A DNA stretch of 64,000 nt from Verrucomicrobiota bacterium (lineage in GTDB: Bacteria; Verrucomicrobiota; Verrucomicrobiia; Verrucomicrobiales; Verrucomicrobiaceae): assembly GCA_025360015.1 (NCBI GenBank), contig JANYCZ010000029.1:124001-188000 (forward strand), in the 5' to 3' direction. The notes below the pieces were generated by a model. It was given only the letters and a program-made list of their open reading frames with translations. It did not search any database and was not told where the DNA came from. Positions 1 through 64,000 of this stretch are shown piece after piece. Within the stretch, counting starts at the first letter, position 1, and each line of letters begins with the position of its first letter. Both the position numbers and the translations under genes were made by a program.

Positions 1-431
1 TGCGAGCGAAGCTTCACCCGAAACACTGGCTCCTTGGCCGGCTTGGGCTTGGACGTGGAGGCAATCAGAGGTACGGTGGCGTTGGTGGTGGTGGTCAGCA
101 GCAGATCTGTCCTGCGGATGCGCTCGAACAACGTGGCGAGATACACATGCAGGCGGTCGGAGCGCTGGATGATCTGCTGCTCAAACTCGGCTTCAGCAAC
201 GGTTTCGAGCGTGGTGTTCTCCAGCGCGGTGGCGGTGGCGGAACGCGGGCGGTCCATGATCATGCCCATCTCGCCGAAGATTTCACCCGGGCCGATCTGG
301 GCGAGCGACTGGACGCCGTGAGAGGTGTTGATGGAGATCTCGACCAAGCCGCTGACGATGAAGTAAGCCTCTTTTGACTTGTCGCCTTCACGGAAAATGA
401 CCTGCCCTCGTTGAATATGCTCGGTTGCCAT
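1..431 (-). CDS. cyclic nucleotide-binding domain protein (3' end off window)
   Basis: Reads from an ATG at 431 leftward off the window edge, so only about the first 143 residues are present. The first ~110 residues form a cNMP-binding beta-roll of the CRP/FNR or PKA regulatory type. The phosphate-binding cassette is visible as FGEMGMIMDRPRSATATA, with the Glu and Arg that normally contact the cyclic phosphate and ribose. Past residue 115 the sequence turns Thr/Ala/Pro rich (a linker), so a further domain may lie outside. No DNA-binding helix-turn-helix is visible in the part seen, so it may be a stand-alone sensor rather than a transcription factor. It is the last visible gene of a minus-strand run, 53 bases after the DUF1080-like gene. 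Confidence 0.85.
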   Translation of the reverse strand, partial: MATEHIQRGQVIFREGDKSKEAYFIVSGLVEISINTSHGVQSLAQIGPGEIFGEMGMIMDRPRSATATALENTTLETVAEAEFEQQIIQRSDRLHVYLATLFERIRRTDLLLTTTTNATVPLIASTSKPKPAKEPVFRVKLRS

Positions 432-484
432 GAGTGCGGAGGATATGGGGTGGCCCTGCAAGGTCAAGCCCTAGGTCGGGGAGT

Positions 485-1132
485 TTAGAGACGCCGAACC
501 CGCACGTTACGAATGCGTGACAGCGTGGCATAGCTGGCGAATCCGAAGGGGAGGCATTTTTCAATGTCACCGGCCCGCAGGCCGAGCTTGCGGCCCTTGG
601 TGCTGGTGTTGACGAACAGCTTGTCGTTGATCCAGGCCCGCAGTTCATCATCTCGCACTTCGATGCGGACCTTGTGCCAGCGGTTGTTTTCAAACAAGCC
701 GTTGCCACGGGTGTTGTTCTCGCTGGCGTCCATGTCATCGATGCTGGAGATGCCCACCAGCGTGCCGCCCCAGCCGCCGACGACGAGCGAGACATGCGAG
801 CCGTTCACTGGAAACGTCACGGTGGCGAAGAAGTCATTGCCCTCCACACGCATGGCTTCGTATTCGAGGGTGTAGCGTGTGAGCGGCAGACCGGCGGACT
901 TCCATGCGTCAAAACGCACGCCGGTCATGGGCTGGCCGGGGTGCAGGGTGATCTCGCCGTCGCGGATCAAAACTTCGCCTTCGACGGGCATGCCGGAGGC
1001 TTTCCATGCCGGGGCAAATTCGGCAGAGAGCAGTTTCCATTCAAGGCGGGGCGCGGGACCGCAATGCGTGAGCATAAAAAAGAGGCAGAGCCATGCGGCC
1101 CTGCCTCCGAAAAGTTTGAGGGTGCTGCTCAT
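485..1132 (-). CDS. exported DUF1080-like (LamG-type fold) protein
   Basis: A 215-residue protein with an N-terminal hydrophobic stretch (about residues 10-22) followed by Cys24 in LTHC, an imperfect lipobox, so it is exported and may be a lipoprotein. The rest resembles the 3-keto-disaccharide hydrolase/DUF1080 jelly-roll: an initial WKLLSAEFAPAWKASG segment, a central VEGNDFFATVTFPV strand pair, and NNRWHKVRIEVRDDELRAWIN, typical of the family. Such domains are abundant in Verrucomicrobia and Planctomycetes and are linked with sugar binding or hydrolysis; I cannot assign a substrate. Its ATG shares one base with the upstream TGA (TGATG), implying translational coupling to the PQQ protein. 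Confidence 0.75.
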   Translation of the reverse strand: MSSTLKLFGGRAAWLCLFFMLTHCGPAPRLEWKLLSAEFAPAWKASGMPVEGEVLIRDGEITLHPGQPMTGVRFDAWKSAGLPLTRYTLEYEAMRVEGNDFFATVTFPVNGSHVSLVVGGWGGTLVGISSIDDMDASENNTRGNGLFENNRWHKVRIEVRDDELRAWINDKLFVNTSTKGRKLGLRAGDIEKCLPFGFASYATLSRIRNVRVRRL

Positions 1133-2541
1133 CAGCCTTTCACATCGTAGCAGGAGATGAACTCCTGATCACGCAGGTAGAGCTTGCCGTTGCTGATGAC
1201 GGGGTGCGTCCAGATTTTGCCCTTGGGATTGCGCTGAGAAGAGGTGGCTTCGAGTTTGAAGCTGCTGACTTCCTGCCAGCCCTTCTTGGAGGCTTCCACC
1301 AAGGCGACGGTGCCGTCGTTTTCACCGAGGCAGTAAAGCATGCCATCCGCACTGGTCACCGCGCCTTTGCCGATGCCCTTGTCCTGCCAGACGATGTCGC
1401 CGGTTTTGAAATCCTGGCAGGTCCAGCCGCCTTTGTCGGAGTGGCCGTACAGCAGGCCATCGATCAGAATCACGCCGCCATGGTGGTTGACCATGTTGGT
1501 GTTGGAATACACTTCAGTGACACTGCCGCCGTCGATCTTCACCGACTTGCAGCCGACACCGTAACCAGCGGCCACATAGACCTGGCCGTTGCTGAAGATC
1601 GGTGTCGGGATCACGGCGGTTTTGCCCGGGAACTCCGTCTTCCACAGCACCTTGCCCGTTTTGGACACACCGAGAATGCTGTTCATGAGCAGCTGCACGT
1701 ATTCGCGTTCACCCCCTTGGGTGATGGGAATGACTGAGGAATACTGTGCGTTTTCCGTCACGTCGCTGGTCTGCCAGGCGACTTTGCCAGTCTTCGCATC
1801 CAGTGCAGCGACAGCACCTTTGGCACCGCCGGGGGTAACAATGACGAGATCGCCATCCACGAGTGGAGATTCAGTGTAGCCCCAGCCTTGAACTTTGCCG
1901 CCGAGATCCTTGGTGAGGCTCTTTTCCCAGATTTTTTTGCCGGTCGCCGCATCCGCACAGATAATTTCACCGGTGCCGTTCGTGGCATAGACCATGCCGT
2001 TGGCGACGGCGGGGGTGGCGCGAGGTCCATCACCCCAGCCGTTTTTCAGAATCGGACCGACGGCGGTCTCCCACTGCTTTTTGCCGGTGGCAGTGTCGAT
2101 GCAGATGAGCTTCTCTTCGGCGTCGTACAATCCCAAGGTGTAGAGCTTGCCGCCGACCACGGCGAAACCAGAATAGCCGAGACCGGCCTCTGCATTCACC
2201 CACAGACGCTTCGGGCCACCTGCGGGCCACTTTTTGAGCAGACCCTTTTCCTTTGAGACATCGTCACGGCCCGGACCACGCCACTGCGGCCAGTCTCCCG
2301 GCGCGCCGCCTGCACTGCTGGAGCCGCCGCCAAGAAGCGCCTGATCCGCCTTGCTAAGGGAGGCGACTGCCAGGGTGAGCAGGGCACCGTTTTCACGCTT
2401 CAGGGTGACTTTGCCACCGGCGACGCTGACGAGTTCCGCTTTGATTTCGTGGGCACCTGAGGCGTCCTTCCAGATACGGATTTCGGCGCTGGCCCCGAGG
2501 ACAAGGCAAAGTGACAGCAGAACGGTGGTGGTGATCTTCAT
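1132..2541 (-). CDS. exported SHD1-domain / PQQ-type beta-propeller protein
   Basis: 469 residues. I take the ATG at 2541 because it opens a clean signal peptide (MKITTTVLLSLCLVLGASA, cleavage before EIRIW); a longer frame upstream lacks signal character. Residues ~20-70 resemble an SLA1 homology domain 1 (SHD1), common in PVC secreted proteins. From ~residue 85 there are repeated PQQ-like blades with motifs such as DTATGKKQWE, DAATGKKIWE and DAKTGKVAWQ, giving a BamB-like seven- or eight-blade propeller. No catalytic residues for a quinoprotein dehydrogenase are evident, so binding or scaffolding is as likely as enzymatic activity. It lies 95 bases after the TIGR03790 gene and is coupled to the next gene downstream. 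Confidence 0.85.
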   Translation of the reverse strand: MKITTTVLLSLCLVLGASAEIRIWKDASGAHEIKAELVSVAGGKVTLKRENGALLTLAVASLSKADQALLGGGSSSAGGAPGDWPQWRGPGRDDVSKEKGLLKKWPAGGPKRLWVNAEAGLGYSGFAVVGGKLYTLGLYDAEEKLICIDTATGKKQWETAVGPILKNGWGDGPRATPAVANGMVYATNGTGEIICADAATGKKIWEKSLTKDLGGKVQGWGYTESPLVDGDLVIVTPGGAKGAVAALDAKTGKVAWQTSDVTENAQYSSVIPITQGGEREYVQLLMNSILGVSKTGKVLWKTEFPGKTAVIPTPIFSNGQVYVAAGYGVGCKSVKIDGGSVTEVYSNTNMVNHHGGVILIDGLLYGHSDKGGWTCQDFKTGDIVWQDKGIGKGAVTSADGMLYCLGENDGTVALVEASKKGWQEVSSFKLEATSSQRNPKGKIWTHPVISNGKLYLRDQEFISCYDVKG

Positions 2542-2636
2542 GGTTGGTGAGTGTGGACGACTGGTATCAAACGGGCAACGAGGGCGTTGTTTTAGCACAG
2601 ACTGCCACTTTCGCCTTATTCTATGGCATGGAGTTT

Positions 2637-4268
2637 TCACCCGCCCATGTCCTTGAGCAGGGATTCGGCGGCAATCCTTGAGGGCTGTTCTTTGAAGCGG
2701 TCGTCTTTGAGCACGTCGCGAAGCAGGATGCGTGCGGCATCGGCTTTCTCACTGCGGCGGAGCATTTCGGCGCGGTACAACCTCAGGCGCAGCAGCTCGG
2801 CGGCGTCCTTCGTGGTGGATTCGGCATGTTCGAGCAGGTCGAGGGCCTGAGGGAGTTTGGACTGGAGGGCGGAAAGCAGAGCGGTGAGTTCGAGGAGGCG
2901 CGGTCTTTGACGCTTCTCGGCGAACTCGGTGAGCGCGGTTTTGATGTGACCGTCCGGTTCACCCGCGAGACGTAGCATCATGCCTTGATAGAGAGCGTAG
3001 TCGCGGTCGGCACCTTCACCGAGCTTCGCCCCGATGCCTTTGCCAAAGGGACGGTAGAGGGGATCTCCCAGGACGACATTCATCCATGACAGCGCGGGCG
3101 TGGCATTCCATGCGGCCTCGCCGACGGTGAAGCCTTCGAGGAGGCGCCTGTTGAAGATGTCAAAGTGCAGCGTGAGCGCGAGGTAGGGCTCAAACACATT
3201 GCCAAAGGTGACGGCGGCCCCGTGCGAGAGCAGCGGACCGGCCCAGGCCTTGTCATGAGCGCGGATGATGCTGGCACTGAACGAATGCAGATGGCAGGCG
3301 ATGGCACCGCGTTTGAAATGAAAAGTGGGTGAAGCCAGCGCGCCGGAGATGTGATCGGTGTACCAGCCGAAGTAGAGAATCGTGTCCGGCAGCGGCCAGC
3401 CCTCACGCAGCACGGCTTCGGAGCGGTCGATGAACACGGGGATGCCGGCGCGGCGATAGGCGTCGGCGCTGTTTTTGAGCCAGTCCTCCCCTTCCTGATA
3501 CGCGCCGGGTTTTTGAGCGAGATCAATGACGGCGCGTCCCAGCAGGCCGTTTTGCTCAGCATCAAGGGCATCGTCGATCATGCGCTTCACCGTGGGATCA
3601 TCAGGTCCGTCCAGCCTGCCGACGATCAGCAGTCCGGAGGAGTTTTGGGCATAGGGAAAGCGCGACTGCTGGTCGAAGTAAGGGTTGCGCAGACCGCCTT
3701 TGACGGGCGGTTTGGTGAGGCCGAGCACGGTCAGTTCGGAATCGACGCTGGCCTCGTCTTCCTCCGACTGCTTGGGCTTTTGTGCCGCACGGCGGATTTG
3801 AAAAGGGACGCCGCGCATGAGCACCAGCACGCGCACTTTGCTGGACAGGGCCATGGGGGAGGGGATGCCATCGCCCGTAAGCGACTTGCCTGGCGCGGGC
3901 AGTTCTGCATGCCACCAATGACGGGACTCAAAGAGGTGGAGAAGCGGGCCGCGCAGCTGGGCTTCGAACTCACCGCGTGAGATGGAGTCTTCCTGCGAGC
4001 AGCGCAGTCCGATGACGCGCTCCTTGGGGATATGGCGTTTGGCTGCGTAGTAGGCGGCGAGCTCTGCGGAGCCGGGAAAGTCTGGATTGAAAACGACGGC
4101 GGTTTCGGCGGCGGCATCCCAGTCGGCAATGAGCTGGGCGTGGGCGGAAAGGGTGAGAAGAAGGAGGATGCAGAAATGACGAATGAATGACGACGCCTGA
4201 AGTGCTGCCCGCATAGGAGCAACGTGCGGCTCGTCATTGCTCATTTCTGCCTTCGCAAATCTGCTCAT
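2637..4268 (-). CDS. TIGR03790 family exported protein of unknown function
   Basis: About 543 residues. The N-terminal half carries the pattern of TIGR03790 proteins: NPDFPGSAELAAYYAAKR near the start, then a region around GIPSPMALSSKVRVLVLMRG. The C-terminal third (from ~residue 420) is alpha-helical and TPR-like. The start is uncertain. ATG 4268 gives a 4-base ATGA overlap with the upstream gene, while ATG 4214 gives a normal signal peptide (MRAALQASSFIRHFCILLLL, ending AHA). The signal-peptide codons coincide with an inverted repeat at 4170-4250. The family has no known biochemical role; its export and its place between a hydrolase and PQQ/DUF1080 proteins suggest a secreted function. Confidence 0.8.
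   Translation of the reverse strand: MSRFAKAEMSNDEPHVAPMRAALQASSFIRHFCILLLLTLSAHAQLIADWDAAAETAVVFNPDFPGSAELAAYYAAKRHIPKERVIGLRCSQEDSISRGEFEAQLRGPLLHLFESRHWWHAELPAPGKSLTGDGIPSPMALSSKVRVLVLMRGVPFQIRRAAQKPKQSEEDEASVDSELTVLGLTKPPVKGGLRNPYFDQQSRFPYAQNSSGLLIVGRLDGPDDPTVKRMIDDALDAEQNGLLGRAVIDLAQKPGAYQEGEDWLKNSADAYRRAGIPVFIDRSEAVLREGWPLPDTILYFGWYTDHISGALASPTFHFKRGAIACHLHSFSASIIRAHDKAWAGPLLSHGAAVTFGNVFEPYLALTLHFDIFNRRLLEGFTVGEAAWNATPALSWMNVVLGDPLYRPFGKGIGAKLGEGADRDYALYQGMMLRLAGEPDGHIKTALTEFAEKRQRPRLLELTALLSALQSKLPQALDLLEHAESTTKDAAELLRLRLYRAEMLRRSEKADAARILLRDVLKDDRFKEQPSRIAAESLLKDMGG
4170..4250. repeat. inverted repeat over signal-peptide region
   Basis: The arm at 4170-4193 and the inverted arm at 4231-4250 share GCAGAAATGA (10 bases) and AATGACGA (8 bases), interrupted by a 4-base length difference, around a loop of about 37 bases. 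Both arms belong to the AATGACGAA-rich family also seen at 14840, 22989/23099 and 25822. The element lies inside the 5' end of the TIGR03790 gene and encodes part of its leader. Confidence 0.6.
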
Positions 4269-5047
4269 GACCATTCCAGCTTGAGGCCGTCATAGGCGAT
4301 GTTTACTCCCGGCGGCAGCTTTGGGTCTTCCTCGGCGTGCATGATCTCGCACTGGATGTGGGTGAACCAGGTCTGACGCGGCTGGAGCTCGCGCTGCACG
4401 GCCAGGCTTTCCTCAAAGCTCATGTGCGTGGGGTGCGGCGTGTGGCGCAGGGCGTCGATGATGAGGGTATCAACTCCGCGCAGCAGTTCCAGCGCCTCTG
4501 GCTGCAGCGTCTTGCAGTCGGGGATGTAGGCGCAGAGTTTGTTTCCGCCGCGTGAGAAGAGATAGCCAATCGTGTCCACTTTGCCATGCAGCACGGGCAG
4601 GGGAGTGACGGTCGTTTCGCCCAGGTGAAACGGGCCGTGGACTGGCTTGGGAAAGGGCTTCAAGTAGCCGCGATAACGGTTCTCGCCATTGAAGGCGTAA
4701 GTGAACATGCGCTCCAGCACGGCGAGACACTCCGGCGTGCCGTAGATGGGCATGAAATGATCCGCTTCGGTGGTGAAACGACGCAGATCATCGAAGCCGG
4801 TGAGGTGGTCCATGTGCGGATGCGTGAAGATCGCAGCATCCAGGCTGCGGATGTTTTCGCGCAGGCACTGCATGCGGAAATCCGGCCCCGTGTCCACCAC
4901 CCACGCCGCCTCCGACGTATGGAGGTAAACGGAGCTGCGCAGCCGCTTGTCCTTGGGGTCGGTGCTGCGGCACACCGCGCAGTCACAGCCGATCACGGGA
5001 ATGCCGACCGAGGTGCCGGTGCCGAGGAAGGTGAGCTGCATTTGCAT
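4265..5047 (-). CDS. MBL-fold metallo-hydrolase, PhnP-like
   Basis: 260 residues from ATG 5047 (ATG 5041 equally possible). It opens with the beta-strand MQLTFLGTGTSVGIPVIGC typical of PhnP-type phosphodiesterases. The metal-binding motif is THPHMDHLTGFDDLR (HxHxDH), with later ligands in LPVLHGKVDTIGYLF, IPDCKTL and a C-terminal FTHIQCEI. An early Cys-rich segment (CDCAVC) also occurs in PhnP, where it binds structural zinc. The likely reaction is hydrolysis of a cyclic phosphodiester such as phosphoribosyl-1,2-cyclic phosphate. No phn genes are nearby, so the substrate is open. It is first in the minus-strand run and overlaps the next gene by ATGA. Confidence 0.85.
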   Translation of the reverse strand: MQMQLTFLGTGTSVGIPVIGCDCAVCRSTDPKDKRLRSSVYLHTSEAAWVVDTGPDFRMQCLRENIRSLDAAIFTHPHMDHLTGFDDLRRFTTEADHFMPIYGTPECLAVLERMFTYAFNGENRYRGYLKPFPKPVHGPFHLGETTVTPLPVLHGKVDTIGYLFSRGGNKLCAYIPDCKTLQPEALELLRGVDTLIIDALRHTPHPTHMSFEESLAVQRELQPRQTWFTHIQCEIMHAEEDPKLPPGVNIAYDGLKLEWS

Positions 5048-5202
5048 GGAAGGCGAAGGTGGTATCCTTCCAGTGGTAGCCACGATTTGAAACTTTCACA
5101 GGACGAGATGCAGCGAAATAAGACCGCCTGATATTCTTTGCCCCCACAATGCGACATTTTTCTCGACTTTCCTCTGTCGGCTCAGTCAGATTCTGCTTCC
5201 CA

Positions 5203-5982
5203 ATGAGTGAATTCATCAATCCCTATGCCCCGCCTGCCGCCGAAATTGTAAGTCCGGCTCGAGATTCGCTCAGAACCGGTACGATCCTGTCCAAAGCGTG
5301 GTTGATTTATCGGGAACGATTCGTGGTGATCGCGTTCACCATCATGCTGATCTGGGTTCCCTGTGAGCTGTTGAGCAGCTACATGGACGCTTTTACCTTT
5401 GGAGAAGATGACTTGCGAAAGTCTCTCAAGTTCAGCCAGTTTCTCGACAACATCTTTGGCATCATCGCCACGGCAGGAGTGATCCATGTGGCGCTTTATC
5501 ACAACTCGGGCAGCCAGGTGAGCACTGGCCAGGCGTTTGTCGCAGGCTTGCGCAATTGGCCAAAGATGTGGTGGACGAACTTTCTCAGCACCATCGTTCT
5601 TGCTTTCTCACTGCTGTTGCTGGTGGTGCCGTTTTTTTACCTGTTCCCAAGGCTGGCGCTCGCTGAGAGCGTGGTCATGAGTGAAGGCCTCTCTGGCAAC
5701 GCAGCCCTGACACGAAGCCAGGAACTTGTTCGGGGACGCTACTGGCAGATGACGGGCATCTTGCTCATCCTTATGGTTCTAATCTTCCTTCCCATGGCCC
5801 TCCTCATAGGTTTGTCTGCTTTGGACATCATGTCTGACCATTGGATCGCAGATGCTGCAATGAGTGTCGTCCTCGACATCATGTCCGCCTTTGGCACCGT
5901 TTGCCTGTTCTGCGCGTATGAAGCCTTCTCTAAGCGAGGGGACAACCCGGCTGAGAAGGGTTCGCAGATATTACTTTCCTGA
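5203..5982 (+). CDS. multi-pass membrane protein with N-terminal NPYAPP motif
   Basis: 259 residues from ATG 5203; the in-frame ATG at 5149 would add a non-conserved Ser/Phe-rich leader. The opening FINPYAPPAAE is a short motif seen at the N-terminus of many PVC-group membrane proteins. About five or six hydrophobic segments follow (roughly residues 38-60, 85-105, 130-155, 182-206, 218-240), including FLSTIVLAFSLLLLVVPFFY. The arrangement resembles the membrane domain found with glycerophosphodiester phosphodiesterases (DUF975/YciC-like), but no catalytic residues are visible. Function unknown. It diverges from the MBL-hydrolase run and converges on metX. Confidence 0.7.
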   Translation: MSEFINPYAPPAAEIVSPARDSLRTGTILSKAWLIYRERFVVIAFTIMLIWVPCELLSSYMDAFTFGEDDLRKSLKFSQFLDNIFGIIATAGVIHVALYHNSGSQVSTGQAFVAGLRNWPKMWWTNFLSTIVLAFSLLLLVVPFFYLFPRLALAESVVMSEGLSGNAALTRSQELVRGRYWQMTGILLILMVLIFLPMALLIGLSALDIMSDHWIADAAMSVVLDIMSAFGTVCLFCAYEAFSKRGDNPAEKGSQILLS

Positions 5983-6009
5983 GCGACCGGTTAGTCTCGG
6001 CTCGGTTCG

Positions 6010-7215
6010 TTACTCAACCTCCGGCACCGGACGGTCCACGGAGCCCTTGTTCCAGCGGCCATCCAGGGTGAACGAGAGATGCGGGGTGTAGAGCTGGGGT
6101 TCGAGCAGGAAGGAGTCGTGACCTTTGTCGGAGTGCACGGTGATGTGCATGTTGGAAACGTCGGCTTTTTCGAGGTGGCTGACGAGTTCGGCCTGCTCCT
6201 CGGGGTAGAAGCAGAAGTCACTGTCGATGCTGAAGACGAGGTAGTGCTGCCCGGCGGCGGCGCTGCGGGCAAACAGCTCGGCATACGTTTTCACTCCGGC
6301 ATCGCCGAGGGGATCATAGCGCAGCCACATGTCGGCGATGCGCAGGTAGGTGTTGGCATCAAAGCGTTTCACGAATTTTTTGCCCTGATGCAGCATGTAG
6401 CTTTCCACGTTGTGCTGCACGCGGTACCACGAGAGTGAATCACCGCCGGCCTTCACATCCTGGCGCGCGCGGCGCTCAATGGCATCGAGATGCACAAAGG
6501 TCTTGTGGCTGATCATGCGGGCGAGCGCGAGGCCATACTCGGGGGCTTCGCCGTCATAATAATCACCACCGCGGAAGTGAGGGTCGTTTTCAATGGCGAG
6601 CACCTGCTCGAACAGTGTGAGGCGCGTCAGCACGGTGGTGCGGCAGCCGCTGGCGATGGGGACGACGAGTCTGGCGCGCTCGGGGTGAAGGGTGGCGAGA
6701 TTGATCGCCAGCAGGCCGCCGACGGACGCACCCATGACAGCGTGGAGCTGCTGGATGCCGAGGCTGTCGAGCAGGGCGAGCTGGGACTTCACGACATCGC
6801 TGGTGCGGACCTCGGGGAAGGTGCTGCCGTATTGTTTGCCGGTGGCGGGATTGATCGAGGCCGGACCGCTGCTGCCGTAGCAGCCGCCGAGGTAGTTGGC
6901 GCAGATGATGAAGTAGCGCTTGGTGTCCAGTGCCTTGTCCGGGCCGATGAACAGATCCCACCAGCCATTGTGAATGTCTTCGGTCCAGCGTTCATCGGTG
7001 CCAGGCACTTCACATGTGACGCCAGCGGCGTGCTGGCTGCCGGAAAGAGCATGAAACAGCAGGATGGCGTTCGACTTGTCAGCATTGAGCTTGCCGTAAG
7101 TTTCGTAGGCGACCGTGATTTCAGGCAGCTGCGCGCCGGAGGCGAACGTGAAGGGTTCTTTGACGCTTCCGGTGTGGAAAAACTTGGTTTCTTCTGTTTT
7201 GACGGCCTTTGACAT
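6010..7215 (-). CDS. metX: homoserine O-acetyltransferase
   Basis: 401 residues from ATG 7215, matching the family length of about 370-400. MetX acylates homoserine in methionine synthesis. The alpha/beta-hydrolase triad is visible: nucleophile Ser164 in MGASVGG, Asp333 in DSDFCFYPEEQ, and His366 in SDKGHDSF. Other signatures are the oxyanion region LLFHALSGSQHAAG and CANYLGGCYGSSGP. The choice between acetyl- and succinyl-CoA depends on a few active-site residues I cannot call firmly; acetyl is the default for this subfamily. It stands alone, diverging from the gene at 7392, with no O-acetylhomoserine sulfhydrylase in the window. Confidence 0.93.
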   Translation of the reverse strand: MSKAVKTEETKFFHTGSVKEPFTFASGAQLPEITVAYETYGKLNADKSNAILLFHALSGSQHAAGVTCEVPGTDERWTEDIHNGWWDLFIGPDKALDTKRYFIICANYLGGCYGSSGPASINPATGKQYGSTFPEVRTSDVVKSQLALLDSLGIQQLHAVMGASVGGLLAINLATLHPERARLVVPIASGCRTTVLTRLTLFEQVLAIENDPHFRGGDYYDGEAPEYGLALARMISHKTFVHLDAIERRARQDVKAGGDSLSWYRVQHNVESYMLHQGKKFVKRFDANTYLRIADMWLRYDPLGDAGVKTYAELFARSAAAGQHYLVFSIDSDFCFYPEEQAELVSHLEKADVSNMHITVHSDKGHDSFLLEPQLYTPHLSFTLDGRWNKGSVDRPVPEVE

Positions 7216-7391
7216 GTGGCGCGGAAGAAACAGGGTTTTGGAGATGCGGCAAGGCGGATTGCTCGCTGTGAGAGCTTGGATGGCCGCTTGCTGGAAGTTT
7301 GGAGCAATGGATGGTTGGTGGCTGGCGTGAATGTGCTTTGGTACCGCTGGCCATGGTTGGATTCCCAGCCGCCAGTCTCGCCCCACTCTCC

Positions 7392-8330
7392 ATGCTCGAT
7401 CCCTTTGCCACTCTCGAAGAAGCAGGTTTTTCTCTGCGGCGGAGTGGCGGCGTGGATCGGCTGGCCGGGTGGTCGCCGGAGTTGATCGCGGGCCTGGACT
7501 GGTCGCGTCTGTCAGAGCTGGCGCGCGCGATTGCGGCGGAGGCAGGGTGCGAACTGGCGGGATCACGCATCATGCCGGACGGGGCGGTGCTCTTTGGCAT
7601 GATCGAGGAGCCCAAATCTGCGAAGGCTCGGCGGGCGATGGTGAAGATCGTCCCATGGAATGAATGGGGTGCCACGCCGGAGACGGTGCAGCGCTTTGCG
7701 CAGGAGGTGCGCACCGCGCGAAACACCCGTGGCATTTTGATCGCGCCGGCGGGCTTCAGCCCGGCGGCACTGAGCACGGCGCAGGAGCTGCGTATCGAAG
7801 CCGTGGATGCGGTGGCGCTGGACGCCGCAGTGCGGGCCCTGCCAGGAGATAAAAGTGATTTTCTCTTCGTCGTCACGACTGCGGGAGACTTCGCCACGCC
7901 CACCTGCCCGATCTGCATGAAAAAGCTGCAGCGCATTGAGCAGGAGTCTTTGGAGCTGCCTTCACGCACCATCGATATGGACGGACTCATTGCCGACAGC
8001 GTGGTCTGCGACCGCCTGGAAGTGGCTCCGGGCTGCGAAGTGACGTTTTTGCAGGAGGTGCGGGCGCGCTCGCTCACGGTGGCGGGCCATGCCTCGGGTG
8101 ATTTCGTGTGTGAAGGGCCGGTGACCTTGGAAAAAGGCGGCACTTTGTCCGGCACGGTGGCGGCGCGGTCCCTGGTGGTGCGCGATGGTGGTGAGCTGCT
8201 GGGGCAGTTCCGCATTCTTGAGGGCAAGCTGGGCTCCTTTGTGAAGCCAGCCGTGCGCTGGTACTGGCGCTGTGCGGGCGCGGACGGGCAGAGGCAGTGT
8301 GCCGGGGTGATTTTCGAGCCACATGAGTGA
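7392..8330 (+). CDS. Mrr-like endonuclease-fold region fused to a bactofilin-like domain
   Basis: 312 residues from ATG 7392 (earlier in-frame starts exist at 7353 and 7299). Residues ~30-150 resemble the Mrr_cat restriction-endonuclease fold: MPDGAVLFGMIEEP, then VKIVPWNEW where catalytic members have a Q/ExK strand, then RGILIAPAGFSPAAL and RIEAVDAVALD. The acidic catalytic pattern looks degenerate. CPICMKKL (172-179) is a CxxC pair. From ~195 to 285 there is a repetitive beta-helix of polymer-forming cytoskeletal (bactofilin) type, with turns DGLIADSVVCDRLEVAPGC, ARSLTVAGHASGDFVC and GTLSGTVAARSLVV. I infer a polymerising protein with a nucleic-acid-related or regulatory head; activity is unknown. 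Confidence 0.65.
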   Translation: MLDPFATLEEAGFSLRRSGGVDRLAGWSPELIAGLDWSRLSELARAIAAEAGCELAGSRIMPDGAVLFGMIEEPKSAKARRAMVKIVPWNEWGATPETVQRFAQEVRTARNTRGILIAPAGFSPAALSTAQELRIEAVDAVALDAAVRALPGDKSDFLFVVTTAGDFATPTCPICMKKLQRIEQESLELPSRTIDMDGLIADSVVCDRLEVAPGCEVTFLQEVRARSLTVAGHASGDFVCEGPVTLEKGGTLSGTVAARSLVVRDGGELLGQFRILEGKLGSFVKPAVRWYWRCAGADGQRQCAGVIFEPHE

Positions 8331-8381
8331 GTCGCGAGATCGTTCTTGGCACGCAGGGTCCGGCTGTGGCATGTAACGGCC

Positions 8382-10157
8382 ATGTCTCCCAACTCCTCCG
8401 GCCCCGGCGCTCTGCTTCGACTGGTGTTTTATGCCGCCGCCATCGTCATGGCCCTGCTGCATGTGTTTGTGACGTTTCGCGGCCTGAGCAGCGCCGAAGG
8501 AATGAATCAGGCGCAGCTCGCGCGGGAGATCGCCCGCACCGGGTCGTATCGGACGCATGTGATCGAGCCCTACGCCTGGGCGCAGATGGAGACGGCGCAG
8601 AAAAAGCCCACACCGCTGGCCATGCCAGAGACTGTGCAGCCACCGCTCCAGCCGCTGCTGTGGTCAGTGGCGTTTCGTTTCATGAAGCCCTGGGAGGTGT
8701 ATGATCCGGTCACCGGCAGCGCGGTCTTTCTGCTGGACCGCGTGATCGCGTGCTTTGGCGTGACGTGGTACCTGCTGACGATTTTTTTCACGCATGGCGC
8801 GGCACGGCGGCTGTTTGATGAGCAGGTCGCCGCCGTTGCTGCCATCGGGCTGCTGATGTGTGAGCCGGCGTGGGAGCTGATGGTCAGCGGAGCACCGCGT
8901 GCACTGCTGGTGCTGCTGTTTGCGCTGGCGTTTCGCCTGTATGCCTCGGCGGCGGGGCGTGCGGTGGAAAACCGCAGCATGCTCGTGCCGCTGACGTTGC
9001 TGGGGATCGTGTGCTCACTCATGATGCTCACGCAATGGATGGCTTTGTGGATTGTGCTAGGAGTCATCATTGGTGTGGCGGTGTTCCTGCCGCGTGGCCG
9101 GGCAGGGGTGCTCGTGGTGGCGTTGATCCCCTTGCTGACACTGACCGCCTGGGGCTGGTGGAATGCGCAGCTCTGCGGTGATCCGCTGGGTGGCATCAAG
9201 GCCCTGTTTCAGGCGCAGTCCTCCGCCGTGTCGCATGATCTGCTGCTGCGGGATTTCTCACCCAGCGTGCCACTGTTGCAGGTGGATGATCTGCTGCGAC
9301 GTCTCGGCCTCGGCTGGCAGGATCAGTTTGGGCTGCTCATCGCGCATCTGGGTTATGTCGTGACCGCGCTGTTCTTTTTTCTGGCCCTCATGCACCGTTT
9401 TCGCAAGGCGGATGCGGCTTCTGCACGCTGGACGCTGGCGGTGGTTTTCGCCTGCGTGGCCCTGGGCGTGGGGTTGCTCGGTCTGGCTGGCAAGGAGAAG
9501 GACGATACAGCCCTCTACATCGTGCTCATGCCTGCCATGTCCACCTTCGGTGCGGCGATGCTGGTGGTGCTGTGGTCACGTTTTCAAGTGTCCGGTGAAT
9601 TCATGTCACGCTGGGGTGCGCCGGTGGTGGCATTGGTCCTCAGCGCGCTGCCCATGGCGGTGAACCTGCCTGTGCTGATCAAATTTGGACTGACCATGGG
9701 GGGCAAAATCCCGCCGCACTGGCCGCCGTTTCTACCGGAGCGCGTGTCCGTCCTGCGCCTGCTCACGGAGAAGAACGAGTTCCTCATCTCCGATTCGCCC
9801 GCCTTCGTCGCCTGGTATGGCGATGTGCCTTGCGTGGATCTTTGCACCCAGCGCGGCGACTACGAAGTCATGAAGTCCAAAGCCGAGGCGCGGGGAGCGA
9901 AGCTGGCCGGCTTCGTCATGACCCCCGTCTCCGCTAAAGTCGAGCACATCACCGACCTCTATACCGGACCCTATTCCGAATGGCGTGATCTCATCATCCG
10001 CGGCCCCATGCTCGCCTTTGACCGTGATTTCTCTCCCAGCCCAGAGTTCCCTTTCAAAAACCCCGTTCCGCTTGTCGGTCAGGCCGTGGGTGACAAAGAG
10101 CACCTCAGCCTGCCGATGGTGTTTTACACGGACAAGGCGAGGACGATCAAGAAGTGA
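8382..10157 (+). CDS. GT39/ArnT-like polytopic membrane protein
   Basis: 591 residues from ATG 8382, with around ten hydrophobic segments in the first ~440 residues and a soluble C-terminal part. The first extracytoplasmic loop (RGLSSAEGMNQAQLAREI, then TGSYRTHVIEPYAW) follows the layout of dolichyl-phosphate-mannose transferases and ArnT-type lipid-linked glycosyltransferases, where an acidic residue in this loop is catalytic; here it is Glu in SAEG. The acceptor and donor cannot be told from sequence. It starts 51 bases after the Mrr/bactofilin gene and may be co-transcribed with it. Confidence 0.65.
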   Translation: MSPNSSGPGALLRLVFYAAAIVMALLHVFVTFRGLSSAEGMNQAQLAREIARTGSYRTHVIEPYAWAQMETAQKKPTPLAMPETVQPPLQPLLWSVAFRFMKPWEVYDPVTGSAVFLLDRVIACFGVTWYLLTIFFTHGAARRLFDEQVAAVAAIGLLMCEPAWELMVSGAPRALLVLLFALAFRLYASAAGRAVENRSMLVPLTLLGIVCSLMMLTQWMALWIVLGVIIGVAVFLPRGRAGVLVVALIPLLTLTAWGWWNAQLCGDPLGGIKALFQAQSSAVSHDLLLRDFSPSVPLLQVDDLLRRLGLGWQDQFGLLIAHLGYVVTALFFFLALMHRFRKADAASARWTLAVVFACVALGVGLLGLAGKEKDDTALYIVLMPAMSTFGAAMLVVLWSRFQVSGEFMSRWGAPVVALVLSALPMAVNLPVLIKFGLTMGGKIPPHWPPFLPERVSVLRLLTEKNEFLISDSPAFVAWYGDVPCVDLCTQRGDYEVMKSKAEARGAKLAGFVMTPVSAKVEHITDLYTGPYSEWRDLIIRGPMLAFDRDFSPSPEFPFKNPVPLVGQAVGDKEHLSLPMVFYTDKARTIKK

Positions 10158-10158
10158 T

Positions 10159-10947
10159 CTAGACAGCGAGACATGTTTTGAAATAGCGCAGCGTATCCGC
10201 CAGATGCGCATGCCAGTAGTCCCAGGTATGGCCACCTGGAAACTCCTCATACATATGCGGGATGCCAGCAGTCTCCAGATCGCGGTGAAGAGTTCGGTTG
10301 TGCTCGATCAGGATGTCTTCCGTGCCGCAGTCAAAGCGCAGATGAGGGAGTGGTGAACACAGTTTCGCGCAATCAATGACCGCCAGAGGGCCATTGCCGG
10401 TCAGACTGAATTCTTCCAGCGATTCTTCCACGAAGTCCTTCATCTGCGGTGGCACGTCCGTGATGCTGCTGTGCGCGCTGATGCCAGTGAATTTCTGCGG
10501 ATGCAGCAATCCCAGCCGCAGTGCGCCATAGCCGCCCATCGACAGCCCGCCGATGAAACGCGGCGCATCTTTGCAGCGTGCGTCGAGCTGCGCTGCAGCT
10601 TCAGGCACTTCGTCAACGATCCAACTCGCGTAGTCGGCTTCGCGATGCCGCACATAGCCCGAGCCATCGCCCCACAGGCCGTCTGAAGGCATCGCCAGCA
10701 TCATCGGAGGCAGATTTTCTTCTTTGATCAATCGGTCCAGCACCTGATGTGCGCCGCCCTTGTACAACCACGCCCAGTGGCTGCCGTAAACGCCGTGCAG
10801 CAGGATGACGAGCGGCAGATTCTCTGTCTTGGCTTCCGGTGGTATGTAAAAGCTGATGTCTGCGCGATGGTGAAGGGCCGCTGACTTCACTGTGACGTGA
10901 TGAATGCCGTTGCCGACCGAGGCTGTTTCGAAAGTGCGGAAGCTCAT
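10159..10947 (-). CDS. putative esterase, EstD/FrmB-like alpha/beta hydrolase
   Basis: 262 residues, no signal peptide. The nucleophile elbow is GGLSMGGYGALRLG with Ser136. The oxyanion segment is VILLHGVYGSHWAW. The acid is probably Asp in DCGTEDILIEHN and the base His in FPGGHTWDYW. This order matches the PF00756 esterase family (S-formylglutathione hydrolase, feruloyl and acetylxylan esterases). Its start lies one base past the stop of the DUF1501 gene, as the last gene of the exported catabolic block, which suggests deacylation of an imported sugar or aromatic ester; that is inference. Confidence 0.85.
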   Translation of the reverse strand: MSFRTFETASVGNGIHHVTVKSAALHHRADISFYIPPEAKTENLPLVILLHGVYGSHWAWLYKGGAHQVLDRLIKEENLPPMMLAMPSDGLWGDGSGYVRHREADYASWIVDEVPEAAAQLDARCKDAPRFIGGLSMGGYGALRLGLLHPQKFTGISAHSSITDVPPQMKDFVEESLEEFSLTGNGPLAVIDCAKLCSPLPHLRFDCGTEDILIEHNRTLHRDLETAGIPHMYEEFPGGHTWDYWHAHLADTLRYFKTCLAV

Positions 10948-10948
10948 T

Positions 10949-12355
10949 TCAAGCGAGGATGTCTTTGATCACCTTTGCACCTTCCACGCCGCTCAGGCGC
11001 GCGTCCAGTCCTTGGAATTTGAAGCTGAAGGCGTCGTGATGGATGCCGAGCTGATGGAGCATGGTGGCGTGCAGATCATGGACGGTGGTGATTTTGTCGA
11101 TGGCGGCATAACCGAGATCGTCGGTGGCTCCATGGACGATGCCGCCCTGGATGCCGGCACCTGCCAGCCACACGGACATGGCCTTGTTGTGATGATCGCG
11201 GCCGCTGCCGCCCTGAGACATTGGGGTGCGCCCAAACTCGCCCGCCCAGACGATGAGGGTTTCGTCCAGCATGCCACGCTGCTTGAGATCGGTGATGAGC
11301 GCCATGCACGCGCGGTCAATTTCCTGCGCCTTGAGCGCCACGCCTTCTTTGACGCCGCCATGGTGGTCCCAGTCTTTGTGATAGAGCTGGATGAAACGCG
11401 TGCCGCGCTCGGCGAGGCGGCGGGCGAGAAGGCAGTTGGAGGCGAAGGAGCCATCGCCCGGCTGGCAGCCGTACAGCTCCAGCGTCTTCGCGCCTTCAGC
11501 GCTCACGTCCATCAAATCAGGAACGCTGGCCTGCATCTGAAAAGCCATCTCGTATTGCGCGATGCGCGTGGCGATTTCAGAATCGTCCACGAGTGCGTCG
11601 TGCTGCTTGTTGAGGGTATTGATCGCCGCCACATCGCGGCCCTGCTGATCACGCGTGATTCCGCCCGGGTTGGTGAGATACAGCACAGGATCGCCCTGAG
11701 CGCGCAGTTGCACGCCTTGGTATTTCGAGGGCAAGAAGCCGCTGCTCCACTGCCGTGCAGCGATAGGCTGGTTCTGCCCGCCCTTGCCGAGGGATGTCAG
11801 AACAACGAAGCCCGGCAGATCCGAGGCTTCGGTGCCGAGGCCATACGTGATCCAGGAACCCATGCTGGGACGCCCTGCGATCTGCGAGCCGGTGTTCATG
11901 AACATGTGCGCCGGATCGTGATTGATCGCGTCCGTTGTCATCGAACGGATCAGGCAGATGTCATCGATCACGCTGCCGATCTGCGGAAAGAGCGCGCAGA
12001 TTTCGGTCTGGTTCTTCCCAAATTTGGCGAAGGGATGCTGGGGCCCGAAGCAGGTCAAGGGCTTGCCTTGGAGCTGCGCGAGCTGCTGCCCTTTGGTGAA
12101 GGACTCGGGCATCGGCTTGCCGTCCAATTCGGCAAGCTTTGGCTTGGGATCAAACGTCTCCAGATGCGAGGGGCCGCCCGCCATGCTGAGCCAGATCACG
12201 CGCTTCGCCTTCCGCGGCAGGGGCAGAGTGCCAAGCACGCCACGAACGGGCGCGGCCTGCGCCGATTGCATTAGCGAGGCAAGCGCCACCGATCCGAGTC
12301 CCTGGGAAGTCTTGCCGAGAAAAGCGCGGCGGTGGAGAGGTGATGGCGTGTGCAT
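10949..12355 (-). CDS. DUF1501 protein, Tat-exported (copy 1)
   Basis: 468 residues from ATG 12355, chosen because it opens a twin-arginine leader (RRAFLGKTSQGLG, hydrophobic stretch ending SAQA). DUF1501 proteins belong to the alkaline-phosphatase/sulfatase-like superfamily; visible blocks include WLSMAGGPSHLETFDPKP, DPAHMFMNTGSQIAGRPS, the LARRLAERGTRFIQLYHKDWDHH block and WAGEFGRTPM followed by GRDHHNKAMS, which supply metal-ligand-type Asp/His residues. Substrate is unknown; in PVC bacteria these genes pair with DUF1549/DUF1553 proteins as here. It is close in sequence to the gene at 15952 and lies 2 bases after the CxxCH protein gene. Confidence 0.93.
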   Translation of the reverse strand: MHTPSPLHRRAFLGKTSQGLGSVALASLMQSAQAAPVRGVLGTLPLPRKAKRVIWLSMAGGPSHLETFDPKPKLAELDGKPMPESFTKGQQLAQLQGKPLTCFGPQHPFAKFGKNQTEICALFPQIGSVIDDICLIRSMTTDAINHDPAHMFMNTGSQIAGRPSMGSWITYGLGTEASDLPGFVVLTSLGKGGQNQPIAARQWSSGFLPSKYQGVQLRAQGDPVLYLTNPGGITRDQQGRDVAAINTLNKQHDALVDDSEIATRIAQYEMAFQMQASVPDLMDVSAEGAKTLELYGCQPGDGSFASNCLLARRLAERGTRFIQLYHKDWDHHGGVKEGVALKAQEIDRACMALITDLKQRGMLDETLIVWAGEFGRTPMSQGGSGRDHHNKAMSVWLAGAGIQGGIVHGATDDLGYAAIDKITTVHDLHATMLHQLGIHHDAFSFKFQGLDARLSGVEGAKVIKDILA

Positions 12356-12357
12356 GG

Positions 12358-14904
12358 TTATTTGGTGGCGGGTTTCTTCCCGAGACTTTTCAATTCTTCT
12401 TCGGTCCACATGGCCATGCGGCCTTTGTTTTGTTCGCGGATGGCCATGACGGCTTTGGTTTCGATGGGGGAGGCATTGTGCTCCCATTCACGGCGGATGT
12501 AGGTGAGTACGCCGGCGATGTCTTCATCGGTGAGCTGTGGCAGCGGCGGCATGGCGAGGTTGAAACTGCGGCCACCCACTTTCACTGGGCCGGCGAGTCC
12601 GTGGAGGACGATGCGGGTGAGGACCTCAGGCTTGCCAAGCACCCATTCGCTGTCCACCAGCGGGGGGGCGAGCCCATCGAGACCGAAGCCATGGGGCTGA
12701 TGGCAGGCGGCACAAAGGGTGGCGTAAACAGTTTTGCCTTTATTAAACAGGGCAGTCTGTGCCTCGTTCAGCGGAACGATTTTAGGTGGTGCCGGTGCGC
12801 CTGGTTTGCCGGGCCATGCGAGGCGAGCCGCAACACTTGCAAACAACTTGGTCCCGGCCTTTTCGCTCATCGCTGACTTGAGCGTTTTCAGAGATGCAGG
12901 CTCCGCCTCCAGCCAGAGCAGCTTCGCGGGTGTTTTGGATTTGGCATCCCCGCCATTGCTGGCGAGCCCTTTGATGATCGCGGCTTGCATTGCTCCACCT
13001 TGAGGCTGCGCGGCGGCGAGCTCGAGCATGTCTTCAAACGGACCGGCTTTGTTTGCCGCAGCGAGCAAGGAGCCCAGCGCTTCCATGACCGGCATGATCT
13101 GCGCGCTGTTGTCTTTGGTGAGCTGTGCGGCCATGAGTTTGGCGAAGGCCGCCTCCCTGCCGCGCATGCCAGTCAAAGCGCCTTCGAGGACGAGGGTGTT
13201 CTTGCCGTGGCTCGCGAGCAGCTTGGCCACGGCCGTATCAGCATCTGGCAGATTGAAGGAAGTGAGCTTGATGGCGAGGTGGGCGAGAACGAGAGCGTCC
13301 TTTTCCACGATGAGTGCGATCAAATCTGGGGCGAGGTCACGAGTTGAAATACGCACGGCTGCAGCACGCACCTGGGCGTCTTTGTCGGTGAATGCGCTGC
13401 GCAGCAGATCTGGCGTGACAGCAGCGAGACCGTCGAGAGTCCACAGTGCATGCAGACGTGCGAGCGCAGATCTGTTGACGAACATTTCCTTCAGTGCGGG
13501 CACGGCGGCAGCATCGCCTGACTCGACGATGAGGCGCTGAGCGGTGTCGCGCACCCAGCCATTGGCGTGCGTGAACAGGCTCACGTCCTTGCTCACTTTC
13601 ACGGGCTGCGGGCGCTCCTTCGCGTCTGGCACGATGCGCCAGATGCGGCCTTGATTGAACGGCGACTCCAGTTTGCGATCCTTGATGTTCGCAATGAGGT
13701 AGTGCGTGAGAAAGCTCTGGTGCTGAATGATGCCACGATACATGTCCACGAGGTAAAGTGCGCCATCAGGGCCGTTCGCAGCCTGCACGGGGCGGAAACG
13801 CTCGTCGGTGGACGTTAGGAACTCGGTGGTCTTGGCAGTGTTCGTGGCCTTCACGATGCCGTCCTTTTCGCTCATGGTGAAGCGCTTCACCAGATTCGCG
13901 CAGGGTTCCGGCACAAAGCAGTTGCCACGATAGGCGGCGGGGAAGGCATCGCCGCGATAGATTAGCGCGCCGCAGGTGCCGGTGGGTTTAGGCAGCGTGC
14001 CGTCAGCGCGGAGTGATTTCGGCTCGTAGCCACGATTCACGCCCGGTGTGGGATGTGAAGGATAGAGCGTTTGATCTGCCGCCAGCTTGGCATTGATGCT
14101 TGTCGCGTTGCGCAGCAGGGGATTGCGGGTGAAGGCCTCCGTGGGGAGGAGGTCGGCGCGAAGCATGTCAGAATTGTAGTTGAAGTAGAGGCGGCCGTAG
14201 TCGTCCTGGCAGAGGCCCCACTGGCCGCGACCGAGACCGGTGTCCTTCTGCCAGACGCCGCTGCGCAGTTTGAAACGAGTGGTGTAACCCGCGCTCCAGA
14301 TGGCGTTGTCCATGGCCCAGATAGGCGTGTTGGCCATGTGCTCAGGCTGGCCGCCGAGGGTGCCGAAGTCGGTTGCAACGACGTCTTTCACGTCTGCTTT
14401 GCCATCGCCATCGGTGTCTTTGCAGAAATACAGATTCGGTGGCACAGCGATCAGAGCCCCGCCATTCACCGCCAGCACGGCACGTGGCATGACGAGATTG
14501 TCGAGAAACGGCGTCGCCTTGTCCATGCGGCCATCGCCATCCGTGTCTTCGAGCAGTGACACACGGCCCGTGGCTTCTTTTTCGCCGCCTCCCTCAAGGT
14601 CATGCATGTAGCCGCGCATCTCCACGACGTAGAGCCGCCCCTGCTCATCAAAGCTCATCGCCACCGGAGATTCGATCATCGGCTCGCTCGCGACGAGTTC
14701 GATATGGAAGCCCTTTTCGACCTTGAAGGTTTTCAGCTCCTGCTCCCATGACAGCGGCGCGGGCGGCGGCAGCTTGAATTTCAGCTCGACCTGCTCAGGC
14801 CCGGCATTCTTGAGGTTAACGGCTTGTGCGGAGGGCAGGAACGACGACGCCAGAATGAACAGCGACGAACGCAGGACGAGGGATGGGAACCTTGGGGGAG
14901 GCAT
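12358..14904 (-). CDS. PVC-type haem-binding CxxCH protein (membrane-bound dehydrogenase-like, HEAT repeats)
   Basis: 848 residues from ATG 14904 (leader ending SAQA). After the leader, residues ~40-420 form a beta-propeller of the TIGR02604 'putative membrane-bound dehydrogenase' type, with MSFDEQGRLYVVEMRGYM, ANGPDGALYLVDMYRG and calcium-like loops DTDGDGRMDK and DTDGDGKADV. About 450-690 are helical HEAT-like repeats. A single c-type haem site CAACH sits at 731-735 in a C-terminal cytochrome domain ending with a Met ligand candidate (LAMPPLPQL). This is a redox-linked secreted protein, presumably oxidising a sugar or alcohol; substrate unknown. It precedes DUF1501 copy 1 by 2 bases. Confidence 0.9.
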   Translation of the reverse strand: MPPPRFPSLVLRSSLFILASSFLPSAQAVNLKNAGPEQVELKFKLPPPAPLSWEQELKTFKVEKGFHIELVASEPMIESPVAMSFDEQGRLYVVEMRGYMHDLEGGGEKEATGRVSLLEDTDGDGRMDKATPFLDNLVMPRAVLAVNGGALIAVPPNLYFCKDTDGDGKADVKDVVATDFGTLGGQPEHMANTPIWAMDNAIWSAGYTTRFKLRSGVWQKDTGLGRGQWGLCQDDYGRLYFNYNSDMLRADLLPTEAFTRNPLLRNATSINAKLAADQTLYPSHPTPGVNRGYEPKSLRADGTLPKPTGTCGALIYRGDAFPAAYRGNCFVPEPCANLVKRFTMSEKDGIVKATNTAKTTEFLTSTDERFRPVQAANGPDGALYLVDMYRGIIQHQSFLTHYLIANIKDRKLESPFNQGRIWRIVPDAKERPQPVKVSKDVSLFTHANGWVRDTAQRLIVESGDAAAVPALKEMFVNRSALARLHALWTLDGLAAVTPDLLRSAFTDKDAQVRAAAVRISTRDLAPDLIALIVEKDALVLAHLAIKLTSFNLPDADTAVAKLLASHGKNTLVLEGALTGMRGREAAFAKLMAAQLTKDNSAQIMPVMEALGSLLAAANKAGPFEDMLELAAAQPQGGAMQAAIIKGLASNGGDAKSKTPAKLLWLEAEPASLKTLKSAMSEKAGTKLFASVAARLAWPGKPGAPAPPKIVPLNEAQTALFNKGKTVYATLCAACHQPHGFGLDGLAPPLVDSEWVLGKPEVLTRIVLHGLAGPVKVGGRSFNLAMPPLPQLTDEDIAGVLTYIRREWEHNASPIETKAVMAIREQNKGRMAMWTEEELKSLGKKPATK
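14840..14858 (-). repeat. degenerate copy of the AATGACGAA repeat family
   Basis: Fifteen of 19 bases match the left arm of the inverted repeat at 22989. It lies in the codons of the signal peptide of the CxxCH protein and encodes SSLFILASSFLP, in the same reading orientation as the copy in the mono-haem gene at 21719-23050. Confidence 0.4.
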
Positions 14905-15016
14905 GGAGATGCGATTTTTTGAGTTTGGGGAGGCGGCGTCACCAAACCATAAGGCCGGCTGAAATCCTAGTCGCTCAATGACCAAAGTTGGTATTTCTGG
15001 CGTCGATGTTCACGCC

Positions 15017-15955
15017 TCACTTTTCTTTTTTCGGTTTCGGCTGCTCGGAGGCTTTGATCGTCAGCGCTGGCACGGGATCGTTCTTTCCTGCGAAGGCATT
15101 CCACGCCTGCTGAAAGACGGCGGAGTCGCGAACATCGCCCTCGGCGATGAACCACTGGTAGTGCAGCTTGAAGGGGGCCTCGGCGGTGGCCTTGCCTTTC
15201 GGGAACATGCCAAAGCGGCCGTAGTCGCGGTAGGCGGAGATGGCGGTTTCCTTCGGATTGTCGGGGTGATTGAGAATCACGACGGTGAAGGTCTTGCCTT
15301 CCACTGTGAAGACCTCGGCGGCCCAGGGCAGGTCTTTGACCTTGTGCGCGTCGATGTTCTCGCCGGGGAAAATGTAGGTGGTCGTTTTGGTGTCCACCAG
15401 TTCGGAAGGGCGGAACTGCGCGCCGGCGTGTTCGGGATCGCCACTTATCTCAGCTTCGCCGCTGACGGTCTTGATGGCGCTGGTCATGTCGATGCCGAGA
15501 TAAAACGGCTTCGCTGGGGTGGTGAAGGTGAAGCGGCGCTCTTCGGTGAGAAAGGGCTGGGTGGTGTCGGCCTGCCAGTCAATGGAGGCGGTGAAGCTGG
15601 AGTCACCAGGTTCCACCTTCGTCACCACCTGATCGCCACCTGTCATATGCCAGCGGTCATACGATTTGCCGCCATAGGCGATCTTGCTGAATCCGAGGAA
15701 AATGCCGCGATGATGCGTGAAATTAAAGCCGGGGCCTTTGGTGAGGCGTGTGGCTCCGCTCGAATCAAAGACGTGCAAGTAGGGCTTGTAGGTGTCGTGG
15801 TGTTTCGCGGGCGTGCTAAGATCATTCGCTATCATGAGGCGGGCGACGACTTTGCCGCCGTTCGAGACATCGACGTGGTCTTTTTCCACGACCTTGATGT
15901 CAAAGGCGGCGGCGCTCAGTGCGAGAGCGAGGAGGATGAAGGCGGTGGGTTTCAT
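15017..15955 (-). CDS. PmoA/DUF6807-like exported protein
   Basis: 312 residues with a signal peptide (MKPTAFILLALALSAAA). Conserved-looking segments are KPYLHVFDSSGATRLTKGPG, THHRGIFLGFSKIAYGG, and FPGENIDAHKVKDLPW, with LNHPDNP following; these match the DUF6807 (PmoA) family, beta-sandwich proteins common in PVC secretomes and named after a methane-oxygenase context that does not apply here. The His-rich THHRG motif could bind metal. The ATG overlaps the stop of DUF1501 copy 2 by ATGA, so the two are coupled. A Lys-rich tail (EQPKPKKEK) ends the protein. Confidence 0.8.
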   Translation of the reverse strand: MKPTAFILLALALSAAAFDIKVVEKDHVDVSNGGKVVARLMIANDLSTPAKHHDTYKPYLHVFDSSGATRLTKGPGFNFTHHRGIFLGFSKIAYGGKSYDRWHMTGGDQVVTKVEPGDSSFTASIDWQADTTQPFLTEERRFTFTTPAKPFYLGIDMTSAIKTVSGEAEISGDPEHAGAQFRPSELVDTKTTTYIFPGENIDAHKVKDLPWAAEVFTVEGKTFTVVILNHPDNPKETAISAYRDYGRFGMFPKGKATAEAPFKLHYQWFIAEGDVRDSAVFQQAWNAFAGKNDPVPALTIKASEQPKPKKEK

Positions 15956-17370
15956 GCGAGGATCTGTTTGATGACTTTGGCCTTTTCGACGCCGCTGAGT
16001 TTGGCGTCAAGGCCCTGGAATTTGAAGGTGAAGGCGTCGTGCTGGATGCCGAGCTGGTGGAGCATGGTGGCGTGAAGGTCGTGGACGGTGGTGATGTTTT
16101 CCTGCGCAGCGTAGCCGAGGTCATCAGTGCTGCCGAAAGTGACACCGCGCTGGATGCCCGCACCGGCGAGCCACATGGACATCGCCTTGTTGTGATGATC
16201 ACGGCCGATGGGGCCTTTGTTGCCCTGCGCCATCGGCGTGCGGCCGAATTCGCCGCTGAAGACGATGAGTGTGTCATCAAACATGCCGCGCTGCTTGAGG
16301 TCCTTGATCAGCGCGGCGCAGGCCTGGTCCACTTCCTTGGCACGCAGCGGCAGTTCTTCCTTCAGCAGGCTGTGGTGGTCCCAGTCGCGGTGATAGAGCT
16401 GAATGAAACGCGTGCCGCGCTCGGCGAGGCGGCGGGCGAGAAGGCAGTTCGACGCAAAGGAACCATCCCCAGGCTGGCAGCCGTAGAGTTCGAGAGTTTT
16501 GGGGCCTTCGCCGCGGATGTCCATCAGCTCAGGCACGCTGGCCTGCATTTGAAACGCCATCTCATACTGGGCGATGCGGGTGGCGATTTCGGGATCGTCG
16601 CAGAGCATGGCGTGTTGCTTGTTGAGCGCATTGATGGCAGCGAAATCGCGGCCCTGTCGCTCACGAGTGACGCCGTTCGGGCTGGTGAGGTAAAGCACGG
16701 GATCGCCCAGCGAGCGCAGTTGCACTCCTTGATATTTGGACGGCAGGAAGCCGCTGTTCCACTGCCGTGCGGCGATGGGCTGGGGATTGCGGCCTTTGCC
16801 AGTGGACATCATCACCACAAAGCCGGGGAGATCCTCCGCCTCGCTGCCAAGGCCGTAGGTGATCCATGAGCCCATGCTGGGGCGTCCGGCGATCTGTGAC
16901 CCGGTGTTCATGAACATGTGCGCCGGGTCGTGATTGATCGCGTCGGTTGTCATGGAGCGCACGAGGCAAATGTCATCGGCGACGCTGCCGGTATGAGGCA
17001 GCAGCTCCGAGAGCTCCATCTGGCACTCGCCATATTTTTGGAAGCGGAACATCGGCCCTTTGCACACGAGTTTCTGCCCCTGAAGCTGCGCCAGTTGCTG
17101 TCCCTTGGTAAAGGACTCAGGCATCGGCTTGCCATCCATTTCCGCGAGCTTTGGCTTGTGGTCGAACAATTCCAATTGCGACGGTCCACCGGCCATGGTG
17201 AGCCAGATGACCCGTTTGGCTTTTTGTGGAAACGGCAGAGGGCCGAGGACGCCGCGCGATGCGGCATGCAGCAGATTCGGCTGCAAAAGCGATGCCAGAG
17301 CTATGCTGCCGAGACCTTGTGTGGTGCGACCGAGAAAGGCGCGCCGGGTTTGAGCGGAGATCGAATGCAT
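15952..17370 (-). CDS. DUF1501 protein, Tat-exported (copy 2)
   Basis: 472 residues; Tat leader with RRAFLGRTTQGLG. It shares nearly every block with the gene at 10949 (DPAHMFMNTGSQIAGRPS, YGCQPGDGSFASNCLLAR, IARQ-type linkers), differing in small insertions such as AQGNKGPIGRDHHNKAMS near residue 390. The two are paralogues from a duplication within this block. It follows the PSD1 gene by 3 bases and overlaps the PmoA-like gene by 4, giving a clear PSD1-DUF1501-PmoA operon. Both DUF1501 and PSD1 proteins are predicted periplasmic; their joint substrate is unknown. Confidence 0.93.
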   Translation of the reverse strand: MHSISAQTRRAFLGRTTQGLGSIALASLLQPNLLHAASRGVLGPLPFPQKAKRVIWLTMAGGPSQLELFDHKPKLAEMDGKPMPESFTKGQQLAQLQGQKLVCKGPMFRFQKYGECQMELSELLPHTGSVADDICLVRSMTTDAINHDPAHMFMNTGSQIAGRPSMGSWITYGLGSEAEDLPGFVVMMSTGKGRNPQPIAARQWNSGFLPSKYQGVQLRSLGDPVLYLTSPNGVTRERQGRDFAAINALNKQHAMLCDDPEIATRIAQYEMAFQMQASVPELMDIRGEGPKTLELYGCQPGDGSFASNCLLARRLAERGTRFIQLYHRDWDHHSLLKEELPLRAKEVDQACAALIKDLKQRGMFDDTLIVFSGEFGRTPMAQGNKGPIGRDHHNKAMSMWLAGAGIQRGVTFGSTDDLGYAAQENITTVHDLHATMLHQLGIQHDAFTFKFQGLDAKLSGVEKAKVIKQILA

Positions 17371-17373
17371 GGC

Positions 17374-20300
17374 TTAGCTCCGCGTGATGGTTTCGTGCAG
17401 GTTCAGGAGCACGCGGGCCACGTGTGTCCACGCGGCGAGTTCGCTGGAGCTCAAATTGGGAGCGACAGGTGAGGCACCTGTTTTGAGCAGTTCGGCGGCT
17501 GCGCCGGGTTCCTTTTGGTAATCAGCGAGTTGTTGGGCAAACAGCGCGGAAAGCGTCTTGAGTTCATCGGCGCTCGGGTTGCGTTGCAAGGCCTGCTGAA
17601 CGGCCCAGGTGATGCGCTGGCTGGCATCGCCGCTGGATTCGGTCAGGATGCGGGCGGCGAAGACGCGGGCGGCTTCAACATACGTGGGGTCATTCAGCAG
17701 CACGAGGGCCTGCTGCGGGATGTTGGAGCGGTTGCGCTCGGCCACGCATTCCTCACGGCTTGGCGCGTCGAAGGCAAGCAGGGAAGGGTGCGTGAAGGAG
17801 CGCTGCCACCAGGTGTAGAGGCCGCGCCGATACAGGCCTTCGCCGCTGTCGTTCTGCCATTCGCGAGTGGGGAAATTCAGGTTTTCCCAGTACTTGGCGG
17901 GCTGATAAGGCTTCACGCTTGGGCCGCCGATTTTCGGGGCGAGCAGACCGGAAATGGTGAGTGCATTGTCGCGCACGAGTTCGGCATCCAGGCGGAAAGG
18001 ACTCTGGCGGGCACATTCGCGATTGTAGGGATCTGCGGCGGTGAGTGCCTTGGTGGAGGTGGAGACTTGCTGGTAAGTCGCGCTGGTCGCAATGATGCGG
18101 ATCATGTGCTGCATGTCCCAGCCGCTGTCCATGAACTCGCAGGCCAGCCAGTCGAGCAGCGCGGGATTCACCGGCGGCTCACCCTGCGCGCCTAGGTCGT
18201 CCAGCACCTTGCTCAAGCCGGTGCCAAAGAACTGCTTCCACAGACGGTTCATCACTGTGCGCGCGGTGAGCGGATTGTCCTTGGAAACGAGCCACTGGGC
18301 CAGATCGAGACGGGTGAGATCACGGCCTTCGATTTTGGGCTTCGGCAGGTAGCTGGGCAGCGCGGCCTTCACGACTTCGCCGCTTTCATCCATCCAGTTG
18401 CCACGCGGCAGGATGCGCACGGTGCGCTGGGTTGTGTCGCTGATTGAGACGATGCACTTGGGCGCGCCGCTTTCGAAATCCGCCTTCTCCTTTTCGACTG
18501 TGGCGAGCTTGGTGCGGAGCTCGTTGAGTTCAGGAGCGATCTGCTTGTAGGCGGCGGTAAGTTTCTGCCTTTGCACAGGTGTTCGCTTGTTCGGAGCTGA
18601 TTTGAGAATGTCGGCGATTTCAGCGATGGGAAGCGAGGTGCCGGGCGCGCGGATGGGCTTGGGAGCGTTCGTGCTGCTGAGACGGAGATTGGCGATTTCG
18701 TGATTTTCACCCCAGCCAAAGGTGAGTGTGAAGGTCACGGCGGCATCGGCTGCGGTGATAGGTGTGGCGAGTTCAAGATAGAGTGACTGATCGGCCCCGG
18801 TCGCTCCGAGCACGCCCCAGCCATTTTCTTTCTTGTTTGCGATACCGTCGATGGCAGCGGTGGCGGGGAAGGTCTTTTGCTCAAACGTGGCGCTGGCATG
18901 GGCAACGGCGAGCGTATCCTTTTTCGCGCCGCTTGTGAGAGCGACTTCGCTCAGCACGAAGTTGCCATTCGAGGCGAGGCCGATGCCGGGCAGTTTTTCC
19001 TTGAGCGCTTCAATGCGGATGCCCGTGGTGCCCAGCGGCAGCTTGGTGGTGAGGGTGTAGGTTTCGGTGCCGTCGTTTAGTTTCCGCTCGTTGCGTTTGG
19101 CATCGAGGGTGCCGCGCACCACGCCTTCTTTGTCAGCTTTGAGGGCGATGTTTTTCTTGGTCGATGCCACAGCCATTTGTTTCAGAGGCTGCCACATGCT
19201 GCTGGCGATCACCGTCTCCAGCGCCTGCTTTTCCCAGGTCGCTTGCGCTGGTAAGAGTTCCGGGCGCGGTATGGCAAATTCGGTCTGCAGGGCAGCAAGC
19301 CTTTGTGCGATGTCGGCCTGACGTTTCTGCTCCGCCGCATCGAGCACCAACATGCCAGCTTCGCGACGGCCAAGAATCGGCTCTTTGATGTCGGCGAAGA
19401 ACGCGCCCAGCGAGTAGAAATCACGCTGTGTCCACGGATCAAATTTGTGATCGTGGCACTGGCAGCAGCCGGTGGTCTGGCCGATCCAGGCGTTGCCGAC
19501 GGCACGGACGCGGTCGGTGAGCATGCGCTGCTCATAATCCTTCGCCTGCGCTCCGCCTTCTTCTGTGGAAAGCAGCAGCCGGTTGAAAGCGGAGCCGACT
19601 CGCGTCTCCTGATTGGCGTCCGGCATAAGGTCACCGGCGACTTGTTCCAAGGTGAAGCGGTCGAAGCGCTTGTTGCTGTTGAAGGACTGAATGACGTAGT
19701 CGCGGTAAGGCCACACGTTGTGCGGATTGTCGCTGTGGTAGCCGATGGTGTCCGCGAAGCGCACCACATCGAGCCAGCCGATGGCCATGCGCTCGCCGTA
19801 GTGCGGGTTTTTGAGCAGGCTCTCCACGACCTTGGCGTAAGCGGCGGGAGATGCATCCTGTTCAAAGGCGGCCACTTCCTCTGGCTTGGGCGGCAGGCCG
19901 ATCAGATCCAGATAAAGCCTGCGGATCAACGTGCGCGCGTCGGCCTGTGGCGAAGGCTTGAGGCCGATCTGTGCGAGGCGCTGCTGCACTAGCATGTCCA
20001 CCGCATTTTTACCCGCCGGGATCACCGCCTTCACCGGCTTCTCATAGGACCAGTGCTGCTGATAGGCTGCACCCTGATCGATCCATTTTTTCAAAATCTC
20101 CTTCTGCCGCTGCGTGAGCTTTTTATTTGAATCTGGCGGCGGCATGAGGTCGTCTGCATCTGCGGTGAGGATGCGCGACACGAGCTCGCTCTTCGCCGCT
20201 TTGCCGGGAATAAACGCCTCCGCCTTCACGGCCTCCTCACGAATGTCGAGCCGCAGATCAGCCTCCCGATGCTTGGGGTCATTGCCATGGCAGTAGAAGC

Positions 20301-20418
20301 AATTGTCCGACAGGATCGGCTGCACATCGCGGTTGAACTCGATTTTGGCCGGAACCGGCGGCTCGGCGGCATGAAGGCCCAGTGTTGCGAGCAGAAGAAG
20401 GCAGGTGGGTTTGGTCAT
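17374..20418 (-). CDS. PSCyt1-DUF1549-DUF1553 (PSD1) cytochrome c-like protein
   Basis: 1014 residues from ATG 20418 with a signal peptide ending HAAEP. Residues 30-100 are a Planctomycete-type cytochrome c domain with CFYCH (Cys40, Cys43, His44) and the axial-ligand region DDLMPPPDSNKKL. DUF1549 covers roughly 125-345 (LTQRQ to HDHKFDPWTQRDFY, with GCCQCHDHKFDP, a second CxxCH). A central insert of ~300 residues looks like a carbohydrate-binding beta-sandwich with VTFTLTFGWGENHEIANLRL. DUF1553 fills ~690-980 (LARTVMNRLWKQFFG-type block, then PRTREWQNDSGEGLYRRG-type block). First gene of the operon. Confidence 0.92.
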   Translation of the reverse strand: MTKPTCLLLLATLGLHAAEPPVPAKIEFNRDVQPILSDNCFYCHGNDPKHREADLRLDIREEAVKAEAFIPGKAAKSELVSRILTADADDLMPPPDSNKKLTQRQKEILKKWIDQGAAYQQHWSYEKPVKAVIPAGKNAVDMLVQQRLAQIGLKPSPQADARTLIRRLYLDLIGLPPKPEEVAAFEQDASPAAYAKVVESLLKNPHYGERMAIGWLDVVRFADTIGYHSDNPHNVWPYRDYVIQSFNSNKRFDRFTLEQVAGDLMPDANQETRVGSAFNRLLLSTEEGGAQAKDYEQRMLTDRVRAVGNAWIGQTTGCCQCHDHKFDPWTQRDFYSLGAFFADIKEPILGRREAGMLVLDAAEQKRQADIAQRLAALQTEFAIPRPELLPAQATWEKQALETVIASSMWQPLKQMAVASTKKNIALKADKEGVVRGTLDAKRNERKLNDGTETYTLTTKLPLGTTGIRIEALKEKLPGIGLASNGNFVLSEVALTSGAKKDTLAVAHASATFEQKTFPATAAIDGIANKKENGWGVLGATGADQSLYLELATPITAADAAVTFTLTFGWGENHEIANLRLSSTNAPKPIRAPGTSLPIAEIADILKSAPNKRTPVQRQKLTAAYKQIAPELNELRTKLATVEKEKADFESGAPKCIVSISDTTQRTVRILPRGNWMDESGEVVKAALPSYLPKPKIEGRDLTRLDLAQWLVSKDNPLTARTVMNRLWKQFFGTGLSKVLDDLGAQGEPPVNPALLDWLACEFMDSGWDMQHMIRIIATSATYQQVSTSTKALTAADPYNRECARQSPFRLDAELVRDNALTISGLLAPKIGGPSVKPYQPAKYWENLNFPTREWQNDSGEGLYRRGLYTWWQRSFTHPSLLAFDAPSREECVAERNRSNIPQQALVLLNDPTYVEAARVFAARILTESSGDASQRITWAVQQALQRNPSADELKTLSALFAQQLADYQKEPGAAAELLKTGASPVAPNLSSSELAAWTHVARVLLNLHETITRS

Positions 20419-20532
20419 AAAGCAGTCAGGAAGCAATACGCACCCACAGAACGCGATATTGACACCTCATTTGCCGCCGGAGAGCGGTTCTTCCGAAAAA
20501 ATGCAGTGGTCTCGCCGGTGGCGAGGAAAGAC

Positions 20533-21264
20533 TCACGCTGGCTTCACCGAAAAATCGCTGTCGTCGAGCGAGCGCAGCACCAGCTCACGAGGCACGCAGA
20601 AATCGTCCATCTCAATGCAGCTCACGATGCCGTTGGCGATGTGCTCGGGCTTAAGAAAAAGCTGCTTCGGCGCCTCCCGCTGCGAGGCGTTATCCCAAAA
20701 CGCCGTGTCCACGCCGCCGGGCAGGATGGCGGTGACGCGGATGCGGTGCGCGGCGGCTTCTTCAGCCAGGCCTTGGGTGAAGCCGCGCACGCCCCACTTC
20801 GCGGCGCAGTAGACGGTCTCGCTTGGGATGCCGCGCAGGCTGGCGGTGGAGATGACGTTGATGATGTGGCCGTGCTTGTGCGGGAGCATCGCTTTCAGGG
20901 CAGCCTGAGAACCAAGGATGGTGCCTTTGAGGTTCACCGCCAGCATAAGGTCTATCTCATCTTCAGTGTAGTCAGGAATCCAGCGATGACGTGCGAGCCC
21001 GGCGTTGTTTACCCACACGGCGATGGGGCCAGACCATTCGATTGCCTGACGCGCAAGCTCAGCGACTTGATCACCCTTAGAAACATCGCAGACGACGCCC
21101 AGTGTTCTCTCAAAGCCGAGAGTTTCACAGGCGGTATGAAGATCGGCTGCATTCAAATCGGCCAGCACCACATTGAGGCCCGAGCCGAGAAGCGCTTGAG
21201 CGGTAGCGTAGCCGATTCCTTTGGCGGCCCCAGTGACGACGGCGGTTCGATTGGTGAGATTCAT
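20533..21264 (-). CDS. SDR-family NAD(P)-dependent oxidoreductase
   Basis: 243 residues, the usual length of a classical short-chain dehydrogenase. The Rossmann motif TGAAKGIG is at 11-18, NNAG at 86-89, and the catalytic set is Ser139 (or Ser142) with Tyr152 and Lys156 in YCAAK. Asp36 after the second strand (VVLADLN) favours NAD(H) over NADP(H). Substrate unknown. It follows the MORN lipoprotein gene by 29 bases and may share a transcript with it; the PSD1 gene begins 114 bases further on. Confidence 0.92.
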   Translation of the reverse strand: MNLTNRTAVVTGAAKGIGYATAQALLGSGLNVVLADLNAADLHTACETLGFERTLGVVCDVSKGDQVAELARQAIEWSGPIAVWVNNAGLARHRWIPDYTEDEIDLMLAVNLKGTILGSQAALKAMLPHKHGHIINVISTASLRGIPSETVYCAAKWGVRGFTQGLAEEAAAHRIRVTAILPGGVDTAFWDNASQREAPKQLFLKPEHIANGIVSCIEMDDFCVPRELVLRSLDDSDFSVKPA

Positions 21265-21293
21265 GTGCTAAGTTCAATTTCGTTGTTCCAAGC

Positions 21294-21671
21294 TCAGAGA
21301 TGCTTCTCGCTGATGGATTTGTCGTGGTCGTAGATTTGTTCCTTCGTCTGCCTGCCCTTCATGTCCCAGTAGCGGTTGAGACCGTGGCGCTGCCCGTGGT
21401 CGAAATTGGTTTCGGCGGACTGCTGGCCGTTCTCCCACCATTCCTTCATCACGCCGTGCATCTTGCCGCTTTGATAGGGGTATTCGCCAGCGGTCTTGCC
21501 GTTCGAGTGTTTGTTGCGGATGAGGCCGGTGTAGGGCTTGCCCTTGTAGTTCGCCTCTTTGCCGTCGTTGAGCATTTCGACTTCCTTGTCGGAGAAACCG
21601 ACTTCGGCGGGTTGTTTTTCGCAGGAGGAAAGGCAAAGCGCGCAGAGCAGGAGGGCGAGGAGCTGTTTCAT
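21294..21671 (-). CDS. MORN-repeat lipoprotein
   Basis: 125 residues. A type II signal peptide is clear: MKQLLALLLCALCLSSC, with lipidated Cys17. Three to four antitoxin-type MORN_2 repeats follow, each of the form Y-G-K-x-x-G-x-x-x-x-W/Y-x-x-N/S-G-Q/K: GKPYTGLIRNKHSNGK, SGKMHGVMKEWWENGQ, HGQRHGLNRYWDMKGR. Such repeats form extended beta-hairpin ladders. The role is unknown; an envelope-anchored binding surface is the most that can be said. Confidence 0.85.
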   Translation of the reverse strand: MKQLLALLLCALCLSSCEKQPAEVGFSDKEVEMLNDGKEANYKGKPYTGLIRNKHSNGKTAGEYPYQSGKMHGVMKEWWENGQQSAETNFDHGQRHGLNRYWDMKGRQTKEQIYDHDKSISEKHL

Positions 21672-21718
21672 GCGCGCAGCATGGAGATGGAGCGCGGGTT
21701 TTCAACTCGCAGCACGCC

Positions 21719-23050
21719 TCACTTTGCTGCCAAGGCCTTCTTCCATTCGGCCGGAGCGCCGGGCAACGTCTCTGCGAGGATGCGGCGGATGTGGCCGCGC
21801 TCAGTTTCGCTAAGGTAGCCGTATTCGCCGGTGGTGTCCTTGCCTTCGAGCACCGTCCAGAGTCGGATGAGCACGGTCTGTTTCAGCGGGGCGGTGAGGT
21901 GCTGGAAGGTGAGGGAATAGACCATGTAGCTGCAGCGGTATTTGAAGAGGCGGTGCAGAAGCTGGAAGTCCTTCAAGCTGCGGCCATCGCTGCTTTGAGG
22001 GGCACGTGTGGAAAAGGCGGTCTGGAAGGCAGGATCGCCCTCGATGCCACCTTCGGGCAACTCGGCTTCGTCTTTGAAGAGGAGGGCTTCGACGACGTCC
22101 TCAGCGGCATGGTCAATGATGCGGCGTGCGGTGCCGGTGGGTTCGCTCATGACGGGTTCGCCCAGTTCGCGCTGGAGGCTGGTCTGCATGTGCATGGCAC
22201 GCAGCGCGGCGTGATTCGCCTTGGTGAGGATGTTCTGCACGCTGCTCTGATGCTCCAGCACCATGAGGGCGACGATGTCGCTCTGCTTACGCTTGTAGGG
22301 AGTGACGTCGAAAAACTTGGCGAGGTTGGTGACGTTCGCGCCAGCTTTGAAGTCGATGTCGATGGTCTGATCGTTTTTCTCCGTGGCGGTGACATTGCCG
22401 CGATGCAGCATGCTGCCGTGTCTGCCGGTCACATACCAGCCGCCCCAGCGGTCGCTGAACGGGGTCGTCGTATCCACGACGGTGCTGCCCTGGCTCATGA
22501 TGGGATGGCCTTCGGAGCCGGGATAGACGGAGCGCACGATGAGGCCGGGAACCTCGGGCGTGTACGAGCCGCCGTGGCAGCTCAGGCAGCTGTTGTCGCG
22601 CTGGAAGTGGAGGGGCTTGGCAGGCTCTTCGTAAGGATCGAGCACGTAAAAGATGGGGCCGAGTTTCGGATCAATGGTGGCAACTTCAATCGAACCGCCG
22701 AGGCAGTAGCCGACGTAGGCGTTGTCGCCGAAATAGACCACGCGTGGCGTCTGCGGGCTGATGCGGTCATTCTGCTTGCTGGTCTTGGAGAAGACCATAA
22801 CCTGTGACTCCTGCGGGATGTCGAATTGCTTCATCACATCACGCAACACAGTCCAGGGATCGCTGCGGTCGATTTTGACTTTCCCGGCGGCAATGAGGCT
22901 TTCGAGGCGCTGGGTTGCGTCATTGGGAGAGGTGTCCGAGTAGCGGATGGGGGCGTTTTCGTACTCGTCTTCGGCGTGGAGCGTGAAAAATGACGAAACC
23001 AAAATGACGAATGCCGAGTGAATGACGAAGCCCAAATGGGATGAAGGCAT
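21719..23050 (-). CDS. exported mono-haem (CxxCH) protein of unknown function
   Basis: 443 residues from ATG 23050; starts at 23086 and 23110 are in frame but add a non-signal leader. The signal peptide (MPSSHLGFVIHSAFVILVSS, ending LHA) is itself encoded by the repeat arm at 22989-23015. A single c-type haem site CLSCH lies at 155-159 within HFQRDNSCLSCHGGSYTPE. A later FSDRWGGWYVTGRHGSMLH is Trp/His rich and could supply the distal ligand. I know of similar uncharacterised proteins in PVC genomes but of no assigned role. The C-terminal ~100 residues are helical and end in LPGAPAEWKKALAAK. Confidence 0.7.
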   Translation of the reverse strand: MPSSHLGFVIHSAFVILVSSFFTLHAEDEYENAPIRYSDTSPNDATQRLESLIAAGKVKIDRSDPWTVLRDVMKQFDIPQESQVMVFSKTSKQNDRISPQTPRVVYFGDNAYVGYCLGGSIEVATIDPKLGPIFYVLDPYEEPAKPLHFQRDNSCLSCHGGSYTPEVPGLIVRSVYPGSEGHPIMSQGSTVVDTTTPFSDRWGGWYVTGRHGSMLHRGNVTATEKNDQTIDIDFKAGANVTNLAKFFDVTPYKRKQSDIVALMVLEHQSSVQNILTKANHAALRAMHMQTSLQRELGEPVMSEPTGTARRIIDHAAEDVVEALLFKDEAELPEGGIEGDPAFQTAFSTRAPQSSDGRSLKDFQLLHRLFKYRCSYMVYSLTFQHLTAPLKQTVLIRLWTVLEGKDTTGEYGYLSETERGHIRRILAETLPGAPAEWKKALAAK

Positions 23051-23125
23051 CCTTGAAACGGAGCGATTTGTCCCAGGGGAGTTCATGGATGGCAATTTGG
23101 CATTCGACATTCTGGTTTCATCATT
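22989..23125. repeat. large inverted repeat (arms 22989-23015 and 23099-23125)
   Basis: The two 27-base arms are inverted copies that agree at 24 of 27 positions, separated by 83 bases; each contains AATGAYGAAACCA followed by a CGAATGCC block. The left arm encodes the signal peptide of the mono-haem protein and the right arm lies upstream of it. Related single arms occur at 4170, 14840, 25822 and 25902, so this is a dispersed family with REP- or MITE-like structure. No transposase is nearby and target duplications are not obvious. Confidence 0.7.
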
Positions 23126-23245
23126 GCTGAGGAAGCAGCCTCGATTTACGAGGGGGACTGACTTAAACTTACATCCTCAAGGACAGCTTGAAGAAGCTCG
23201 CGCCAAGAGCGGCACAGGGAGGAGCAAGATGCGCGCAGTGCAGCC

Positions 23246-23279
23246 ACAAAAAAGCCCGGAGACGTGTCCCCGGGCTTTG
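23246..23279 (-). terminator. Rho-independent terminator
   Basis: Read on the minus strand, AAAGCCCGGG pairs with CCGGGCTTT across a short ACACGT loop and runs into six T residues. It lies 31 bases past the stop of the small Cys-rich lipoprotein gene. Confidence 0.85.
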
Positions 23280-23309
23280 AGAGATTCGATTCCGCCAGAG
23301 CGGCAGGGA

Positions 23310-23480
23310 TCAATGCTTGACGGTCTTTTTGGCAGCGGTCGGGGTGGCGCTGCAGGCGGCGCCGGAGGTGGCGCAGCAAGAAGACGAGGTCTTTTTCTTG
23401 GAGAAGAGACAATGGCCGTTGGCGCAGCTGCTCAGAAGGAGGCTGGAGGAGGCGAGAGCAAGGGTGAGAAGCAATTTCAT
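23310..23480 (-). CDS. small Cys-rich lipoprotein
   Basis: 56 residues from ATG 23480. A type II signal peptide runs to the lipobox LLSSC (Cys19). The mature part is only ~38 residues and carries five more Cys, including CC in SSSCCATSG, plus Lys clusters (FSKKKTSSS, AAKKTVKH). The gene has a promoter-like pair at 23550-23578 and a strong terminator at 23246, so it is a stand-alone unit. Cys-rich mini-lipoproteins could bind metal or form disulfides; no family is recognised. Confidence 0.7.
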   Translation of the reverse strand: MKLLLTLALASSSLLLSSCANGHCLFSKKKTSSSCCATSGAACSATPTAAKKTVKH

Positions 23481-23549
23481 GTGGATGTGGTTTGGATGTC
23501 TGGGGGCTGGCAAGGGCCGGATGACCCGCGCACAGCTGTCAGAAGAGAA

Positions 23550-23578
23550 TTTAAACGTGTTATTTTAGGCAATCTCAA
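23550..23578 (-). promoter_or_regulatory. sigma70-like promoter for the small Cys-rich lipoprotein
   Basis: On the minus strand TTGAGA (23573-23578) and TTTAAA (23550-23555) are separated by exactly 17 bases. The -10 box is 69 bases before the ATG at 23480. The area is AT-rich against a GC-rich background. Confidence 0.5.
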
Positions 23579-23623
23579 GAATAAAAGTGAATTCGATCAG
23601 TTGCCAGGCTCCGAGTGCGGACA

Positions 23624-23656
23624 TGAAAAAGCCCGGAAGGGCCGCTTCCGGGCTTC
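23624..23656 (-). terminator. Rho-independent terminator
   Basis: On the minus strand, AAGCCCGGAAG pairs with CTTCCGGGCTT around a CGGCC loop and ends in a short T run. It lies about 30 bases past the stop of the 84-residue exported protein gene. Confidence 0.85.
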
Positions 23657-23687
23657 GCGGGGTGAGATGGATCACCTCAAACTGAGA

Positions 23688-23942
23688 TCAGCCTTCCTTG
23701 AGGGTCTCCACTTTTTTGTGGGAGCTGGTGGCGGTCACTGTCTTGCCGACGAGCTTGTCAGCACCGGTGACGGCAGCGGTCAGGGTGAGCTTGACGTCTT
23801 TGCCGCCGGATTCGATCACGATGGACTTGGAGTCAGCGTCAACGGACTTGAGCTTGCCGGTGGTGGTGTCGATTTTGCCGCAGCCTGCGAAAGCGGACAC
23901 GGAGAGGCCGAGGACGGCGAGAGTGGTGAGGATGGATTTCAT
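23688..23942 (-). CDS. small exported protein
   Basis: 84 residues from ATG 23942, which opens a signal peptide (MKSILTTLAVLGLSVSAFA, before GCGK). The mature ~65 residues look like a small beta-barrel: TTTGKLKSVDADSKSIVIES, KDVKLTLTAAVTGADKLVGK, TVTATSSHKKVETL. The alternating pattern and the SVDADSKSIVIE phrase resemble OB-fold-like or DUF5666-type domains found in secreted and copper-related proteins, but the match is loose. Own terminator at 23624. Abundant expression is plausible given the compact unit; function unknown. Confidence 0.7.
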   Translation of the reverse strand: MKSILTTLAVLGLSVSAFAGCGKIDTTTGKLKSVDADSKSIVIESGGKDVKLTLTAAVTGADKLVGKTVTATSSHKKVETLKEG

Positions 23943-24094
23943 GATGAGTTTGAGGGTGGCTAGCTTTCCGTCAGGAACTGACCGAGCGGATTTGCACGCA
24001 TTCAAAACGAGACCTGCCCCCCCTGACAATCAAAAAATGTGGGGTCTTGGAAAAAAACTCGTCACAGGACTGCGGCCTGTGCCACGCTGCCTGC

Positions 24095-24832
24095 ATGAAG
24101 TTCCCGGCCCTCTTTCCCCTGCTCGCCCTCATGGCGTTCGTTTCCCCCTGTTTGGCGCATCCGCTGCCGGATGTGGCGGTGCGGGCCCAGTTTGAGCAAA
24201 ACGGGGACTGGATGCTCCAGGTGGAGATCGACCCGCGCAGCTTCCAGCCGGACCCCAATGTGGCGCCTTACCTCACCAATGCCGATCTGGCCGTCACACC
24301 GGCGGAGCAGCAGGAGAAGCTCAAAGCCACCGCCCGCGAGTATGTGCAAAAGGTGGTGGAGGTCGTCCTTGATCCCGTGGCGGAGGTGAAGCCCGATCTT
24401 GTCTGGGAGTTTACCGCCGCAGAAAATGCGCCGCTGAAACTGCCCGAAGACCCCGTCATGCTGACGGGCACCTGGCGCACGAAACTCCCTGCGGGCAGCA
24501 CCGGCTATTCCATCAAGGCCCTGCCGACGGGCACGCTGAGCGTCCTGTATCACAACACCGCCCTCGGGAAAAAGGTGGAGCGCTACCAGATCCTCTTTCC
24601 TGGCGAGAACAGTTACGTCCTGGATCTGAAGACCTTCACCCCACGCACCAAGGCACCCCCACCCATCACCGCAGATGCCATCGAGGCCGCAAATGCGGCC
24701 GCAGGCGCCCCTGATCTCATGTGCGCGCTGTGCGGCACCACCCCAGACGGCGGCTACATGCTGCCCACGGTGGCCGCCGTGGCGGGCATTGTCGGGCTCG
24801 TCATCTGGCTGCGAAAGAAACGCACGACCTGA
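24095..24832 (+). CDS. exported single-anchor protein of unknown function
   Basis: 245 residues from ATG 24095 with a signal peptide (MKFPALFPLLALMAFVSPCLA, before HPLPD). The mature N-terminus HPLPDVAVRAQFEQNGDWML recalls the start of HupE/UreJ-type and cobalamin-linked membrane proteins, but the multi-helix part is missing: only one C-terminal hydrophobic segment (about 219-237) precedes LRKKRTT. A CALC pair (CxxC without His) sits just before it. I read it as a periplasmic domain tethered to the inner membrane. It precedes the MurU-like gene by 45 bases. Confidence 0.6.
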   Translation: MKFPALFPLLALMAFVSPCLAHPLPDVAVRAQFEQNGDWMLQVEIDPRSFQPDPNVAPYLTNADLAVTPAEQQEKLKATAREYVQKVVEVVLDPVAEVKPDLVWEFTAAENAPLKLPEDPVMLTGTWRTKLPAGSTGYSIKALPTGTLSVLYHNTALGKKVERYQILFPGENSYVLDLKTFTPRTKAPPPITADAIEAANAAAGAPDLMCALCGTTPDGGYMLPTVAAVAGIVGLVIWLRKKRTT

Positions 24833-24877
24833 CCCGCGGTGGCAACTTCCGTTTGCGCCGCCATCCTGTCCGCGTAA

Positions 24878-25807
24878 ATGCCGCGCGTGAAACAGGCATT
24901 TGTATTGGGCGCAGGCATTGGTGAGAGGCTGAAACCGTTGACGGAGCAGCTTCCGAAGCCGCTGGTCCCCGTGTTTCACCGGCCGCTCATCACCTATGCG
25001 TTTGACCACCTGCTGGCAGCGGGCGTATCTCGTCTGGTGGTCAACACCCACCACATTCCAGAGGCTTATGCCGAGGCCTTTCCCGAACAAAGCTACCAGG
25101 GCACGCCCATCCACTTTCGCAACGAAAGCCCGGTAAGGCTCGAAACCGCCGGTGGCATTTCCAATGTGCGTGACCTGCTCGGCAACGAGCCCTTCATCGT
25201 CTATAACGGCGACATCCTCACCGACCTGCCGCTGAAGCCGCTGCTCACGGAGCATCGTGAAAACGGTAATCTCGTCACCTTGGTCCTACGCAGTCATGGG
25301 CCGTCCCTCCACATCGCGTTTGATCCCCGCCGCGGGCTGGTCACCGACATCCGCAACAAGCTCGGCACGGGGGACGAAGGCAAATATCTCTTCACCGGCA
25401 TCTACGCCTGCGATTCCGCCATCCATGACTGGATCACCCCTGGCAAGGTCGAGTCCGTCATCCCCATCTTTCTCAACATGATACGCGCCGGGGCCAAGCT
25501 TGGTGCCGTCGTGATTGATGAAGGCAGTTGGTGGGACTTGGGCAGCCGCACGGCCTATTTGTCCGCCCATTCGGCCCTGAACGGCATGTATGGCCCGGCG
25601 ATTGATCCCGCAGCTCACATTGAAGCAGGAGCCGTGCTGCGTGGCATCAATGTCGTCGGTGCCGGCGCGGTGATCGAAGCTGGAGTGCAGTTGGAAGACA
25701 GCATTGTCTGGCCCGGTGGTCACGTGAAAGCGGGTTCGGTGCTGAAGCGCTGCATCGTCCGCAGTGGCATCGTGGCATCCGGAAGCGCTGAGGACGTCGA
25801 TTTCTAA
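24878..25807 (+). CDS. sugar-1-phosphate nucleotidyltransferase, MurU-like
   Basis: 309 residues. The nucleotidyltransferase signature GAGIGERLKPLTEQLPKPL occupies 11-29, with the metal-binding Asp in FIVYNGDILTDL and a later EGSWWDLGSRTAY. From ~240 there is a short left-handed beta-helix (HIEAGAVLRGINVVGAGAVIE). The next gene is an AmgK-like kinase. In Pseudomonas such a neighbouring pair makes UDP-MurNAc from MurNAc by AmgK then MurU, bypassing MurA in cell-wall recycling. The neighbour pairing is the main reason for the MurU reading; a mannose-1-phosphate guanylyltransferase is the alternative. Confidence 0.75.
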   Translation: MPRVKQAFVLGAGIGERLKPLTEQLPKPLVPVFHRPLITYAFDHLLAAGVSRLVVNTHHIPEAYAEAFPEQSYQGTPIHFRNESPVRLETAGGISNVRDLLGNEPFIVYNGDILTDLPLKPLLTEHRENGNLVTLVLRSHGPSLHIAFDPRRGLVTDIRNKLGTGDEGKYLFTGIYACDSAIHDWITPGKVESVIPIFLNMIRAGAKLGAVVIDEGSWWDLGSRTAYLSAHSALNGMYGPAIDPAAHIEAGAVLRGINVVGAGAVIEAGVQLEDSIVWPGGHVKAGSVLKRCIVRSGIVASGSAEDVDF

Positions 25808-25821
25808 GCAATCTTGGCTTT

Positions 25822-25917
25822 GCATTGGACATTCGTTGTTGATTCGCTTTCGCTCACCCTCCGGGCTCCCTTCGGTCGTCTGTCTCGCTTCGCTCGGCTC
25901 CGCATTCGTCATTCCGC
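25822..25917 (+). repeat. two direct copies of the GCATTCG(A/T)CATT repeat
   Basis: Copies at 25822-25846 and 25902-25917 resemble the right arm of the inverted repeat at 23099. They fill the gap between the MurU-like and AmgK-like genes, with a CT-rich stretch between them. The second copy ends 11 bases before the ATG at 25929. Confidence 0.45.
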
Positions 25918-25928
25918 TCTTCCCACCC

Positions 25929-26918
25929 ATGCTCCCCGAACACGAGGCTTTGCTTATCTTCACCCGTGAACAGTTCCCTGAACTGGACGGCACGCCGTGT
26001 GATGTGGAAGTGATCCTCAAGGGGGCATCCGACCGCCATTTCTACCGCCTCAACTGGCAGAGGGATCGTGACCCGATGATCCTCATGGTTTACACCCTGG
26101 CGCGGCGCGACAATCCGAAATTCGTCCCCGCCACCCATCGACTGAGGAAAATCGGCGCACATGTGCCGGAGGTTTATGCCTTTGATGAGCAGCGCCTATG
26201 CGTCTGGCTGGAGGATTTGGGCCGCATCGACCTGCAATCCTTCAATGACCACTCCTGGGAGCGGCGCTTCCCGCTGTACCAGGCCACCCTGCGGGAGGCG
26301 GCCAAGTTTCACGGCGTCGGGGAAAGCTCGCTCACGGCGGGTGACGTTGACGAACTCGAACCCGGCTTTGACGAAGCGCTCTACGAATGGGAGCAGGGCT
26401 ACTTCCTGGAGCATTTTGTGGGTGGTTATCTGGGGCGCGAGTTTTCCAATGCCGAGTACAAAACCGCGCATGAAACACTCCGGCAGCTCCGCCGCCGCCT
26501 CGCCCGCCTGCAGCGCTGCCTGGTGCATCGCGATTTTCAGAGCCAGAACGTGCTCATTCGTGGCGAGGACGCCTGGCTGGTAGATTACCAAGGTCTGCGC
26601 CTCGGCCTCGCCGAATACGATCTCGCCTCCCTGCTCTATGATCCCTACGTGAACTTTACGAGGACGGAGCGCGGCACTCTGCTGCGCTACTATGCGGAGC
26701 ATCGCGGACTGGCGCTCAGCGACGTGCGTGAAATCTTTTACCTCTGCGCCGCCCAGCGCCTCATGCAGGCGCTAGGTGCCTACGCCAATCTCAGCCGCAA
26801 TCTGGGCAAACCTCACTACGAGCAGCACATCCCTGCTGCAGTGTCGAATCTTGCCGAAGTCTGCGCCGAAGGGCAGGGGCTGCACGAACTGCGCATGTTT
26901 TTTGCCGGCGGGCTGTGA
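25929..26918 (+). CDS. aminoglycoside phosphotransferase-fold kinase, AmgK-like
   Basis: 329 residues from ATG 25929. An open frame runs further upstream but through the repeat region. The APH kinase motifs are complete: catalytic VHRDFQSQNVL (His200, Asp202, Asn207), metal-binding VDYQG (Asp219), and an N-terminal lobe with ILKGASDRHFYRL. AmgK is the anomeric MurNAc/GlcNAc kinase of Gram-negative cell-wall recycling; the adjacent MurU-like gene supports this. An aminoglycoside-resistance role is unlikely, since the gene sits in a housekeeping neighbourhood. Confidence 0.75.
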   Translation: MLPEHEALLIFTREQFPELDGTPCDVEVILKGASDRHFYRLNWQRDRDPMILMVYTLARRDNPKFVPATHRLRKIGAHVPEVYAFDEQRLCVWLEDLGRIDLQSFNDHSWERRFPLYQATLREAAKFHGVGESSLTAGDVDELEPGFDEALYEWEQGYFLEHFVGGYLGREFSNAEYKTAHETLRQLRRRLARLQRCLVHRDFQSQNVLIRGEDAWLVDYQGLRLGLAEYDLASLLYDPYVNFTRTERGTLLRYYAEHRGLALSDVREIFYLCAAQRLMQALGAYANLSRNLGKPHYEQHIPAAVSNLAEVCAEGQGLHELRMFFAGGL

Positions 26919-27254
26919 TCACACCGGCCAGCGGAAGCACTGGCCTGCCGCCAGTTTGCCGTGGGAGTAGGCGGAGATGCGGACCCGGTTGGCGCTGTGG
27001 CCGCTGAGCCGCCAGACGTTGCTCTGATCCAGCGCATGCAGGAAGCCCACACGGCCGCTGGCCCGCACGTCGAGAGGCTGCATGGCGACGAGGCAGCCGT
27101 TGGTCGGTGTCACAGAGCGACACAAATTGATCCATCGCACCGCGACGCCGGTCGCACAGCCCGAAATTGACGGCTTTGAAATGGTCAAAGCTCATGCCAA
27201 ATTGCGGGCGATTTCCGACGGATTGTGGCCGGGTTCGATGACGTAGGCAGCCAT
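26919..27254 (-). pseudogene. decayed LysM-domain gene
   Basis: From ATG 27254 the frame reads MAAYVIEPGHNPSEIARNL and then meets TGA. If one base is skipped at that point the next frame continues MSFDHFKAVNFGL. Joined, these give a textbook LysM domain (Y-x-I-x-P-G-x-x-x-x-x-I-A-R ... A-x-N-x-G-L). Beyond it, the first frame resumes with MQPLDVRASGRVGFLHAL and stops at 26919 after GQCFRWPV. So one short gene appears broken by at least two frame changes. It overlaps no other gene and lies between the AmgK-like gene and cdsA. Decay or a sequencing error are both possible. Confidence 0.5.
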
Positions 27255-27353
27255 GACGGGTGAAATTAACGGGCGTGAAGGAAAGCCAAATGCGAAATCG
27301 CATTGCTCTCACCTGCGGGATGGGCTCTAAATGGCCTACCCCCAACTTGTTGC

Positions 27354-28262
27354 ATGTCCGAAACCGCCGCCGCCACGCCGCCCCCCTCGCCCAGCAAGCG
27401 TCGCGTTTTCGCCTCCCGTTTGTTCAGCACCCTCCTTCTGTGGTCGCTGCTTGCGGTGGCCTTTCTGGAATGGCATCACACCTGGCTGATCATTGCGATC
27501 ACTGGATTTTTTGGTGTTGCGGGTGCCGTCGAGTACTTCCGCCTGCTGCGCAATGACCCGCAGGCTCGCTCCTTCAACGCGCTCGGCTTCATCATCTGCA
27601 TCACCTACTGGGGCGTGGTGATCTGGTACACGACTACTCATCATAAAGCGCCGCCCATGGAGTTTGACCTCGCGGCGCTCACCGCCAGCGTGCACGGCTC
27701 CTTCATCCTCTGCTACCGCCATCAGCTTGAGGGTGCGTCCACCCTGCAGCGCATTTTTAACACCGTCTTTGGCACCGTTTACACCGTCATCTTCTTTGGC
27801 TTCATGGTGCGGCTCATGTACTTCCATGCGGATGGCAAGGGCATCACAGACATCTTCCTCGTGCTCTTTCTCATCATGGTCACGAAGTTCAGCGACATGG
27901 GCGCCTACGTGGTCGGTGTGCTGTTTGGGAAGCACAAGATGATCCCGCACATCAGCCCCGCGAAATCGTGGGAGGGCTTTGTCGGTGCTTTCATCGGTTC
28001 GTTTGGTGCTGCCGCGGTGCTGCTGGCCACCATCCCCGAAAAGCTTGTCCCTCTGACGTGGATGCACGGCATGATCCTTGCGCCGGTGCTCTGCGCGACG
28101 GCTGTGACGGGTGATCTGGCCGAATCCGTGCTCAAACGCTGTGTCGCCATCAAGGACAGCGGCCAGGCGCTCCCCGGCATCGGCGGCATTCTCGATCTCA
28201 CCGACAGCCTGCTTTTCACTGCGCCGGTGTTTTATTTTTACTTGTCCGCCATCGCACGATAA
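27354..28262 (+). CDS. cdsA: phosphatidate cytidylyltransferase
   Basis: 302 residues from ATG 27354. CdsA makes CDP-diacylglycerol from phosphatidate and CTP in the inner membrane. About seven hydrophobic segments are visible, and the C-terminal signature is present as SVLKRCVAIKDSGQALPG, then IGGILDLTDSLLF. The usual signature has a His before GG and Arg between the Asps (GHGG, DR); here these are Ile and Leu, a departure that I believe also occurs in other PVC members but cannot check. It precedes dxr by 19 bases, a pairing common in bacteria. Confidence 0.9.
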   Translation: MSETAAATPPPSPSKRRVFASRLFSTLLLWSLLAVAFLEWHHTWLIIAITGFFGVAGAVEYFRLLRNDPQARSFNALGFIICITYWGVVIWYTTTHHKAPPMEFDLAALTASVHGSFILCYRHQLEGASTLQRIFNTVFGTVYTVIFFGFMVRLMYFHADGKGITDIFLVLFLIMVTKFSDMGAYVVGVLFGKHKMIPHISPAKSWEGFVGAFIGSFGAAAVLLATIPEKLVPLTWMHGMILAPVLCATAVTGDLAESVLKRCVAIKDSGQALPGIGGILDLTDSLLFTAPVFYFYLSAIAR

Positions 28263-28281
28263 GCCAAAGCAAGCCTTCGTG

Positions 28282-29424
28282 ATGCGCAAAGTACTCCTCC
28301 TCGGCTCCACCGGCTCCATCGGCACCAGTGCCCTCAAAGTCGCACGCGACATCCCCGAGCGTATGCAGATCGTCGGTCTGGCCGCGAATTGCAGCGTTGA
28401 AGCGCTCGTGGAGCAGGTCCGCGAGACCGGCGTGAAGCAGGTGGCGCTGACCGATGCCGCCGCTGCGGAAAAAGCCCGCTCGCTGCTGCCTGCGGATGTG
28501 GTGCTGCACACGGGCACGCAGGGGCTGGTCGATCTGGTGAATGAATCCGACGCCGACATGGTGCTCGTTGCCATCGTGGGCACTGCAGGTCTTGCACCGG
28601 CGCTCGCCGCCATTGAGCGTGGCATGCATTTGGCCGTGGCCAGCAAAGAGATCCTCGTCATGGCCGGCGAAGCCGTCACCGAGGCCGCCAAGCGCAAAGG
28701 CGTGAACATACTGCCCGTGGACAGCGAGCACAATGCCATCTTCCAGTGCCTCGAAGGCCACCGGCACAGCTACGTCCAGCGCATCCTCCTCACCGCCAGC
28801 GGCGGCCCCTTCCGCACGTTGCCAGCCGATCAACTGACCGCCGTCACCGTCGCCCAGGCGCTGAAGCATCCCACTTGGACTATGGGCCGCAAGATCACCA
28901 TCGACAGCGCCACCCTCTTCAACAAGGGACTCGAAATGATTGAGGCCAAGTGGCTCTTCGACGTGCCGATGGACAAGATCGAAGTCGTCGTTCACCCGCA
29001 AAGCATCGTTCACAGCATGGTCGAATTTGCCGACCACAGCGTCATCGCCCAGCTCAGCCACAGCGACATGTGCTTCCCGATCCAGTACGCCGTCACCTGG
29101 CCCGACCGCGTGACTAACAACCTCAAGCCGCTGGATTTTGCCAAGGTCGGTGCCCTGCATTTCGAGGCGCCACGCGTGGACGATTTCCCTGCTCTTAATC
29201 TGGCCCGCCATGCCGGCACTGTCGGTGGCACGTTGCCTGCTGTACTTAACGCCGCCAACGAAGTCGCCGTCGAAGCCTTCCTCAATGGCAAGATCTCGTT
29301 TCCTGGTATATGGCAGACGGTGGAGAGCGTCATGACCGCGCATCAGGTAGTTGAGCATCCGGATCTCGGGGCTCTTATCGACGCAGATGCGTGGGCGAGG
29401 CGGAAGGCTGCGGAGTTGCTTTAA
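28282..29424 (+). CDS. dxr: 1-deoxy-D-xylulose 5-phosphate reductoisomerase
   Basis: 380 residues from ATG 28282, the usual length. DXR converts DXP to MEP with NADPH, the committed MEP-pathway step. The nucleotide motif GSTGSIGTSAL is at the N-terminus; the metal/substrate site is covered by ASKEILVMAGE, PVDSEHNAIFQCL and KITIDSATLFNKGLEMIEA, with the flexible-loop region VEVVHPQSIVHSMV-like (here VVVHPQSIVHSMVEF). C-terminal NLARHAGTVGGTLPAVLNAA is typical. Its partner dxs lies at 59761-61653, so the pathway is dispersed. Confidence 0.96.
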   Translation: MRKVLLLGSTGSIGTSALKVARDIPERMQIVGLAANCSVEALVEQVRETGVKQVALTDAAAAEKARSLLPADVVLHTGTQGLVDLVNESDADMVLVAIVGTAGLAPALAAIERGMHLAVASKEILVMAGEAVTEAAKRKGVNILPVDSEHNAIFQCLEGHRHSYVQRILLTASGGPFRTLPADQLTAVTVAQALKHPTWTMGRKITIDSATLFNKGLEMIEAKWLFDVPMDKIEVVVHPQSIVHSMVEFADHSVIAQLSHSDMCFPIQYAVTWPDRVTNNLKPLDFAKVGALHFEAPRVDDFPALNLARHAGTVGGTLPAVLNAANEVAVEAFLNGKISFPGIWQTVESVMTAHQVVEHPDLGALIDADAWARRKAAELL

Positions 29425-29511
29425 ATTCTTTTCAAGCTTCCAAAAACTCTCCAAAAATGTCCTCGCCCCTGAGGGGGGCGTGCTAATCTCTCGGCGAATC
29501 CACTGTTCGCT

Positions 29512-32500
29512 ATGAAAAACACCCTCAGCCTCGCGCTGCTGCCAGCCATGACGCTGGCGTTTGTTTCTGCCTTCGGCATCTCTCATGCGGCTCCGCCTAA
29601 GAGCCGTCCTGAAACCAAGGCACCACCTCCGCAGGAGTTGCATGCGGACATCACCATCAATCCGGACGAACTGGCGCCGGAATCGACCATTGAACTCGTG
29701 TTTCCGACGGCGATGGTGGCGAAGGATCAAATCGGCAAGAATGCAGCCACCTCGCCGCTGGTCATCACCCCGGAACTGACCGGCACGTTTGAGTGGACGA
29801 GCACCCGCAGCGGCCAGTTCCACCTCACGCAGGCACCCAAATTTGCAGCCAGCTATATCTTCAAACTGCACGCTGGTTTGACCGACCTCGGGGGAAAACC
29901 CCTCTCGGTGGAAAAACTCGATTCCGTGGAAAGCGCCCGCTTCCGCATCGTGGACCAGCATCCGCGTTGGTTTGATGACGATGCGCAGAATCGCAGCCCG
30001 CGTTTCCTCTTCGAGTTCAACGATGGCGTCACGCCCGCAGAGGTGGCCAAGCACATCAAGTTCGTCTCTGAATCCTCGCCGCAGGCGGTGGCCGCCAAGA
30101 TTCGCCATGCGACGGGGAAGGACTTTACCCGCATGAGCGCCGAGCCGCAGGCGACCTGGGCGGAGCAAATTTCCAAAGTGAAACCTGCCGTGGGAGATGA
30201 TGCCGCCCGTCTCAGCGCCATCATCGTGGAGCCTGAAACCCAGCTCGGCATTGGCAAATGGAGGCTCACCATCGCCGAAACACTGAGCAACGCCTCGGGC
30301 ATCAATCAGATCGCCACGGGTGACGACATCCAGCTTGGCGAGATCAAGCCGTTTGAAGTGCGCGAGGTCAGCGCACACACGCCGTTCGACAGCGACTACT
30401 ACATCGATGTCGATTTCAACAAGCGCCTGCTGCCGCCGACGAATGATGAAATGACGAAGGAGATGACGTCTGCCTTTGCGCAAAAGCTCGTGCCGTTCGT
30501 CACCATCCGGAAGGCGGCTGGAGGCAAGGATGAGGCTCCGCTGGCGGGGCTCAAGATCGAGATTCTCGGCCGCACGCTGCGCTTCACCGGCCCCTTCGAA
30601 ATCAACACGAAGTACACGGTCACGGTCGATATGGCGATCACCTCGGGGGACAATCTGCCGTTGTCGGCCAACTATAAAAACGAAGTCGCCTTCATCCCGA
30701 ATCCACCCTATCTCGCCGCGCCGACCTTCATCAATGCGCAGCTCGCCAAAGGCGCTGCGGATTACGAATTCAGCGCCGCGAATGTGAGCCAGGTGCGCGT
30801 GCGCGCCAAGCGCCTCAACGGCCCTGAATTGCTCAAGGCTCTCGATGACTACCGCACCTACCGCACCGCCTACTACGGCAACGACAAACAAAAAGCGGCC
30901 TACAAGACCCAGTCCATCGATGCCTACCCCGGCACGCAGGTGTATGACCGCAGTTTCCCGGTAAACAAGCCTCTGGATCACAGCGAGATACTGAAACTGA
31001 ACTTGCGTGAAGTGCTTGGCGATTTCCCCGCAGCTCCGTTGTTCATCGAACTCGAAGGCACCGCCGCTGCCGGGCTTAAGGACAAAGGGGTGATCACCCA
31101 GACGCTCGTGCAATTCACCGACCTGGGCATCATGCAGAAAAGCAATGGCCGCGAGTCGATGGTTTTCGTGACCTCGCTCGAAACAGCCAAGCCCGTACCC
31201 GGCGTGCGACTCACGTTTGTGGATACGGATTTAAAGCTCATCGGCTACGGTGACACCGACGCCAGCGGCATCGCTACCGCCGCGGGAGCCACGCCTGCCT
31301 TCGTGCTCGCTGAAAAGAACGGCGATTGCGCTGTCATCGAATGCAGCGACAGCAGCATCAACATTCCCTACGACATCTCGCAGGCCTACGAAAACGTCTG
31401 GAAGCCGCAGCGGCGCACCTTTGTTTTTTCCGACCGCCCGCTCTACAAGCCCGGTGACACGGCGCATTTCAAGGCGCACACCCGCCTGCTCATCGGTGAT
31501 GATTTGAGCCTCGATCAAGCTCCCGCGCAGGGGCGACTTGTGATCCGCGATCCGCGCTACCGCATCGTGATCGACAAACCGGTGACCTTCACTGCCAACG
31601 GTGCCTGGGCGGATGATGTGGTGCTGCCAACGGGCCCCGCAGGCTGGTATGATCTCTCGATCAATCTTAAGGCGGCCAATCCGAACAGCCAGAGTGAAGC
31701 CGGTGGCAGCATGACTTTCCGCATTGACGACTACAAACCCAACACCTTCGAGGTGAAGCTCGACACCAAGGCCCTCAAATTCCAGCCCGACCGCATCCAT
31801 TTGCCCCTCACCGCAAACTACTACATGGGCAAGTCTCTCTCCGTCGCCAAGGTGCAATGGAGCGCGAACTCGCGGCGCGACTACCAGGCACCCGAGGTTT
31901 ACAATCACTATCATTTTGGTGAGGCAGATGCCTGGTCGCATTATGGGCAGGACCGCGACGCCACTGGCGACTACGACGGGAATAGCAATGACGCGACGGA
32001 GAACGAGTGGTTTGTGAATGGCAATCTCTTCCTGGCTGAAGACGGCACCGCTACGCTCGAAATGCCGCAGCCGCCGCCAGACCGTGCCGCGCTGCCGCAG
32101 CGCGTGCGCGTGAATGCCGAAGTCACTGACATCAATGAGCAGACCATCAGTTCCTCGACTGAGTTTGAAGTGCCCGGCGCGGACTTCCTGCTGGGCCTCA
32201 AAGGTCCCGATTATTTTGGCACCACTGGCAAGGCGTTGCAGCTCGAAGTTGTCGCGATTGATTCCAATGGCGCGCCCGCCGCAGGCACTGTTCACGTCGA
32301 TCTCAAAGTCGAGCGTCAGGAATACCACACGCTTAAAATCGCCACCGCTGGCGGGGGATCGACCACCAAGGATCAGGTCGTCCTGCGTGAGGAATTGAAG
32401 CAGAGCTTTGATTTGAAAGCCGCCACCCCAGGCTCGGCCCCATCGGTCACCGTTCCATTCACGCCAGCAGCAGGCGGTGTATATTTCGTCACCGCTGAGG

Positions 32501-35481
32501 CCGTTGATGCCAAAGGCACCAAAGTGCTCTCGCGCATGCCGTTCTACGCCGTCGGCGGCAAAGAATTCCCATGGGCGATGGAGGATGGCAACCGCATGAA
32601 CCTCCAGCCGGAGAAGACCAAGCTCAAGCCTGGTGAAGAAGCTATCATCGTGGTCAAGACACCCATCGCCGGCACCGCGCTCGTCACCGTGGAGCGCAAC
32701 AAGCTGCACCGGCAGTTTGTGACCGAACTCACGCTCGAAAATCCCATCATCCGCGTGCCGCTCGGTGAGGATGAATTTCCCAATGTCTTCGTCTCCGTCA
32801 TCGTCATCCGTGGTTCCGCGGCCAGCACCAAGCAGCACAAGATGCCGGAGTATCGCGTCGGTTACTGCGCCCTCACCGTGGAGTCAGATGCGAAGGAGCT
32901 GAAGCTCGCGGTCAAGCCAGATCATGATGAGGTGCGCCCCGCCGAAGCAGTGAACATCACCACGACGATCACCGATGCGAAAGGTGCCGCCGTCTCAGGT
33001 GCGGACGTGACGCTGTATGCTGTGGATGAAGGTGTGCTCAGCCTCATGAAGCATGAGACGCCTGATCCTTCCGCGTATTTCCACGCCGAGCTGCCGCTCG
33101 CCATCGACAGCTTCACCTCTTTCGACCACCTGCTCTCTGAAGAAGCCTCAATGCGGGATCGTGGCAACAAAGGATTCGTCGTGGGTGGTGGTGATGGCGA
33201 CGAAAACGGACCGAACGTGAACTTGCGCAAAAACTTCATCGTCACGCCACTGTGGCTTGCCTCCGGCACCACGGATGCGCAGGGCAGGCTGAGCGCCAGC
33301 GTCACCGCACCGGACAATCTCACACGCTATCGCATCATGGCCGTTGCCGCGTCTGGCGTGGATCGTTTCGGCAGCGGCGAATCCGCCTTCAAGATCAACA
33401 AGCCGCTCATGATCGAGCCCGCCGTCCCGCGCTTTGCCCGCCTGGGAGATGAATTCCTCGTCAATGCCATCGTGCACAACACCACGCCCAATGCGGGTGC
33501 TGTGGAAGTCACGCTCGAGCTTGATGCCACGGCCAACTTCATCCAGGAGAAGCGTGATTTCGTTCCCGCGTCGCTCAAGGCCGACACCGGCGGCAGCGCC
33601 AAGCGGCAGAGGATCATCCTGCAAATCAAAGCCGGTGAAACCGCCGCCACCGCCTTCCCGGTGCAGTTCGTGCAGCTCGGCACCGCGAAATGGAAATGGA
33701 TAGCACGCGGCGTGGACTGGCCTGTGGCAGCCAGCGACGGCACGGAATCGAGCTTTGAAGTGAATCATCCCGTGCCCGAGCTGCGCTATGTGAGCTACAC
33801 GCGTCTCAAGGCCGATGAACCCAACGAGAACCTCATCAAGGACGTGAACCCCGCGCTGCTGGAAGGTGAAGGCTCGCTCTCGCTCGGCATCAGCAACAGC
33901 CGCCTCTATGAGGCTCGCGATGCGCTCGACTACCTGCTGCACTATCCGTATGGCTGCGTGGAGCAGACCACGTCTGCCACCATGCCCTGGCTCGCCCTCG
34001 GCAAATACGAGCCGTTGTTCCCCGATCAACTCGGTGGCGGCAAGGCCAAGCAGGTCATCCAGGCCGGTGTGGACAAGCTCTTGCAAATGACTACGGATGA
34101 AGGCGGCCTCGCCTACTGGCCCGGCGGCACCGAGTCCAGCTTCTGGGGCAGCGCTTATGGCGGCATGATGCTGCTGCGCGCGAAAGATCAAGGCGCGGAT
34201 GTGCCTGAAGACGCGATCAACAAGCTCGTTGAATTCCTCTCGAAAAAACTGCGTGGCCTCGATGAAGAAAAAGACCTCTACAACATCACCGATTCCGCGC
34301 TGGCGCTATACACCCTCGCGAAAGCTGGCAAGCCCGAGCCTGCTTATCAGAATCTGCTTTTCGGCCGACGCGAGCACCTGCCTGAAATTGCCCGACTCTA
34401 CCTCGCGCTGTCAATGTGCTTGAGCAATGCACCTGAGCAGCAGATCAAGGACACCCTCGGCTGGAGACCTGTAGAGCATTCCGTGCCTTCAAAGACCGAG
34501 AGCAAGCCCAAGGTCGCCAATGCCAAGTCCAAGAGCGACACCAAATCCAAAACGGAAACTAAGAAGGCGACACCTGCTCCGGCACCGCCCCCTGTCGTCT
34601 GGAGCCACTGGGTCGGCAATGGTGCGAACAAGGCGCTGCGTTTGCTCTGCTACACGCACCTCGGCCTCACCGAAGACGCGGAGCACCTCGCAGTGTCGAT
34701 CCTGCAATCCCGCAACGGCCGCGGCGAGTGGGGCAACACCTTCACCAATGCCTGGACCCTCACCGCTCTGACCGCCTACGAGCGCAGCTTGAAGAAAGTG
34801 GGCGAGCCGCTCGCTGCGACGGGTCATTGGGACACCCAGGCCGTGCCGCTCAATCTCGCTGCGGGATTCTCCAGCACCCGCGTGAACTTTGCGCTCAATC
34901 AGGCGCTCAGCGCCAAGCCCCTCAGCGTCGAGCTCCCCGCAGGCCGTGAGGTCTTCGGACGCATCGAAGCACGCAGTTTCCCGCCGCAGCGTGCTTTTGC
35001 CGGAGAGAACAAAGGCTACGCCATTGAGCGCAGCTACGAAGAGCTGAACATGGACGGTTCCACCACCGGCACCGAAGACCTGCGCGTAGGTGACATGGTC
35101 GTCGTCACGCTGAAGATCGAGATCGGCGGCGGTGATCGCTACCTCGCCATCGATGACGCCCTGCCCGCCGTCTTCGAAGCCATCAATCCCGAGTTCGGCA
35201 CCCAGAGCGAACGCGAAGGCGATCAACTTCCCAATGGCACCCAGCCCTGGTTCTGCGACCACCGCGAAATCCGCACCGACCGCGCCCTGTTCTTCACCGA
35301 CTTCGCCCCAGCCAAAGGCAAGTTCAGCCTGCAATACCTCGTCCGCGTCATCGCCGAAGGTGACACCACCGCACCGCCTGCGAAGATCGAAGCCATGTAC
35401 CAGCCCGAAAAATACGGCCTCAGCCCGACGCAACGTGTGCGCACACTGCCTTCGGGCAATGCGAAAGTAGCTGGAAAGTGA
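29512..35481 (+). CDS. bacterial alpha-2-macroglobulin with thioester motif
   Basis: 1989 residues with a signal peptide (ending SHAAPP). Bacterial A2Ms trap proteases in the periplasm or outside the cell. The thioester motif GCVEQ is present (Cys1482, Gln1485 in YPYGCVEQTTSA), so it should be able to form the covalent trap. N-terminal MG domains (~40-700) carry beta-sandwich blocks including RPLYKPGDTAHFK, the MG3-type motif; the bait region should lie near ~1170-1230. The alpha-helical thioester domain spans ~1440-1780 and contains an insert at ~1660-1695 rich in Lys, Ser, Thr, Ala and Pro. No pbpC is adjacent, unlike in enterobacteria. Confidence 0.93.
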   Translation: MKNTLSLALLPAMTLAFVSAFGISHAAPPKSRPETKAPPPQELHADITINPDELAPESTIELVFPTAMVAKDQIGKNAATSPLVITPELTGTFEWTSTRSGQFHLTQAPKFAASYIFKLHAGLTDLGGKPLSVEKLDSVESARFRIVDQHPRWFDDDAQNRSPRFLFEFNDGVTPAEVAKHIKFVSESSPQAVAAKIRHATGKDFTRMSAEPQATWAEQISKVKPAVGDDAARLSAIIVEPETQLGIGKWRLTIAETLSNASGINQIATGDDIQLGEIKPFEVREVSAHTPFDSDYYIDVDFNKRLLPPTNDEMTKEMTSAFAQKLVPFVTIRKAAGGKDEAPLAGLKIEILGRTLRFTGPFEINTKYTVTVDMAITSGDNLPLSANYKNEVAFIPNPPYLAAPTFINAQLAKGAADYEFSAANVSQVRVRAKRLNGPELLKALDDYRTYRTAYYGNDKQKAAYKTQSIDAYPGTQVYDRSFPVNKPLDHSEILKLNLREVLGDFPAAPLFIELEGTAAAGLKDKGVITQTLVQFTDLGIMQKSNGRESMVFVTSLETAKPVPGVRLTFVDTDLKLIGYGDTDASGIATAAGATPAFVLAEKNGDCAVIECSDSSINIPYDISQAYENVWKPQRRTFVFSDRPLYKPGDTAHFKAHTRLLIGDDLSLDQAPAQGRLVIRDPRYRIVIDKPVTFTANGAWADDVVLPTGPAGWYDLSINLKAANPNSQSEAGGSMTFRIDDYKPNTFEVKLDTKALKFQPDRIHLPLTANYYMGKSLSVAKVQWSANSRRDYQAPEVYNHYHFGEADAWSHYGQDRDATGDYDGNSNDATENEWFVNGNLFLAEDGTATLEMPQPPPDRAALPQRVRVNAEVTDINEQTISSSTEFEVPGADFLLGLKGPDYFGTTGKALQLEVVAIDSNGAPAAGTVHVDLKVERQEYHTLKIATAGGGSTTKDQVVLREELKQSFDLKAATPGSAPSVTVPFTPAAGGVYFVTAEAVDAKGTKVLSRMPFYAVGGKEFPWAMEDGNRMNLQPEKTKLKPGEEAIIVVKTPIAGTALVTVERNKLHRQFVTELTLENPIIRVPLGEDEFPNVFVSVIVIRGSAASTKQHKMPEYRVGYCALTVESDAKELKLAVKPDHDEVRPAEAVNITTTITDAKGAAVSGADVTLYAVDEGVLSLMKHETPDPSAYFHAELPLAIDSFTSFDHLLSEEASMRDRGNKGFVVGGGDGDENGPNVNLRKNFIVTPLWLASGTTDAQGRLSASVTAPDNLTRYRIMAVAASGVDRFGSGESAFKINKPLMIEPAVPRFARLGDEFLVNAIVHNTTPNAGAVEVTLELDATANFIQEKRDFVPASLKADTGGSAKRQRIILQIKAGETAATAFPVQFVQLGTAKWKWIARGVDWPVAASDGTESSFEVNHPVPELRYVSYTRLKADEPNENLIKDVNPALLEGEGSLSLGISNSRLYEARDALDYLLHYPYGCVEQTTSATMPWLALGKYEPLFPDQLGGGKAKQVIQAGVDKLLQMTTDEGGLAYWPGGTESSFWGSAYGGMMLLRAKDQGADVPEDAINKLVEFLSKKLRGLDEEKDLYNITDSALALYTLAKAGKPEPAYQNLLFGRREHLPEIARLYLALSMCLSNAPEQQIKDTLGWRPVEHSVPSKTESKPKVANAKSKSDTKSKTETKKATPAPAPPPVVWSHWVGNGANKALRLLCYTHLGLTEDAEHLAVSILQSRNGRGEWGNTFTNAWTLTALTAYERSLKKVGEPLAATGHWDTQAVPLNLAAGFSSTRVNFALNQALSAKPLSVELPAGREVFGRIEARSFPPQRAFAGENKGYAIERSYEELNMDGSTTGTEDLRVGDMVVVTLKIEIGGGDRYLAIDDALPAVFEAINPEFGTQSEREGDQLPNGTQPWFCDHREIRTDRALFFTDFAPAKGKFSLQYLVRVIAEGDTTAPPAKIEAMYQPEKYGLSPTQRVRTLPSGNAKVAGK

Positions 35482-35519
35482 AGTGAGACAGATGCATTCG
35501 CCCGTCGTAATCGTTCTCA

Positions 35520-36809
35520 ATGTCAGTCTCTGCCGCTGAATCAATTTCCCAAATCCGCGCCTCCTTCCCGGAGCAGGGTTTCTTTGCGGAGAAGGAGTGG
35601 GTTCTTTCACCAGAGTCGTTCGCATTGGACGCGGCAACGGTAACTTTGATCCGCAATCTAGGGCCGGCGTTGCGCGCCTTCCAGCGAGTATGCAACCGGT
35701 TGTACTTCAATGAGTCCTACCCCTGGGTTGCGAAGCTGTTGGATCAAGGCAAGCCCCAGCGCGTGCTTGATCTCGGTCGCAATCCGCGCTGGCACGAAGA
35801 CCTGCCGCGAGTACTGCGTCCGGACCTGGTGCTGACGGAAACGGGGGTGACCATCTCAGAGCTGGATTCCCTGCCCGGTGGCATCGGTTTGACGGCGTGG
35901 CTGAATGAGACCTATGCCGCGCTGGGTCAAAACGTAATCGGCGGAGCTGCTGGCATGATCGAGGCATTTGCCGCCGCGTTTCCGAGCGAGGACATCCTCA
36001 TCTCGCGCGAGTCCGGCGACTATCTCCCCGAGATGAGCTGGCTGGCGGATCGGCTCGGCCGTCGTGTGCTACGGCCTTGGGAGGTGCAGCCCTATGAACT
36101 CAACGGCGCGGCGATTTACCGTTTCTTTGAGCTGTTTGATCTCGCGAATGTGGAGAATGCCGATGTGATGCTGCGCATGGCGGAGCGCGGAGAACTCAGC
36201 TTCACCCCGCCGATTAAAGCATTCCTCGAAGAGAAACTCTGGCTCGCGCTGTTCTGGTCGCCCGCGCTGGCAGAGTATTGGGAGTCAGCGCTGAGTGCCG
36301 AGCATCTGGCGCTTTTACAGCAATGCATCCCGATGGGCTGGGTCGTCGATCCGGTGCCGCTGCCACCGTTTGCGGTGTGGCCGAAGCTCGACATCCAGAG
36401 CTGGCATGAGATGAAGGCCTTCGGTGGCAAGCAGCGCCAACTCGTATTGAAGATCAGCGGTTTCTCCGAGCGGGGCTGGGGATCGCGGGGTGTGTTCATT
36501 GGTCACGACCTCTCGCATGAACAATGGGGGGCTGCGATTGATGAAGCGCTGGCGAGCTTCCCCACCAATCCGTTCGTCTTGCAGGAATTCCATCGAGCCA
36601 AGGTCGTCACGCATCCGGCCTGGGACGAAGACAAGCAGGCCACGCGGGCGATGCAAAGCCGGGTGCGGCTGTGCCCGTATTATTTCGCCACATCGGAAGA
36701 GGACAATGACCCGGCGCTCGGCGGGGTGCTGGCCACGGTCTGCCCGGCGGACAAAAAAATCCTCCACGGCATGCGGGATGCGATGATGCTGCCTTGCGTT
36801 GCGGGGTGA
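35520..36809 (+). CDS. putative ATP-grasp-like protein
   Basis: 429 residues, cytosolic by composition. I do not recognise a named family. The C-terminal ~130 residues have ATP-grasp features: a Lys-containing strand LVLKISGFSERGWGSRGVFI with a Gly-rich loop, then PFVLQEFHRAKVV, as in glutathionylspermidine-synthase-type ligases. The middle region (ISRESGDYLPEMSWLADRLG) resembles the pre-ATP-grasp domain of circularly permuted members. A carboxylate-amine ligase role is inference only. It starts 38 bases after the A2M gene and may be co-transcribed with it. Confidence 0.55.
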   Translation: MSVSAAESISQIRASFPEQGFFAEKEWVLSPESFALDAATVTLIRNLGPALRAFQRVCNRLYFNESYPWVAKLLDQGKPQRVLDLGRNPRWHEDLPRVLRPDLVLTETGVTISELDSLPGGIGLTAWLNETYAALGQNVIGGAAGMIEAFAAAFPSEDILISRESGDYLPEMSWLADRLGRRVLRPWEVQPYELNGAAIYRFFELFDLANVENADVMLRMAERGELSFTPPIKAFLEEKLWLALFWSPALAEYWESALSAEHLALLQQCIPMGWVVDPVPLPPFAVWPKLDIQSWHEMKAFGGKQRQLVLKISGFSERGWGSRGVFIGHDLSHEQWGAAIDEALASFPTNPFVLQEFHRAKVVTHPAWDEDKQATRAMQSRVRLCPYYFATSEEDNDPALGGVLATVCPADKKILHGMRDAMMLPCVAG

Positions 36810-36831
36810 TTTCCGCTCCATTGGCGGCACC

Positions 36832-37698
36832 ATGAAGCTCCTTCCTGCTCTTCTGCTCGTCTCTTCGTCCCTTTTCGCGGCCGACCCCATCGTCGTGAAG
36901 CTCTGGCCTGGAGGCGCGCCGGAGCAGCCCGGGGTGAAGATCGAGGCCGAGAAAGAGGTGCCGAAAAAGTCAGCAGATGATGTGTTGCGCATCACGAACG
37001 TGACCGATCCCATGATCACCGTCTTCAAGCCGGAAAAGCCAAATGGCACGGCGGTGATGGTATGCCCCGGCGGTGGTTACGGCATCCTCGCCTATGAGCA
37101 CGAAGGCTCACAAGTGTGCGATTTCCTGGTCCAACACGGCGTCACCGGCATCCTGCTCAAATACCGCGTGCCGAAGCGTGATCCCAAAGATCCGGGCCGC
37201 GAAGCGCTTCAGGATGCGCAACGCGCCATGGGCATCATTCGCCATCATGCCGCCGAGTGGGGCCTCAAGCCAGACCGCATCGGCATCCTCGGCTTTTCCG
37301 CTGGTGGACATCTCACGGTCATGACGGCGCTGCATGCAAACGCGCGGACCTATACGAGTGATCCTGCGCTGGATGTGGAAGATGCGACACCCAGCTTCGC
37401 CATTCCGGTGTACCCGGCCTATCTCGTCAGCAAGGAGGACATCGGCCACCTGCTTCCCGGTTTTGAAGTCACCGCCAAATCCCCGCCGATGTGCCTGATT
37501 CACGCAGGTGATGATCCATGGCCGGCCAGCGCCAGCGCGCTGCTGTACATCGAATACAAAAAGCTTAACATCCCCTGCGAGCTGCACATTTATGCCAAAG
37601 GAGGCCACGGTTTTGGCATGCGCAAAAGCGGCGGGCCGGTGAATGACTGGCCAAATCGCGTGGCAGAGTGGATGAAGTCCATGGGATACATCCCTTGA
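36832..37698 (+). CDS. exported alpha/beta hydrolase (acetylxylan-esterase-like)
   Basis: 288 residues from ATG 36832 with a signal peptide (MKLLPALLLVSSSLFA). The oxyanion motif CPGGGYG is at 78-84, the nucleophile Ser156 in GFSAGGH, the acid Asp in HAGDDPWP and the base His in GGHGFGM. This set is typical of the BD-FAE/XynB-type esterases that remove acetyl or feruloyl groups from hemicellulose in PVC and Bacteroidetes secretomes. Substrate not determinable here. It follows the ATP-grasp-like gene by 22 bases. Confidence 0.88.
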   Translation: MKLLPALLLVSSSLFAADPIVVKLWPGGAPEQPGVKIEAEKEVPKKSADDVLRITNVTDPMITVFKPEKPNGTAVMVCPGGGYGILAYEHEGSQVCDFLVQHGVTGILLKYRVPKRDPKDPGREALQDAQRAMGIIRHHAAEWGLKPDRIGILGFSAGGHLTVMTALHANARTYTSDPALDVEDATPSFAIPVYPAYLVSKEDIGHLLPGFEVTAKSPPMCLIHAGDDPWPASASALLYIEYKKLNIPCELHIYAKGGHGFGMRKSGGPVNDWPNRVAEWMKSMGYIP

Positions 37699-37755
37699 TC
37701 TGCATCTCTGCGGTAGCTTGTATGCGCCGCAGAGGTATGCTGCGGCTGTGCCTGC

Positions 37756-40700
37756 ATGAAGACACGCAAACCCCGAACTACTGCGCCGCTTGCAACACTG
37801 CACGCGTCGCTGGCATCAGATCCCTACCGCATGGTGGTGGAGGATCTGACGGAAACGATCTGCCGCTTTCTTCCCGATGGCACCTTCACCTATGTGAACG
37901 AAGTCTTCTGCCGTCTCTTTGGCAGGACGCGTGAGGAGCTTGTCGGCCGTCCGTGGCGGCCCGTCGTGGTGGAGGAGGATGTGACGCTGATCGAGCGCAG
38001 GCTGCAATTGATCACGCCGAGGAATCCAGTGGTGGTCATTGAGAACCGTGTGTACGACGGCAAAGGGCAGGTGCGATGGATGCAGTTCGTCAATCGCGGT
38101 TTTTTTGATGCGCGTGATGAGCTGCTGGAGACGCAGTCCGTGGGCCGGGATGTCACGGAGCGTGTCAAGGCGGAGCAGCGCCTGCAGGAGGGGGAGCAGC
38201 GCTGGAAGTTTGCGCTTGAGAGCTCGGGCTTTGGCGTGTGGGACTGGGAGTTCGCGCGTGGTAGGATCTTTCGCTCCAGCCAGTATAAGATGATGCTCGG
38301 ATTTGGTGCTGACGAGCCCATCGATGACACCACCGAGAGCTGGCGTGCGGCGGTTCATCCAGAGGATCTGCCGGGAATAGAGGCGGCAATGAATGATCAT
38401 CAGGTGAAACGGTCGGACGGTTTTGCCCGGGAGTTCCGTCTGCGTTGCAAGGATGGCTCATGGAAATGGGTGATGGGGCGTGGCAAAGCCATCAGCCGTG
38501 ACAGGCAGGACAATTTCGTGCGCATGACGGGCACGATTGAGGATATTTCACGGCGCAAAGCCGCCGAGGAGCGGGAAGCGCACAATTTGCAGCTGATCGT
38601 GGAGGGGGCCCCGTGCGCCGCCGTGCTGGAAGCCATCGTTTGCAGCGTGGAGGCCGGTCACCCTGGCATGCGCTGCAGTGTAATGCTGGCGGATGTTACC
38701 GGCACACGTCTGCATCTGGCTGCGGCCCCCAGTTTGCCTGAGTATGTGCGGAAGGCGCTGGATGGGACTCCCATCGCGGCTGACATCGGCATTTGCGGTG
38801 TGGCCACTTTCAGCGGCATGAGGGTGATTTGTCCGGATGTGCTGGCTGACCCACGGTTGGAGCCATTTCACAAACTGGCTGAGAAGGCCAAACTGCTTGC
38901 CTGCTGGTCAGAGCCGGTGGTGAGCGGTTCCGGGCAGGTGCTGGGAGCGTTTGCCTGCTATCGTCGTGAAGTTTATGCTCCGGATCAGATGGAGGTGCAG
39001 ATGATCACCGCAGCAGCCCGGCTTGCGGCGCTGACCATTGAAGGTGAAAAGCGCAGGCAGGAGCTGCAGGTCAGCGAGGAACGCTATGCGCGTGCCATGC
39101 GTGCCACCACAGACGGCTTGTGGGAGTGGAATCTTGTGACGGGGGAGACCTATCTTTCGCCGCGCTGGAAGCAAATGCTGGGCTTTGATGAAGCCGAGCC
39201 TATGGGCAAGGATCAGGAATCGTTTCTGTCCCGGCTGCACCCAGATGACTGGCCGAGGGTGCAAGCCGCGCGAAAGGCGCATTTTGAGCGACGAGATCCC
39301 TATCAGGTGGAGCTTCGTTTGTGCACCAAGAGCGGCGAATACCACTGGTTCCTCACGCGTGGCGAAGCCGACTGGAATGAGAGCGGAGAGCCGGTGCGCA
39401 TGACCGGCACCATCTCGGATATCTCTGATCGCAAAAAGGCGGAGCAGGCGCTGCTTGCGAGTGAGCAGCGGTTTCGCGCAGTCTTTGAGCAGGCCGCCGT
39501 CGGTGTGGCCGAGATGGAAACGGCCACGGGGCGCTTTCTCAGCGTGAACCAGCGCATCTGCGAAATCAATCAGCGTTCGCGTGAAGAGATGCTGAAGATG
39601 AGCTTCAAGGAGCTGACTTCTGCGGAAGATCTGCCGAGATCCCTGCAGCGCATGGCGGAGCTGAAGTCCGGAAAGATTCGCAGCTACAATTTGGAGAAAC
39701 GCAATGTGCTGCCAGACGGCACCTTGACATGGGTGAACCTCACCGTTTCGCCGATGTGGCTGCCCGGTGAAACGCCTTTGCGCCATGTCGCCGTGGTCGA
39801 AGACATCACGGAGCGGAAACGGGTGGAGCAGGCGCTGCAGGAAAGTGAGCAGCGCTTCCGTGCCATCTTCGAGCAGGCGGCGGTCGGCGTGGCGGTGATC
39901 GACACCCCCACCGGCCGCTACCTCAGTGTGAACCAGCGCATGTGCGAGATCAACCGGCGCAGCCGGGAGGAAATGCTGCGGCTGACCTTCATGGATGTCA
40001 CTTATCCGGACGATTTGCAGGATGATTTGAATCAGATGGAGGATCTTAAAACGGGCAGGATCTCCAGTTTCAACATGGAGAAACGTAACACGGCTCCCGA
40101 CGGGTCGCTGACCTGGATCAATCTGACGGTTTCGCCGATGTGGCAGCCGGGAGAACCGCCGCTCCGTCACATTGCAGTGGTGGAGGACATCACGGAGCGC
40201 AAGCAGGCGGAGCTCAACTACGGTCTTGAACTGGCCTACAACCAGGCGCTGGTGAGCCATACTTACGCATTCATCGTGGTGCTGGATCTGGACGGGCGCT
40301 TCGTATATGCAAACGAGGCCTTCAACAAAACCATGGGCTACAGCAAGCGTCAGGTCATTGGCAAAACACCGTGGGAAATCGGCCTCATGGATGCAGCGGA
40401 AACGGCGCGGTCAAAAGAGCGCTTCGCCCGTCTGCTGCGCGGAGAGGGGAATCCGCCTACGGACACACGCCTGCGGACAAAGAGCGGAGAATGGCGCAGT
40501 GTCGAGCTGCGCAGCACGGCCACCAGCAGACCCGATGGCAGCCTGGATCGCATCGTGATCACGGGGACAGACATGACGGAGCGCAACCGCCTGCAGCAGG
40601 AAGTGCTGCGCGTGGTGGAGCAGGAGCAGGCGCGCGTCGGGCATGATCTGCATGATGGCGTGGGCCAGACCATGACGGGCATTGTCTCGCTCCTGGAAGC

Positions 40701-41271
40701 ACTGGAGGCAGATCTACAGGGCGATCCCCGGCAGCAGGCGCAGCGCATTCATGAACTGCTGCGCCAGTCCGTGTCCGAAGTGCGCCGCATGTCCCACGGC
40801 CTCTCCCCCACCAGCGTGAAATACCGCGGACTCGTTGGAGCGCTGCAACTGCTCGCCGAAACCGTGCGCACCAACTTCCGTACGCCATGTGATTGCGATG
40901 TGGATGCCAGCATCGTGATTCAGAACAACGACATCGAGGCGCATCTTTTCCGCATCGCGCAGGAGGCGGTGAACAATGCCCTGCGGCATGGCAAGCCGTC
41001 CCAGGTGAAGCTGTCCCTGCAGCAGGTCAGCCAGACCGAATGCGAGCTGGTCATCGAAGACGACGGCACCGGCATCAAAAAATCCAAAGGTGCGCAGCAA
41101 AGCGGCATCGGTGTGCGGGTGATGGACTACCGCGCGAATCTCATCGGCGCGAGGCTCACGGTCAAACCCAAGCCCCGGCGTGGAGTCATCGTGACCTGCC
41201 GTTTTCCCTTTGAAAAAACAGCGCGGCCTGAACGCAAAGCAGGCACGCAGCCTAAAAAGCCGCGTGCCTGA
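37756..41271 (+). CDS. multi-PAS/GAF sensor histidine kinase, NarL-type
   Basis: 1171 residues with no membrane segment, so a cytosolic sensor. Domains: PAS ~25-140; PAS/PAC ~150-270; GAF ~284-430; PAS ~435-560; PAS ~569-695; PAS ~695-820; PAS ~825-945; HisKA_3 around His963 in VGHDLHDGVGQTM; HATPase_c ~1030-1150 with EDDGTGIKK and GIGVRVMDYRANLIGA. The HDLHDGVGQ H-box marks the HPK7/NarX family, normally paired with a LuxR-type response regulator. None is adjacent, so the kinase is an orphan in this window. PAS 5 and PAS 6 are near copies of each other. Confidence 0.93.
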   Translation: MKTRKPRTTAPLATLHASLASDPYRMVVEDLTETICRFLPDGTFTYVNEVFCRLFGRTREELVGRPWRPVVVEEDVTLIERRLQLITPRNPVVVIENRVYDGKGQVRWMQFVNRGFFDARDELLETQSVGRDVTERVKAEQRLQEGEQRWKFALESSGFGVWDWEFARGRIFRSSQYKMMLGFGADEPIDDTTESWRAAVHPEDLPGIEAAMNDHQVKRSDGFAREFRLRCKDGSWKWVMGRGKAISRDRQDNFVRMTGTIEDISRRKAAEEREAHNLQLIVEGAPCAAVLEAIVCSVEAGHPGMRCSVMLADVTGTRLHLAAAPSLPEYVRKALDGTPIAADIGICGVATFSGMRVICPDVLADPRLEPFHKLAEKAKLLACWSEPVVSGSGQVLGAFACYRREVYAPDQMEVQMITAAARLAALTIEGEKRRQELQVSEERYARAMRATTDGLWEWNLVTGETYLSPRWKQMLGFDEAEPMGKDQESFLSRLHPDDWPRVQAARKAHFERRDPYQVELRLCTKSGEYHWFLTRGEADWNESGEPVRMTGTISDISDRKKAEQALLASEQRFRAVFEQAAVGVAEMETATGRFLSVNQRICEINQRSREEMLKMSFKELTSAEDLPRSLQRMAELKSGKIRSYNLEKRNVLPDGTLTWVNLTVSPMWLPGETPLRHVAVVEDITERKRVEQALQESEQRFRAIFEQAAVGVAVIDTPTGRYLSVNQRMCEINRRSREEMLRLTFMDVTYPDDLQDDLNQMEDLKTGRISSFNMEKRNTAPDGSLTWINLTVSPMWQPGEPPLRHIAVVEDITERKQAELNYGLELAYNQALVSHTYAFIVVLDLDGRFVYANEAFNKTMGYSKRQVIGKTPWEIGLMDAAETARSKERFARLLRGEGNPPTDTRLRTKSGEWRSVELRSTATSRPDGSLDRIVITGTDMTERNRLQQEVLRVVEQEQARVGHDLHDGVGQTMTGIVSLLEALEADLQGDPRQQAQRIHELLRQSVSEVRRMSHGLSPTSVKYRGLVGALQLLAETVRTNFRTPCDCDVDASIVIQNNDIEAHLFRIAQEAVNNALRHGKPSQVKLSLQQVSQTECELVIEDDGTGIKKSKGAQQSGIGVRVMDYRANLIGARLTVKPKPRRGVIVTCRFPFEKTARPERKAGTQPKKPRA
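39465..40206 (+). repeat. tandem duplication of a PAS-coding segment
   Basis: Bases 39465-39842 and 39843-40206 encode two PAS/PAC units that match along most of their length (RFRA(V/I)FEQAAVGVA, S-V-N-Q-R, EMEKRN-type, LTVSPMW, VVEDITERK). This looks like a recent in-gene duplication adding one PAS module. Confidence 0.7.
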
Positions 41272-41300
41272 TTCGTGCTGCGCTTGAGCGTATGACGGGA

Positions 41301-42104
41301 TCAATGCTTCAGCAGCCACTCGGTCGTGCGTGGGTTGAAGTCGCCCATCTGTTCCCAGTGGAAGGCGTGGCCAGCGTTGTCGTACAGGTGGAGATCCGCG
41401 CCGGGGATGGCAGCGGCCACCTCCTTGCCCATCCACTGCGGGGTGAAGGTGTCGTCCTTGCCACCGATGACGAGCGTGGGGCACTTCACGTTCTTGAGTT
41501 CGTTGAGCGTGTTGTGCGTCATGGCGGCGGCGCTTTGCGCCTCGGTGGCGTGCAGCGGCTGGGGCGCGGCATTGGTGGCGGCGTCCTTGAGGCCCTGCTG
41601 CATGTTGTTCCAGCAGTCGTCGTTGTCGAACCACGGCTTGGTGAAGATGAGCATCTGAATCCACTGCATGAAGTCTTCAGGCCGCATGTTTGCCTTCGCC
41701 TTCATGAGGTGCTGCCAGGTGTAGAGGCCGAAGCGGTCCTGCCGCGCCCAGGTGCACATGAGGATCATGCTTTTCACCTTCTCGGGATGACGCAGCGCCA
41801 GCTGCTGGGCGATGACTGAGCCGAGCGAACAGCCGACGACACGCGCCTGTTTGATGCTCAGCTTGTCCATGAGTCCGGCGTAGTCGTCGGCCATCATGGC
41901 GCTGGTGTAGGGGCCGGCGGGTTTGTCGGTTTCACCCACGCCACGGTTGTCACCGAGGATGCAGCGGAAGTGCTTTTCCCAGGCCTGCGCATGCGCATCC
42001 CACACACCGCCGGGGGCGGTGACTCCCATGATGCAGACGAGCGGTTCGCCGCTGCCGCGTTCTTGGTAAAACATCTTGATTCCGTTGGTTTCGACGTGGG
42101 GCAT
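41301..42104 (-). CDS. alpha/beta hydrolase
   Basis: 267 residues from ATG 42104, cytosolic. Nucleophile Ser93 in VVGCSLGSVIA, oxyanion region LVCIMGVTAPGG, GDNRGVGETDKP, acid Asp in VIGGKDDTFTP, base His in DNAGHAFHWEQMG. The layout fits the epoxide-hydrolase/haloperoxidase/3-oxoadipate-enol-lactonase group; the precise reaction is not evident. It converges with the histidine kinase and diverges from the HlyD-type gene. Confidence 0.85.
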   Translation of the reverse strand: MPHVETNGIKMFYQERGSGEPLVCIMGVTAPGGVWDAHAQAWEKHFRCILGDNRGVGETDKPAGPYTSAMMADDYAGLMDKLSIKQARVVGCSLGSVIAQQLALRHPEKVKSMILMCTWARQDRFGLYTWQHLMKAKANMRPEDFMQWIQMLIFTKPWFDNDDCWNNMQQGLKDAATNAAPQPLHATEAQSAAAMTHNTLNELKNVKCPTLVIGGKDDTFTPQWMGKEVAAAIPGADLHLYDNAGHAFHWEQMGDFNPRTTEWLLKH

Positions 42105-42240
42105 GGGTGTGAAGTTCTCGGTTGGGTGGTTCGCTGTGCGGAGTTCGGACCGCGAATGGGATTGTGAACAGAGATCGGTGAAAGCAACAAGCAAAAATCA
42201 CCTGCCGCCGCACGAACTTCGCGCATAGTGAAAACAAATC

Positions 42241-43515
42241 ATGCCTGATGCTCCAACCGCAACACCTCAAGCCGCCGTTCCCCCCTGGGAAACGAAAGCT
42301 CCGATCACCCGACGCAGCCTGACGCGCAAGCTGGTGTTCTGGTCCGTGGTGATCGCGCTGGTGGCGGCGATGGTCTATGCCCTGCAGCCGCGGGCGGTGG
42401 AAGTCGAGACAGGAGTGGTGCAGCAAGGGCCGCTGACGGTGTATGTGTCCGAGGAAGGCAAGACGCGCATCCGCAACCGCCATGTGGTCGCCGCGCCGGT
42501 GGCGGGCAGCATGCAGCGAGTGATCTTGAAAGCGGGAGACGCCGTAAAGGCAGGGGAGACGGTGATCACCCGCATTGAGCCGGCGCTGTCTCCACTGCTG
42601 GATGCACGGGCACGCTCCCAAGCCCAGGCACGTGTCGATGCGGCGACGGCGACCCGAGCCCGGGCCAACGAAAGCATCGAGATGTCACGCACCGGGCTGA
42701 AGTATGCGCAGGCGAACTGGGACCGCGTTCGCAACAACACGGACAAAGGCACCATCAGCGCCACCGACCGGGACACCTTTGAGCGTGAGGCGGAAATGAA
42801 AACGCGCGAGGTCCGATCCACCGAGTTTGCCCTCCAGGTGGCCGATTTTGAACTGGCACAAGCCAAGGCGGCGCTGCAGCAGATCGACAAACCCGGTGCA
42901 AGCGGGTCATTCATTGAAGTGCGTGCGCCGGTCAGCGGTGTGGTGCTGAAAGTGCAGCAGGAAAGCGCGACGATCGTGGCTCCTGGCGCGCCGATTTTAG
43001 AAATCGGGGATCCCACGGATTTGGAGATTGAAGCGGAGATTCTCTCTCGCGATGCGGTGACGATCAAACCCGGTGCGCTGGTCACGGTGGAGCAGTGGGG
43101 CGGCGATGAACCGGCAAAAGCCCTTGTGCGCCGCGTGGAACCTGCGGCCTTTACCAAGGTGTCCGCGCTGGGGGTTGAAGAGCAGCGTGTGCTGGTCCTG
43201 AGTGATTTTACCGAGAGGACACCCGCATTGTCAGCACTGGGAGACCGTTACCGCGTGGAGGTGCGCGTGGCGGTGTGGCACAGCGATGACACCCTGCTCG
43301 TTCCGGCGGGGGCGCTGTTTCGTGAAGGCAGCGAGTGGAAGACGTTTCTCTTTGATGCCGACAGCGCCAAAGCCGTCATCGTCAAGGCTGGTCGCACCGA
43401 CGGCAAATTCACGCAGGTGCTGGAAGGACTCAAGAAGGGGGATGAAGTGCTGATGCACCCTCCGGACACCGTGCGGGATGGCACCCACGTGGTGAAGCGC
43501 GCCGAGGTGAAATAA
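42241..43515 (+). CDS. HlyD-family efflux adaptor (periplasmic adaptor subunit)
   Basis: 424 residues. One N-terminal membrane helix (about 31-47, LVFWSVVIALVAAMVYAL) anchors it; residues ~50-100 and ~225-265 form the split biotinyl-lipoyl-like domain (VAAPVAGSMQRVILKAGDAV, then VRAPVSGVVLKVQQE), flanking a ~110-residue helical hairpin. A beta-barrel and membrane-proximal domain follow. Adaptors of this type link an inner-membrane RND or MacB-type ABC pump to TolC, but no pump or TolC gene lies next to it, so the partner is elsewhere. Confidence 0.88.
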   Translation: MPDAPTATPQAAVPPWETKAPITRRSLTRKLVFWSVVIALVAAMVYALQPRAVEVETGVVQQGPLTVYVSEEGKTRIRNRHVVAAPVAGSMQRVILKAGDAVKAGETVITRIEPALSPLLDARARSQAQARVDAATATRARANESIEMSRTGLKYAQANWDRVRNNTDKGTISATDRDTFEREAEMKTREVRSTEFALQVADFELAQAKAALQQIDKPGASGSFIEVRAPVSGVVLKVQQESATIVAPGAPILEIGDPTDLEIEAEILSRDAVTIKPGALVTVEQWGGDEPAKALVRRVEPAAFTKVSALGVEEQRVLVLSDFTERTPALSALGDRYRVEVRVAVWHSDDTLLVPAGALFREGSEWKTFLFDADSAKAVIVKAGRTDGKFTQVLEGLKKGDEVLMHPPDTVRDGTHVVKRAEVK

Positions 43516-43517
43516 AG

Positions 43518-43543
43518 AAGGCGGCCTCCTGCGAGGCCGCCTT
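43518..43543. terminator. bidirectional Rho-independent terminator
   Basis: A perfect 11-base stem (AAGGCGGCCTC with GAGGCCGCCTT, loop CTGC). On the minus strand it runs into CTTTATTT, so it best ends the oxidoreductase transcript; the HlyD gene ends 3 bases before it on the plus strand. Confidence 0.8.
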
Positions 43544-43566
43544 GAAGGAAACTGACTGACAGAAGC

Positions 43567-44916
43567 TTAGACCGCCCAGCCGGTGCGGTAGTCGCGGGTG
43601 AGCCACTTGGCATCGCCACCGCTGACGTACTCATGCTTCTCAGGATTCCATTTCATGGAACCGCCGTGGTAGTAGGCCTGGCTCATGAGGTGGCAGGAGA
43701 TGGCCGTGCTGGCACCGATGGCGACATCACAGATCGGCTTCTCGCGGGTCTTGATCGAGTTGAGCCAGTCTTCGTGGTGGTTCTTCGAGTTGTAGAGCTT
43801 CACCTTGGCGTCAGCGAGGTATTCGCGCTCAGTGAGGATGACTTCACGGTCGAGGGAGGTGCCTTTGTCGGCGTCCTTGTCCCAGAACTTGTGAATGGTC
43901 TTGCCACCGAGGACGAATTCAAACTTGCCGCGGTTGACGTGCACTTCGCCGTTCGCGCCGTAGAAGGAGACACCTTTGCCCTTGCCGTTGTGCAGGAGAG
44001 GAATGCCGCTGGCGTAGATGAGCTTGGCACCGTCGTTGGCGTTTGCATAATTTTCCGGCGCGATGATTTCAACCGGGCCGTGCTCGTCTTCACCGAGACC
44101 CCATTGGGCGATGTCAATGTGGTGCGCGCCCCAGTCGGTGATCATGCCGCCGCCAAATTCGCGGGTCATGCGCCAGGCGGGGAAGTGATTGTGAACACCG
44201 CGTGGGCTGAGCACGCTGCTGTATGGCACGAGCGGGCCCGGACCGCACCACATGTCCCAGTCGAGGCCGGGTTCCATGGGCTCTTCAGGATTGGCGTTGG
44301 GCTTGGCAGGAGCACCGAAGGCGGTTTCGACGTGGTCGATCTTGCCGATGATGCCGTTGCGGATGAGTTCGGCAGCCACGCGGAATTCTTTGCTGGAGCG
44401 CTGCTGGGAGCCGGTCTGCAGGATGCGCTTGTTGCTGCGCACGGAGTCGATGAGCGTGAGCGCTTCGTGGATGTTGTGGGTGAGCGGCTTCTCACAATAG
44501 ACGTCCTTGCCCGCGTTCAGCGCGGCGATGGCGATGAAAGCATGCCAGTGGTCCGGCGTGGCGATGACGACGGCGTCGATGTCCTTGCGCTCCAGCAGCT
44601 TGCGGAAGTCGGCGTAGGCTTCGCAGCCTTTGAAGCCAGCATCCTTGTCCTTGCCGTAGCGTTCTTCGACGGTTTTTTTGGCAAATTCGCGGCGGTTGGT
44701 GTCCACGTCGCAGACGGCCACGACCTGAACTTCCTTGCGGCCCAGGAAACTGGTGAGATGGCCGCTGTTCATTTTACCCACGCCGATGAAGCCGAGCGTG
44801 AGGCGCTCGCTCGGAGCGGTCTCAGCGCTCCAGACACGGGAGGGGAGGATGAAAGGCGCTGCCACGGAGGCGGCGGCAACTTTGGCGAACTGACGGCGTG
44901 AGGATGCGGTTGGCAT
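43567..44916 (-). CDS. Tat-exported Gfo/Idh/MocA-family oxidoreductase
   Basis: 449 residues from ATG 44916, which starts a twin-arginine leader (RRQFAKVAAASVAAPFILPS). The N-terminal Rossmann domain has GFIGVGKMNSGHL and VVAVCDVD, and the signature EKPL within VYCEKPLTHN (EKP supplies the catalytic Lys). The C-terminal domain has WRMTREFGGGMITDWGAHHIDIAQWG, with the His-rich substrate/metal block. Tat-exported members are common in Verrucomicrobia and Planctomycetes; the substrate is probably a sugar or inositol derivative. Confidence 0.93.
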   Translation of the reverse strand: MPTASSRRQFAKVAAASVAAPFILPSRVWSAETAPSERLTLGFIGVGKMNSGHLTSFLGRKEVQVVAVCDVDTNRREFAKKTVEERYGKDKDAGFKGCEAYADFRKLLERKDIDAVVIATPDHWHAFIAIAALNAGKDVYCEKPLTHNIHEALTLIDSVRSNKRILQTGSQQRSSKEFRVAAELIRNGIIGKIDHVETAFGAPAKPNANPEEPMEPGLDWDMWCGPGPLVPYSSVLSPRGVHNHFPAWRMTREFGGGMITDWGAHHIDIAQWGLGEDEHGPVEIIAPENYANANDGAKLIYASGIPLLHNGKGKGVSFYGANGEVHVNRGKFEFVLGGKTIHKFWDKDADKGTSLDREVILTEREYLADAKVKLYNSKNHHEDWLNSIKTREKPICDVAIGASTAISCHLMSQAYYHGGSMKWNPEKHEYVSGGDAKWLTRDYRTGWAV

Positions 44917-44930
44917 GGTTGATATTTGGA

Positions 44931-44960
44931 TGGAAATTGAGGGTGGAAATTGAGGGTGGA
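44931..44960. repeat. short tandem repeat upstream of the Gfo/Idh/MocA gene
   Basis: The 13-base unit GGAAATTGAGGGT occurs twice in succession from 44932, between the divergent oxidoreductase and gmk genes. It may be an operator or simple-sequence slippage. Confidence 0.5.
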
Positions 44961-45019
44961 ACAATACAGCCCATTTGCCAAGTCTCTTGCACTCGGTGTT
45001 GGCGTGGGTATTCGGCAGG

Positions 45020-45634
45020 ATGGAATTTTCTAAACACCGCCTGGGGCAGTTGATCGTCGTTTCCGGGCCGTCCGGTACCGGCAAAACGACGCTGGCACGG
45101 AAAGTGTGTGACCGCGGCGAGGCCATCTTTTCCGTCTCCTGCACCACACGTGCCCCCAGGGCGGGCGAGGTTGACGGAAAGGATTATTTTTTCCTGACTG
45201 AGGAGGACTTCGTGGCGCGGGCGGAGCGCGGGGAGCTGTTTGAATACGCCCGCGTGCATGGCCGGCTTTACGGCACGCTGAAGAGCTACGTGTATGAGAA
45301 TCTCCAGCGCGGGGTGGATGTGATCATGGACATCGACGTACAGGGTGCCATGCAGGTGCGCGCCTGCGAGGATGAACTGGTGAAGCGCTGCCTGCTGGAG
45401 ATTTTCGTGCTGCCACCGAGCCTGCAGGAACTGCGCAACCGCCTCTCCGGCCGCGCCACGGAAGATGCCGCAGCCTTTGAACTGCGCATGCAAAACGCAG
45501 CGGCAGAGATGGAGCACTGGAGCAAGTATGGCTACCTGCTCATCAGTGGCGAACGCGCAGACGATGCGCGTCGGTTTGATGCCATCCTTGAAGCCGGGCG
45601 GATGAGGACTGCCCTAATGATGCACGACCAATGA
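45020..45634 (+). CDS. gmk: guanylate kinase
   Basis: 204 residues from ATG 45020, the family length. GMP kinase phosphorylates GMP to GDP. The P-loop GPSGTGKT is at 16-23, and the GMP-binding part is SVSCTTRAPRAGEVDGKDYFF (the SxTTRxPRxGE motif) with GELFEYARVHGRLYGT and VIMDIDVQGAMQVR. It diverges from the oxidoreductase gene and sits just before the convergent amidase gene. Confidence 0.96.
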   Translation: MEFSKHRLGQLIVVSGPSGTGKTTLARKVCDRGEAIFSVSCTTRAPRAGEVDGKDYFFLTEEDFVARAERGELFEYARVHGRLYGTLKSYVYENLQRGVDVIMDIDVQGAMQVRACEDELVKRCLLEIFVLPPSLQELRNRLSGRATEDAAAFELRMQNAAAEMEHWSKYGYLLISGERADDARRFDAILEAGRMRTALMMHDQ

Positions 45635-45647
45635 CTGGCTCAGTCAT

Positions 45648-46421
45648 TCATGACTGCACCAGCCCCGCATCCTTCAGCGCAGGAAATTGGCCACGCCATT
45701 GGCCCACAATGGCCGGATCAATCTTCGCGCTCACGACACGCTCCTGCTCTGCGGCGTCCGCAATCACCAGTCCATGCGGATCCACCACGATGCTCCGGCC
45801 GGTGTAGGTGAAGTCGGGATCGGTGCCGCAACGGTTGACGCCGATGACGTAGGCGAGGTTTTCGATGGCGCGGGCCTGGAGCAGCGAGATCCAATGATGG
45901 ATGCGCTTCACCGGCCACGCGGCGATGTAGATCAACACTTCAGCTCCGGCGTGGATGGCATCGCGGGCGAGTTCGGGAAAGCGCAGATCGTAGCAGATGA
46001 GCGGGGCGATGCGCAGGCCCTGCCATTCGAAAAGGCAAACACCCTGGCCTGCGACATGGACTTGCTTCTCCCCGCCCAGGGTGAAGGGATAATTCTTCGT
46101 GTAGCGGCAAAGCAGAGTGCCATCCGGAGCGATGGCGAGAGATTGATTCATGCCCCGGCCATCACTTCTCTGCGTCACCAGCCCACCGATGACACAGCTT
46201 TGGTACTGCGCGGCCATTTCGCGCAGGAACTGCTCGGTGGGACCCTGCTCAGGCTCCGCAGTGACGGCTAGGTTCATGCTAAAGCCCGTGGCAAAGGTTT
46301 CAGGCAGGACAATGAGTGATCCAGGCGACGGATCGGCGCTGGCAATCAATTGACGCGCCTTGGCATGGTTCGCAGAGCGGTCTTCCCAGATAGAATCGAT
46401 TTGGACGAGATGTACATTCAT
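45648..46421 (-). CDS. nitrilase-family amidohydrolase (omega-amidase-like)
   Basis: 257 residues. The Glu-Lys-Cys triad of the carbon-nitrogen hydrolase family is present: Glu in VLPETFATGF, Lys in RYTKNYPFTLGGE, Cys in LICYDLRFPELAR. The FATGFS and CYDLRFP wording is typical of YafV/omega-amidase (hydrolysis of alpha-ketoglutaramate or alpha-ketosuccinamate). The ATG overlaps the MFS gene stop by ATGA. Co-transcription with a transporter hints at use of an imported amide, which is inference. Confidence 0.88.
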   Translation of the reverse strand: MNVHLVQIDSIWEDRSANHAKARQLIASADPSPGSLIVLPETFATGFSMNLAVTAEPEQGPTEQFLREMAAQYQSCVIGGLVTQRSDGRGMNQSLAIAPDGTLLCRYTKNYPFTLGGEKQVHVAGQGVCLFEWQGLRIAPLICYDLRFPELARDAIHAGAEVLIYIAAWPVKRIHHWISLLQARAIENLAYVIGVNRCGTDPDFTYTGRSIVVDPHGLVIADAAEQERVVSAKIDPAIVGQWRGQFPALKDAGLVQS

Positions 46422-47683
46422 AGACGTTCTTGCCGTGCGCCCGGACGCAGGCGGTCGGTGGATTCAGAGTTGCTGCGGGCGCGGACACCGATGAAGCAGC
46501 TGGCGGAAAGGATGGTGATGCCGCAGACGATGGCAAAGGCGTCGAACGACATGACCTTGATCATGGCGAAAGCCAGGGAAGGGGCGATGAGGCCGCGCAC
46601 ACCGGTGAGAAAAGTATGCACGCTCATGTACTCGGCGACGGCATGCTTGGAGGCGAGCTTGGTGACCCACAGCGCCCAGGTGACGTTGCCACCCGCATTG
46701 GCCATGCCCCAAAAAGCCATGCCCAGCGTCCACCAGAAGAGATTGTGACCCAGATAAAAACACAGGATGCCGGCAGCGAAGAAGACATTGAGCACAGCGC
46801 GCACGGTGAAAAGATGGAAGCGGTCATAGACCAGCCCCCAGGGATAGGAAAACACGACGCGCGCGAGCACCGGGACCACACCGGTGATCCACGCGACATC
46901 GAACTCGCTTAGGTTGATGCCATGGCGGGGATTAGCGAGGTATTCGACGAAGAGGCATGCTGCGGCGAGATTGCCAATGCCCATCATCATCCAGGAGATG
47001 AGCAGCGTGCGGAAATCGCGATCCTCCCGCACCCAGCGCATGGAACTCCAAAGGCTGGTGCTGGAATTCTCCGGTGCCTCCCACGGAATGATCGGCAGGC
47101 CATAGGTCCAGAAGCCTGAGATGAAGCTGCTGGCGGCGAAGGCCCACAGCAGCCAGACATAGTTCCCGACGTTCCAGCCGAGCAGTTTGCCGCCCACAAA
47201 ACCAAAGCACACGGCGGCAGCCGCCCGCGTGACTCCGGTGACCGCATACAGCTTGCCGCGTTTTTCGGCGGGGTAGTTGATGCGGTAAATCTGCGTCATC
47301 AGCGGGATCTGCATGGTCAGACAGAACAAGCCGAAACTCAGCCCCCCAATGTAAAGCAGAGGGCTGGTTGGAAACGCCGCTGAAACCGCCATGCAGCCAC
47401 CGCCCAGCAGTTGCACCTTCGCCGCCGTGCGTGCGATGGTGCTTCTGGCCCGCAGCAGGAGCGGCACCACAAACAAGCTGGCCACCATGCCGCCGCTGGT
47501 GGCGCTGAGGAAAACGGACTTTGCCACATCCCCCATGTGAAAAACCCGCACGGCGATGAGCATGCCGAAGGTCGCGGTCAGGGTGTCGATGACCCCCGAG
47601 GGGATCGAGCGCCACAGCTCGTTGCGCAAGGTCCGGGAGGTGATGGCATCGGCTTCGGTCACGCAGGCTATTCGCATGAACAA
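46418..47683 (-). CDS. MFS transporter
   Basis: 421 residues with 11-12 hydrophobic segments and the usual two six-helix halves. Between helices 2 and 3 is a basic loop (LLLRARSTIARTAAK). Motifs are weak, so substrate cannot be called. It is upstream of and overlaps the amidase gene by 4 bases on the same strand. Confidence 0.8.
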   Translation of the reverse strand: MFMRIACVTEADAITSRTLRNELWRSIPSGVIDTLTATFGMLIAVRVFHMGDVAKSVFLSATSGGMVASLFVVPLLLRARSTIARTAAKVQLLGGGCMAVSAAFPTSPLLYIGGLSFGLFCLTMQIPLMTQIYRINYPAEKRGKLYAVTGVTRAAAAVCFGFVGGKLLGWNVGNYVWLLWAFAASSFISGFWTYGLPIIPWEAPENSSTSLWSSMRWVREDRDFRTLLISWMMMGIGNLAAACLFVEYLANPRHGINLSEFDVAWITGVVPVLARVVFSYPWGLVYDRFHLFTVRAVLNVFFAAGILCFYLGHNLFWWTLGMAFWGMANAGGNVTWALWVTKLASKHAVAEYMSVHTFLTGVRGLIAPSLAFAMIKVMSFDAFAIVCGITILSASCFIGVRARSNSESTDRLRPGARQERL

Positions 47684-47729
47684 AGATGCGCGTCCAGCAC
47701 GGAGGCGGGACGCGCATCAGAGAAGATCA

Positions 47730-47757
47730 AAAACAGGCGAGGCTGTGGCCTCGCGCC
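47730..47757 (-). terminator. Rho-independent terminator
   Basis: On the minus strand the stem GCGAGGC / GCCTCGC (loop CACA) is followed by a five-T run. It begins 7 bases past the stop of the GYF_2 gene and separates it from the MFS gene. Confidence 0.65.
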
Positions 47758-47760
47758 GCA

Positions 47761-48027
47761 TCAGGCGGCTTTCTTGGCCTTCTTGGTTGCAGGAGCCTTG
47801 GCGGCTGGTGCTGCTGCTGCCTTGGCGGCGGGCTTCTTCACCAGCTTTGGCTCAGGCATCGGGACGACGGTCAGCCATTCCTGATAATGAACCCAGCTTT
47901 CGCCGCCTTCATCACGCAGGTAGTCAGATGGAGTGAGGAGGCCGCGCTTCTGGAAATCGAGGATTTCTTTTTTGGCAAAGGGGCCAAATTCAACGAAGGC
48001 GCGGCTGAGGTAAACGAGGTCTTTCAT
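47761..48027 (-). CDS. GYF_2-domain protein with histone-like Lys/Ala tail
   Basis: 88 residues. Residues 1-52 are a GYF_2 (DUF4339) domain with its marks: FGPFAKKEILDFQKRGLL, YLRDEGGESWVHYQEWL. Residues ~60-88 are a basic Lys/Ala/Pro tail (KKPAAKAAAAPAAKAPATKK), as in histone H1 or AlgP-like proteins. GYF domains bind Pro-rich peptides; the tail could bind nucleic acid. A terminator follows and an inverted repeat lies upstream at 48087. Its own transcription unit. No named family for the whole protein. Confidence 0.75.
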   Translation of the reverse strand: MKDLVYLSRAFVEFGPFAKKEILDFQKRGLLTPSDYLRDEGGESWVHYQEWLTVVPMPEPKLVKKPAAKAAAAPAAKAPATKKAKKAA

Positions 48028-48086
48028 GGGTGTGTTTTTTTATGAGGTTGTAGGTTTAGGGGAGTGGGCCTTAGCATCACATAAGC

Positions 48087-48121
48087 TGTGGAACAAGCAG
48101 CAATCTTGCCACAGTTCCACA
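48087..48121. promoter_or_regulatory. inverted repeat in divergent intergenic region
   Basis: TGTGGAAC (48087-48094) and GTTCCACA (48114-48121) are perfect 8-base inverted arms separated by 19 bases, about 60 bases before the GYF_2 start and 100 before the gene at 48221. It may be an operator or an RNA hairpin. Confidence 0.35.
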
Positions 48122-48220
48122 AAATTCGGCTAGCGTTCCATGGAGCGGATTTTTTTTGCTTCAATCTAGCCATGTGCGCTTGCGGCACACGGTTCCGGCC
48201 TCTAGTTTATATGACAATTA

Positions 48221-49240
48221 ATGATTATTTGTCTCGAATCCTCCATCCTCGGCGGGTACCTTTCCAACGAAGTACCCGGTTTGGTCACAGGCGTGTTTCA
48301 TCTTGCGGGTCAAAATCAGCCCGTGCGTGTCGAATTGGTGGGCAATTTTCTGCGCGATATCGCTGGCTGCCGAGTGGACTTTCACAACCCGTTGCCGGAC
48401 GCCAATGAAGACCATGTGGATGCCATCTCAGCCATGCAGCATGGCTACAGCGGTCTGATGACCGCCTCCTCTCGCGTGGTGAAACTCCCGCGCCGCAGAT
48501 CACAGTCGAGCTCGGTTATGACTTTGCCTGAGCCGCCCGGGCTGAAAAACCTGCTTTTCTTCGAATGGTTCAATCAGGACCACCAGCGCATTCTGATCCA
48601 GTCCTGGCATCTGCAGTTGCGTGTGTCTTCGCCGCGCTGGCAGCTGACGAAAGACGAAGAGGCCGCTCTGCTGCGGCAGAACCGTGCCCGCCGGAAGCAT
48701 TTCCTGCTGGGTAACAGTCGCAATGCCAAATCCGCCGACGCTTTGCACAGTCCCGGGTTCGATGATCCCTTTCAGCCTGCCAAGCCGGGCAGCGATCCAT
48801 TCGGCGCGGTGAAGCGTGACCACGCAACCGAGCCTCCACGTAAAACGCCTGCCAGAGCCAAGGGCGGCGCAGATTTGGACCCCGTGGCACGTTCAGCGGC
48901 GCTGGCGAAGGAATTGCGCCGCTTTCAAAGCCTGCTCGTCTTCAATGAAGAGGTGCGCACCCGCCCCGCAGTCCTGCGTCTGCTCTCCACCGTGGCAGAT
49001 CTGGCCGCGCATCTCATCCACGTGCTGCGTCAGTTCGCGGAAGCGGAAAAAGATCAGTGGCAGTTTCTGGTAGTCGATCTTGAACAAAGCCTGCCCCTGT
49101 TTGCTGCGGCCCTCAATGCCACGGACAAGCTGGTGCAGCAGCATCCCCAGGGTGCAGACATGGAGTGGCTGGCCGGAGTACAGGCCAGCCTGCTGAACAT
49201 CGAGCTGCGCATGCGTGAGCTGCTGGGGCTGCTGCGCTGA
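48221..49240 (+). CDS. unknown-family protein A (paralogue of the gene at 56021)
   Basis: 339 residues, no signal peptide. I do not recognise a named family. The first ~150 residues align with the protein at 56021-57226: ILGGYLSN, VRVELVGNFLRDIAGC (match LRGNAWRDLAGC), FHNPLPD (FTNPTPS), LMTASSRVVKLP (ITASRQVKVD) and LLFFEWFNQDHQRILI (LYIEWFSEENGRVFI). After a Pro/Lys-rich linker (~175-225) comes a helical part rich in Leu (LRRFQSLLVFNEEVRTR to the end). The shared shape suggests a common ~150-residue domain plus variable helical tails. The gene leads into the 49289/49870 run. Confidence 0.7.
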   Translation: MIICLESSILGGYLSNEVPGLVTGVFHLAGQNQPVRVELVGNFLRDIAGCRVDFHNPLPDANEDHVDAISAMQHGYSGLMTASSRVVKLPRRRSQSSSVMTLPEPPGLKNLLFFEWFNQDHQRILIQSWHLQLRVSSPRWQLTKDEEAALLRQNRARRKHFLLGNSRNAKSADALHSPGFDDPFQPAKPGSDPFGAVKRDHATEPPRKTPARAKGGADLDPVARSAALAKELRRFQSLLVFNEEVRTRPAVLRLLSTVADLAAHLIHVLRQFAEAEKDQWQFLVVDLEQSLPLFAAALNATDKLVQQHPQGADMEWLAGVQASLLNIELRMRELLGLLR

Positions 49241-49288
49241 AAAGTGAGAGGGGGTTGATCCGCACAAGGCTTGCGTCTAGCATGCGGG

Positions 49289-49858
49289 ATGCGTCTTTCC
49301 CATTATGCCCTGGCTTTAACGATCATCCTCCTCGCCATCACCGGTTATCTGGCATGGGAGGCCCAGGAGGAGGCCAAAGGCGCGCGCAAAGAACTCGAAC
49401 TCGTGCGCAAGCAGCAGGCGGCCCATGAGATGGCCATGCCGCAGAAGCCCAGTACGGTGGCAGAACTGCCGCCAGCGCCTCCTGCACCGCTCCCCGCAGC
49501 TCCGCCCTTGTCTGGCAGCAATCTCATGCCAGGGACTCCCGCCTCGCTGCCCTCACCAGCACCCGCCGCCGCGCCGCTGACCGATCTGCAGAAGCAGCTC
49601 ATGGGCATGCCTGCATTTGCCAAGGTGATTGAATCCCACGATGACCAAGGCTTCGCCGTCATCAGTGCTGGCAGGAACAAGCAGCTTGCCAGCGGAATGA
49701 AATTCGATGTCCGCCGCGGCAATGGCCTGGTGGGCCGCGTGATCGTGGGGGATACCATTGAAGCTGCGGAAGCCGTGGTGGACATCGACACCTCCGTCAC
49801 GCTCCCTGGCGTTCACATTGAAACGGGTGACGAACTGATTCTGCCAGTCCGCAAATAA
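49289..49858 (+). CDS. single-anchor membrane protein with Pro-rich linker
   Basis: 189 residues from ATG 49289. A membrane helix occupies ~7-22, then a short coiled-coil-like stretch (EEAKGARKELELVRKQQ), a Pro/Ala-rich linker (~55-100), and a ~90-residue C-terminal domain with FAVISAGRNKQLASGMKFDVRRG and GDTIEAAEAVVDID. The latter recalls the small beta-rich domain of type IV pilus-associated or flagellar FlgT-like proteins, but not strongly. 48 bases after member A and 11 bases before the TlyA gene, probably one transcript. Confidence 0.55.
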   Translation: MRLSHYALALTIILLAITGYLAWEAQEEAKGARKELELVRKQQAAHEMAMPQKPSTVAELPPAPPAPLPAAPPLSGSNLMPGTPASLPSPAPAAAPLTDLQKQLMGMPAFAKVIESHDDQGFAVISAGRNKQLASGMKFDVRRGNGLVGRVIVGDTIEAAEAVVDIDTSVTLPGVHIETGDELILPVRK

Positions 49859-49869
49859 CGATCCTCCAG

Positions 49870-50607
49870 ATGCCGCGTGAACGTCTTGATCTCGCCTTGG
49901 TGAAGCTCGGCATCGTGCCCTCGCGTGAGCAGGCCAAACGGCTGATCATGGCCGGTGAGGTCAGTGTGCTGGGCAAACGAATCACCCAGCCGGGCTGTCT
50001 GATTAACGAACTCCAGCAGATCGTCGTGCGAGAGCGGCCCAGGTTCGTCAGCCGTGGTGGTTTGAAGCTTGAGGGGGCGCTCAAGCATTTTAACATCGAT
50101 GTCACCGGCATGACCGCTCTCGACGTCGGGGCGTCCACCGGAGGATTCACCGATTGCCTGCTGCAGCGTGGTGCACTGAAAGTCTTTGCCTTCGATGTCG
50201 GCACCAATCAACTCGCCTGGAAAATGCGCAGTGATCCCCGGGTAATTTCGCGGGAGCAGTTCAATCTCCGCCACATGCGCCCGGAAGACGTGGGGCAGGA
50301 GGTGGACATCCTGGTGGCCGATCTCTCCTTCATCTCACTTACTTTGGTGCTGCCTGCGGTGCTGCAGGTGCTGCGGCCGGGTGGTCAGGCGCTCGTTTTG
50401 ATCAAGCCTCAGTTCGAGCTGTCGCGTGAGGAAGTCGGCAAGGGGGGCATTGTGCGTGAGCCAGAGCTGCACGTCAAAGCCTGCGCGCGAATTGAAGAGT
50501 TTGTACGCTCGCAGCCCACCCTGGAATGGCGCGGCATGATTGAGTCCTCCATCCAGGGGACGGATGGCAATCGCGAGTTTCTAGCTTGGTTTGGCAGGCA
50601 GAGTTGA
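49870..50607 (+). CDS. tlyA: TlyA-family rRNA 2'-O-methyltransferase
   Basis: 245 residues: an N-terminal S4 RNA-binding domain (1-60, RLDLALVKLGIVPSREQAKRLI) and a Rossmann SAM-binding domain with ALDVGASTGGFTDCLL. The catalytic Lys-Asp-Lys-Glu set can be traced as Lys in LKLEGAL, Asp in DVGAS, Lys in LIKPQFE and Glu in the PQFEL stretch. TlyA proteins methylate ribose 2'-OH of C1409 in 16S and C1920 in 23S rRNA. Good family length. Confidence 0.9.
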   Translation: MPRERLDLALVKLGIVPSREQAKRLIMAGEVSVLGKRITQPGCLINELQQIVVRERPRFVSRGGLKLEGALKHFNIDVTGMTALDVGASTGGFTDCLLQRGALKVFAFDVGTNQLAWKMRSDPRVISREQFNLRHMRPEDVGQEVDILVADLSFISLTLVLPAVLQVLRPGGQALVLIKPQFELSREEVGKGGIVREPELHVKACARIEEFVRSQPTLEWRGMIESSIQGTDGNREFLAWFGRQS

Positions 50608-50699
50608 GTCCCAAGAAACTGAAATAAGCGGCTCAGGTCCTAAATTCTCACTTATGAGACGCTTATTCGGTTATTTTACAGAAAATCTACAATTTAAGG

Positions 50700-50728
50700 T
50701 TGCAGCGTTGCAATAATTATCATAAAAT
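50700..50728 (+). promoter_or_regulatory. sigma70-like promoter for the pilin-like gene
   Basis: TTGCAG (50700-50705) and TAAAAT (50723-50728) are 17 bases apart in an AT-rich stretch, 22 bases before the ATG at 50751. It lies in a 143-base gap after the TlyA gene. Confidence 0.5.
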
Positions 50729-50750
50729 ACCATCATTGATAAAAGCAGCC

Positions 50751-51173
50751 ATGAAAACCTTCACACACATTTCCACTCACCGCCGAATCCGCTCTGCGTT
50801 CAGTCTTTTCGAGGTTTTGATGGTTATCGCCATTCTTGGAGTGCTGGTTGGCATGGCTGTGCCGATGATGAGTCAGAGCGATGCGGTTTATGCCGCTCGG
50901 GACCGTCGCAATGCCCAAGAGCTATGCTCCACCTGCATGATGGCCCAAGCGGCAGATTTGAATTTTGTGCAGGATGACAGCGTCATCAACACCGTGCATG
51001 CCATCGTGCGTGGTGGCATGACAGTGCGTGGCGCGATGCGGGGCCGGGTTTTTGTGGTTCCAGGCCTCAGCGAAGAAGACATTCAAGGTGCCGCGAAATA
51101 CCTGCAGGTGCGGGATGGTCAGTTGCTGTACACCAACACCGCAGCCTCTGCCCCCGGAGATCAGCGGTTGTAG
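50751..51173 (+). CDS. prepilin-like (type IV pilin/pseudopilin N-terminus) protein
   Basis: 140 residues from ATG 50751. The leader has the type IV prepilin pattern: a basic segment (THRRIRSA), then FSLFEVLMVIAILGVLVGMAVPMM, with Glu5 of the mature helix. The -1 residue is Ala rather than the usual Gly. A C-terminal region of ~75 residues has AARDRRNAQELC and two Cys (LCSTC). It resembles GspG/H-like or ComG pseudopilins of Verrucomicrobia. No assembly ATPase or PilD is adjacent. Confidence 0.8.
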   Translation: MKTFTHISTHRRIRSAFSLFEVLMVIAILGVLVGMAVPMMSQSDAVYAARDRRNAQELCSTCMMAQAADLNFVQDDSVINTVHAIVRGGMTVRGAMRGRVFVVPGLSEEDIQGAAKYLQVRDGQLLYTNTAASAPGDQRL

Positions 51174-51259
51174 CGATCACCTCGCAGGCCTGTATGCGCA
51201 CTTGATTTGCCACGTATTTACCTTGCCTGCGGGCATCGTTACCACCAGCTTGAGGCTTC

Positions 51260-51667
51260 ATGAATTCTTCTTTCCTCAAAAAGAACTGGTACTTTTTCAC
51301 CCCGGCGATCATTCTCATCATTCCGGTGCTGATGGTGGTTTTTTGCACCGTCAATTATGGCTACTCCATTCCTGACTCCATCAATGCGGTGTTTCATGTG
51401 GGCTCCACCAGCACGCGCTACTCCATGGGATTTTCGGAACGAAAATTCAAGTCAGTGCAGGTCGGCATGGACGGGAGGTCGGTTTTCAACACGGTCAAAA
51501 ACCCGATGGAGGGCAATGATCCCGGCGCTGATGTGGCCAGCTGGCGCTACAGCCTCCCTGGCAGCGGCGCGGGTTATTACCATGAGCGCACCATTGTTTT
51601 GGCGAAGGATAAAAGTGGTGTCCCGCGGGTCAAACAGCTCATCAGTCGTTTTCACACGGCGAATTGA
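51260..51667 (+). CDS. small membrane-anchored hypothetical protein
   Basis: 135 residues with one hydrophobic helix (about 13-32, FFTPAIILIIPVLMVVFC). The rest is soluble: VGSTSTRYSMGFSERKFKSV, GAGYYHERTIVLAKDKSG. No family recognised. It sits 86 bases after the pilin-like gene and 30 before the LysM lipoprotein, with which it may be transcribed. Confidence 0.5.
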   Translation: MNSSFLKKNWYFFTPAIILIIPVLMVVFCTVNYGYSIPDSINAVFHVGSTSTRYSMGFSERKFKSVQVGMDGRSVFNTVKNPMEGNDPGADVASWRYSLPGSGAGYYHERTIVLAKDKSGVPRVKQLISRFHTAN

Positions 51668-51697
51668 TTCACTCGCAAAAGTGGCGCATTCTCCCGC

Positions 51698-52210
51698 ATG
51701 AATCAGTTCACGTCATTTCTGTGCAAAGCCTGCCTGGCCATCCCGCTGCTGCTGCTGGCTGCGTGTGAAAATTCCTCGCACATCAAGGGGCTGCCCAAAG
51801 ACCTGCCGGTCATCAATCTGCATGGTTCACCGGACACACCGGCCCATAGCCTGGGGCATGCGGACTATCCTTTCGCGGACAACGGCGACTATAAAAGCGA
51901 CTGGGCTGCCGAGGGCGGGCAGGGCTCTGGCATGGACTATTCTTCCTGGCGCTCCTCCCATGGCGGTTCGTCCTCACACGGTTCTGCCAAGAAAAAGACT
52001 TCCTCGAAAACCTCAAAAACATCCTCTAAAACCGCTTCCAAATCCGGCGGCAAGAGTGCCCACAAAGGCGGCTCCTACACCATCAAAAGCGGAGACAACC
52101 TGGGTGCCATCGCACGCAAGAACGGCACCACGGTGGCAAAGATCAAGGCGGCGAACGGCTTGTCTTCCGACAGCATCCGCGCGGGCAGAACGCTTAAAAT
52201 TCCCAAGTGA
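51698..52210 (+). CDS. LysM-domain lipoprotein
   Basis: 170 residues. Type II signal peptide with lipobox LLAAC (Cys23). Residues ~84-122 are Ser/Lys/Gly-rich low complexity ([18 protein letters not shown]). The C-terminal LysM domain (126-169) is complete: [18 protein letters not shown] and [19 protein letters not shown]. LysM binds the glycan backbone of peptidoglycan, so this lipoprotein should tether to the wall. Its stop overlaps the amidase start by 4 bases (GTGA), which couples the two. Confidence 0.9.
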
Positions 52211-52830
52211 CCTTGCACCCGCGCCTTTCACGCATCGCGGCTTGGGGTCTGTTGCTGATCATGGGCTGCGCAGCGGCTGAGGCGGCAGCGGAACCGCTGC
52301 GGTTTTCCACGGTGGTGATTGATGCGGGCCACGGCGGCAAGGACGGCGGCTCCGTCTGGAACAAATTGATCGAAAAAAAGCTCTGCCTGGATGTCGCGAA
52401 ACGCGTGGAAACGGCTCTGAAATCGAAAGGCCTCAAGACCGTCATGACCCGGCGTACTGACACCTTTGTAGAGCTCGAACAAAGGGCACGCATCGCCAAC
52501 CGTGTGTCCTCGTCCGTCTTTCTCAGCATTCATTTCAATGGCTGTCGCAAAACCACCATTTCTGGTGCGGAGGTGTATTACCGCAGCCCGCGCGGCAAAT
52601 CGCTGGCCGTGGCCATCAACCGTACGCTCAAAAGCGGGATCGCAGGCAGCCCGCGCGGCATTTTTCATGCCGACTTCAAAGTGCTGCGGGAGACCCAAAT
52701 GCCCGCCGTACTCGTGGAATGCGGTTATCTCAGCAACAAGCGCGAGGCCCTGCGCTGCGCTGATCCTGCGCACCGTCAGAAGCTGGCCGCTGCCATTGTC
52801 AGCGGTCTGCTGGCGGTCCGGCCGAAGTGA
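52207..52830 (+). CDS. N-acetylmuramoyl-L-alanine amidase (Amidase_3)
   Basis: 207 residues from GTG 52207, with a lipobox-like or hydrophobic leader ([12 protein letters not shown]). The Zn2+-amidase motifs are clear: [10 protein letters not shown] (His42), Glu56 in NKLIEKKL, His109 in LSIHFNG, and catalytic Glu171 in LVECGYLSN. It cleaves MurNAc-L-Ala bonds, as AmiA/B/C do in cell separation. No regulatory helix insert is obvious, so it may lack autoinhibition. Coupled to the LysM lipoprotein, which could target it to peptidoglycan (inference). Confidence 0.93.
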
Positions 52831-52933
52831 CTGCCAGCACAGCTTTCATTTCTTTTGAAACTTCACATGTGCGAGGCATCCGCGTGGCATTTGACGAAGC
52901 CCCTGCCGTGGTGGATGGAATACCCAGATTTCC

Positions 52934-53944
52934 ATGTCAGTCCCCGTCATCAACGCCAGCAATCCTGTTTTTCCGTTTCATCTTGTGCGGACGGACTTGG
53001 AGCGCGTGGAAACCGCCATCCTCGAACAAGCCCGCGCGTTTGACCCCGGCGTCGAAGGTTATGTGAGCTACGTTTGCAAAACCTCGGGCAAGCGCATCCG
53101 CCCAGCCTTGGCCGTACTCGCCGGCGGTGCCACGGGTGGCACTCACGAAGGGCACACACGCCTCTCAGTCATTCTCGAGCTCGTCCACATCGCCTCTTTG
53201 GTGCATGACGACATCATGGACGGCGCGGACATCCGCCGCGCCCAGCCGACCGCCGTCGCGAAATGGGGCAGCAGTCTCAGCGTTCTTTTGGGCGACAGCC
53301 TCTTCGCCTACGCGCTCGAACTCGCCACGGAGTTTGAAGACACCCACGTCTGCCGCACGATCGCCCGTGCCTCGCGCGATGTCTGCACCGGCGAAATCCT
53401 GCAAACCCAGCGCCGCTTCGACTTCAATCTCTCCGTCACCGATTATCTCAAGATGATCGAGATGAAGACCGCCGCCCTCTTCGCCGCTGCCAGCGAACTC
53501 GGTGCCCGTCTCAACCATCAGCCCGACTCCGTGCAGATGTCACTGCGTGACTACGGCCTCAAGCTCGGCACCGCCTACCAGATTTACGACGACTGTCTCG
53601 ACATCGTCGGCGACGAAAAAACAGTCGGCAAAACGCTCCGCACTGACCTCGCCCGGGGCAAGCTCACGCTGCCCATACTGTATCTCCTCGAAAGCGCCAC
53701 CGATGCGCAGAAGCAGAAGCTCAACCGCATGCTGCTCAAAGGCGAGCCGATGGACACCACCATTCTCGCTGGCATCGCCGACTACGAAGGTGCCGTCGAT
53801 CGCGCCGTCAAATTCGCGCAAAACATGCTCGTCGATGCCCGTGCCGATTTGGTCTGTCTCGGTGCTTCGCCGCACAAGCAGGCGCTCGAAGACATCGTCG
53901 GCTATCTGCACAGCCTGCTGGATCAGTGCCGGGCGATTCACTGA
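52934..53944 (+). CDS. polyprenyl diphosphate synthase (IspB-like)
   Basis: 336 residues from ATG 52934. The two Asp-rich motifs are DDIMD (92-96) and DDCLD (219-223), with GKRIRPAL upstream. Small residues (Ala87, Ser88) just before the first motif fit a product longer than FPP. It probably makes an all-trans octaprenyl or longer diphosphate for quinone tails. It links to dxs and dxr elsewhere in the window. The upstream 103-base gap has no clear feature. Confidence 0.93.
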   Translation: MSVPVINASNPVFPFHLVRTDLERVETAILEQARAFDPGVEGYVSYVCKTSGKRIRPALAVLAGGATGGTHEGHTRLSVILELVHIASLVHDDIMDGADIRRAQPTAVAKWGSSLSVLLGDSLFAYALELATEFEDTHVCRTIARASRDVCTGEILQTQRRFDFNLSVTDYLKMIEMKTAALFAAASELGARLNHQPDSVQMSLRDYGLKLGTAYQIYDDCLDIVGDEKTVGKTLRTDLARGKLTLPILYLLESATDAQKQKLNRMLLKGEPMDTTILAGIADYEGAVDRAVKFAQNMLVDARADLVCLGASPHKQALEDIVGYLHSLLDQCRAIH

Positions 53945-53992
53945 GATGAGTGGAACGCGACAAACGGTTAACTGAGAACAGAGCACGGACTC

Positions 53993-54688
53993 ATGAGCCG
54001 CATCCACGACATCCCGGAAAACGACCGCCCGCGGGAGCGCCTCCTCCGCCTCGGTCCGCAGGCGCTCTCGGATGCCGAACTTCTCGCCCTCTTCATCAAC
54101 ACCGGCACGAAAGGTGAAAATGCCCTGCAGATCGGCCAGCGGATCCTGCGCGATTTCAAATCGCTCCGCGCCCTCTCCCGCCTTGAAACCGCTGTTTTGA
54201 GAAAGATCAAAGCTCTGGGGCCGGCGAAAACTGCTCTGCTCGCCGCTGCTTTTGAACTTGGCCGCCGCTCCGCGCAGGAGCCCTCGCACGCCGAGATCAT
54301 TCTCGACCGCCCGCAGCTCATCTATGATTACATTGGCCCCGAGATGCAGGCCCTCGGCAGTGAATCCGTCCGCATCATTCTGCTCAATACGAAGCTTGCT
54401 GTCATGCGCAGTGAAGAGGCGTTCAAAGGCAGCCTGAACGAATGCGTCGCCCACCCGCGCGATCTGTTGCGGAAGGTGCTCATTCACAACGCTTACGCCT
54501 TCATCCTCGTTCACAATCACCCTTCCGGCGATCCCACCCCCAGCGAGCCCGACCGCCGCCTCACCCGCCGTCTCCGTGAAGCCTCCGAAGCCACAGGGAT
54601 CTCCCTCCAAGACCACCTCATTATCGGCACCCCTGCTGAATCACGCCCGCTGCCCTACTTCAGCTTCAAGGAGCATGGGATGCTGTGA
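53993..54688 (+). CDS. radC: RadC/JAMM-domain DNA repair-type protein
   Basis: 231 residues. N-terminal UPF0758 helix-hairpin-helix part with RERLLRLGPQALSDAELLA and the C-terminal JAMM metal motif HNHPSGDPTPSEPD, which has both His and the Asp. Despite the name, RadC proteins have no proven repair role and several are linked to mobile elements; here the neighbourhood is housekeeping. It starts 48 bases after the polyprenyl synthase. Confidence 0.93.
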   Translation: MSRIHDIPENDRPRERLLRLGPQALSDAELLALFINTGTKGENALQIGQRILRDFKSLRALSRLETAVLRKIKALGPAKTALLAAAFELGRRSAQEPSHAEIILDRPQLIYDYIGPEMQALGSESVRIILLNTKLAVMRSEEAFKGSLNECVAHPRDLLRKVLIHNAYAFILVHNHPSGDPTPSEPDRRLTRRLREASEATGISLQDHLIIGTPAESRPLPYFSFKEHGML

Positions 54689-54712
54689 GCTTACGTTTCT
54701 TCCGAGAACAGA

Positions 54713-55210
54713 ATGAAAAGAATGTGGCTTCATCGCATCTGTGCTTATCCGAATAGGATTGCTTGGTTTTTTGGAGCACTGATCATCAATGCGCTCCTGA
54801 TCATCTGTTTGTCTGCTGGGTGGGGAGATTTTGCCATCTTGTTCGATCCAGACGTTTTGCTGTGGTTCCTGTTGTTGCTCATTCCGGCCAGCTTGCTGGG
54901 TTTCTTAGCCATGATCCCTTTCGGTTTACCGATAGGTCGTTTTTGTAATCACATGAATGGAGCTCCATTTGAAATAGGAGAAAAGGTACTGATTCTACGG
55001 GGACCCCACGTCGGTCAAGAGACACAAGTTGGAGGATTCACCAAAGGCCAGGGGGGGGAGCTTCTCGTTCTGGAACTTGGAGAAGATGCGGGCGAGCGCT
55101 ATCGAAACCTCTTCGCGGAATGCCATGTAACCCGGGTGAAGAGACTTGGGGTGCGTGGGCAACTGGTAGTCGGCAGCGGTGGCTCTTCATCGAGTACATC
55201 AGTGCCGTAG
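54713..55210 (+). CDS. two-helix membrane protein with an SH3/KOW-like tail
   Basis: 165 residues. Two membrane helices (about 18-37 and 48-68) are followed by a soluble part with GEKVLILRGPHVGQETQVGGF, similar to KOW or SH3-like barrels. The tail is Gly/Ser rich. Weakly conserved-looking; no family recognised. It starts 24 bases after radC, and its GC content is lower than that of its neighbours. Confidence 0.5.
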   Translation: MKRMWLHRICAYPNRIAWFFGALIINALLIICLSAGWGDFAILFDPDVLLWFLLLLIPASLLGFLAMIPFGLPIGRFCNHMNGAPFEIGEKVLILRGPHVGQETQVGGFTKGQGGELLVLELGEDAGERYRNLFAECHVTRVKRLGVRGQLVVGSGGSSSSTSVP

Positions 55211-55268
55211 AATGCGCATGGCTCGAATTCAGATTGCAGAGGACGGTTTGCGGAATGAGAGAGTGAGC

Positions 55269-55529
55269 ATGGGACAAGACGAAATCGAGCGCAACCTGGG
55301 CGTGCAGCCTCTGGACCGGGTCATGACTGAGCATGAATTGGGAAATCACGCCTTGGTGGCCGCCAGTACGGAACCTATGACGCACAAAGCCGTGCAGCGT
55401 GCCCGCAAAGGCCGCCGCCTGACCAAGCACATGAAACAGCGCATGGCCGACGCCCTGAATCTCCTCATCAAGCAGAAGGGCGTGGAGATCGAGCGCCCGT
55501 GGGTGGTGAAGGATTTGTTTACGTATTGA
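55269..55529 (+). CDS. small basic protein of unknown function
   Basis: 86 residues from ATG 55269, preceded by a purine-rich GAGAGAG that can serve as ribosome-binding site; in-frame ATGs at 55212 and 55218 would lengthen it. The protein is Arg/Lys-rich and helical: KAVQRARKGRRLTKHMKQRMADALNL, then KGVEIERPWVVKDLF. I recognise no named family, though similar short proteins occur in PVC genomes (not checked). The basic helix suggests RNA, ribosome or DNA binding. Confidence 0.6.
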   Translation: MGQDEIERNLGVQPLDRVMTEHELGNHALVAASTEPMTHKAVQRARKGRRLTKHMKQRMADALNLLIKQKGVEIERPWVVKDLFTY

Positions 55530-55605
55530 AGTGGCAAAACGGATAGCTGCAGGTGTATCGCACAGCTTGCCGGGGTGATTTCGCCACGCTAGCATCCGCC
55601 CACCC

Positions 55606-56019
55606 ATGCCCGACGCCATCGCCAACCGCCGTTTCGTCACTGCTGCCGAAAAAATCGACTTCCAGTCCCCTTGGACGCTGGAGGAGTGGATCTGCCGCAG
55701 CGACATCGTGAACAACGAGCACCTCATGATGGTGAGGGCCAACATGGAGCCGGGGCGCAGTCATCCCTTTCACTCGCACCCGACGCGGGAGGAGGTGATC
55801 TACATCCTTTCCGGCAAGGCCGAGCAGTGGGTCGGCCAGCAAAAAAAGATCCTCGGTCCTGGCGACACCGCCTTCATTCCCATGGGCGAAATCCACGGCA
55901 CCTGGAACGTGGGGGACGAAAAGCTCGTCTTCCTCGCGATCCTTTCCCCGGCCAAGGCGGACGAGCCCGGTCTCGTGGATCACAGTGAGGAAGAGCCTTG
56001 GAAGTCTTTGCGCAAGTAG
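55606..56019 (+). CDS. cupin-domain protein
   Basis: 137 residues, one cupin barrel. The metal motifs are HSHPTREEVIYILSG (His, His, Glu) and PMGEIHGTWN (His). The family covers isomerases, dioxygenases and sensor proteins, so no reaction can be assigned. It converges with the member B gene, with 1 base between stops, and a terminator overlaps that junction. Confidence 0.85.
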   Translation: MPDAIANRRFVTAAEKIDFQSPWTLEEWICRSDIVNNEHLMMVRANMEPGRSHPFHSHPTREEVIYILSGKAEQWVGQQKKILGPGDTAFIPMGEIHGTWNVGDEKLVFLAILSPAKADEPGLVDHSEEEPWKSLRK

Positions 56020-56041
56020 CCTACTTTTCGCGCAATTTTTT
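56008..56041 (+). terminator. Rho-independent terminator overlapping the stop codons
   Basis: Stem TTGCGC AAGTA ... TACTT (3-base bulge) GCGCAA followed by six T residues on the plus strand. The hairpin starts inside the last codons of the cupin gene and runs into the end of the convergent gene. Confidence 0.6.
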
Positions 56042-57226
56042 GCGCAGATCGATGATGCCGTCACGGATGGCGAAGAGTTCGGCGCGGAAGTCGGTGAGCA
56101 AATCTTGCCGGTCGCTCCACTCGGGGGCTTCCATCAGTTCGTTCAGCGCTGCGAAGGCCTCGTTGGCCCAGTTGAGGCAGCGGCGTAAAATTGCGAGAGT
56201 GTGTCCGGTCTGGGATGAACCACCAAAGTCCTCCGTGCCGAGCGCCCCGGCCAGCTTGCCGCTGATGTTCATCGAGTTGCGGATGAAGCGGTCGAGTGCT
56301 GTGCTGCCATCGCTCTCTGCGGCGTTTTCAGCGCGTTCTTCTTTGATTTCGGTCAGCAGGCGCAAGACGAAGTCATGGGCCATGGTTTGCAGCGGGTGGG
56401 CTTCACGCTCGCTCTCTTCCAGGAAGTCGGAGAAGGCTTGATCATCGAGTTCGCTCTCGATCACATCCAATTCGGGCAGCATTTCATGGCCCTCTTTCCA
56501 GCTTTCACCCTCAGTGTCCTCGTCATCGGCTTCGTGTTCACTGCTGCCACCCAGCATGTGATCCCAGCCCATGACAAAGGCGATGCGGTCATCATGCAGA
56601 CCGTCGACGCCGTATTTTTCGATCGCCTCCATGTTCGCGTCTGAGAGGCGATCAGATTGTTTGAGTGAATCTTCCCAGGATTCTTCACTGTCATCGAATT
56701 CTTCATCGTCATCCTCTTTCGGCTCGGGGCGCCGGATGATGCCGGCCAGCCATTCTCGCATGGCTTGAAGGTTGCTCATTTTTTGCGCCGCCTCCTGCGC
56801 CTCGTCCATTTCCCAAGCCCACGCGGAGATGCTGATCTCAAAATCCATGCCCTCGATAAAGACCCGCCCATTTTCCTCAGAAAACCACTCGATGTAGAGC
56901 TCATTGCGCCATTCGGCAGGAGGATCTGCGCCGCCGCTTGCCTCCCGTTTCGCTGCCACGGTATCCACCTTCACTTGGCGAGAGGCAGTGATGTCGCCGG
57001 CGTGACCCTTCTGCTTCGGCTTCAAGCTGGCGGCGGCGGACTGGGACGATGGCGTGGGGTTGGTGAAGGTGATGGTGCAGCCGGCGAGATCGCGCCAGGC
57101 ATTGCCGCGCAGATCGATGATGACGGGATCTTCGCGACCGACCAGCCAGAGCTTGCCGCGCAAGTTGTCGCGGGTGGTGTTGTCGATTTCGCCACGGATG
57201 ACGGCAGTGTCCAGACGCAGGGCCAT
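56021..57226 (-). CDS. unknown-family protein B (paralogue of the gene at 48221)
   Basis: 401 residues from ATG 57226, no signal peptide. The first ~145 residues match protein A (VIRGEIDNTTRDNLRGKLWL, IIDLRGNAWRDLAGCTITFTN, GDITASRQVKVD, LYIEWFSEENGRVFIEG), then the two diverge. Residues ~175-260 are very acidic (EPKEDDDEEFDDSEESWEDS, HEADDEDTEGES), and the C-terminal ~120 are helical (LNWANEAFAALNEL, FRAELFAIRDGIIDLRKKL). The N-terminal domain is therefore the family core. No function can be assigned. It sits between the convergent cupin gene and the divergent scpB. Confidence 0.7.
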   Translation of the reverse strand: MALRLDTAVIRGEIDNTTRDNLRGKLWLVGREDPVIIDLRGNAWRDLAGCTITFTNPTPSSQSAAASLKPKQKGHAGDITASRQVKVDTVAAKREASGGADPPAEWRNELYIEWFSEENGRVFIEGMDFEISISAWAWEMDEAQEAAQKMSNLQAMREWLAGIIRRPEPKEDDDEEFDDSEESWEDSLKQSDRLSDANMEAIEKYGVDGLHDDRIAFVMGWDHMLGGSSEHEADDEDTEGESWKEGHEMLPELDVIESELDDQAFSDFLEESEREAHPLQTMAHDFVLRLLTEIKEERAENAAESDGSTALDRFIRNSMNISGKLAGALGTEDFGGSSQTGHTLAILRRCLNWANEAFAALNELMEAPEWSDRQDLLTDFRAELFAIRDGIIDLRKKLREK

Positions 57227-57319
57227 GCGTGCATGAAAGCGTGGGCACGGCGGGAATGTCAAGGCTAAGGCACGGCTTGACTCTCCCCTCGGGCTCGCTT
57301 GAGATTGTATGTCCGCGCC

Positions 57320-58024
57320 ATGGAACTGATCTCGATCGTCGAAGCCCTTCTTTTTGCCACCCAGGAGCCCCTGGGCGTGCCGCAGATGTGTGCCGCCGTC
57401 AAAGAGACCGCCAAGGACATCTGTGATGCCGCCAGCGATCCGCTGGCCGAAGGAAGCCCGACCCAGATCCCGGAGTGGGTCGCCCCACTGGCTGCCACCA
57501 CCGAGGAGCAGGTGCGCGGGAGTTTGGACGAACTGATCGCCCGCTACGCTGCAGAGAAGCATGCCTTCACCCTCGTCGAGCGCGCGAACGGCTGGCGCAT
57601 CGCCGCCCGTGGCGAGTATGCCGAGTGGTGCCGCGCGCTATATCCCGGCAAGAAGGTGCAGCGCCTGAGCCAGCCCGCGCTTGAGACGCTCGCCATCGTG
57701 GCCTATCGCCAGCCGATCACCAAGGCCGGCATCGAAGCCGTGCGTGGTGTTTCGGTGGATGCCATGGTGCAGCAGCTCATTGACCGCGGTTTGATGAAAA
57801 TCGAAGGCCGCGCCGACCTCCCTGGCCGCCCGCTGCTGTATGGCACCACGGAGGCTTTCCTCGATCACTTCGGCGTGCGCAGTCTGGATGACATGCCCAA
57901 CGCCTCCGAACTTCGCCGGGTGAAATTGCCGACCGCTGTGGAAGGTGCCTCCGCTGCTGAGCAACCTCAGGAGCACCAGCTCTCCCTGGCTCCGGTCACT
58001 CCTGCTGCGGCAGAAGAGTCTTAA
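57320..58024 (+). CDS. scpB: SMC-Scp complex subunit ScpB
   Basis: 234 residues from ATG 57320. Two winged-helix domains: ISIVEALLFATQEPLGVPQM near the N-terminus, and SQPALETLAIVAYRQPITKAGIEAVRGV, the ScpB hallmark. ScpB dimers bind kleisin ScpA and SMC to compact chromosomes. An acidic linker at 45-60 is longer than in many ScpBs. No scpA is next to it. The C-terminal ~40 residues are Gln/Pro rich. Confidence 0.92.
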   Translation: MELISIVEALLFATQEPLGVPQMCAAVKETAKDICDAASDPLAEGSPTQIPEWVAPLAATTEEQVRGSLDELIARYAAEKHAFTLVERANGWRIAARGEYAEWCRALYPGKKVQRLSQPALETLAIVAYRQPITKAGIEAVRGVSVDAMVQQLIDRGLMKIEGRADLPGRPLLYGTTEAFLDHFGVRSLDDMPNASELRRVKLPTAVEGASAAEQPQEHQLSLAPVTPAAAEES

Positions 58025-58045
58025 CCCTTTTTTCTCCTGCGGTCC

Positions 58046-59131
58046 ATGTCCCTCGAAGAAGTCCGCAACAAGATCGACAGCATCGATCAGCAACTCCTGC
58101 GTCTGCTCAACGAACGCGCCGAACTGGTCCACGCCGTGGGCGAAATCAAACGCAAGGACGACCTCGACATCTATGTGCCGGGCCGTGAAGACAAGCTGCT
58201 GCGCAAGCTCGCGGAGATCAATCGTGCGCAAAACGGCCGCCTCACCGAGCGGGCCATCCGCGCCATCTATCGCGAGATCATGAGTGCCGCGCTCGCTTTG
58301 GAGGACAGCCTCAAAATCGCCTACCTCGGCCCCACGGGATCCTGGACACATCAGGCGGCAGTGAACAAATTCGGCCATTGCGTCGAATACCTCGCCGAAG
58401 CCAGCACCGAAGGTGTCTTTGGCCGCGTCGCCGCACAGACCGCCGACTATGGCGTCTTGCCCATCGAGCACTCCACTGAAGGCGCGGTACACCACACGCT
58501 CGATCATCTGGCTGACAGCGCCTTGCAGATCTACGCCGAAATTCTGTGGAAGGCCGACGCCGCCGTCATGGCGCAGGGACCGAACAGCACTATCACCGAG
58601 ATCCATGGCCGCGCCCAGATGCTCGCTCACTGCCGTCCCTGGCTCATGCAGAGCTTCCCTGGCGCACAGCTCATCGAGTCCGCTAGCTCCAGCGCCGCCG
58701 CCACCCTCGCCGCGCAGAATCCCACCGTGGCCGCCCTCGGCACCCCTCTGAGCGCCGAACTGCATGATCTGCGCGTCATCGCCACCTCGCCGCGCGAATA
58801 CGCCACCCAGACCCGCTTCATCATCCTCGGCCGCCGCTCTGGCCCGCCCTCCGGCAATGACAACACGATGCTCATGATCCATTCCAAGGATCGCGTCGGC
58901 GCGCTCATGGAAGTCCTGCAAGTCTTCGCCTCCCGCAACGTCAACGTCCGCCAGATCGAAAACCGCCCCACCACCAGCGGCACCGAGGCCCGCTTCTTCC
59001 TCGAAATCAGCGGCCACCATTCCGATGGCACGCTCAAGCAGGCTATCACTGCCCTCGAAATCGAAGGCATTGCCGTTCAAGTAAAGACTTTAGGCAGCTA
59101 TCCGGCTCCGGGCTGGGTTGAAGAGCGATAA
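58046..59131 (+). CDS. pheA: bifunctional chorismate mutase / prephenate dehydratase
   Basis: 361 residues, the typical P-protein size. AroQ chorismate mutase ~1-90 (NKIDSIDQQLLRLLNERAEL); prephenate dehydratase ~90-265 with YLGPTGSWTHQAA and the TRF motif YATQTRFIILG; ACT domain ~275-360 with VNVRQIENRPTTSGTEARF, which binds Phe for feedback inhibition. It makes phenylpyruvate from chorismate. It follows scpB by 21 bases. Confidence 0.96.
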   Translation: MSLEEVRNKIDSIDQQLLRLLNERAELVHAVGEIKRKDDLDIYVPGREDKLLRKLAEINRAQNGRLTERAIRAIYREIMSAALALEDSLKIAYLGPTGSWTHQAAVNKFGHCVEYLAEASTEGVFGRVAAQTADYGVLPIEHSTEGAVHHTLDHLADSALQIYAEILWKADAAVMAQGPNSTITEIHGRAQMLAHCRPWLMQSFPGAQLIESASSSAAATLAAQNPTVAALGTPLSAELHDLRVIATSPREYATQTRFIILGRRSGPPSGNDNTMLMIHSKDRVGALMEVLQVFASRNVNVRQIENRPTTSGTEARFFLEISGHHSDGTLKQAITALEIEGIAVQVKTLGSYPAPGWVEER

Positions 59132-59144
59132 CTCCCCCTCTGCC

Positions 59145-59753
59145 ATGACGCGCTTCGTCTCGCTCCTGCTGCTCCTTTTCGGTCTGCCGCTGGGCGCGGA
59201 AGACACGGCGAAGCCGCCGACGGCATCCGCACGCTGGACAGCGGCGGACTATGAACTCTTTACTCCGGCAACGTTCCGTCTGCATCCTCCCGTGCTGCGG
59301 GTGATGGATCGCTTAAAGTTGGATGAAGGCTTGCTGAGTGCGGCGATTTTCTTTGCCACCAATGCGGAGCGGGAGAAGCACAAGCTCCCGCTGTTCCAGA
59401 CTTCACGCGCGTTGATGGCGTGCGCCTACGAGCACTCACGGGACATGGCCTTGGAGAATTTCTTTTCTCACGAAAATCCGAGTGATCCCACAAAACGCAC
59501 GCCATGGCAGCGCATGGAGGCCAAGGGCATGAAAAGCGGTGAGCGCGCTGAAAACATCGCCATGCGCACCACGAACGGCCTCAGCTATCTCGCCTTTGCG
59601 GATGAAATGGTGAAGCTGTGGATGAACTCTCGAAGCCACCGCGCGACCATCCTCAACCGCAACCTCGTCTTTTTAGGCTGCGGCGTACATGCATGCACCT
59701 GCGCAAAATTTCACGTCTACGCTACGCAGAGCTTTGCGTGGGTGGTGCCGTGA
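59145..59753 (+). CDS. exported CAP (SCP/PR1) domain protein
   Basis: 202 residues from ATG 59145 with a signal peptide (MTRFVSLLLLLFGLPLGA). CAP-domain blocks are visible: FFATNAEREKHKLPLFQTS, YEHSRDMALENFFSHENPSD, RAENIAM and LWMNSRSHRATILN, with the His/Glu set of the cavity. A Cys cluster CGVHACTC near the end is unusual. CAP proteins bind lipids or wall material or act as proteases. It starts 13 bases after pheA and converges with dxs. Confidence 0.9.
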   Translation: MTRFVSLLLLLFGLPLGAEDTAKPPTASARWTAADYELFTPATFRLHPPVLRVMDRLKLDEGLLSAAIFFATNAEREKHKLPLFQTSRALMACAYEHSRDMALENFFSHENPSDPTKRTPWQRMEAKGMKSGERAENIAMRTTNGLSYLAFADEMVKLWMNSRSHRATILNRNLVFLGCGVHACTCAKFHVYATQSFAWVVP

Positions 59754-59760
59754 AGAAGAC

Positions 59761-61653
59761 TCACGGCTTGCCCAAGGCACCGAGCACTTTCGCCACCGTA
59801 TTTTCGACGCTGAGGCCATGCTTTTGGCGCAGGACTGAAGGGGTGCCGTGCTCGACGAACTGGTCGGGCCAGCCGATGCGGACGACGGGGGTGTGAATCC
59901 CTGCGTCGCTGAGTTCTTCGATGACGCCGGCGCCAAAGCCATTGCGGAGGACGTGGTCTTCAAGGGTGCAGACGACTTTCACCTTTTTGGCGAAGGAGGA
60001 GATGCAGTCCATGTCGAGAGGTTTGATCCAGCGTGGATTGATGAGGGCGACGGAGAGGCCCTGGGCTTCGAGTTCTTTCTTGGCGGCTTCTGCGATGGGG
60101 AACATGTCGCCCAGACCAATGAGGACGACGTCATTGCCATCGGCGATGACTTCGGCCTTGCCGATTTCGAGGCGGACGGGCTTGTCCTTGGGCATGATGC
60201 CGGGGCCGTTGCCACGCGGATAGCGGATGGCGATGGGGCCGCTTTCGTAGTGAGCCATGGTCCAGAGCATGTCTACGAACTCGTCCTCATTGCGGGGCTG
60301 CATGTGGACGATGCCGGGGATGCCGCGGAGGTAGGCGATGTCGAAGAGGCCGTGGTGAGTGGGACCGTCGTCGCCGCTGAGGCCGCCGCGATCCATGCAG
60401 AGGCGAACGGGGAGGTGCTGGATGGCCATGTCATGCAAGATCATGTCGAACGCACGCTGCATGAAGGTGCTGTAGATGGTAAGGAAGGGCTTCAGGCCGC
60501 GCGTGGCGAGGCCGCAGGCAAACAGCGCAGCGTGTTCTTCGGCGATGCCGACGTCGAAATAGCGCTCGGGAATCTCCTTTTTGAAGACGCTCAGGCCGGT
60601 GCCGCCGGGCATGGCCCCGGTAATGGCGACAATCTTTGTGTCGGATTTCGCAAAGTCGGTGACGCTGCGAGCGAAAACCTGGGAGTAGGTGGGCTTGTCG
60701 GTGGCGGCGGTTTCACCGGTCTCGATGGTGTATTTGCCGAGGCCGTGGAATTTGCCGGGATCGTTGAGGGCTGGGGTGTAGCCGCGGCCTTTTTCGGTGA
60801 TGATGTGCAGGATCACCGGTTCATCCTGAGTCTTGAGGAACTCAAAGGTCTGGATGAGGAGGGGGATGTTGTGGCCGTCGATGGGGCCGTAGTAACGGAT
60901 GCCGAATTCGTCGAAGAGGGAGCTGCGGTTGGACGGGATCTGGCTCTGCGGAAGGAGGATGTTCTTGGCGTGGTCCTCGACCTTCTTGACAATGCGGCGC
61001 GCGTCTTCGCCGAGCATGAACTCAAGCAGCTTGCCGGCCTTTTGATGGAGATTGGCGTAGGCCGGATGGGTGGCGATGGAATTGAAGTATTTCGCGATTG
61101 CACCGACGTTGCGGTCGATGGACCACTCGTTGTCGTTGAGCACGACGATGAGGCGCTTGGTGTGCGCAGCGACGTTGTTCATCGCTTCAAACACGGGGCC
61201 GCAGGTGAAGGCGGCGTCTCCAGCCACGCAGATGACATTCTCGTCAGTCCCGCAGAGGTCACGGCCCGTGGCCATGCCGAGGGCGGCGGAGAGGGCGGTG
61301 CCGGCGTGGCCTGCGCCGTAGCTGTCATGTTCGCTTTCGGTGCGGAGCAGGAAGCCGTTCAGGCCGTCATGCTGGCGGATGGTGTGGATGCGGTCCCAGC
61401 GGCCGGTGAGCATCTTGTGGACATAGCCTTGATGTGCGACGTCGAAGACGAAGCGGTCCTTGGGAGTGTCGAACACCCGGTGCAGGGCGATGCTGAGTTC
61501 CACGACGCCGAGATTCGGTCCAAGGTGGCCACCGGTCAGGCTAAGGGTCTCGATGAGGGTCTTGCGGATTTTCTCGGCAAGTTCGGGCAGTTTCTCCAGC
61601 GGCAGGGCTTTGAGGTCGGCAGGGGAGTTGATGGCAGGCAGTTGGGTGTCCAC
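59761..61653 (-). CDS. dxs: 1-deoxy-D-xylulose-5-phosphate synthase
   Basis: 630 residues from GTG 61653, 4 bases after the xseB stop; this start matches the family length and the first conserved block, while upstream ATGs lie inside xseB in another frame. DXS condenses pyruvate and glyceraldehyde-3-phosphate with TPP. Visible: HLGPNLGVVELSIALH, TPP motif GDAAFTCG (usually GDGA) through NDNEWSID, Glu in VGIAEEHAA, and the FLTIYSTFMQRAFDMI block. It converges with the CAP gene, and xseB lies immediately upstream, as in many bacteria. Confidence 0.95.
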   Translation of the reverse strand: MDTQLPAINSPADLKALPLEKLPELAEKIRKTLIETLSLTGGHLGPNLGVVELSIALHRVFDTPKDRFVFDVAHQGYVHKMLTGRWDRIHTIRQHDGLNGFLLRTESEHDSYGAGHAGTALSAALGMATGRDLCGTDENVICVAGDAAFTCGPVFEAMNNVAAHTKRLIVVLNDNEWSIDRNVGAIAKYFNSIATHPAYANLHQKAGKLLEFMLGEDARRIVKKVEDHAKNILLPQSQIPSNRSSLFDEFGIRYYGPIDGHNIPLLIQTFEFLKTQDEPVILHIITEKGRGYTPALNDPGKFHGLGKYTIETGETAATDKPTYSQVFARSVTDFAKSDTKIVAITGAMPGGTGLSVFKKEIPERYFDVGIAEEHAALFACGLATRGLKPFLTIYSTFMQRAFDMILHDMAIQHLPVRLCMDRGGLSGDDGPTHHGLFDIAYLRGIPGIVHMQPRNEDEFVDMLWTMAHYESGPIAIRYPRGNGPGIMPKDKPVRLEIGKAEVIADGNDVVLIGLGDMFPIAEAAKKELEAQGLSVALINPRWIKPLDMDCISSFAKKVKVVCTLEDHVLRNGFGAGVIEELSDAGIHTPVVRIGWPDQFVEHGTPSVLRQKHGLSVENTVAKVLGALGKP

Positions 61654-61657
61654 AGGT

Positions 61658-62005
61658 CTAAAAAAGTCGGATTTCGCCACCTTCAGGCTCGGCGGGCTTG
61701 CGGCGGCGGGCCGGGGTGCGGGGCTTTTCGGTGTCTTCGGCGCTCTCGTCGTTATCAGCCGCATCGTCAAATGATGTGAGCGAGGCTTTGCCACCTTCCA
61801 GGTCGGCGCTGATGAGATCCACCCGGCGGCGGGCACCGTCGATGCGGTGGCGGCAGAGCTTGAGGAGGCGGACGCCGTCTTCGTAGCTGGAGATCATTTC
61901 CTCCAGGGAGAGCTGGCCGTCCTCCATGCCTGCCACGATCTCATCCAGACGCTGCATGGCGTCTTCGAAGGAAGGTTCATCGGGCTTGGGGTCGGGTTTG
62001 CTCAT
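61658..62005 (-). CDS. xseB: exodeoxyribonuclease VII small subunit
   Basis: 115 residues from ATG 62005 (a GTG at 62017 is in frame). The family core is FEDAMQRLDEIVAGMEDGQLSLEEMISSYEDGVRLLKLC; the rest is a Lys/Arg/Pro/Glu-rich tail (PRTPARRRKPAEPEGG) that makes it longer than the usual 60-80 residues. XseB partners with XseA, which is not in the window. It precedes dxs by 4 bases. Confidence 0.92.
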   Translation of the reverse strand: MSKPDPKPDEPSFEDAMQRLDEIVAGMEDGQLSLEEMISSYEDGVRLLKLCRHRIDGARRRVDLISADLEGGKASLTSFDDAADNDESAEDTEKPRTPARRRKPAEPEGGEIRLF

Positions 62006-62125
62006 GGTGTCGATCACGTGCCACGGAGGAACGGAAGGGCGGCCATTATCCGGGCTTCACAGGGAGCCGCAAGCGGGAAAAGGCGCGCAGGGCAGGCAAT
62101 TGGAACCCTTGGCAGGTAGGTATGA

Positions 62126-62154
62126 CTTTATTCAATAATTATTGAATTTATATT
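62126..62154 (+). promoter_or_regulatory. possible promoter with palindromic operator
   Basis: TATATT (62149-62154) lies 27 bases before the GTG at 62182; a weak -35 (CTTTAT at 62126) is 17 bases upstream. The perfect 16-base palindrome TTCAATAATTATTGAA (62131-62146) fills the spacer between them, where a repressor would block RNA polymerase. Confidence 0.4.
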
Positions 62155-62181
62155 CAGGGCGGCTAAGGTTATATTTAGTCC

Positions 62182-63261
62182 GTGAAGAAAACCGTACCCA
62201 GATTTTGCCTGCATGCGTGCATCTTGGGAGCCCTGCTGTGCTCTCAGGATGCTGCGGCCTATTTGGGCGGGTTTGAGGAGCAGGATGGCTATCGGATTCC
62301 TCTCAACGGCCAAATGGTGTCGGGATCGTTTGCGGGTGACGCCCAGTTTTACTTCAATAACGATCCCTCCACCGGCTACACAGGAGTGGTGCCATGGGGA
62401 GCCTACCCCAATAACTTCAGCGATGGAACGAACGGCCCGGATGTGACGCGTTACAACGCGGGGCAGTTTGGAACGAACAATGGCGGCCCAGGCGGAGCGG
62501 CGGCAGATATTCCCGACAACTCGGGCCTATGGCGGGTGCTGAGCGGAGGGAGGCTGAACGAGGACGCCAATGCACCCTACTACTATGGGAGTCAGTTTGC
62601 CCGGGATTCGATTGTCGCCTACCGCAACACCACGCCGCACGGGGGCTCGCAGACGCTAAACCTGATGGCGATGGATCAAAACCTGAGCTATGCCTACAGT
62701 CTGGATTCGCGCGATTTGGGCGGGGTTAACCCCGCCAGCACGTTGGGCTCTGCGATTCAAATGTCGTTTTGGGTGAAGCCGACGGACTGGGATGATCCGG
62801 ACACCGGCAACATTCTGGGCCTGTCCCTGCTGGACGCGGCCAATCAGCCGGTGTTTGAAATTGGGTACACTGGTGGCAATTTTTTGCAGTACCGTTTAAC
62901 CGGCGGTGCGTGGCATACGACTGCGTATCAAATGGGCAGCGCGGGGTATTCTGAAATCACCGTGCTGCTGGACACCTTTGGCAATACCGCCAGCCTTGAA
63001 TTGAGCGCCTACAATGACAGCAGCTCCCTGCTGGGAGGCAACAGCAGCGTGCTGAGCCATCAGGCCCTGGGGGTGGTCAGCGGAGCCCTTACGGGGTTGC
63101 AGTGGGATCTGCGGGGTGGCTCGCTGGACAATGGAGCGGTGAGCTATATCCACAGCTTTGACGACTTTAATTTTGTCGTCACGCCGGTACCTGAGGCCAG
63201 CTGTGTGGTGCTGTTGATTCTGGCCGCCGCCCTGCTGCATGCCCCGCGCAGGCGGGACTGA
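62182..63261 (+). CDS. exported surface protein with PEP-CTERM-like anchor
   Basis: 359 residues from GTG 62182, with a signal peptide (MKKTVPRFCLHACILGALLCSQDAAA). The C-terminus VTPVPEASCVVLLILAAALLHAPRRRD is a PEP-CTERM sorting signal with VPEAS in place of the usual VPEPS, then one hydrophobic helix and an Arg cluster, for cleavage by an exosortase. The middle is Gly/Asn/Asp rich and beta-like (a LamG/concanavalin-type fold around SFWVKPTDWDDPDTGNILGLSLL). No exosortase gene is in the window. Confidence 0.75.
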   Translation: MKKTVPRFCLHACILGALLCSQDAAAYLGGFEEQDGYRIPLNGQMVSGSFAGDAQFYFNNDPSTGYTGVVPWGAYPNNFSDGTNGPDVTRYNAGQFGTNNGGPGGAAADIPDNSGLWRVLSGGRLNEDANAPYYYGSQFARDSIVAYRNTTPHGGSQTLNLMAMDQNLSYAYSLDSRDLGGVNPASTLGSAIQMSFWVKPTDWDDPDTGNILGLSLLDAANQPVFEIGYTGGNFLQYRLTGGAWHTTAYQMGSAGYSEITVLLDTFGNTASLELSAYNDSSSLLGGNSSVLSHQALGVVSGALTGLQWDLRGGSLDNGAVSYIHSFDDFNFVVTPVPEASCVVLLILAAALLHAPRRRD

Positions 63262-63272
63262 GAGACATAAAA

Positions 63273-63304
63273 AAACACCCGGTCTTGCGACCGGGTGTTT
63301 CTCA
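63273..63304. terminator. bidirectional Rho-independent terminator
   Basis: A perfect 12-base stem (AAACACCCGGTC with GACCGGGTGTTT, loop TTGC). On the minus strand a seven-T run follows, ending the DUF1501 transcript; on the plus strand the T run is short, and it lies 12 bases after the surface-protein stop. Confidence 0.85.
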
Positions 63305-63328
63305 TTGCGGAGATGATCCTGCGATAGG

Positions 63329-64000
63329 TTACGCGAAGATTTCGACGACTGGCACGCCCTTGTCGCCGACCGTGAACGGACGGTTGGAGGGGGACATGAC
63401 CACTTCATCCACTGGCAGGCCCATGCCATGGCCGATGGTGGCCTGGAAGTCCTGCGGTGTGCACTGCTTGTCAGCCACGCGGCGGCCTTCCTTGTCGGTG
63501 GCGCCATAGACGAAGCCGCCCTTGACGCCGCCGCCTGCGAAGACGGTGGAGTAAGCGAGCGGGTAGTGGTCACGGCCATCATTTTCGTTGATGTCCGGTG
63601 TGCGGCCGAACTCGGAACCCATGACGATCATGGTGGATGCCAGCAGACCGTTGGACTCAAGGTCTTCGATCAAGGTGGCGAAGACATTGTCCATGGTGGC
63701 GGCGGTCGTGCCAAGGGCAGTGTCGATGGTGTTGTGCATGTCCCAGCCGCCGGATTGAACTTCGACGAAGCGGACGCCAGCCTGGACCAGACGACGGGCA
63801 AGGAGAGCTCCCTGACCGAAGTTGTTTTTGCCAAACTTCTCACGCACAGCTGCAGGCTCCTGGCTGAGATCGAAGGCCTTGAGGTCTTCGCTCTTCATGA
63901 GCTTGACGGTTTCGTCATAGAACTCGGAGTAGGACTTCACGTCATCCGACTGGAACTTCTTGCGGAAGGACATGTCGAACTCATCGGTGAGGGAAAGGCG
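63329..64000 (-). CDS. DUF1501 protein (5' part off window)
   Basis: About 223 C-terminal residues; the frame stays open to the right edge (LTDEFDM at the first in-frame Met), so the Tat leader and N-terminal half are missing. DUF1501 blocks are present: LARRLVQAGVRFVEVQSGGWDMH, MIVMGSEFGRTPDIN and NDGRDHYPLAYST. It is more diverged from the copies at 10949 and 15952 than they are from each other. It is a separate DUF1501 locus; a PSD1 partner may lie just outside. Confidence 0.88.
   Translation of the reverse strand, partial: RLSLTDEFDMSFRKKFQSDDVKSYSEFYDETVKLMKSEDLKAFDLSQEPAAVREKFGKNNFGQGALLARRLVQAGVRFVEVQSGGWDMHNTIDTALGTTAATMDNVFATLIEDLESNGLLASTMIVMGSEFGRTPDINENDGRDHYPLAYSTVFAGGGVKGGFVYGATDKEGRRVADKQCTPQDFQATIGHGMGLPVDEVVMSPSNRPFTVGDKGVPVVEIFA

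Follow-up and report, generated by a model that had tools for sequence, protein, structure and literature searches.

Gene content of the locus

The window analysed here, a 64,000-nt stretch of contig JANYCZ010000029.1 (GCA_025360015.1, positions 124,001 to 188,000), contains two related protein-coding genes, for which all coordinates below are window-based. Gene A (48221..49240, plus strand) encodes a protein of 339 aa made up of an N-terminal domain (N-domain), a DPF-containing linker and a four-helix tail. Gene B (56021..57226, minus strand) encodes a protein of 401 aa in which the N-domain is followed by an acidic linker, a helical hairpin and a four-helix bundle. Both reading frames had been called in a first-pass annotation and both are present; for B the coordinates given there hold but the minus strand was not stated, and a plus-strand reading of the interval contains stops. 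No signal peptide or membrane segment is apparent by eye in either protein.

The N-domain of A, including its terminal helix (residues 1-164, 48221..48712, plus strand), is homologous to that of B. In BLASTP, 46 of 164 residues are identical (28%, E 1e-23), so that the alignment of some 150 residues described earlier in fact reaches about 164 and the view that two divergent copies of one domain lie here is upheld. The relationship also appears in a search of the source genome itself (E 1.4e-20), in which A and B are the sole members found (6.6 Mb, 96.9% complete). Two of the three shared motifs named in the first-pass annotation are exact, namely GNxxRDxAGC (GNFLRDIAGC in A and GNAWRDLAGC in B) and FxNPxP (FHNPLP and FTNPTP). 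The third, TASRxVKxP, is an approximation: a similar stretch occurs in both proteins but neither TASSRVVKLP in A nor TASRQVKVDT in B fits the pattern exactly.

The tails of the two proteins had been described as unrelated, which profile comparison does not bear out. We aligned 18 tails of A (three of 21 A rows, in which no tail was found by pattern, were left out) and 53 of 54 tails of B and compared the two alignments with hhalign, obtaining a score of 32.1 over 91 columns (E 3.7e-5 as a single comparison), whereas 40 block-shuffled controls did not exceed 16.1 and the reversed B alignment gave 16.0. With 130 B tails the score rose to 39.4 (best of 50 shuffles, 25.5). Because the tail score exceeds those of both the shuffled and the reversed controls, the C-terminal tail of A (residues 224-339, 48890..49237, plus strand; four helices in a low-confidence model) is homologous to that of B, and the proteins are homologous at both ends. 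It is the middle that differs, being an acidic linker plus helical hairpin in B and a DPF-containing linker in A. A and B are thus shown to be paralogues of one modular family, with homologous ends and different middles.

Domain architecture

An AlphaFold2 model of B built from 54 rows had a mean pLDDT of 86 and a pTM of 0.70; the model of A was poor (pLDDT 55) and was not used for fold search. The N-terminal beta domain of B (residues 1-140, 56807..57226, minus strand) is modelled as strands and short helical turns over residues 2-133 and is the part held in common with the viral proteins described below. Its conserved features are G, N, D, Q, EW and R positions and turns of the ASRK and NGR kinds. 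A helix at residues 142-165 and an acidic stretch lead to the modelled helical hairpin (residues 181-235, 56522..56686, minus strand), which carries a signature of the type EW...SD...EKY...MGW. Beyond the hairpin, the model has a low-confidence segment at 238-252 and helices at 253-274. Four further helices, 278-301, 310-329, 337-366 and 368-400, make up the C-terminal bundle (residues 277-401, 56024..56398, minus strand).

Distribution and paralogues

The first-pass annotation had proposed a family of two members, expanded in one lineage, and had suggested examining its phyletic spread. We searched 288 sampled genomes of the phylum. Query B alone matched 72 of them and the 54-row B profile matched 117, representing 69 of 151 genera, so that the family extends across Verrucomicrobiota and is not confined to two members; a third paralogue, C, is described below. 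Counted from the rows, 69 of the 117 genomes have an N-domain match, a spread that does not fit a lineage-specific expansion, and 48 match only from about position 130 onward, although many of the latter matches are weak (E up to 1e-3), short (down to about 45 positions) or interrupted by in-frame stops. Scanning 84,980 species yielded 368 confirmed stretches, of which the best 80 all come from records titled as Verrucomicrobiota, Kiritimatiellota or Lentisphaerota groups or as unnamed PVC or 'bacterium'; the MAG titles among them include Akkermansiaceae and Akkermansia muciniphila.

Both parts of B also occur alone. We fetched 20 loci (L219-L238), picked from the 48 genomes and from others with a second match restricted to the C-terminal part (C-part) and mostly having better scores, and all 20 contain an open reading frame whose profile match starts at about position 155-181 and runs through to the end of the profile. 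The proteins at these loci, found across Verrucomicrobiota, are helical and about 210-240 aa long, with a signature of the type EFDWE...MGW, an acidic linker and a four-helix end. Conversely, at five loci (L081, L088, L103, L110 and L129) the N-domain stands alone and the C-part is absent from the fetched DNA, which for L103 stops just some 400 bases past the gene. Since the N-domain and the helical C-part each occur alone, B is a two-module protein, and the data warrant two domain family records, one for the N-domain and one for the C-part.

Full-length A is present in 31 of the 35 genomes of the genus, with one further copy cut by a contig end, and two further genera of its family have A-like genes (L078, and L079, in which the tail is missing). 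Paralogue C consists of the N-domain alone (about 190 aa) and is found in 10 of the 35 genomes. One N-domain paralogue (G002:C127:15293-15843) has three in-frame TGA codons and is apparently a decaying copy.

A tree of 137 N-domains was built with IQ-TREE, leaving out two viral domains with matches of less than 100 residues. In this tree A forms one clade on a long branch (1.91), including one identical row (L256) labelled C, and branches with B proteins from a different family (f4; support 94/96), a placement to which the usual warning about long branches applies. The B proteins of A's own genus are placed elsewhere, in a clade with support of 100/98. In nine genomes of the genus (G000, G001, G004, G008, G012, G013, G023, G028 and G030) A and B share a contig, 6-12 kb apart, and in others, such as the six-contig genome G016, they are on separate contigs. 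Because A groups apart from the B of its own genus and the pair is close in only these nine genomes, the closeness of A and B is not that of a recent tandem duplication. As judged from sequence, A is a paralogue separate from the B of its genus.

Searches against known families

The domain had not been recognised in the first-pass annotation, and our searches agree: against Pfam, NCBIfam, PHROGs, PADLOC and PDB sequences, the A/B family gave no credible match above chance level, apart from one candidate that we rejected. This was IglI (NF041244, type VI secretion), which matched seven of 54 members at E<=1 (best 3.3e-5) and none of the 11 family members scanned singly. In 18 genomes holding B-type genes, IglI matched in seven, at best with 20 bits against a cut-off of 100, and five control genomes matched as well; the match at L160 falls, by arithmetic and assuming that C34 is that contig, on the linker and helices. 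The stand-alone C-part likewise gave no credible Pfam match in five proteins scanned, nor an NCBIfam match in those scanned against it.

The model-based fold search proposed in the first-pass annotation was run on B: the bundle looks S23/Avd-like (see below), and the beta domain had no confident fold match in whole-B searches, where the bundle filled the match lists. HIN- and OB-type Foldseek rows for B had probabilities of 0.06 or less and were not used. The single-strand-binding family SSB (PF00436) was also rejected on sequence profiles, as it gave no Pfam match in A or B and the score of the N-domain profile against 30 SSB rows was equalled by 26 of 50 shuffles.

Annotated phages and plasmids contained no match to P0002, and the phages none to the two viral N-domain proteins. 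In the literature listed on PVC signature proteins, on Avd and S23, on Verrucomicrobiota proteins without known function and on Akkermansia essential genes (including passages of PMC3444138), we recognised no paper on this family.

Viral stand-alone N-domain proteins

Scanned with the N-domain alignment, IMG/VR yielded three loci, each on its own contig. The contigs of L216 and L218 encode an identical protein (100%), which leaves two independent viral cases; further viral scans returned no contigs beyond these. In a set of 177 proteins, the 190-aa protein of L217 and the 157-aa protein of L216/L218 are homologous to the N-domain by profile (E 3.8e-16 and 8.5e-27, respectively). Residues common to A, B and the viral proteins are M1, G12, N16, G24, L39, G41, D46 and G49, followed by Q, G, G, EW and R. 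Neither viral protein has a PHROGs or Pfam match, and their NCBIfam matches are at chance level only.

The L217 contig is 171,836 bp long, and its N-domain gene lies 50 bases past the open reading frame of a DNA polymerase I (747 aa) and directly before an RNA ligase. The gene order, with names assigned by PHROGs, is metallophosphoesterase, 5'-3' exonuclease, a small gene, DNA polymerase, N-domain protein, RNA ligase, deoxyribonucleotidase-like, primase and UvsX/RecA-like. On the L218 contig (28,714 bp), the order is tail genes, a gene whose PHROG match to a polymerase type is weak (E 0.007), the N-domain gene (157 aa) and a DUF932 gene. The latter (L218 5529-6560) is directly 3' of the N-domain gene. 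PF00436, the SSB family sought, was found in neither viral record, both of which are possibly fragments.

Gene neighbourhoods in the bacterial hosts

Across 81 B loci, a survey of neighbours that yielded 28 or so groups with five or more loci revealed no shared operon, the largest real-looking group comprising 13 of the 81. In the window and in five of 20 fetched A loci (L062, L067, L068, L070 and L073), a small gene stands between A and a downstream tlyA, which we take to encode an rRNA methylase. The small gene (49271-49858 in the window), kept in place at these five loci, encodes a protein whose N-terminus includes a hydrophobic stretch and whose middle is rich in Pro. Six other A loci adjoin a gene that we presume to be SixA-like, and the neighbours of A vary between clades. 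The stand-alone C-part adjoins what is presumably an rlmN-like gene at four of its 20 fetched loci.

In three host genomes (L242, L245 and L248), polA precedes paralogue C on the same strand by 1-1.6 kb; by eye, no prophage genes were noticed among the shared neighbours of C. Proximity to polA occurs at four of 119 loci in all (three of 116 host loci plus the viral L217). Because the pattern was noticed after the fact and the three host loci among 116 belong to one subclade, we regard it only as a hint.

Apparent likeness of the C-terminal bundle to S23 and Avd proteins

A Foldseek search of PDB with the model of B returned chains of 2rld, a member of the S23 family, in its first three rows (probability 1.00, best E 9.9e-3), and an Avd-like protein appeared at rank 7 in a library of viral structures (probability 1.00, E 0.13); no match in either collection reached E 0.001. 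A second structure comparison with the B bundle gave 2rld with a Z of 13.6 (2.2 A over 109 residues), which according to the tool is within the chance range for mostly helical models because the bundle arrangement is common, 2gsc with a Z of 12.8 and the bAvd chain 8ub7_C with a Z of 10.7. Unrelated bundles, with Z up to 11.9, rank between these matches.

At the profile level, B tails scored 20.6 against 24 S23 proteins (best of 60 shuffles, 17.7), and 130 B tails scored 23.9 against the 24 S23 rows (best of 50 shuffles, 17.3). When 24 bAvd rows were added to the S23 rows the score of the 130 tails was 18.3, and two of 50 shuffles were as high. The A tails had no similarity to the S23 or bAvd profiles. 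Neither PF05635 (S23) nor bAvd gave a Pfam match at genes A or B (E up to 10), and the 25 families listed, out of 30, for the 54 B-type members include neither. PF05635 matches the source genome at three other places only and bAvd (PF22296) does not match it at all; S23 genes proper are found at other loci in 33 of 37 genomes. PF05635 genes are numerous in G000 and its relatives, with up to 11 per genome. Because Rfam had no match in window positions 44000-60000, A and B are not rRNA intervening-sequence genes, and by eye no reverse transcriptase was noticed among the listed open reading frames. On the model, the B bundle looks S23/Avd-like, and we do not call it a member of either family.

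Possible functions

We tentatively favour, with confidence well short of even, a reading in which A and B are putative cytoplasmic adaptors associated with nucleic acid or with replication or ribonucleoprotein complexes. The conserved beta domain would contact a partner, the C-terminal bundle would form oligomers, as S23 proteins do, and the acidic linker may serve as a flexible spacer; the two paralogues A and B would then be specialised versions. We lean towards nucleic acid because one virus has the domain within a replication module and the bundle looks S23/Avd-like. The polA gene ahead of C in three host genomes, the weak polymerase-type match beside the L218 gene and the failure to find PF00436 in the L217 record point the same way; the lack of a confident fold match for the beta domain, the want of a shared operon around B and the weak sequence link of the bundle to S23 point the other way. 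Several N-domains are acidic over their first 140 residues (pI 5.1 in the B of the window and 4.1 in viral L217; L102 and L132 were left out, as their reading frames are not trimmed to the start). On sequence grounds the acidic N-domains are unlike a typical nucleic-acid binder, which counts against the adaptor reading. Our confidence is held down because of this acidity, because the profile comparison gave no match of the SSB type and because there are two viral cases only.

Nearly as likely is protein-protein scaffolding, in which the beta domain is a docking module that makes no contact with nucleic acid. A and B might be scaffolds or regulators, their acidic and DPF-containing linkers might recruit partners, and the viral copies might mimic or hijack the host module. 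The acidic pI of several N-domains favours such a role, as do the many conserved glycines and aromatic and turn residues, the conserved core common to host and viral copies and the separate existence of the N-domain and the C-part, which is expected of interacting modules. However, no partner gene is consistently linked to the family, and in one of its two viral occurrences the gene lies in a replication module.

A bolder proposal, which we consider improbable, is that the beta domain is a new replication-associated module of phages and Verrucomicrobiota, putatively single-strand-binding or polymerase-accessory, to which the bacteria fused an S23/Avd-like oligomerising bundle and which multiplied in them into A, B and C.

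Also improbable is an association with the ribosome or rRNA, in which the S23/Avd-like bundle would bind structured RNA. The fold matches of the bundle to S23/IVP and Avd proteins are consistent with this possibility, as are the positions of tlyA after A and its small neighbour and of the rlmN-like gene beside the stand-alone C-part. Yet each of these contexts is confined to one clade, 15 of the 20 A loci have no tlyA within their flanks (some of them shortened by contig ends), the Rfam search of 44000-60000 gave no match and the sequence link to S23 is weak. Finally, it is very improbable that the N-domain is a second-messenger sensor of the PilZ type (a beta barrel with a helical tail), as its size and beta content are all that speak for this, PilZ (PF07238) has no Pfam match in A or B and itself occurs in one of 42 relatives, and PilZ motifs are not apparent in the domain.

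The family merits attention because roughly one in four of the genomes sampled from the phylum (69 of 288) carry the domain, and searches of Pfam, NCBIfam and PHROGs gave it no credible match. The viral stand-alone relatives, of 157-190 residues and in one case from a replication cluster, offer a cheap entry to the question of DNA, RNA or polymerase binding. Such binding, if it proves true, would put a name to a new replication or RNA module and account for conserved genes of these bacteria that have had no assigned role.

Comparison with known systems

The viral proteins of L217 and L216/L218 share the conserved N-domain core with A and B but lack the helical C-part. With SSB and other OB-fold replication proteins the family has in common a beta-rich domain and, in one virus, a place beside a DNA polymerase gene. 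It differs from SSB (PF00436) in that the profiles show no similarity and 40 of 42 relatives encode canonical SSB proteins in separate genes. Relative to S23 (PF05635) and bAvd (PF22296), A and B add a beta domain and a linker, have no match to either family, lie outside rRNA and have a weak sequence link at best. According to PMC4990558, the S23 family is without known function and its Xanthomonas member is a homopentamer of four-helix bundles, and PMC10053308 describes PF05635 as resembling Avd. It is the four-helix bundle topology that the C-terminal domain of B, as modelled, appears to share with S23 and bAvd.
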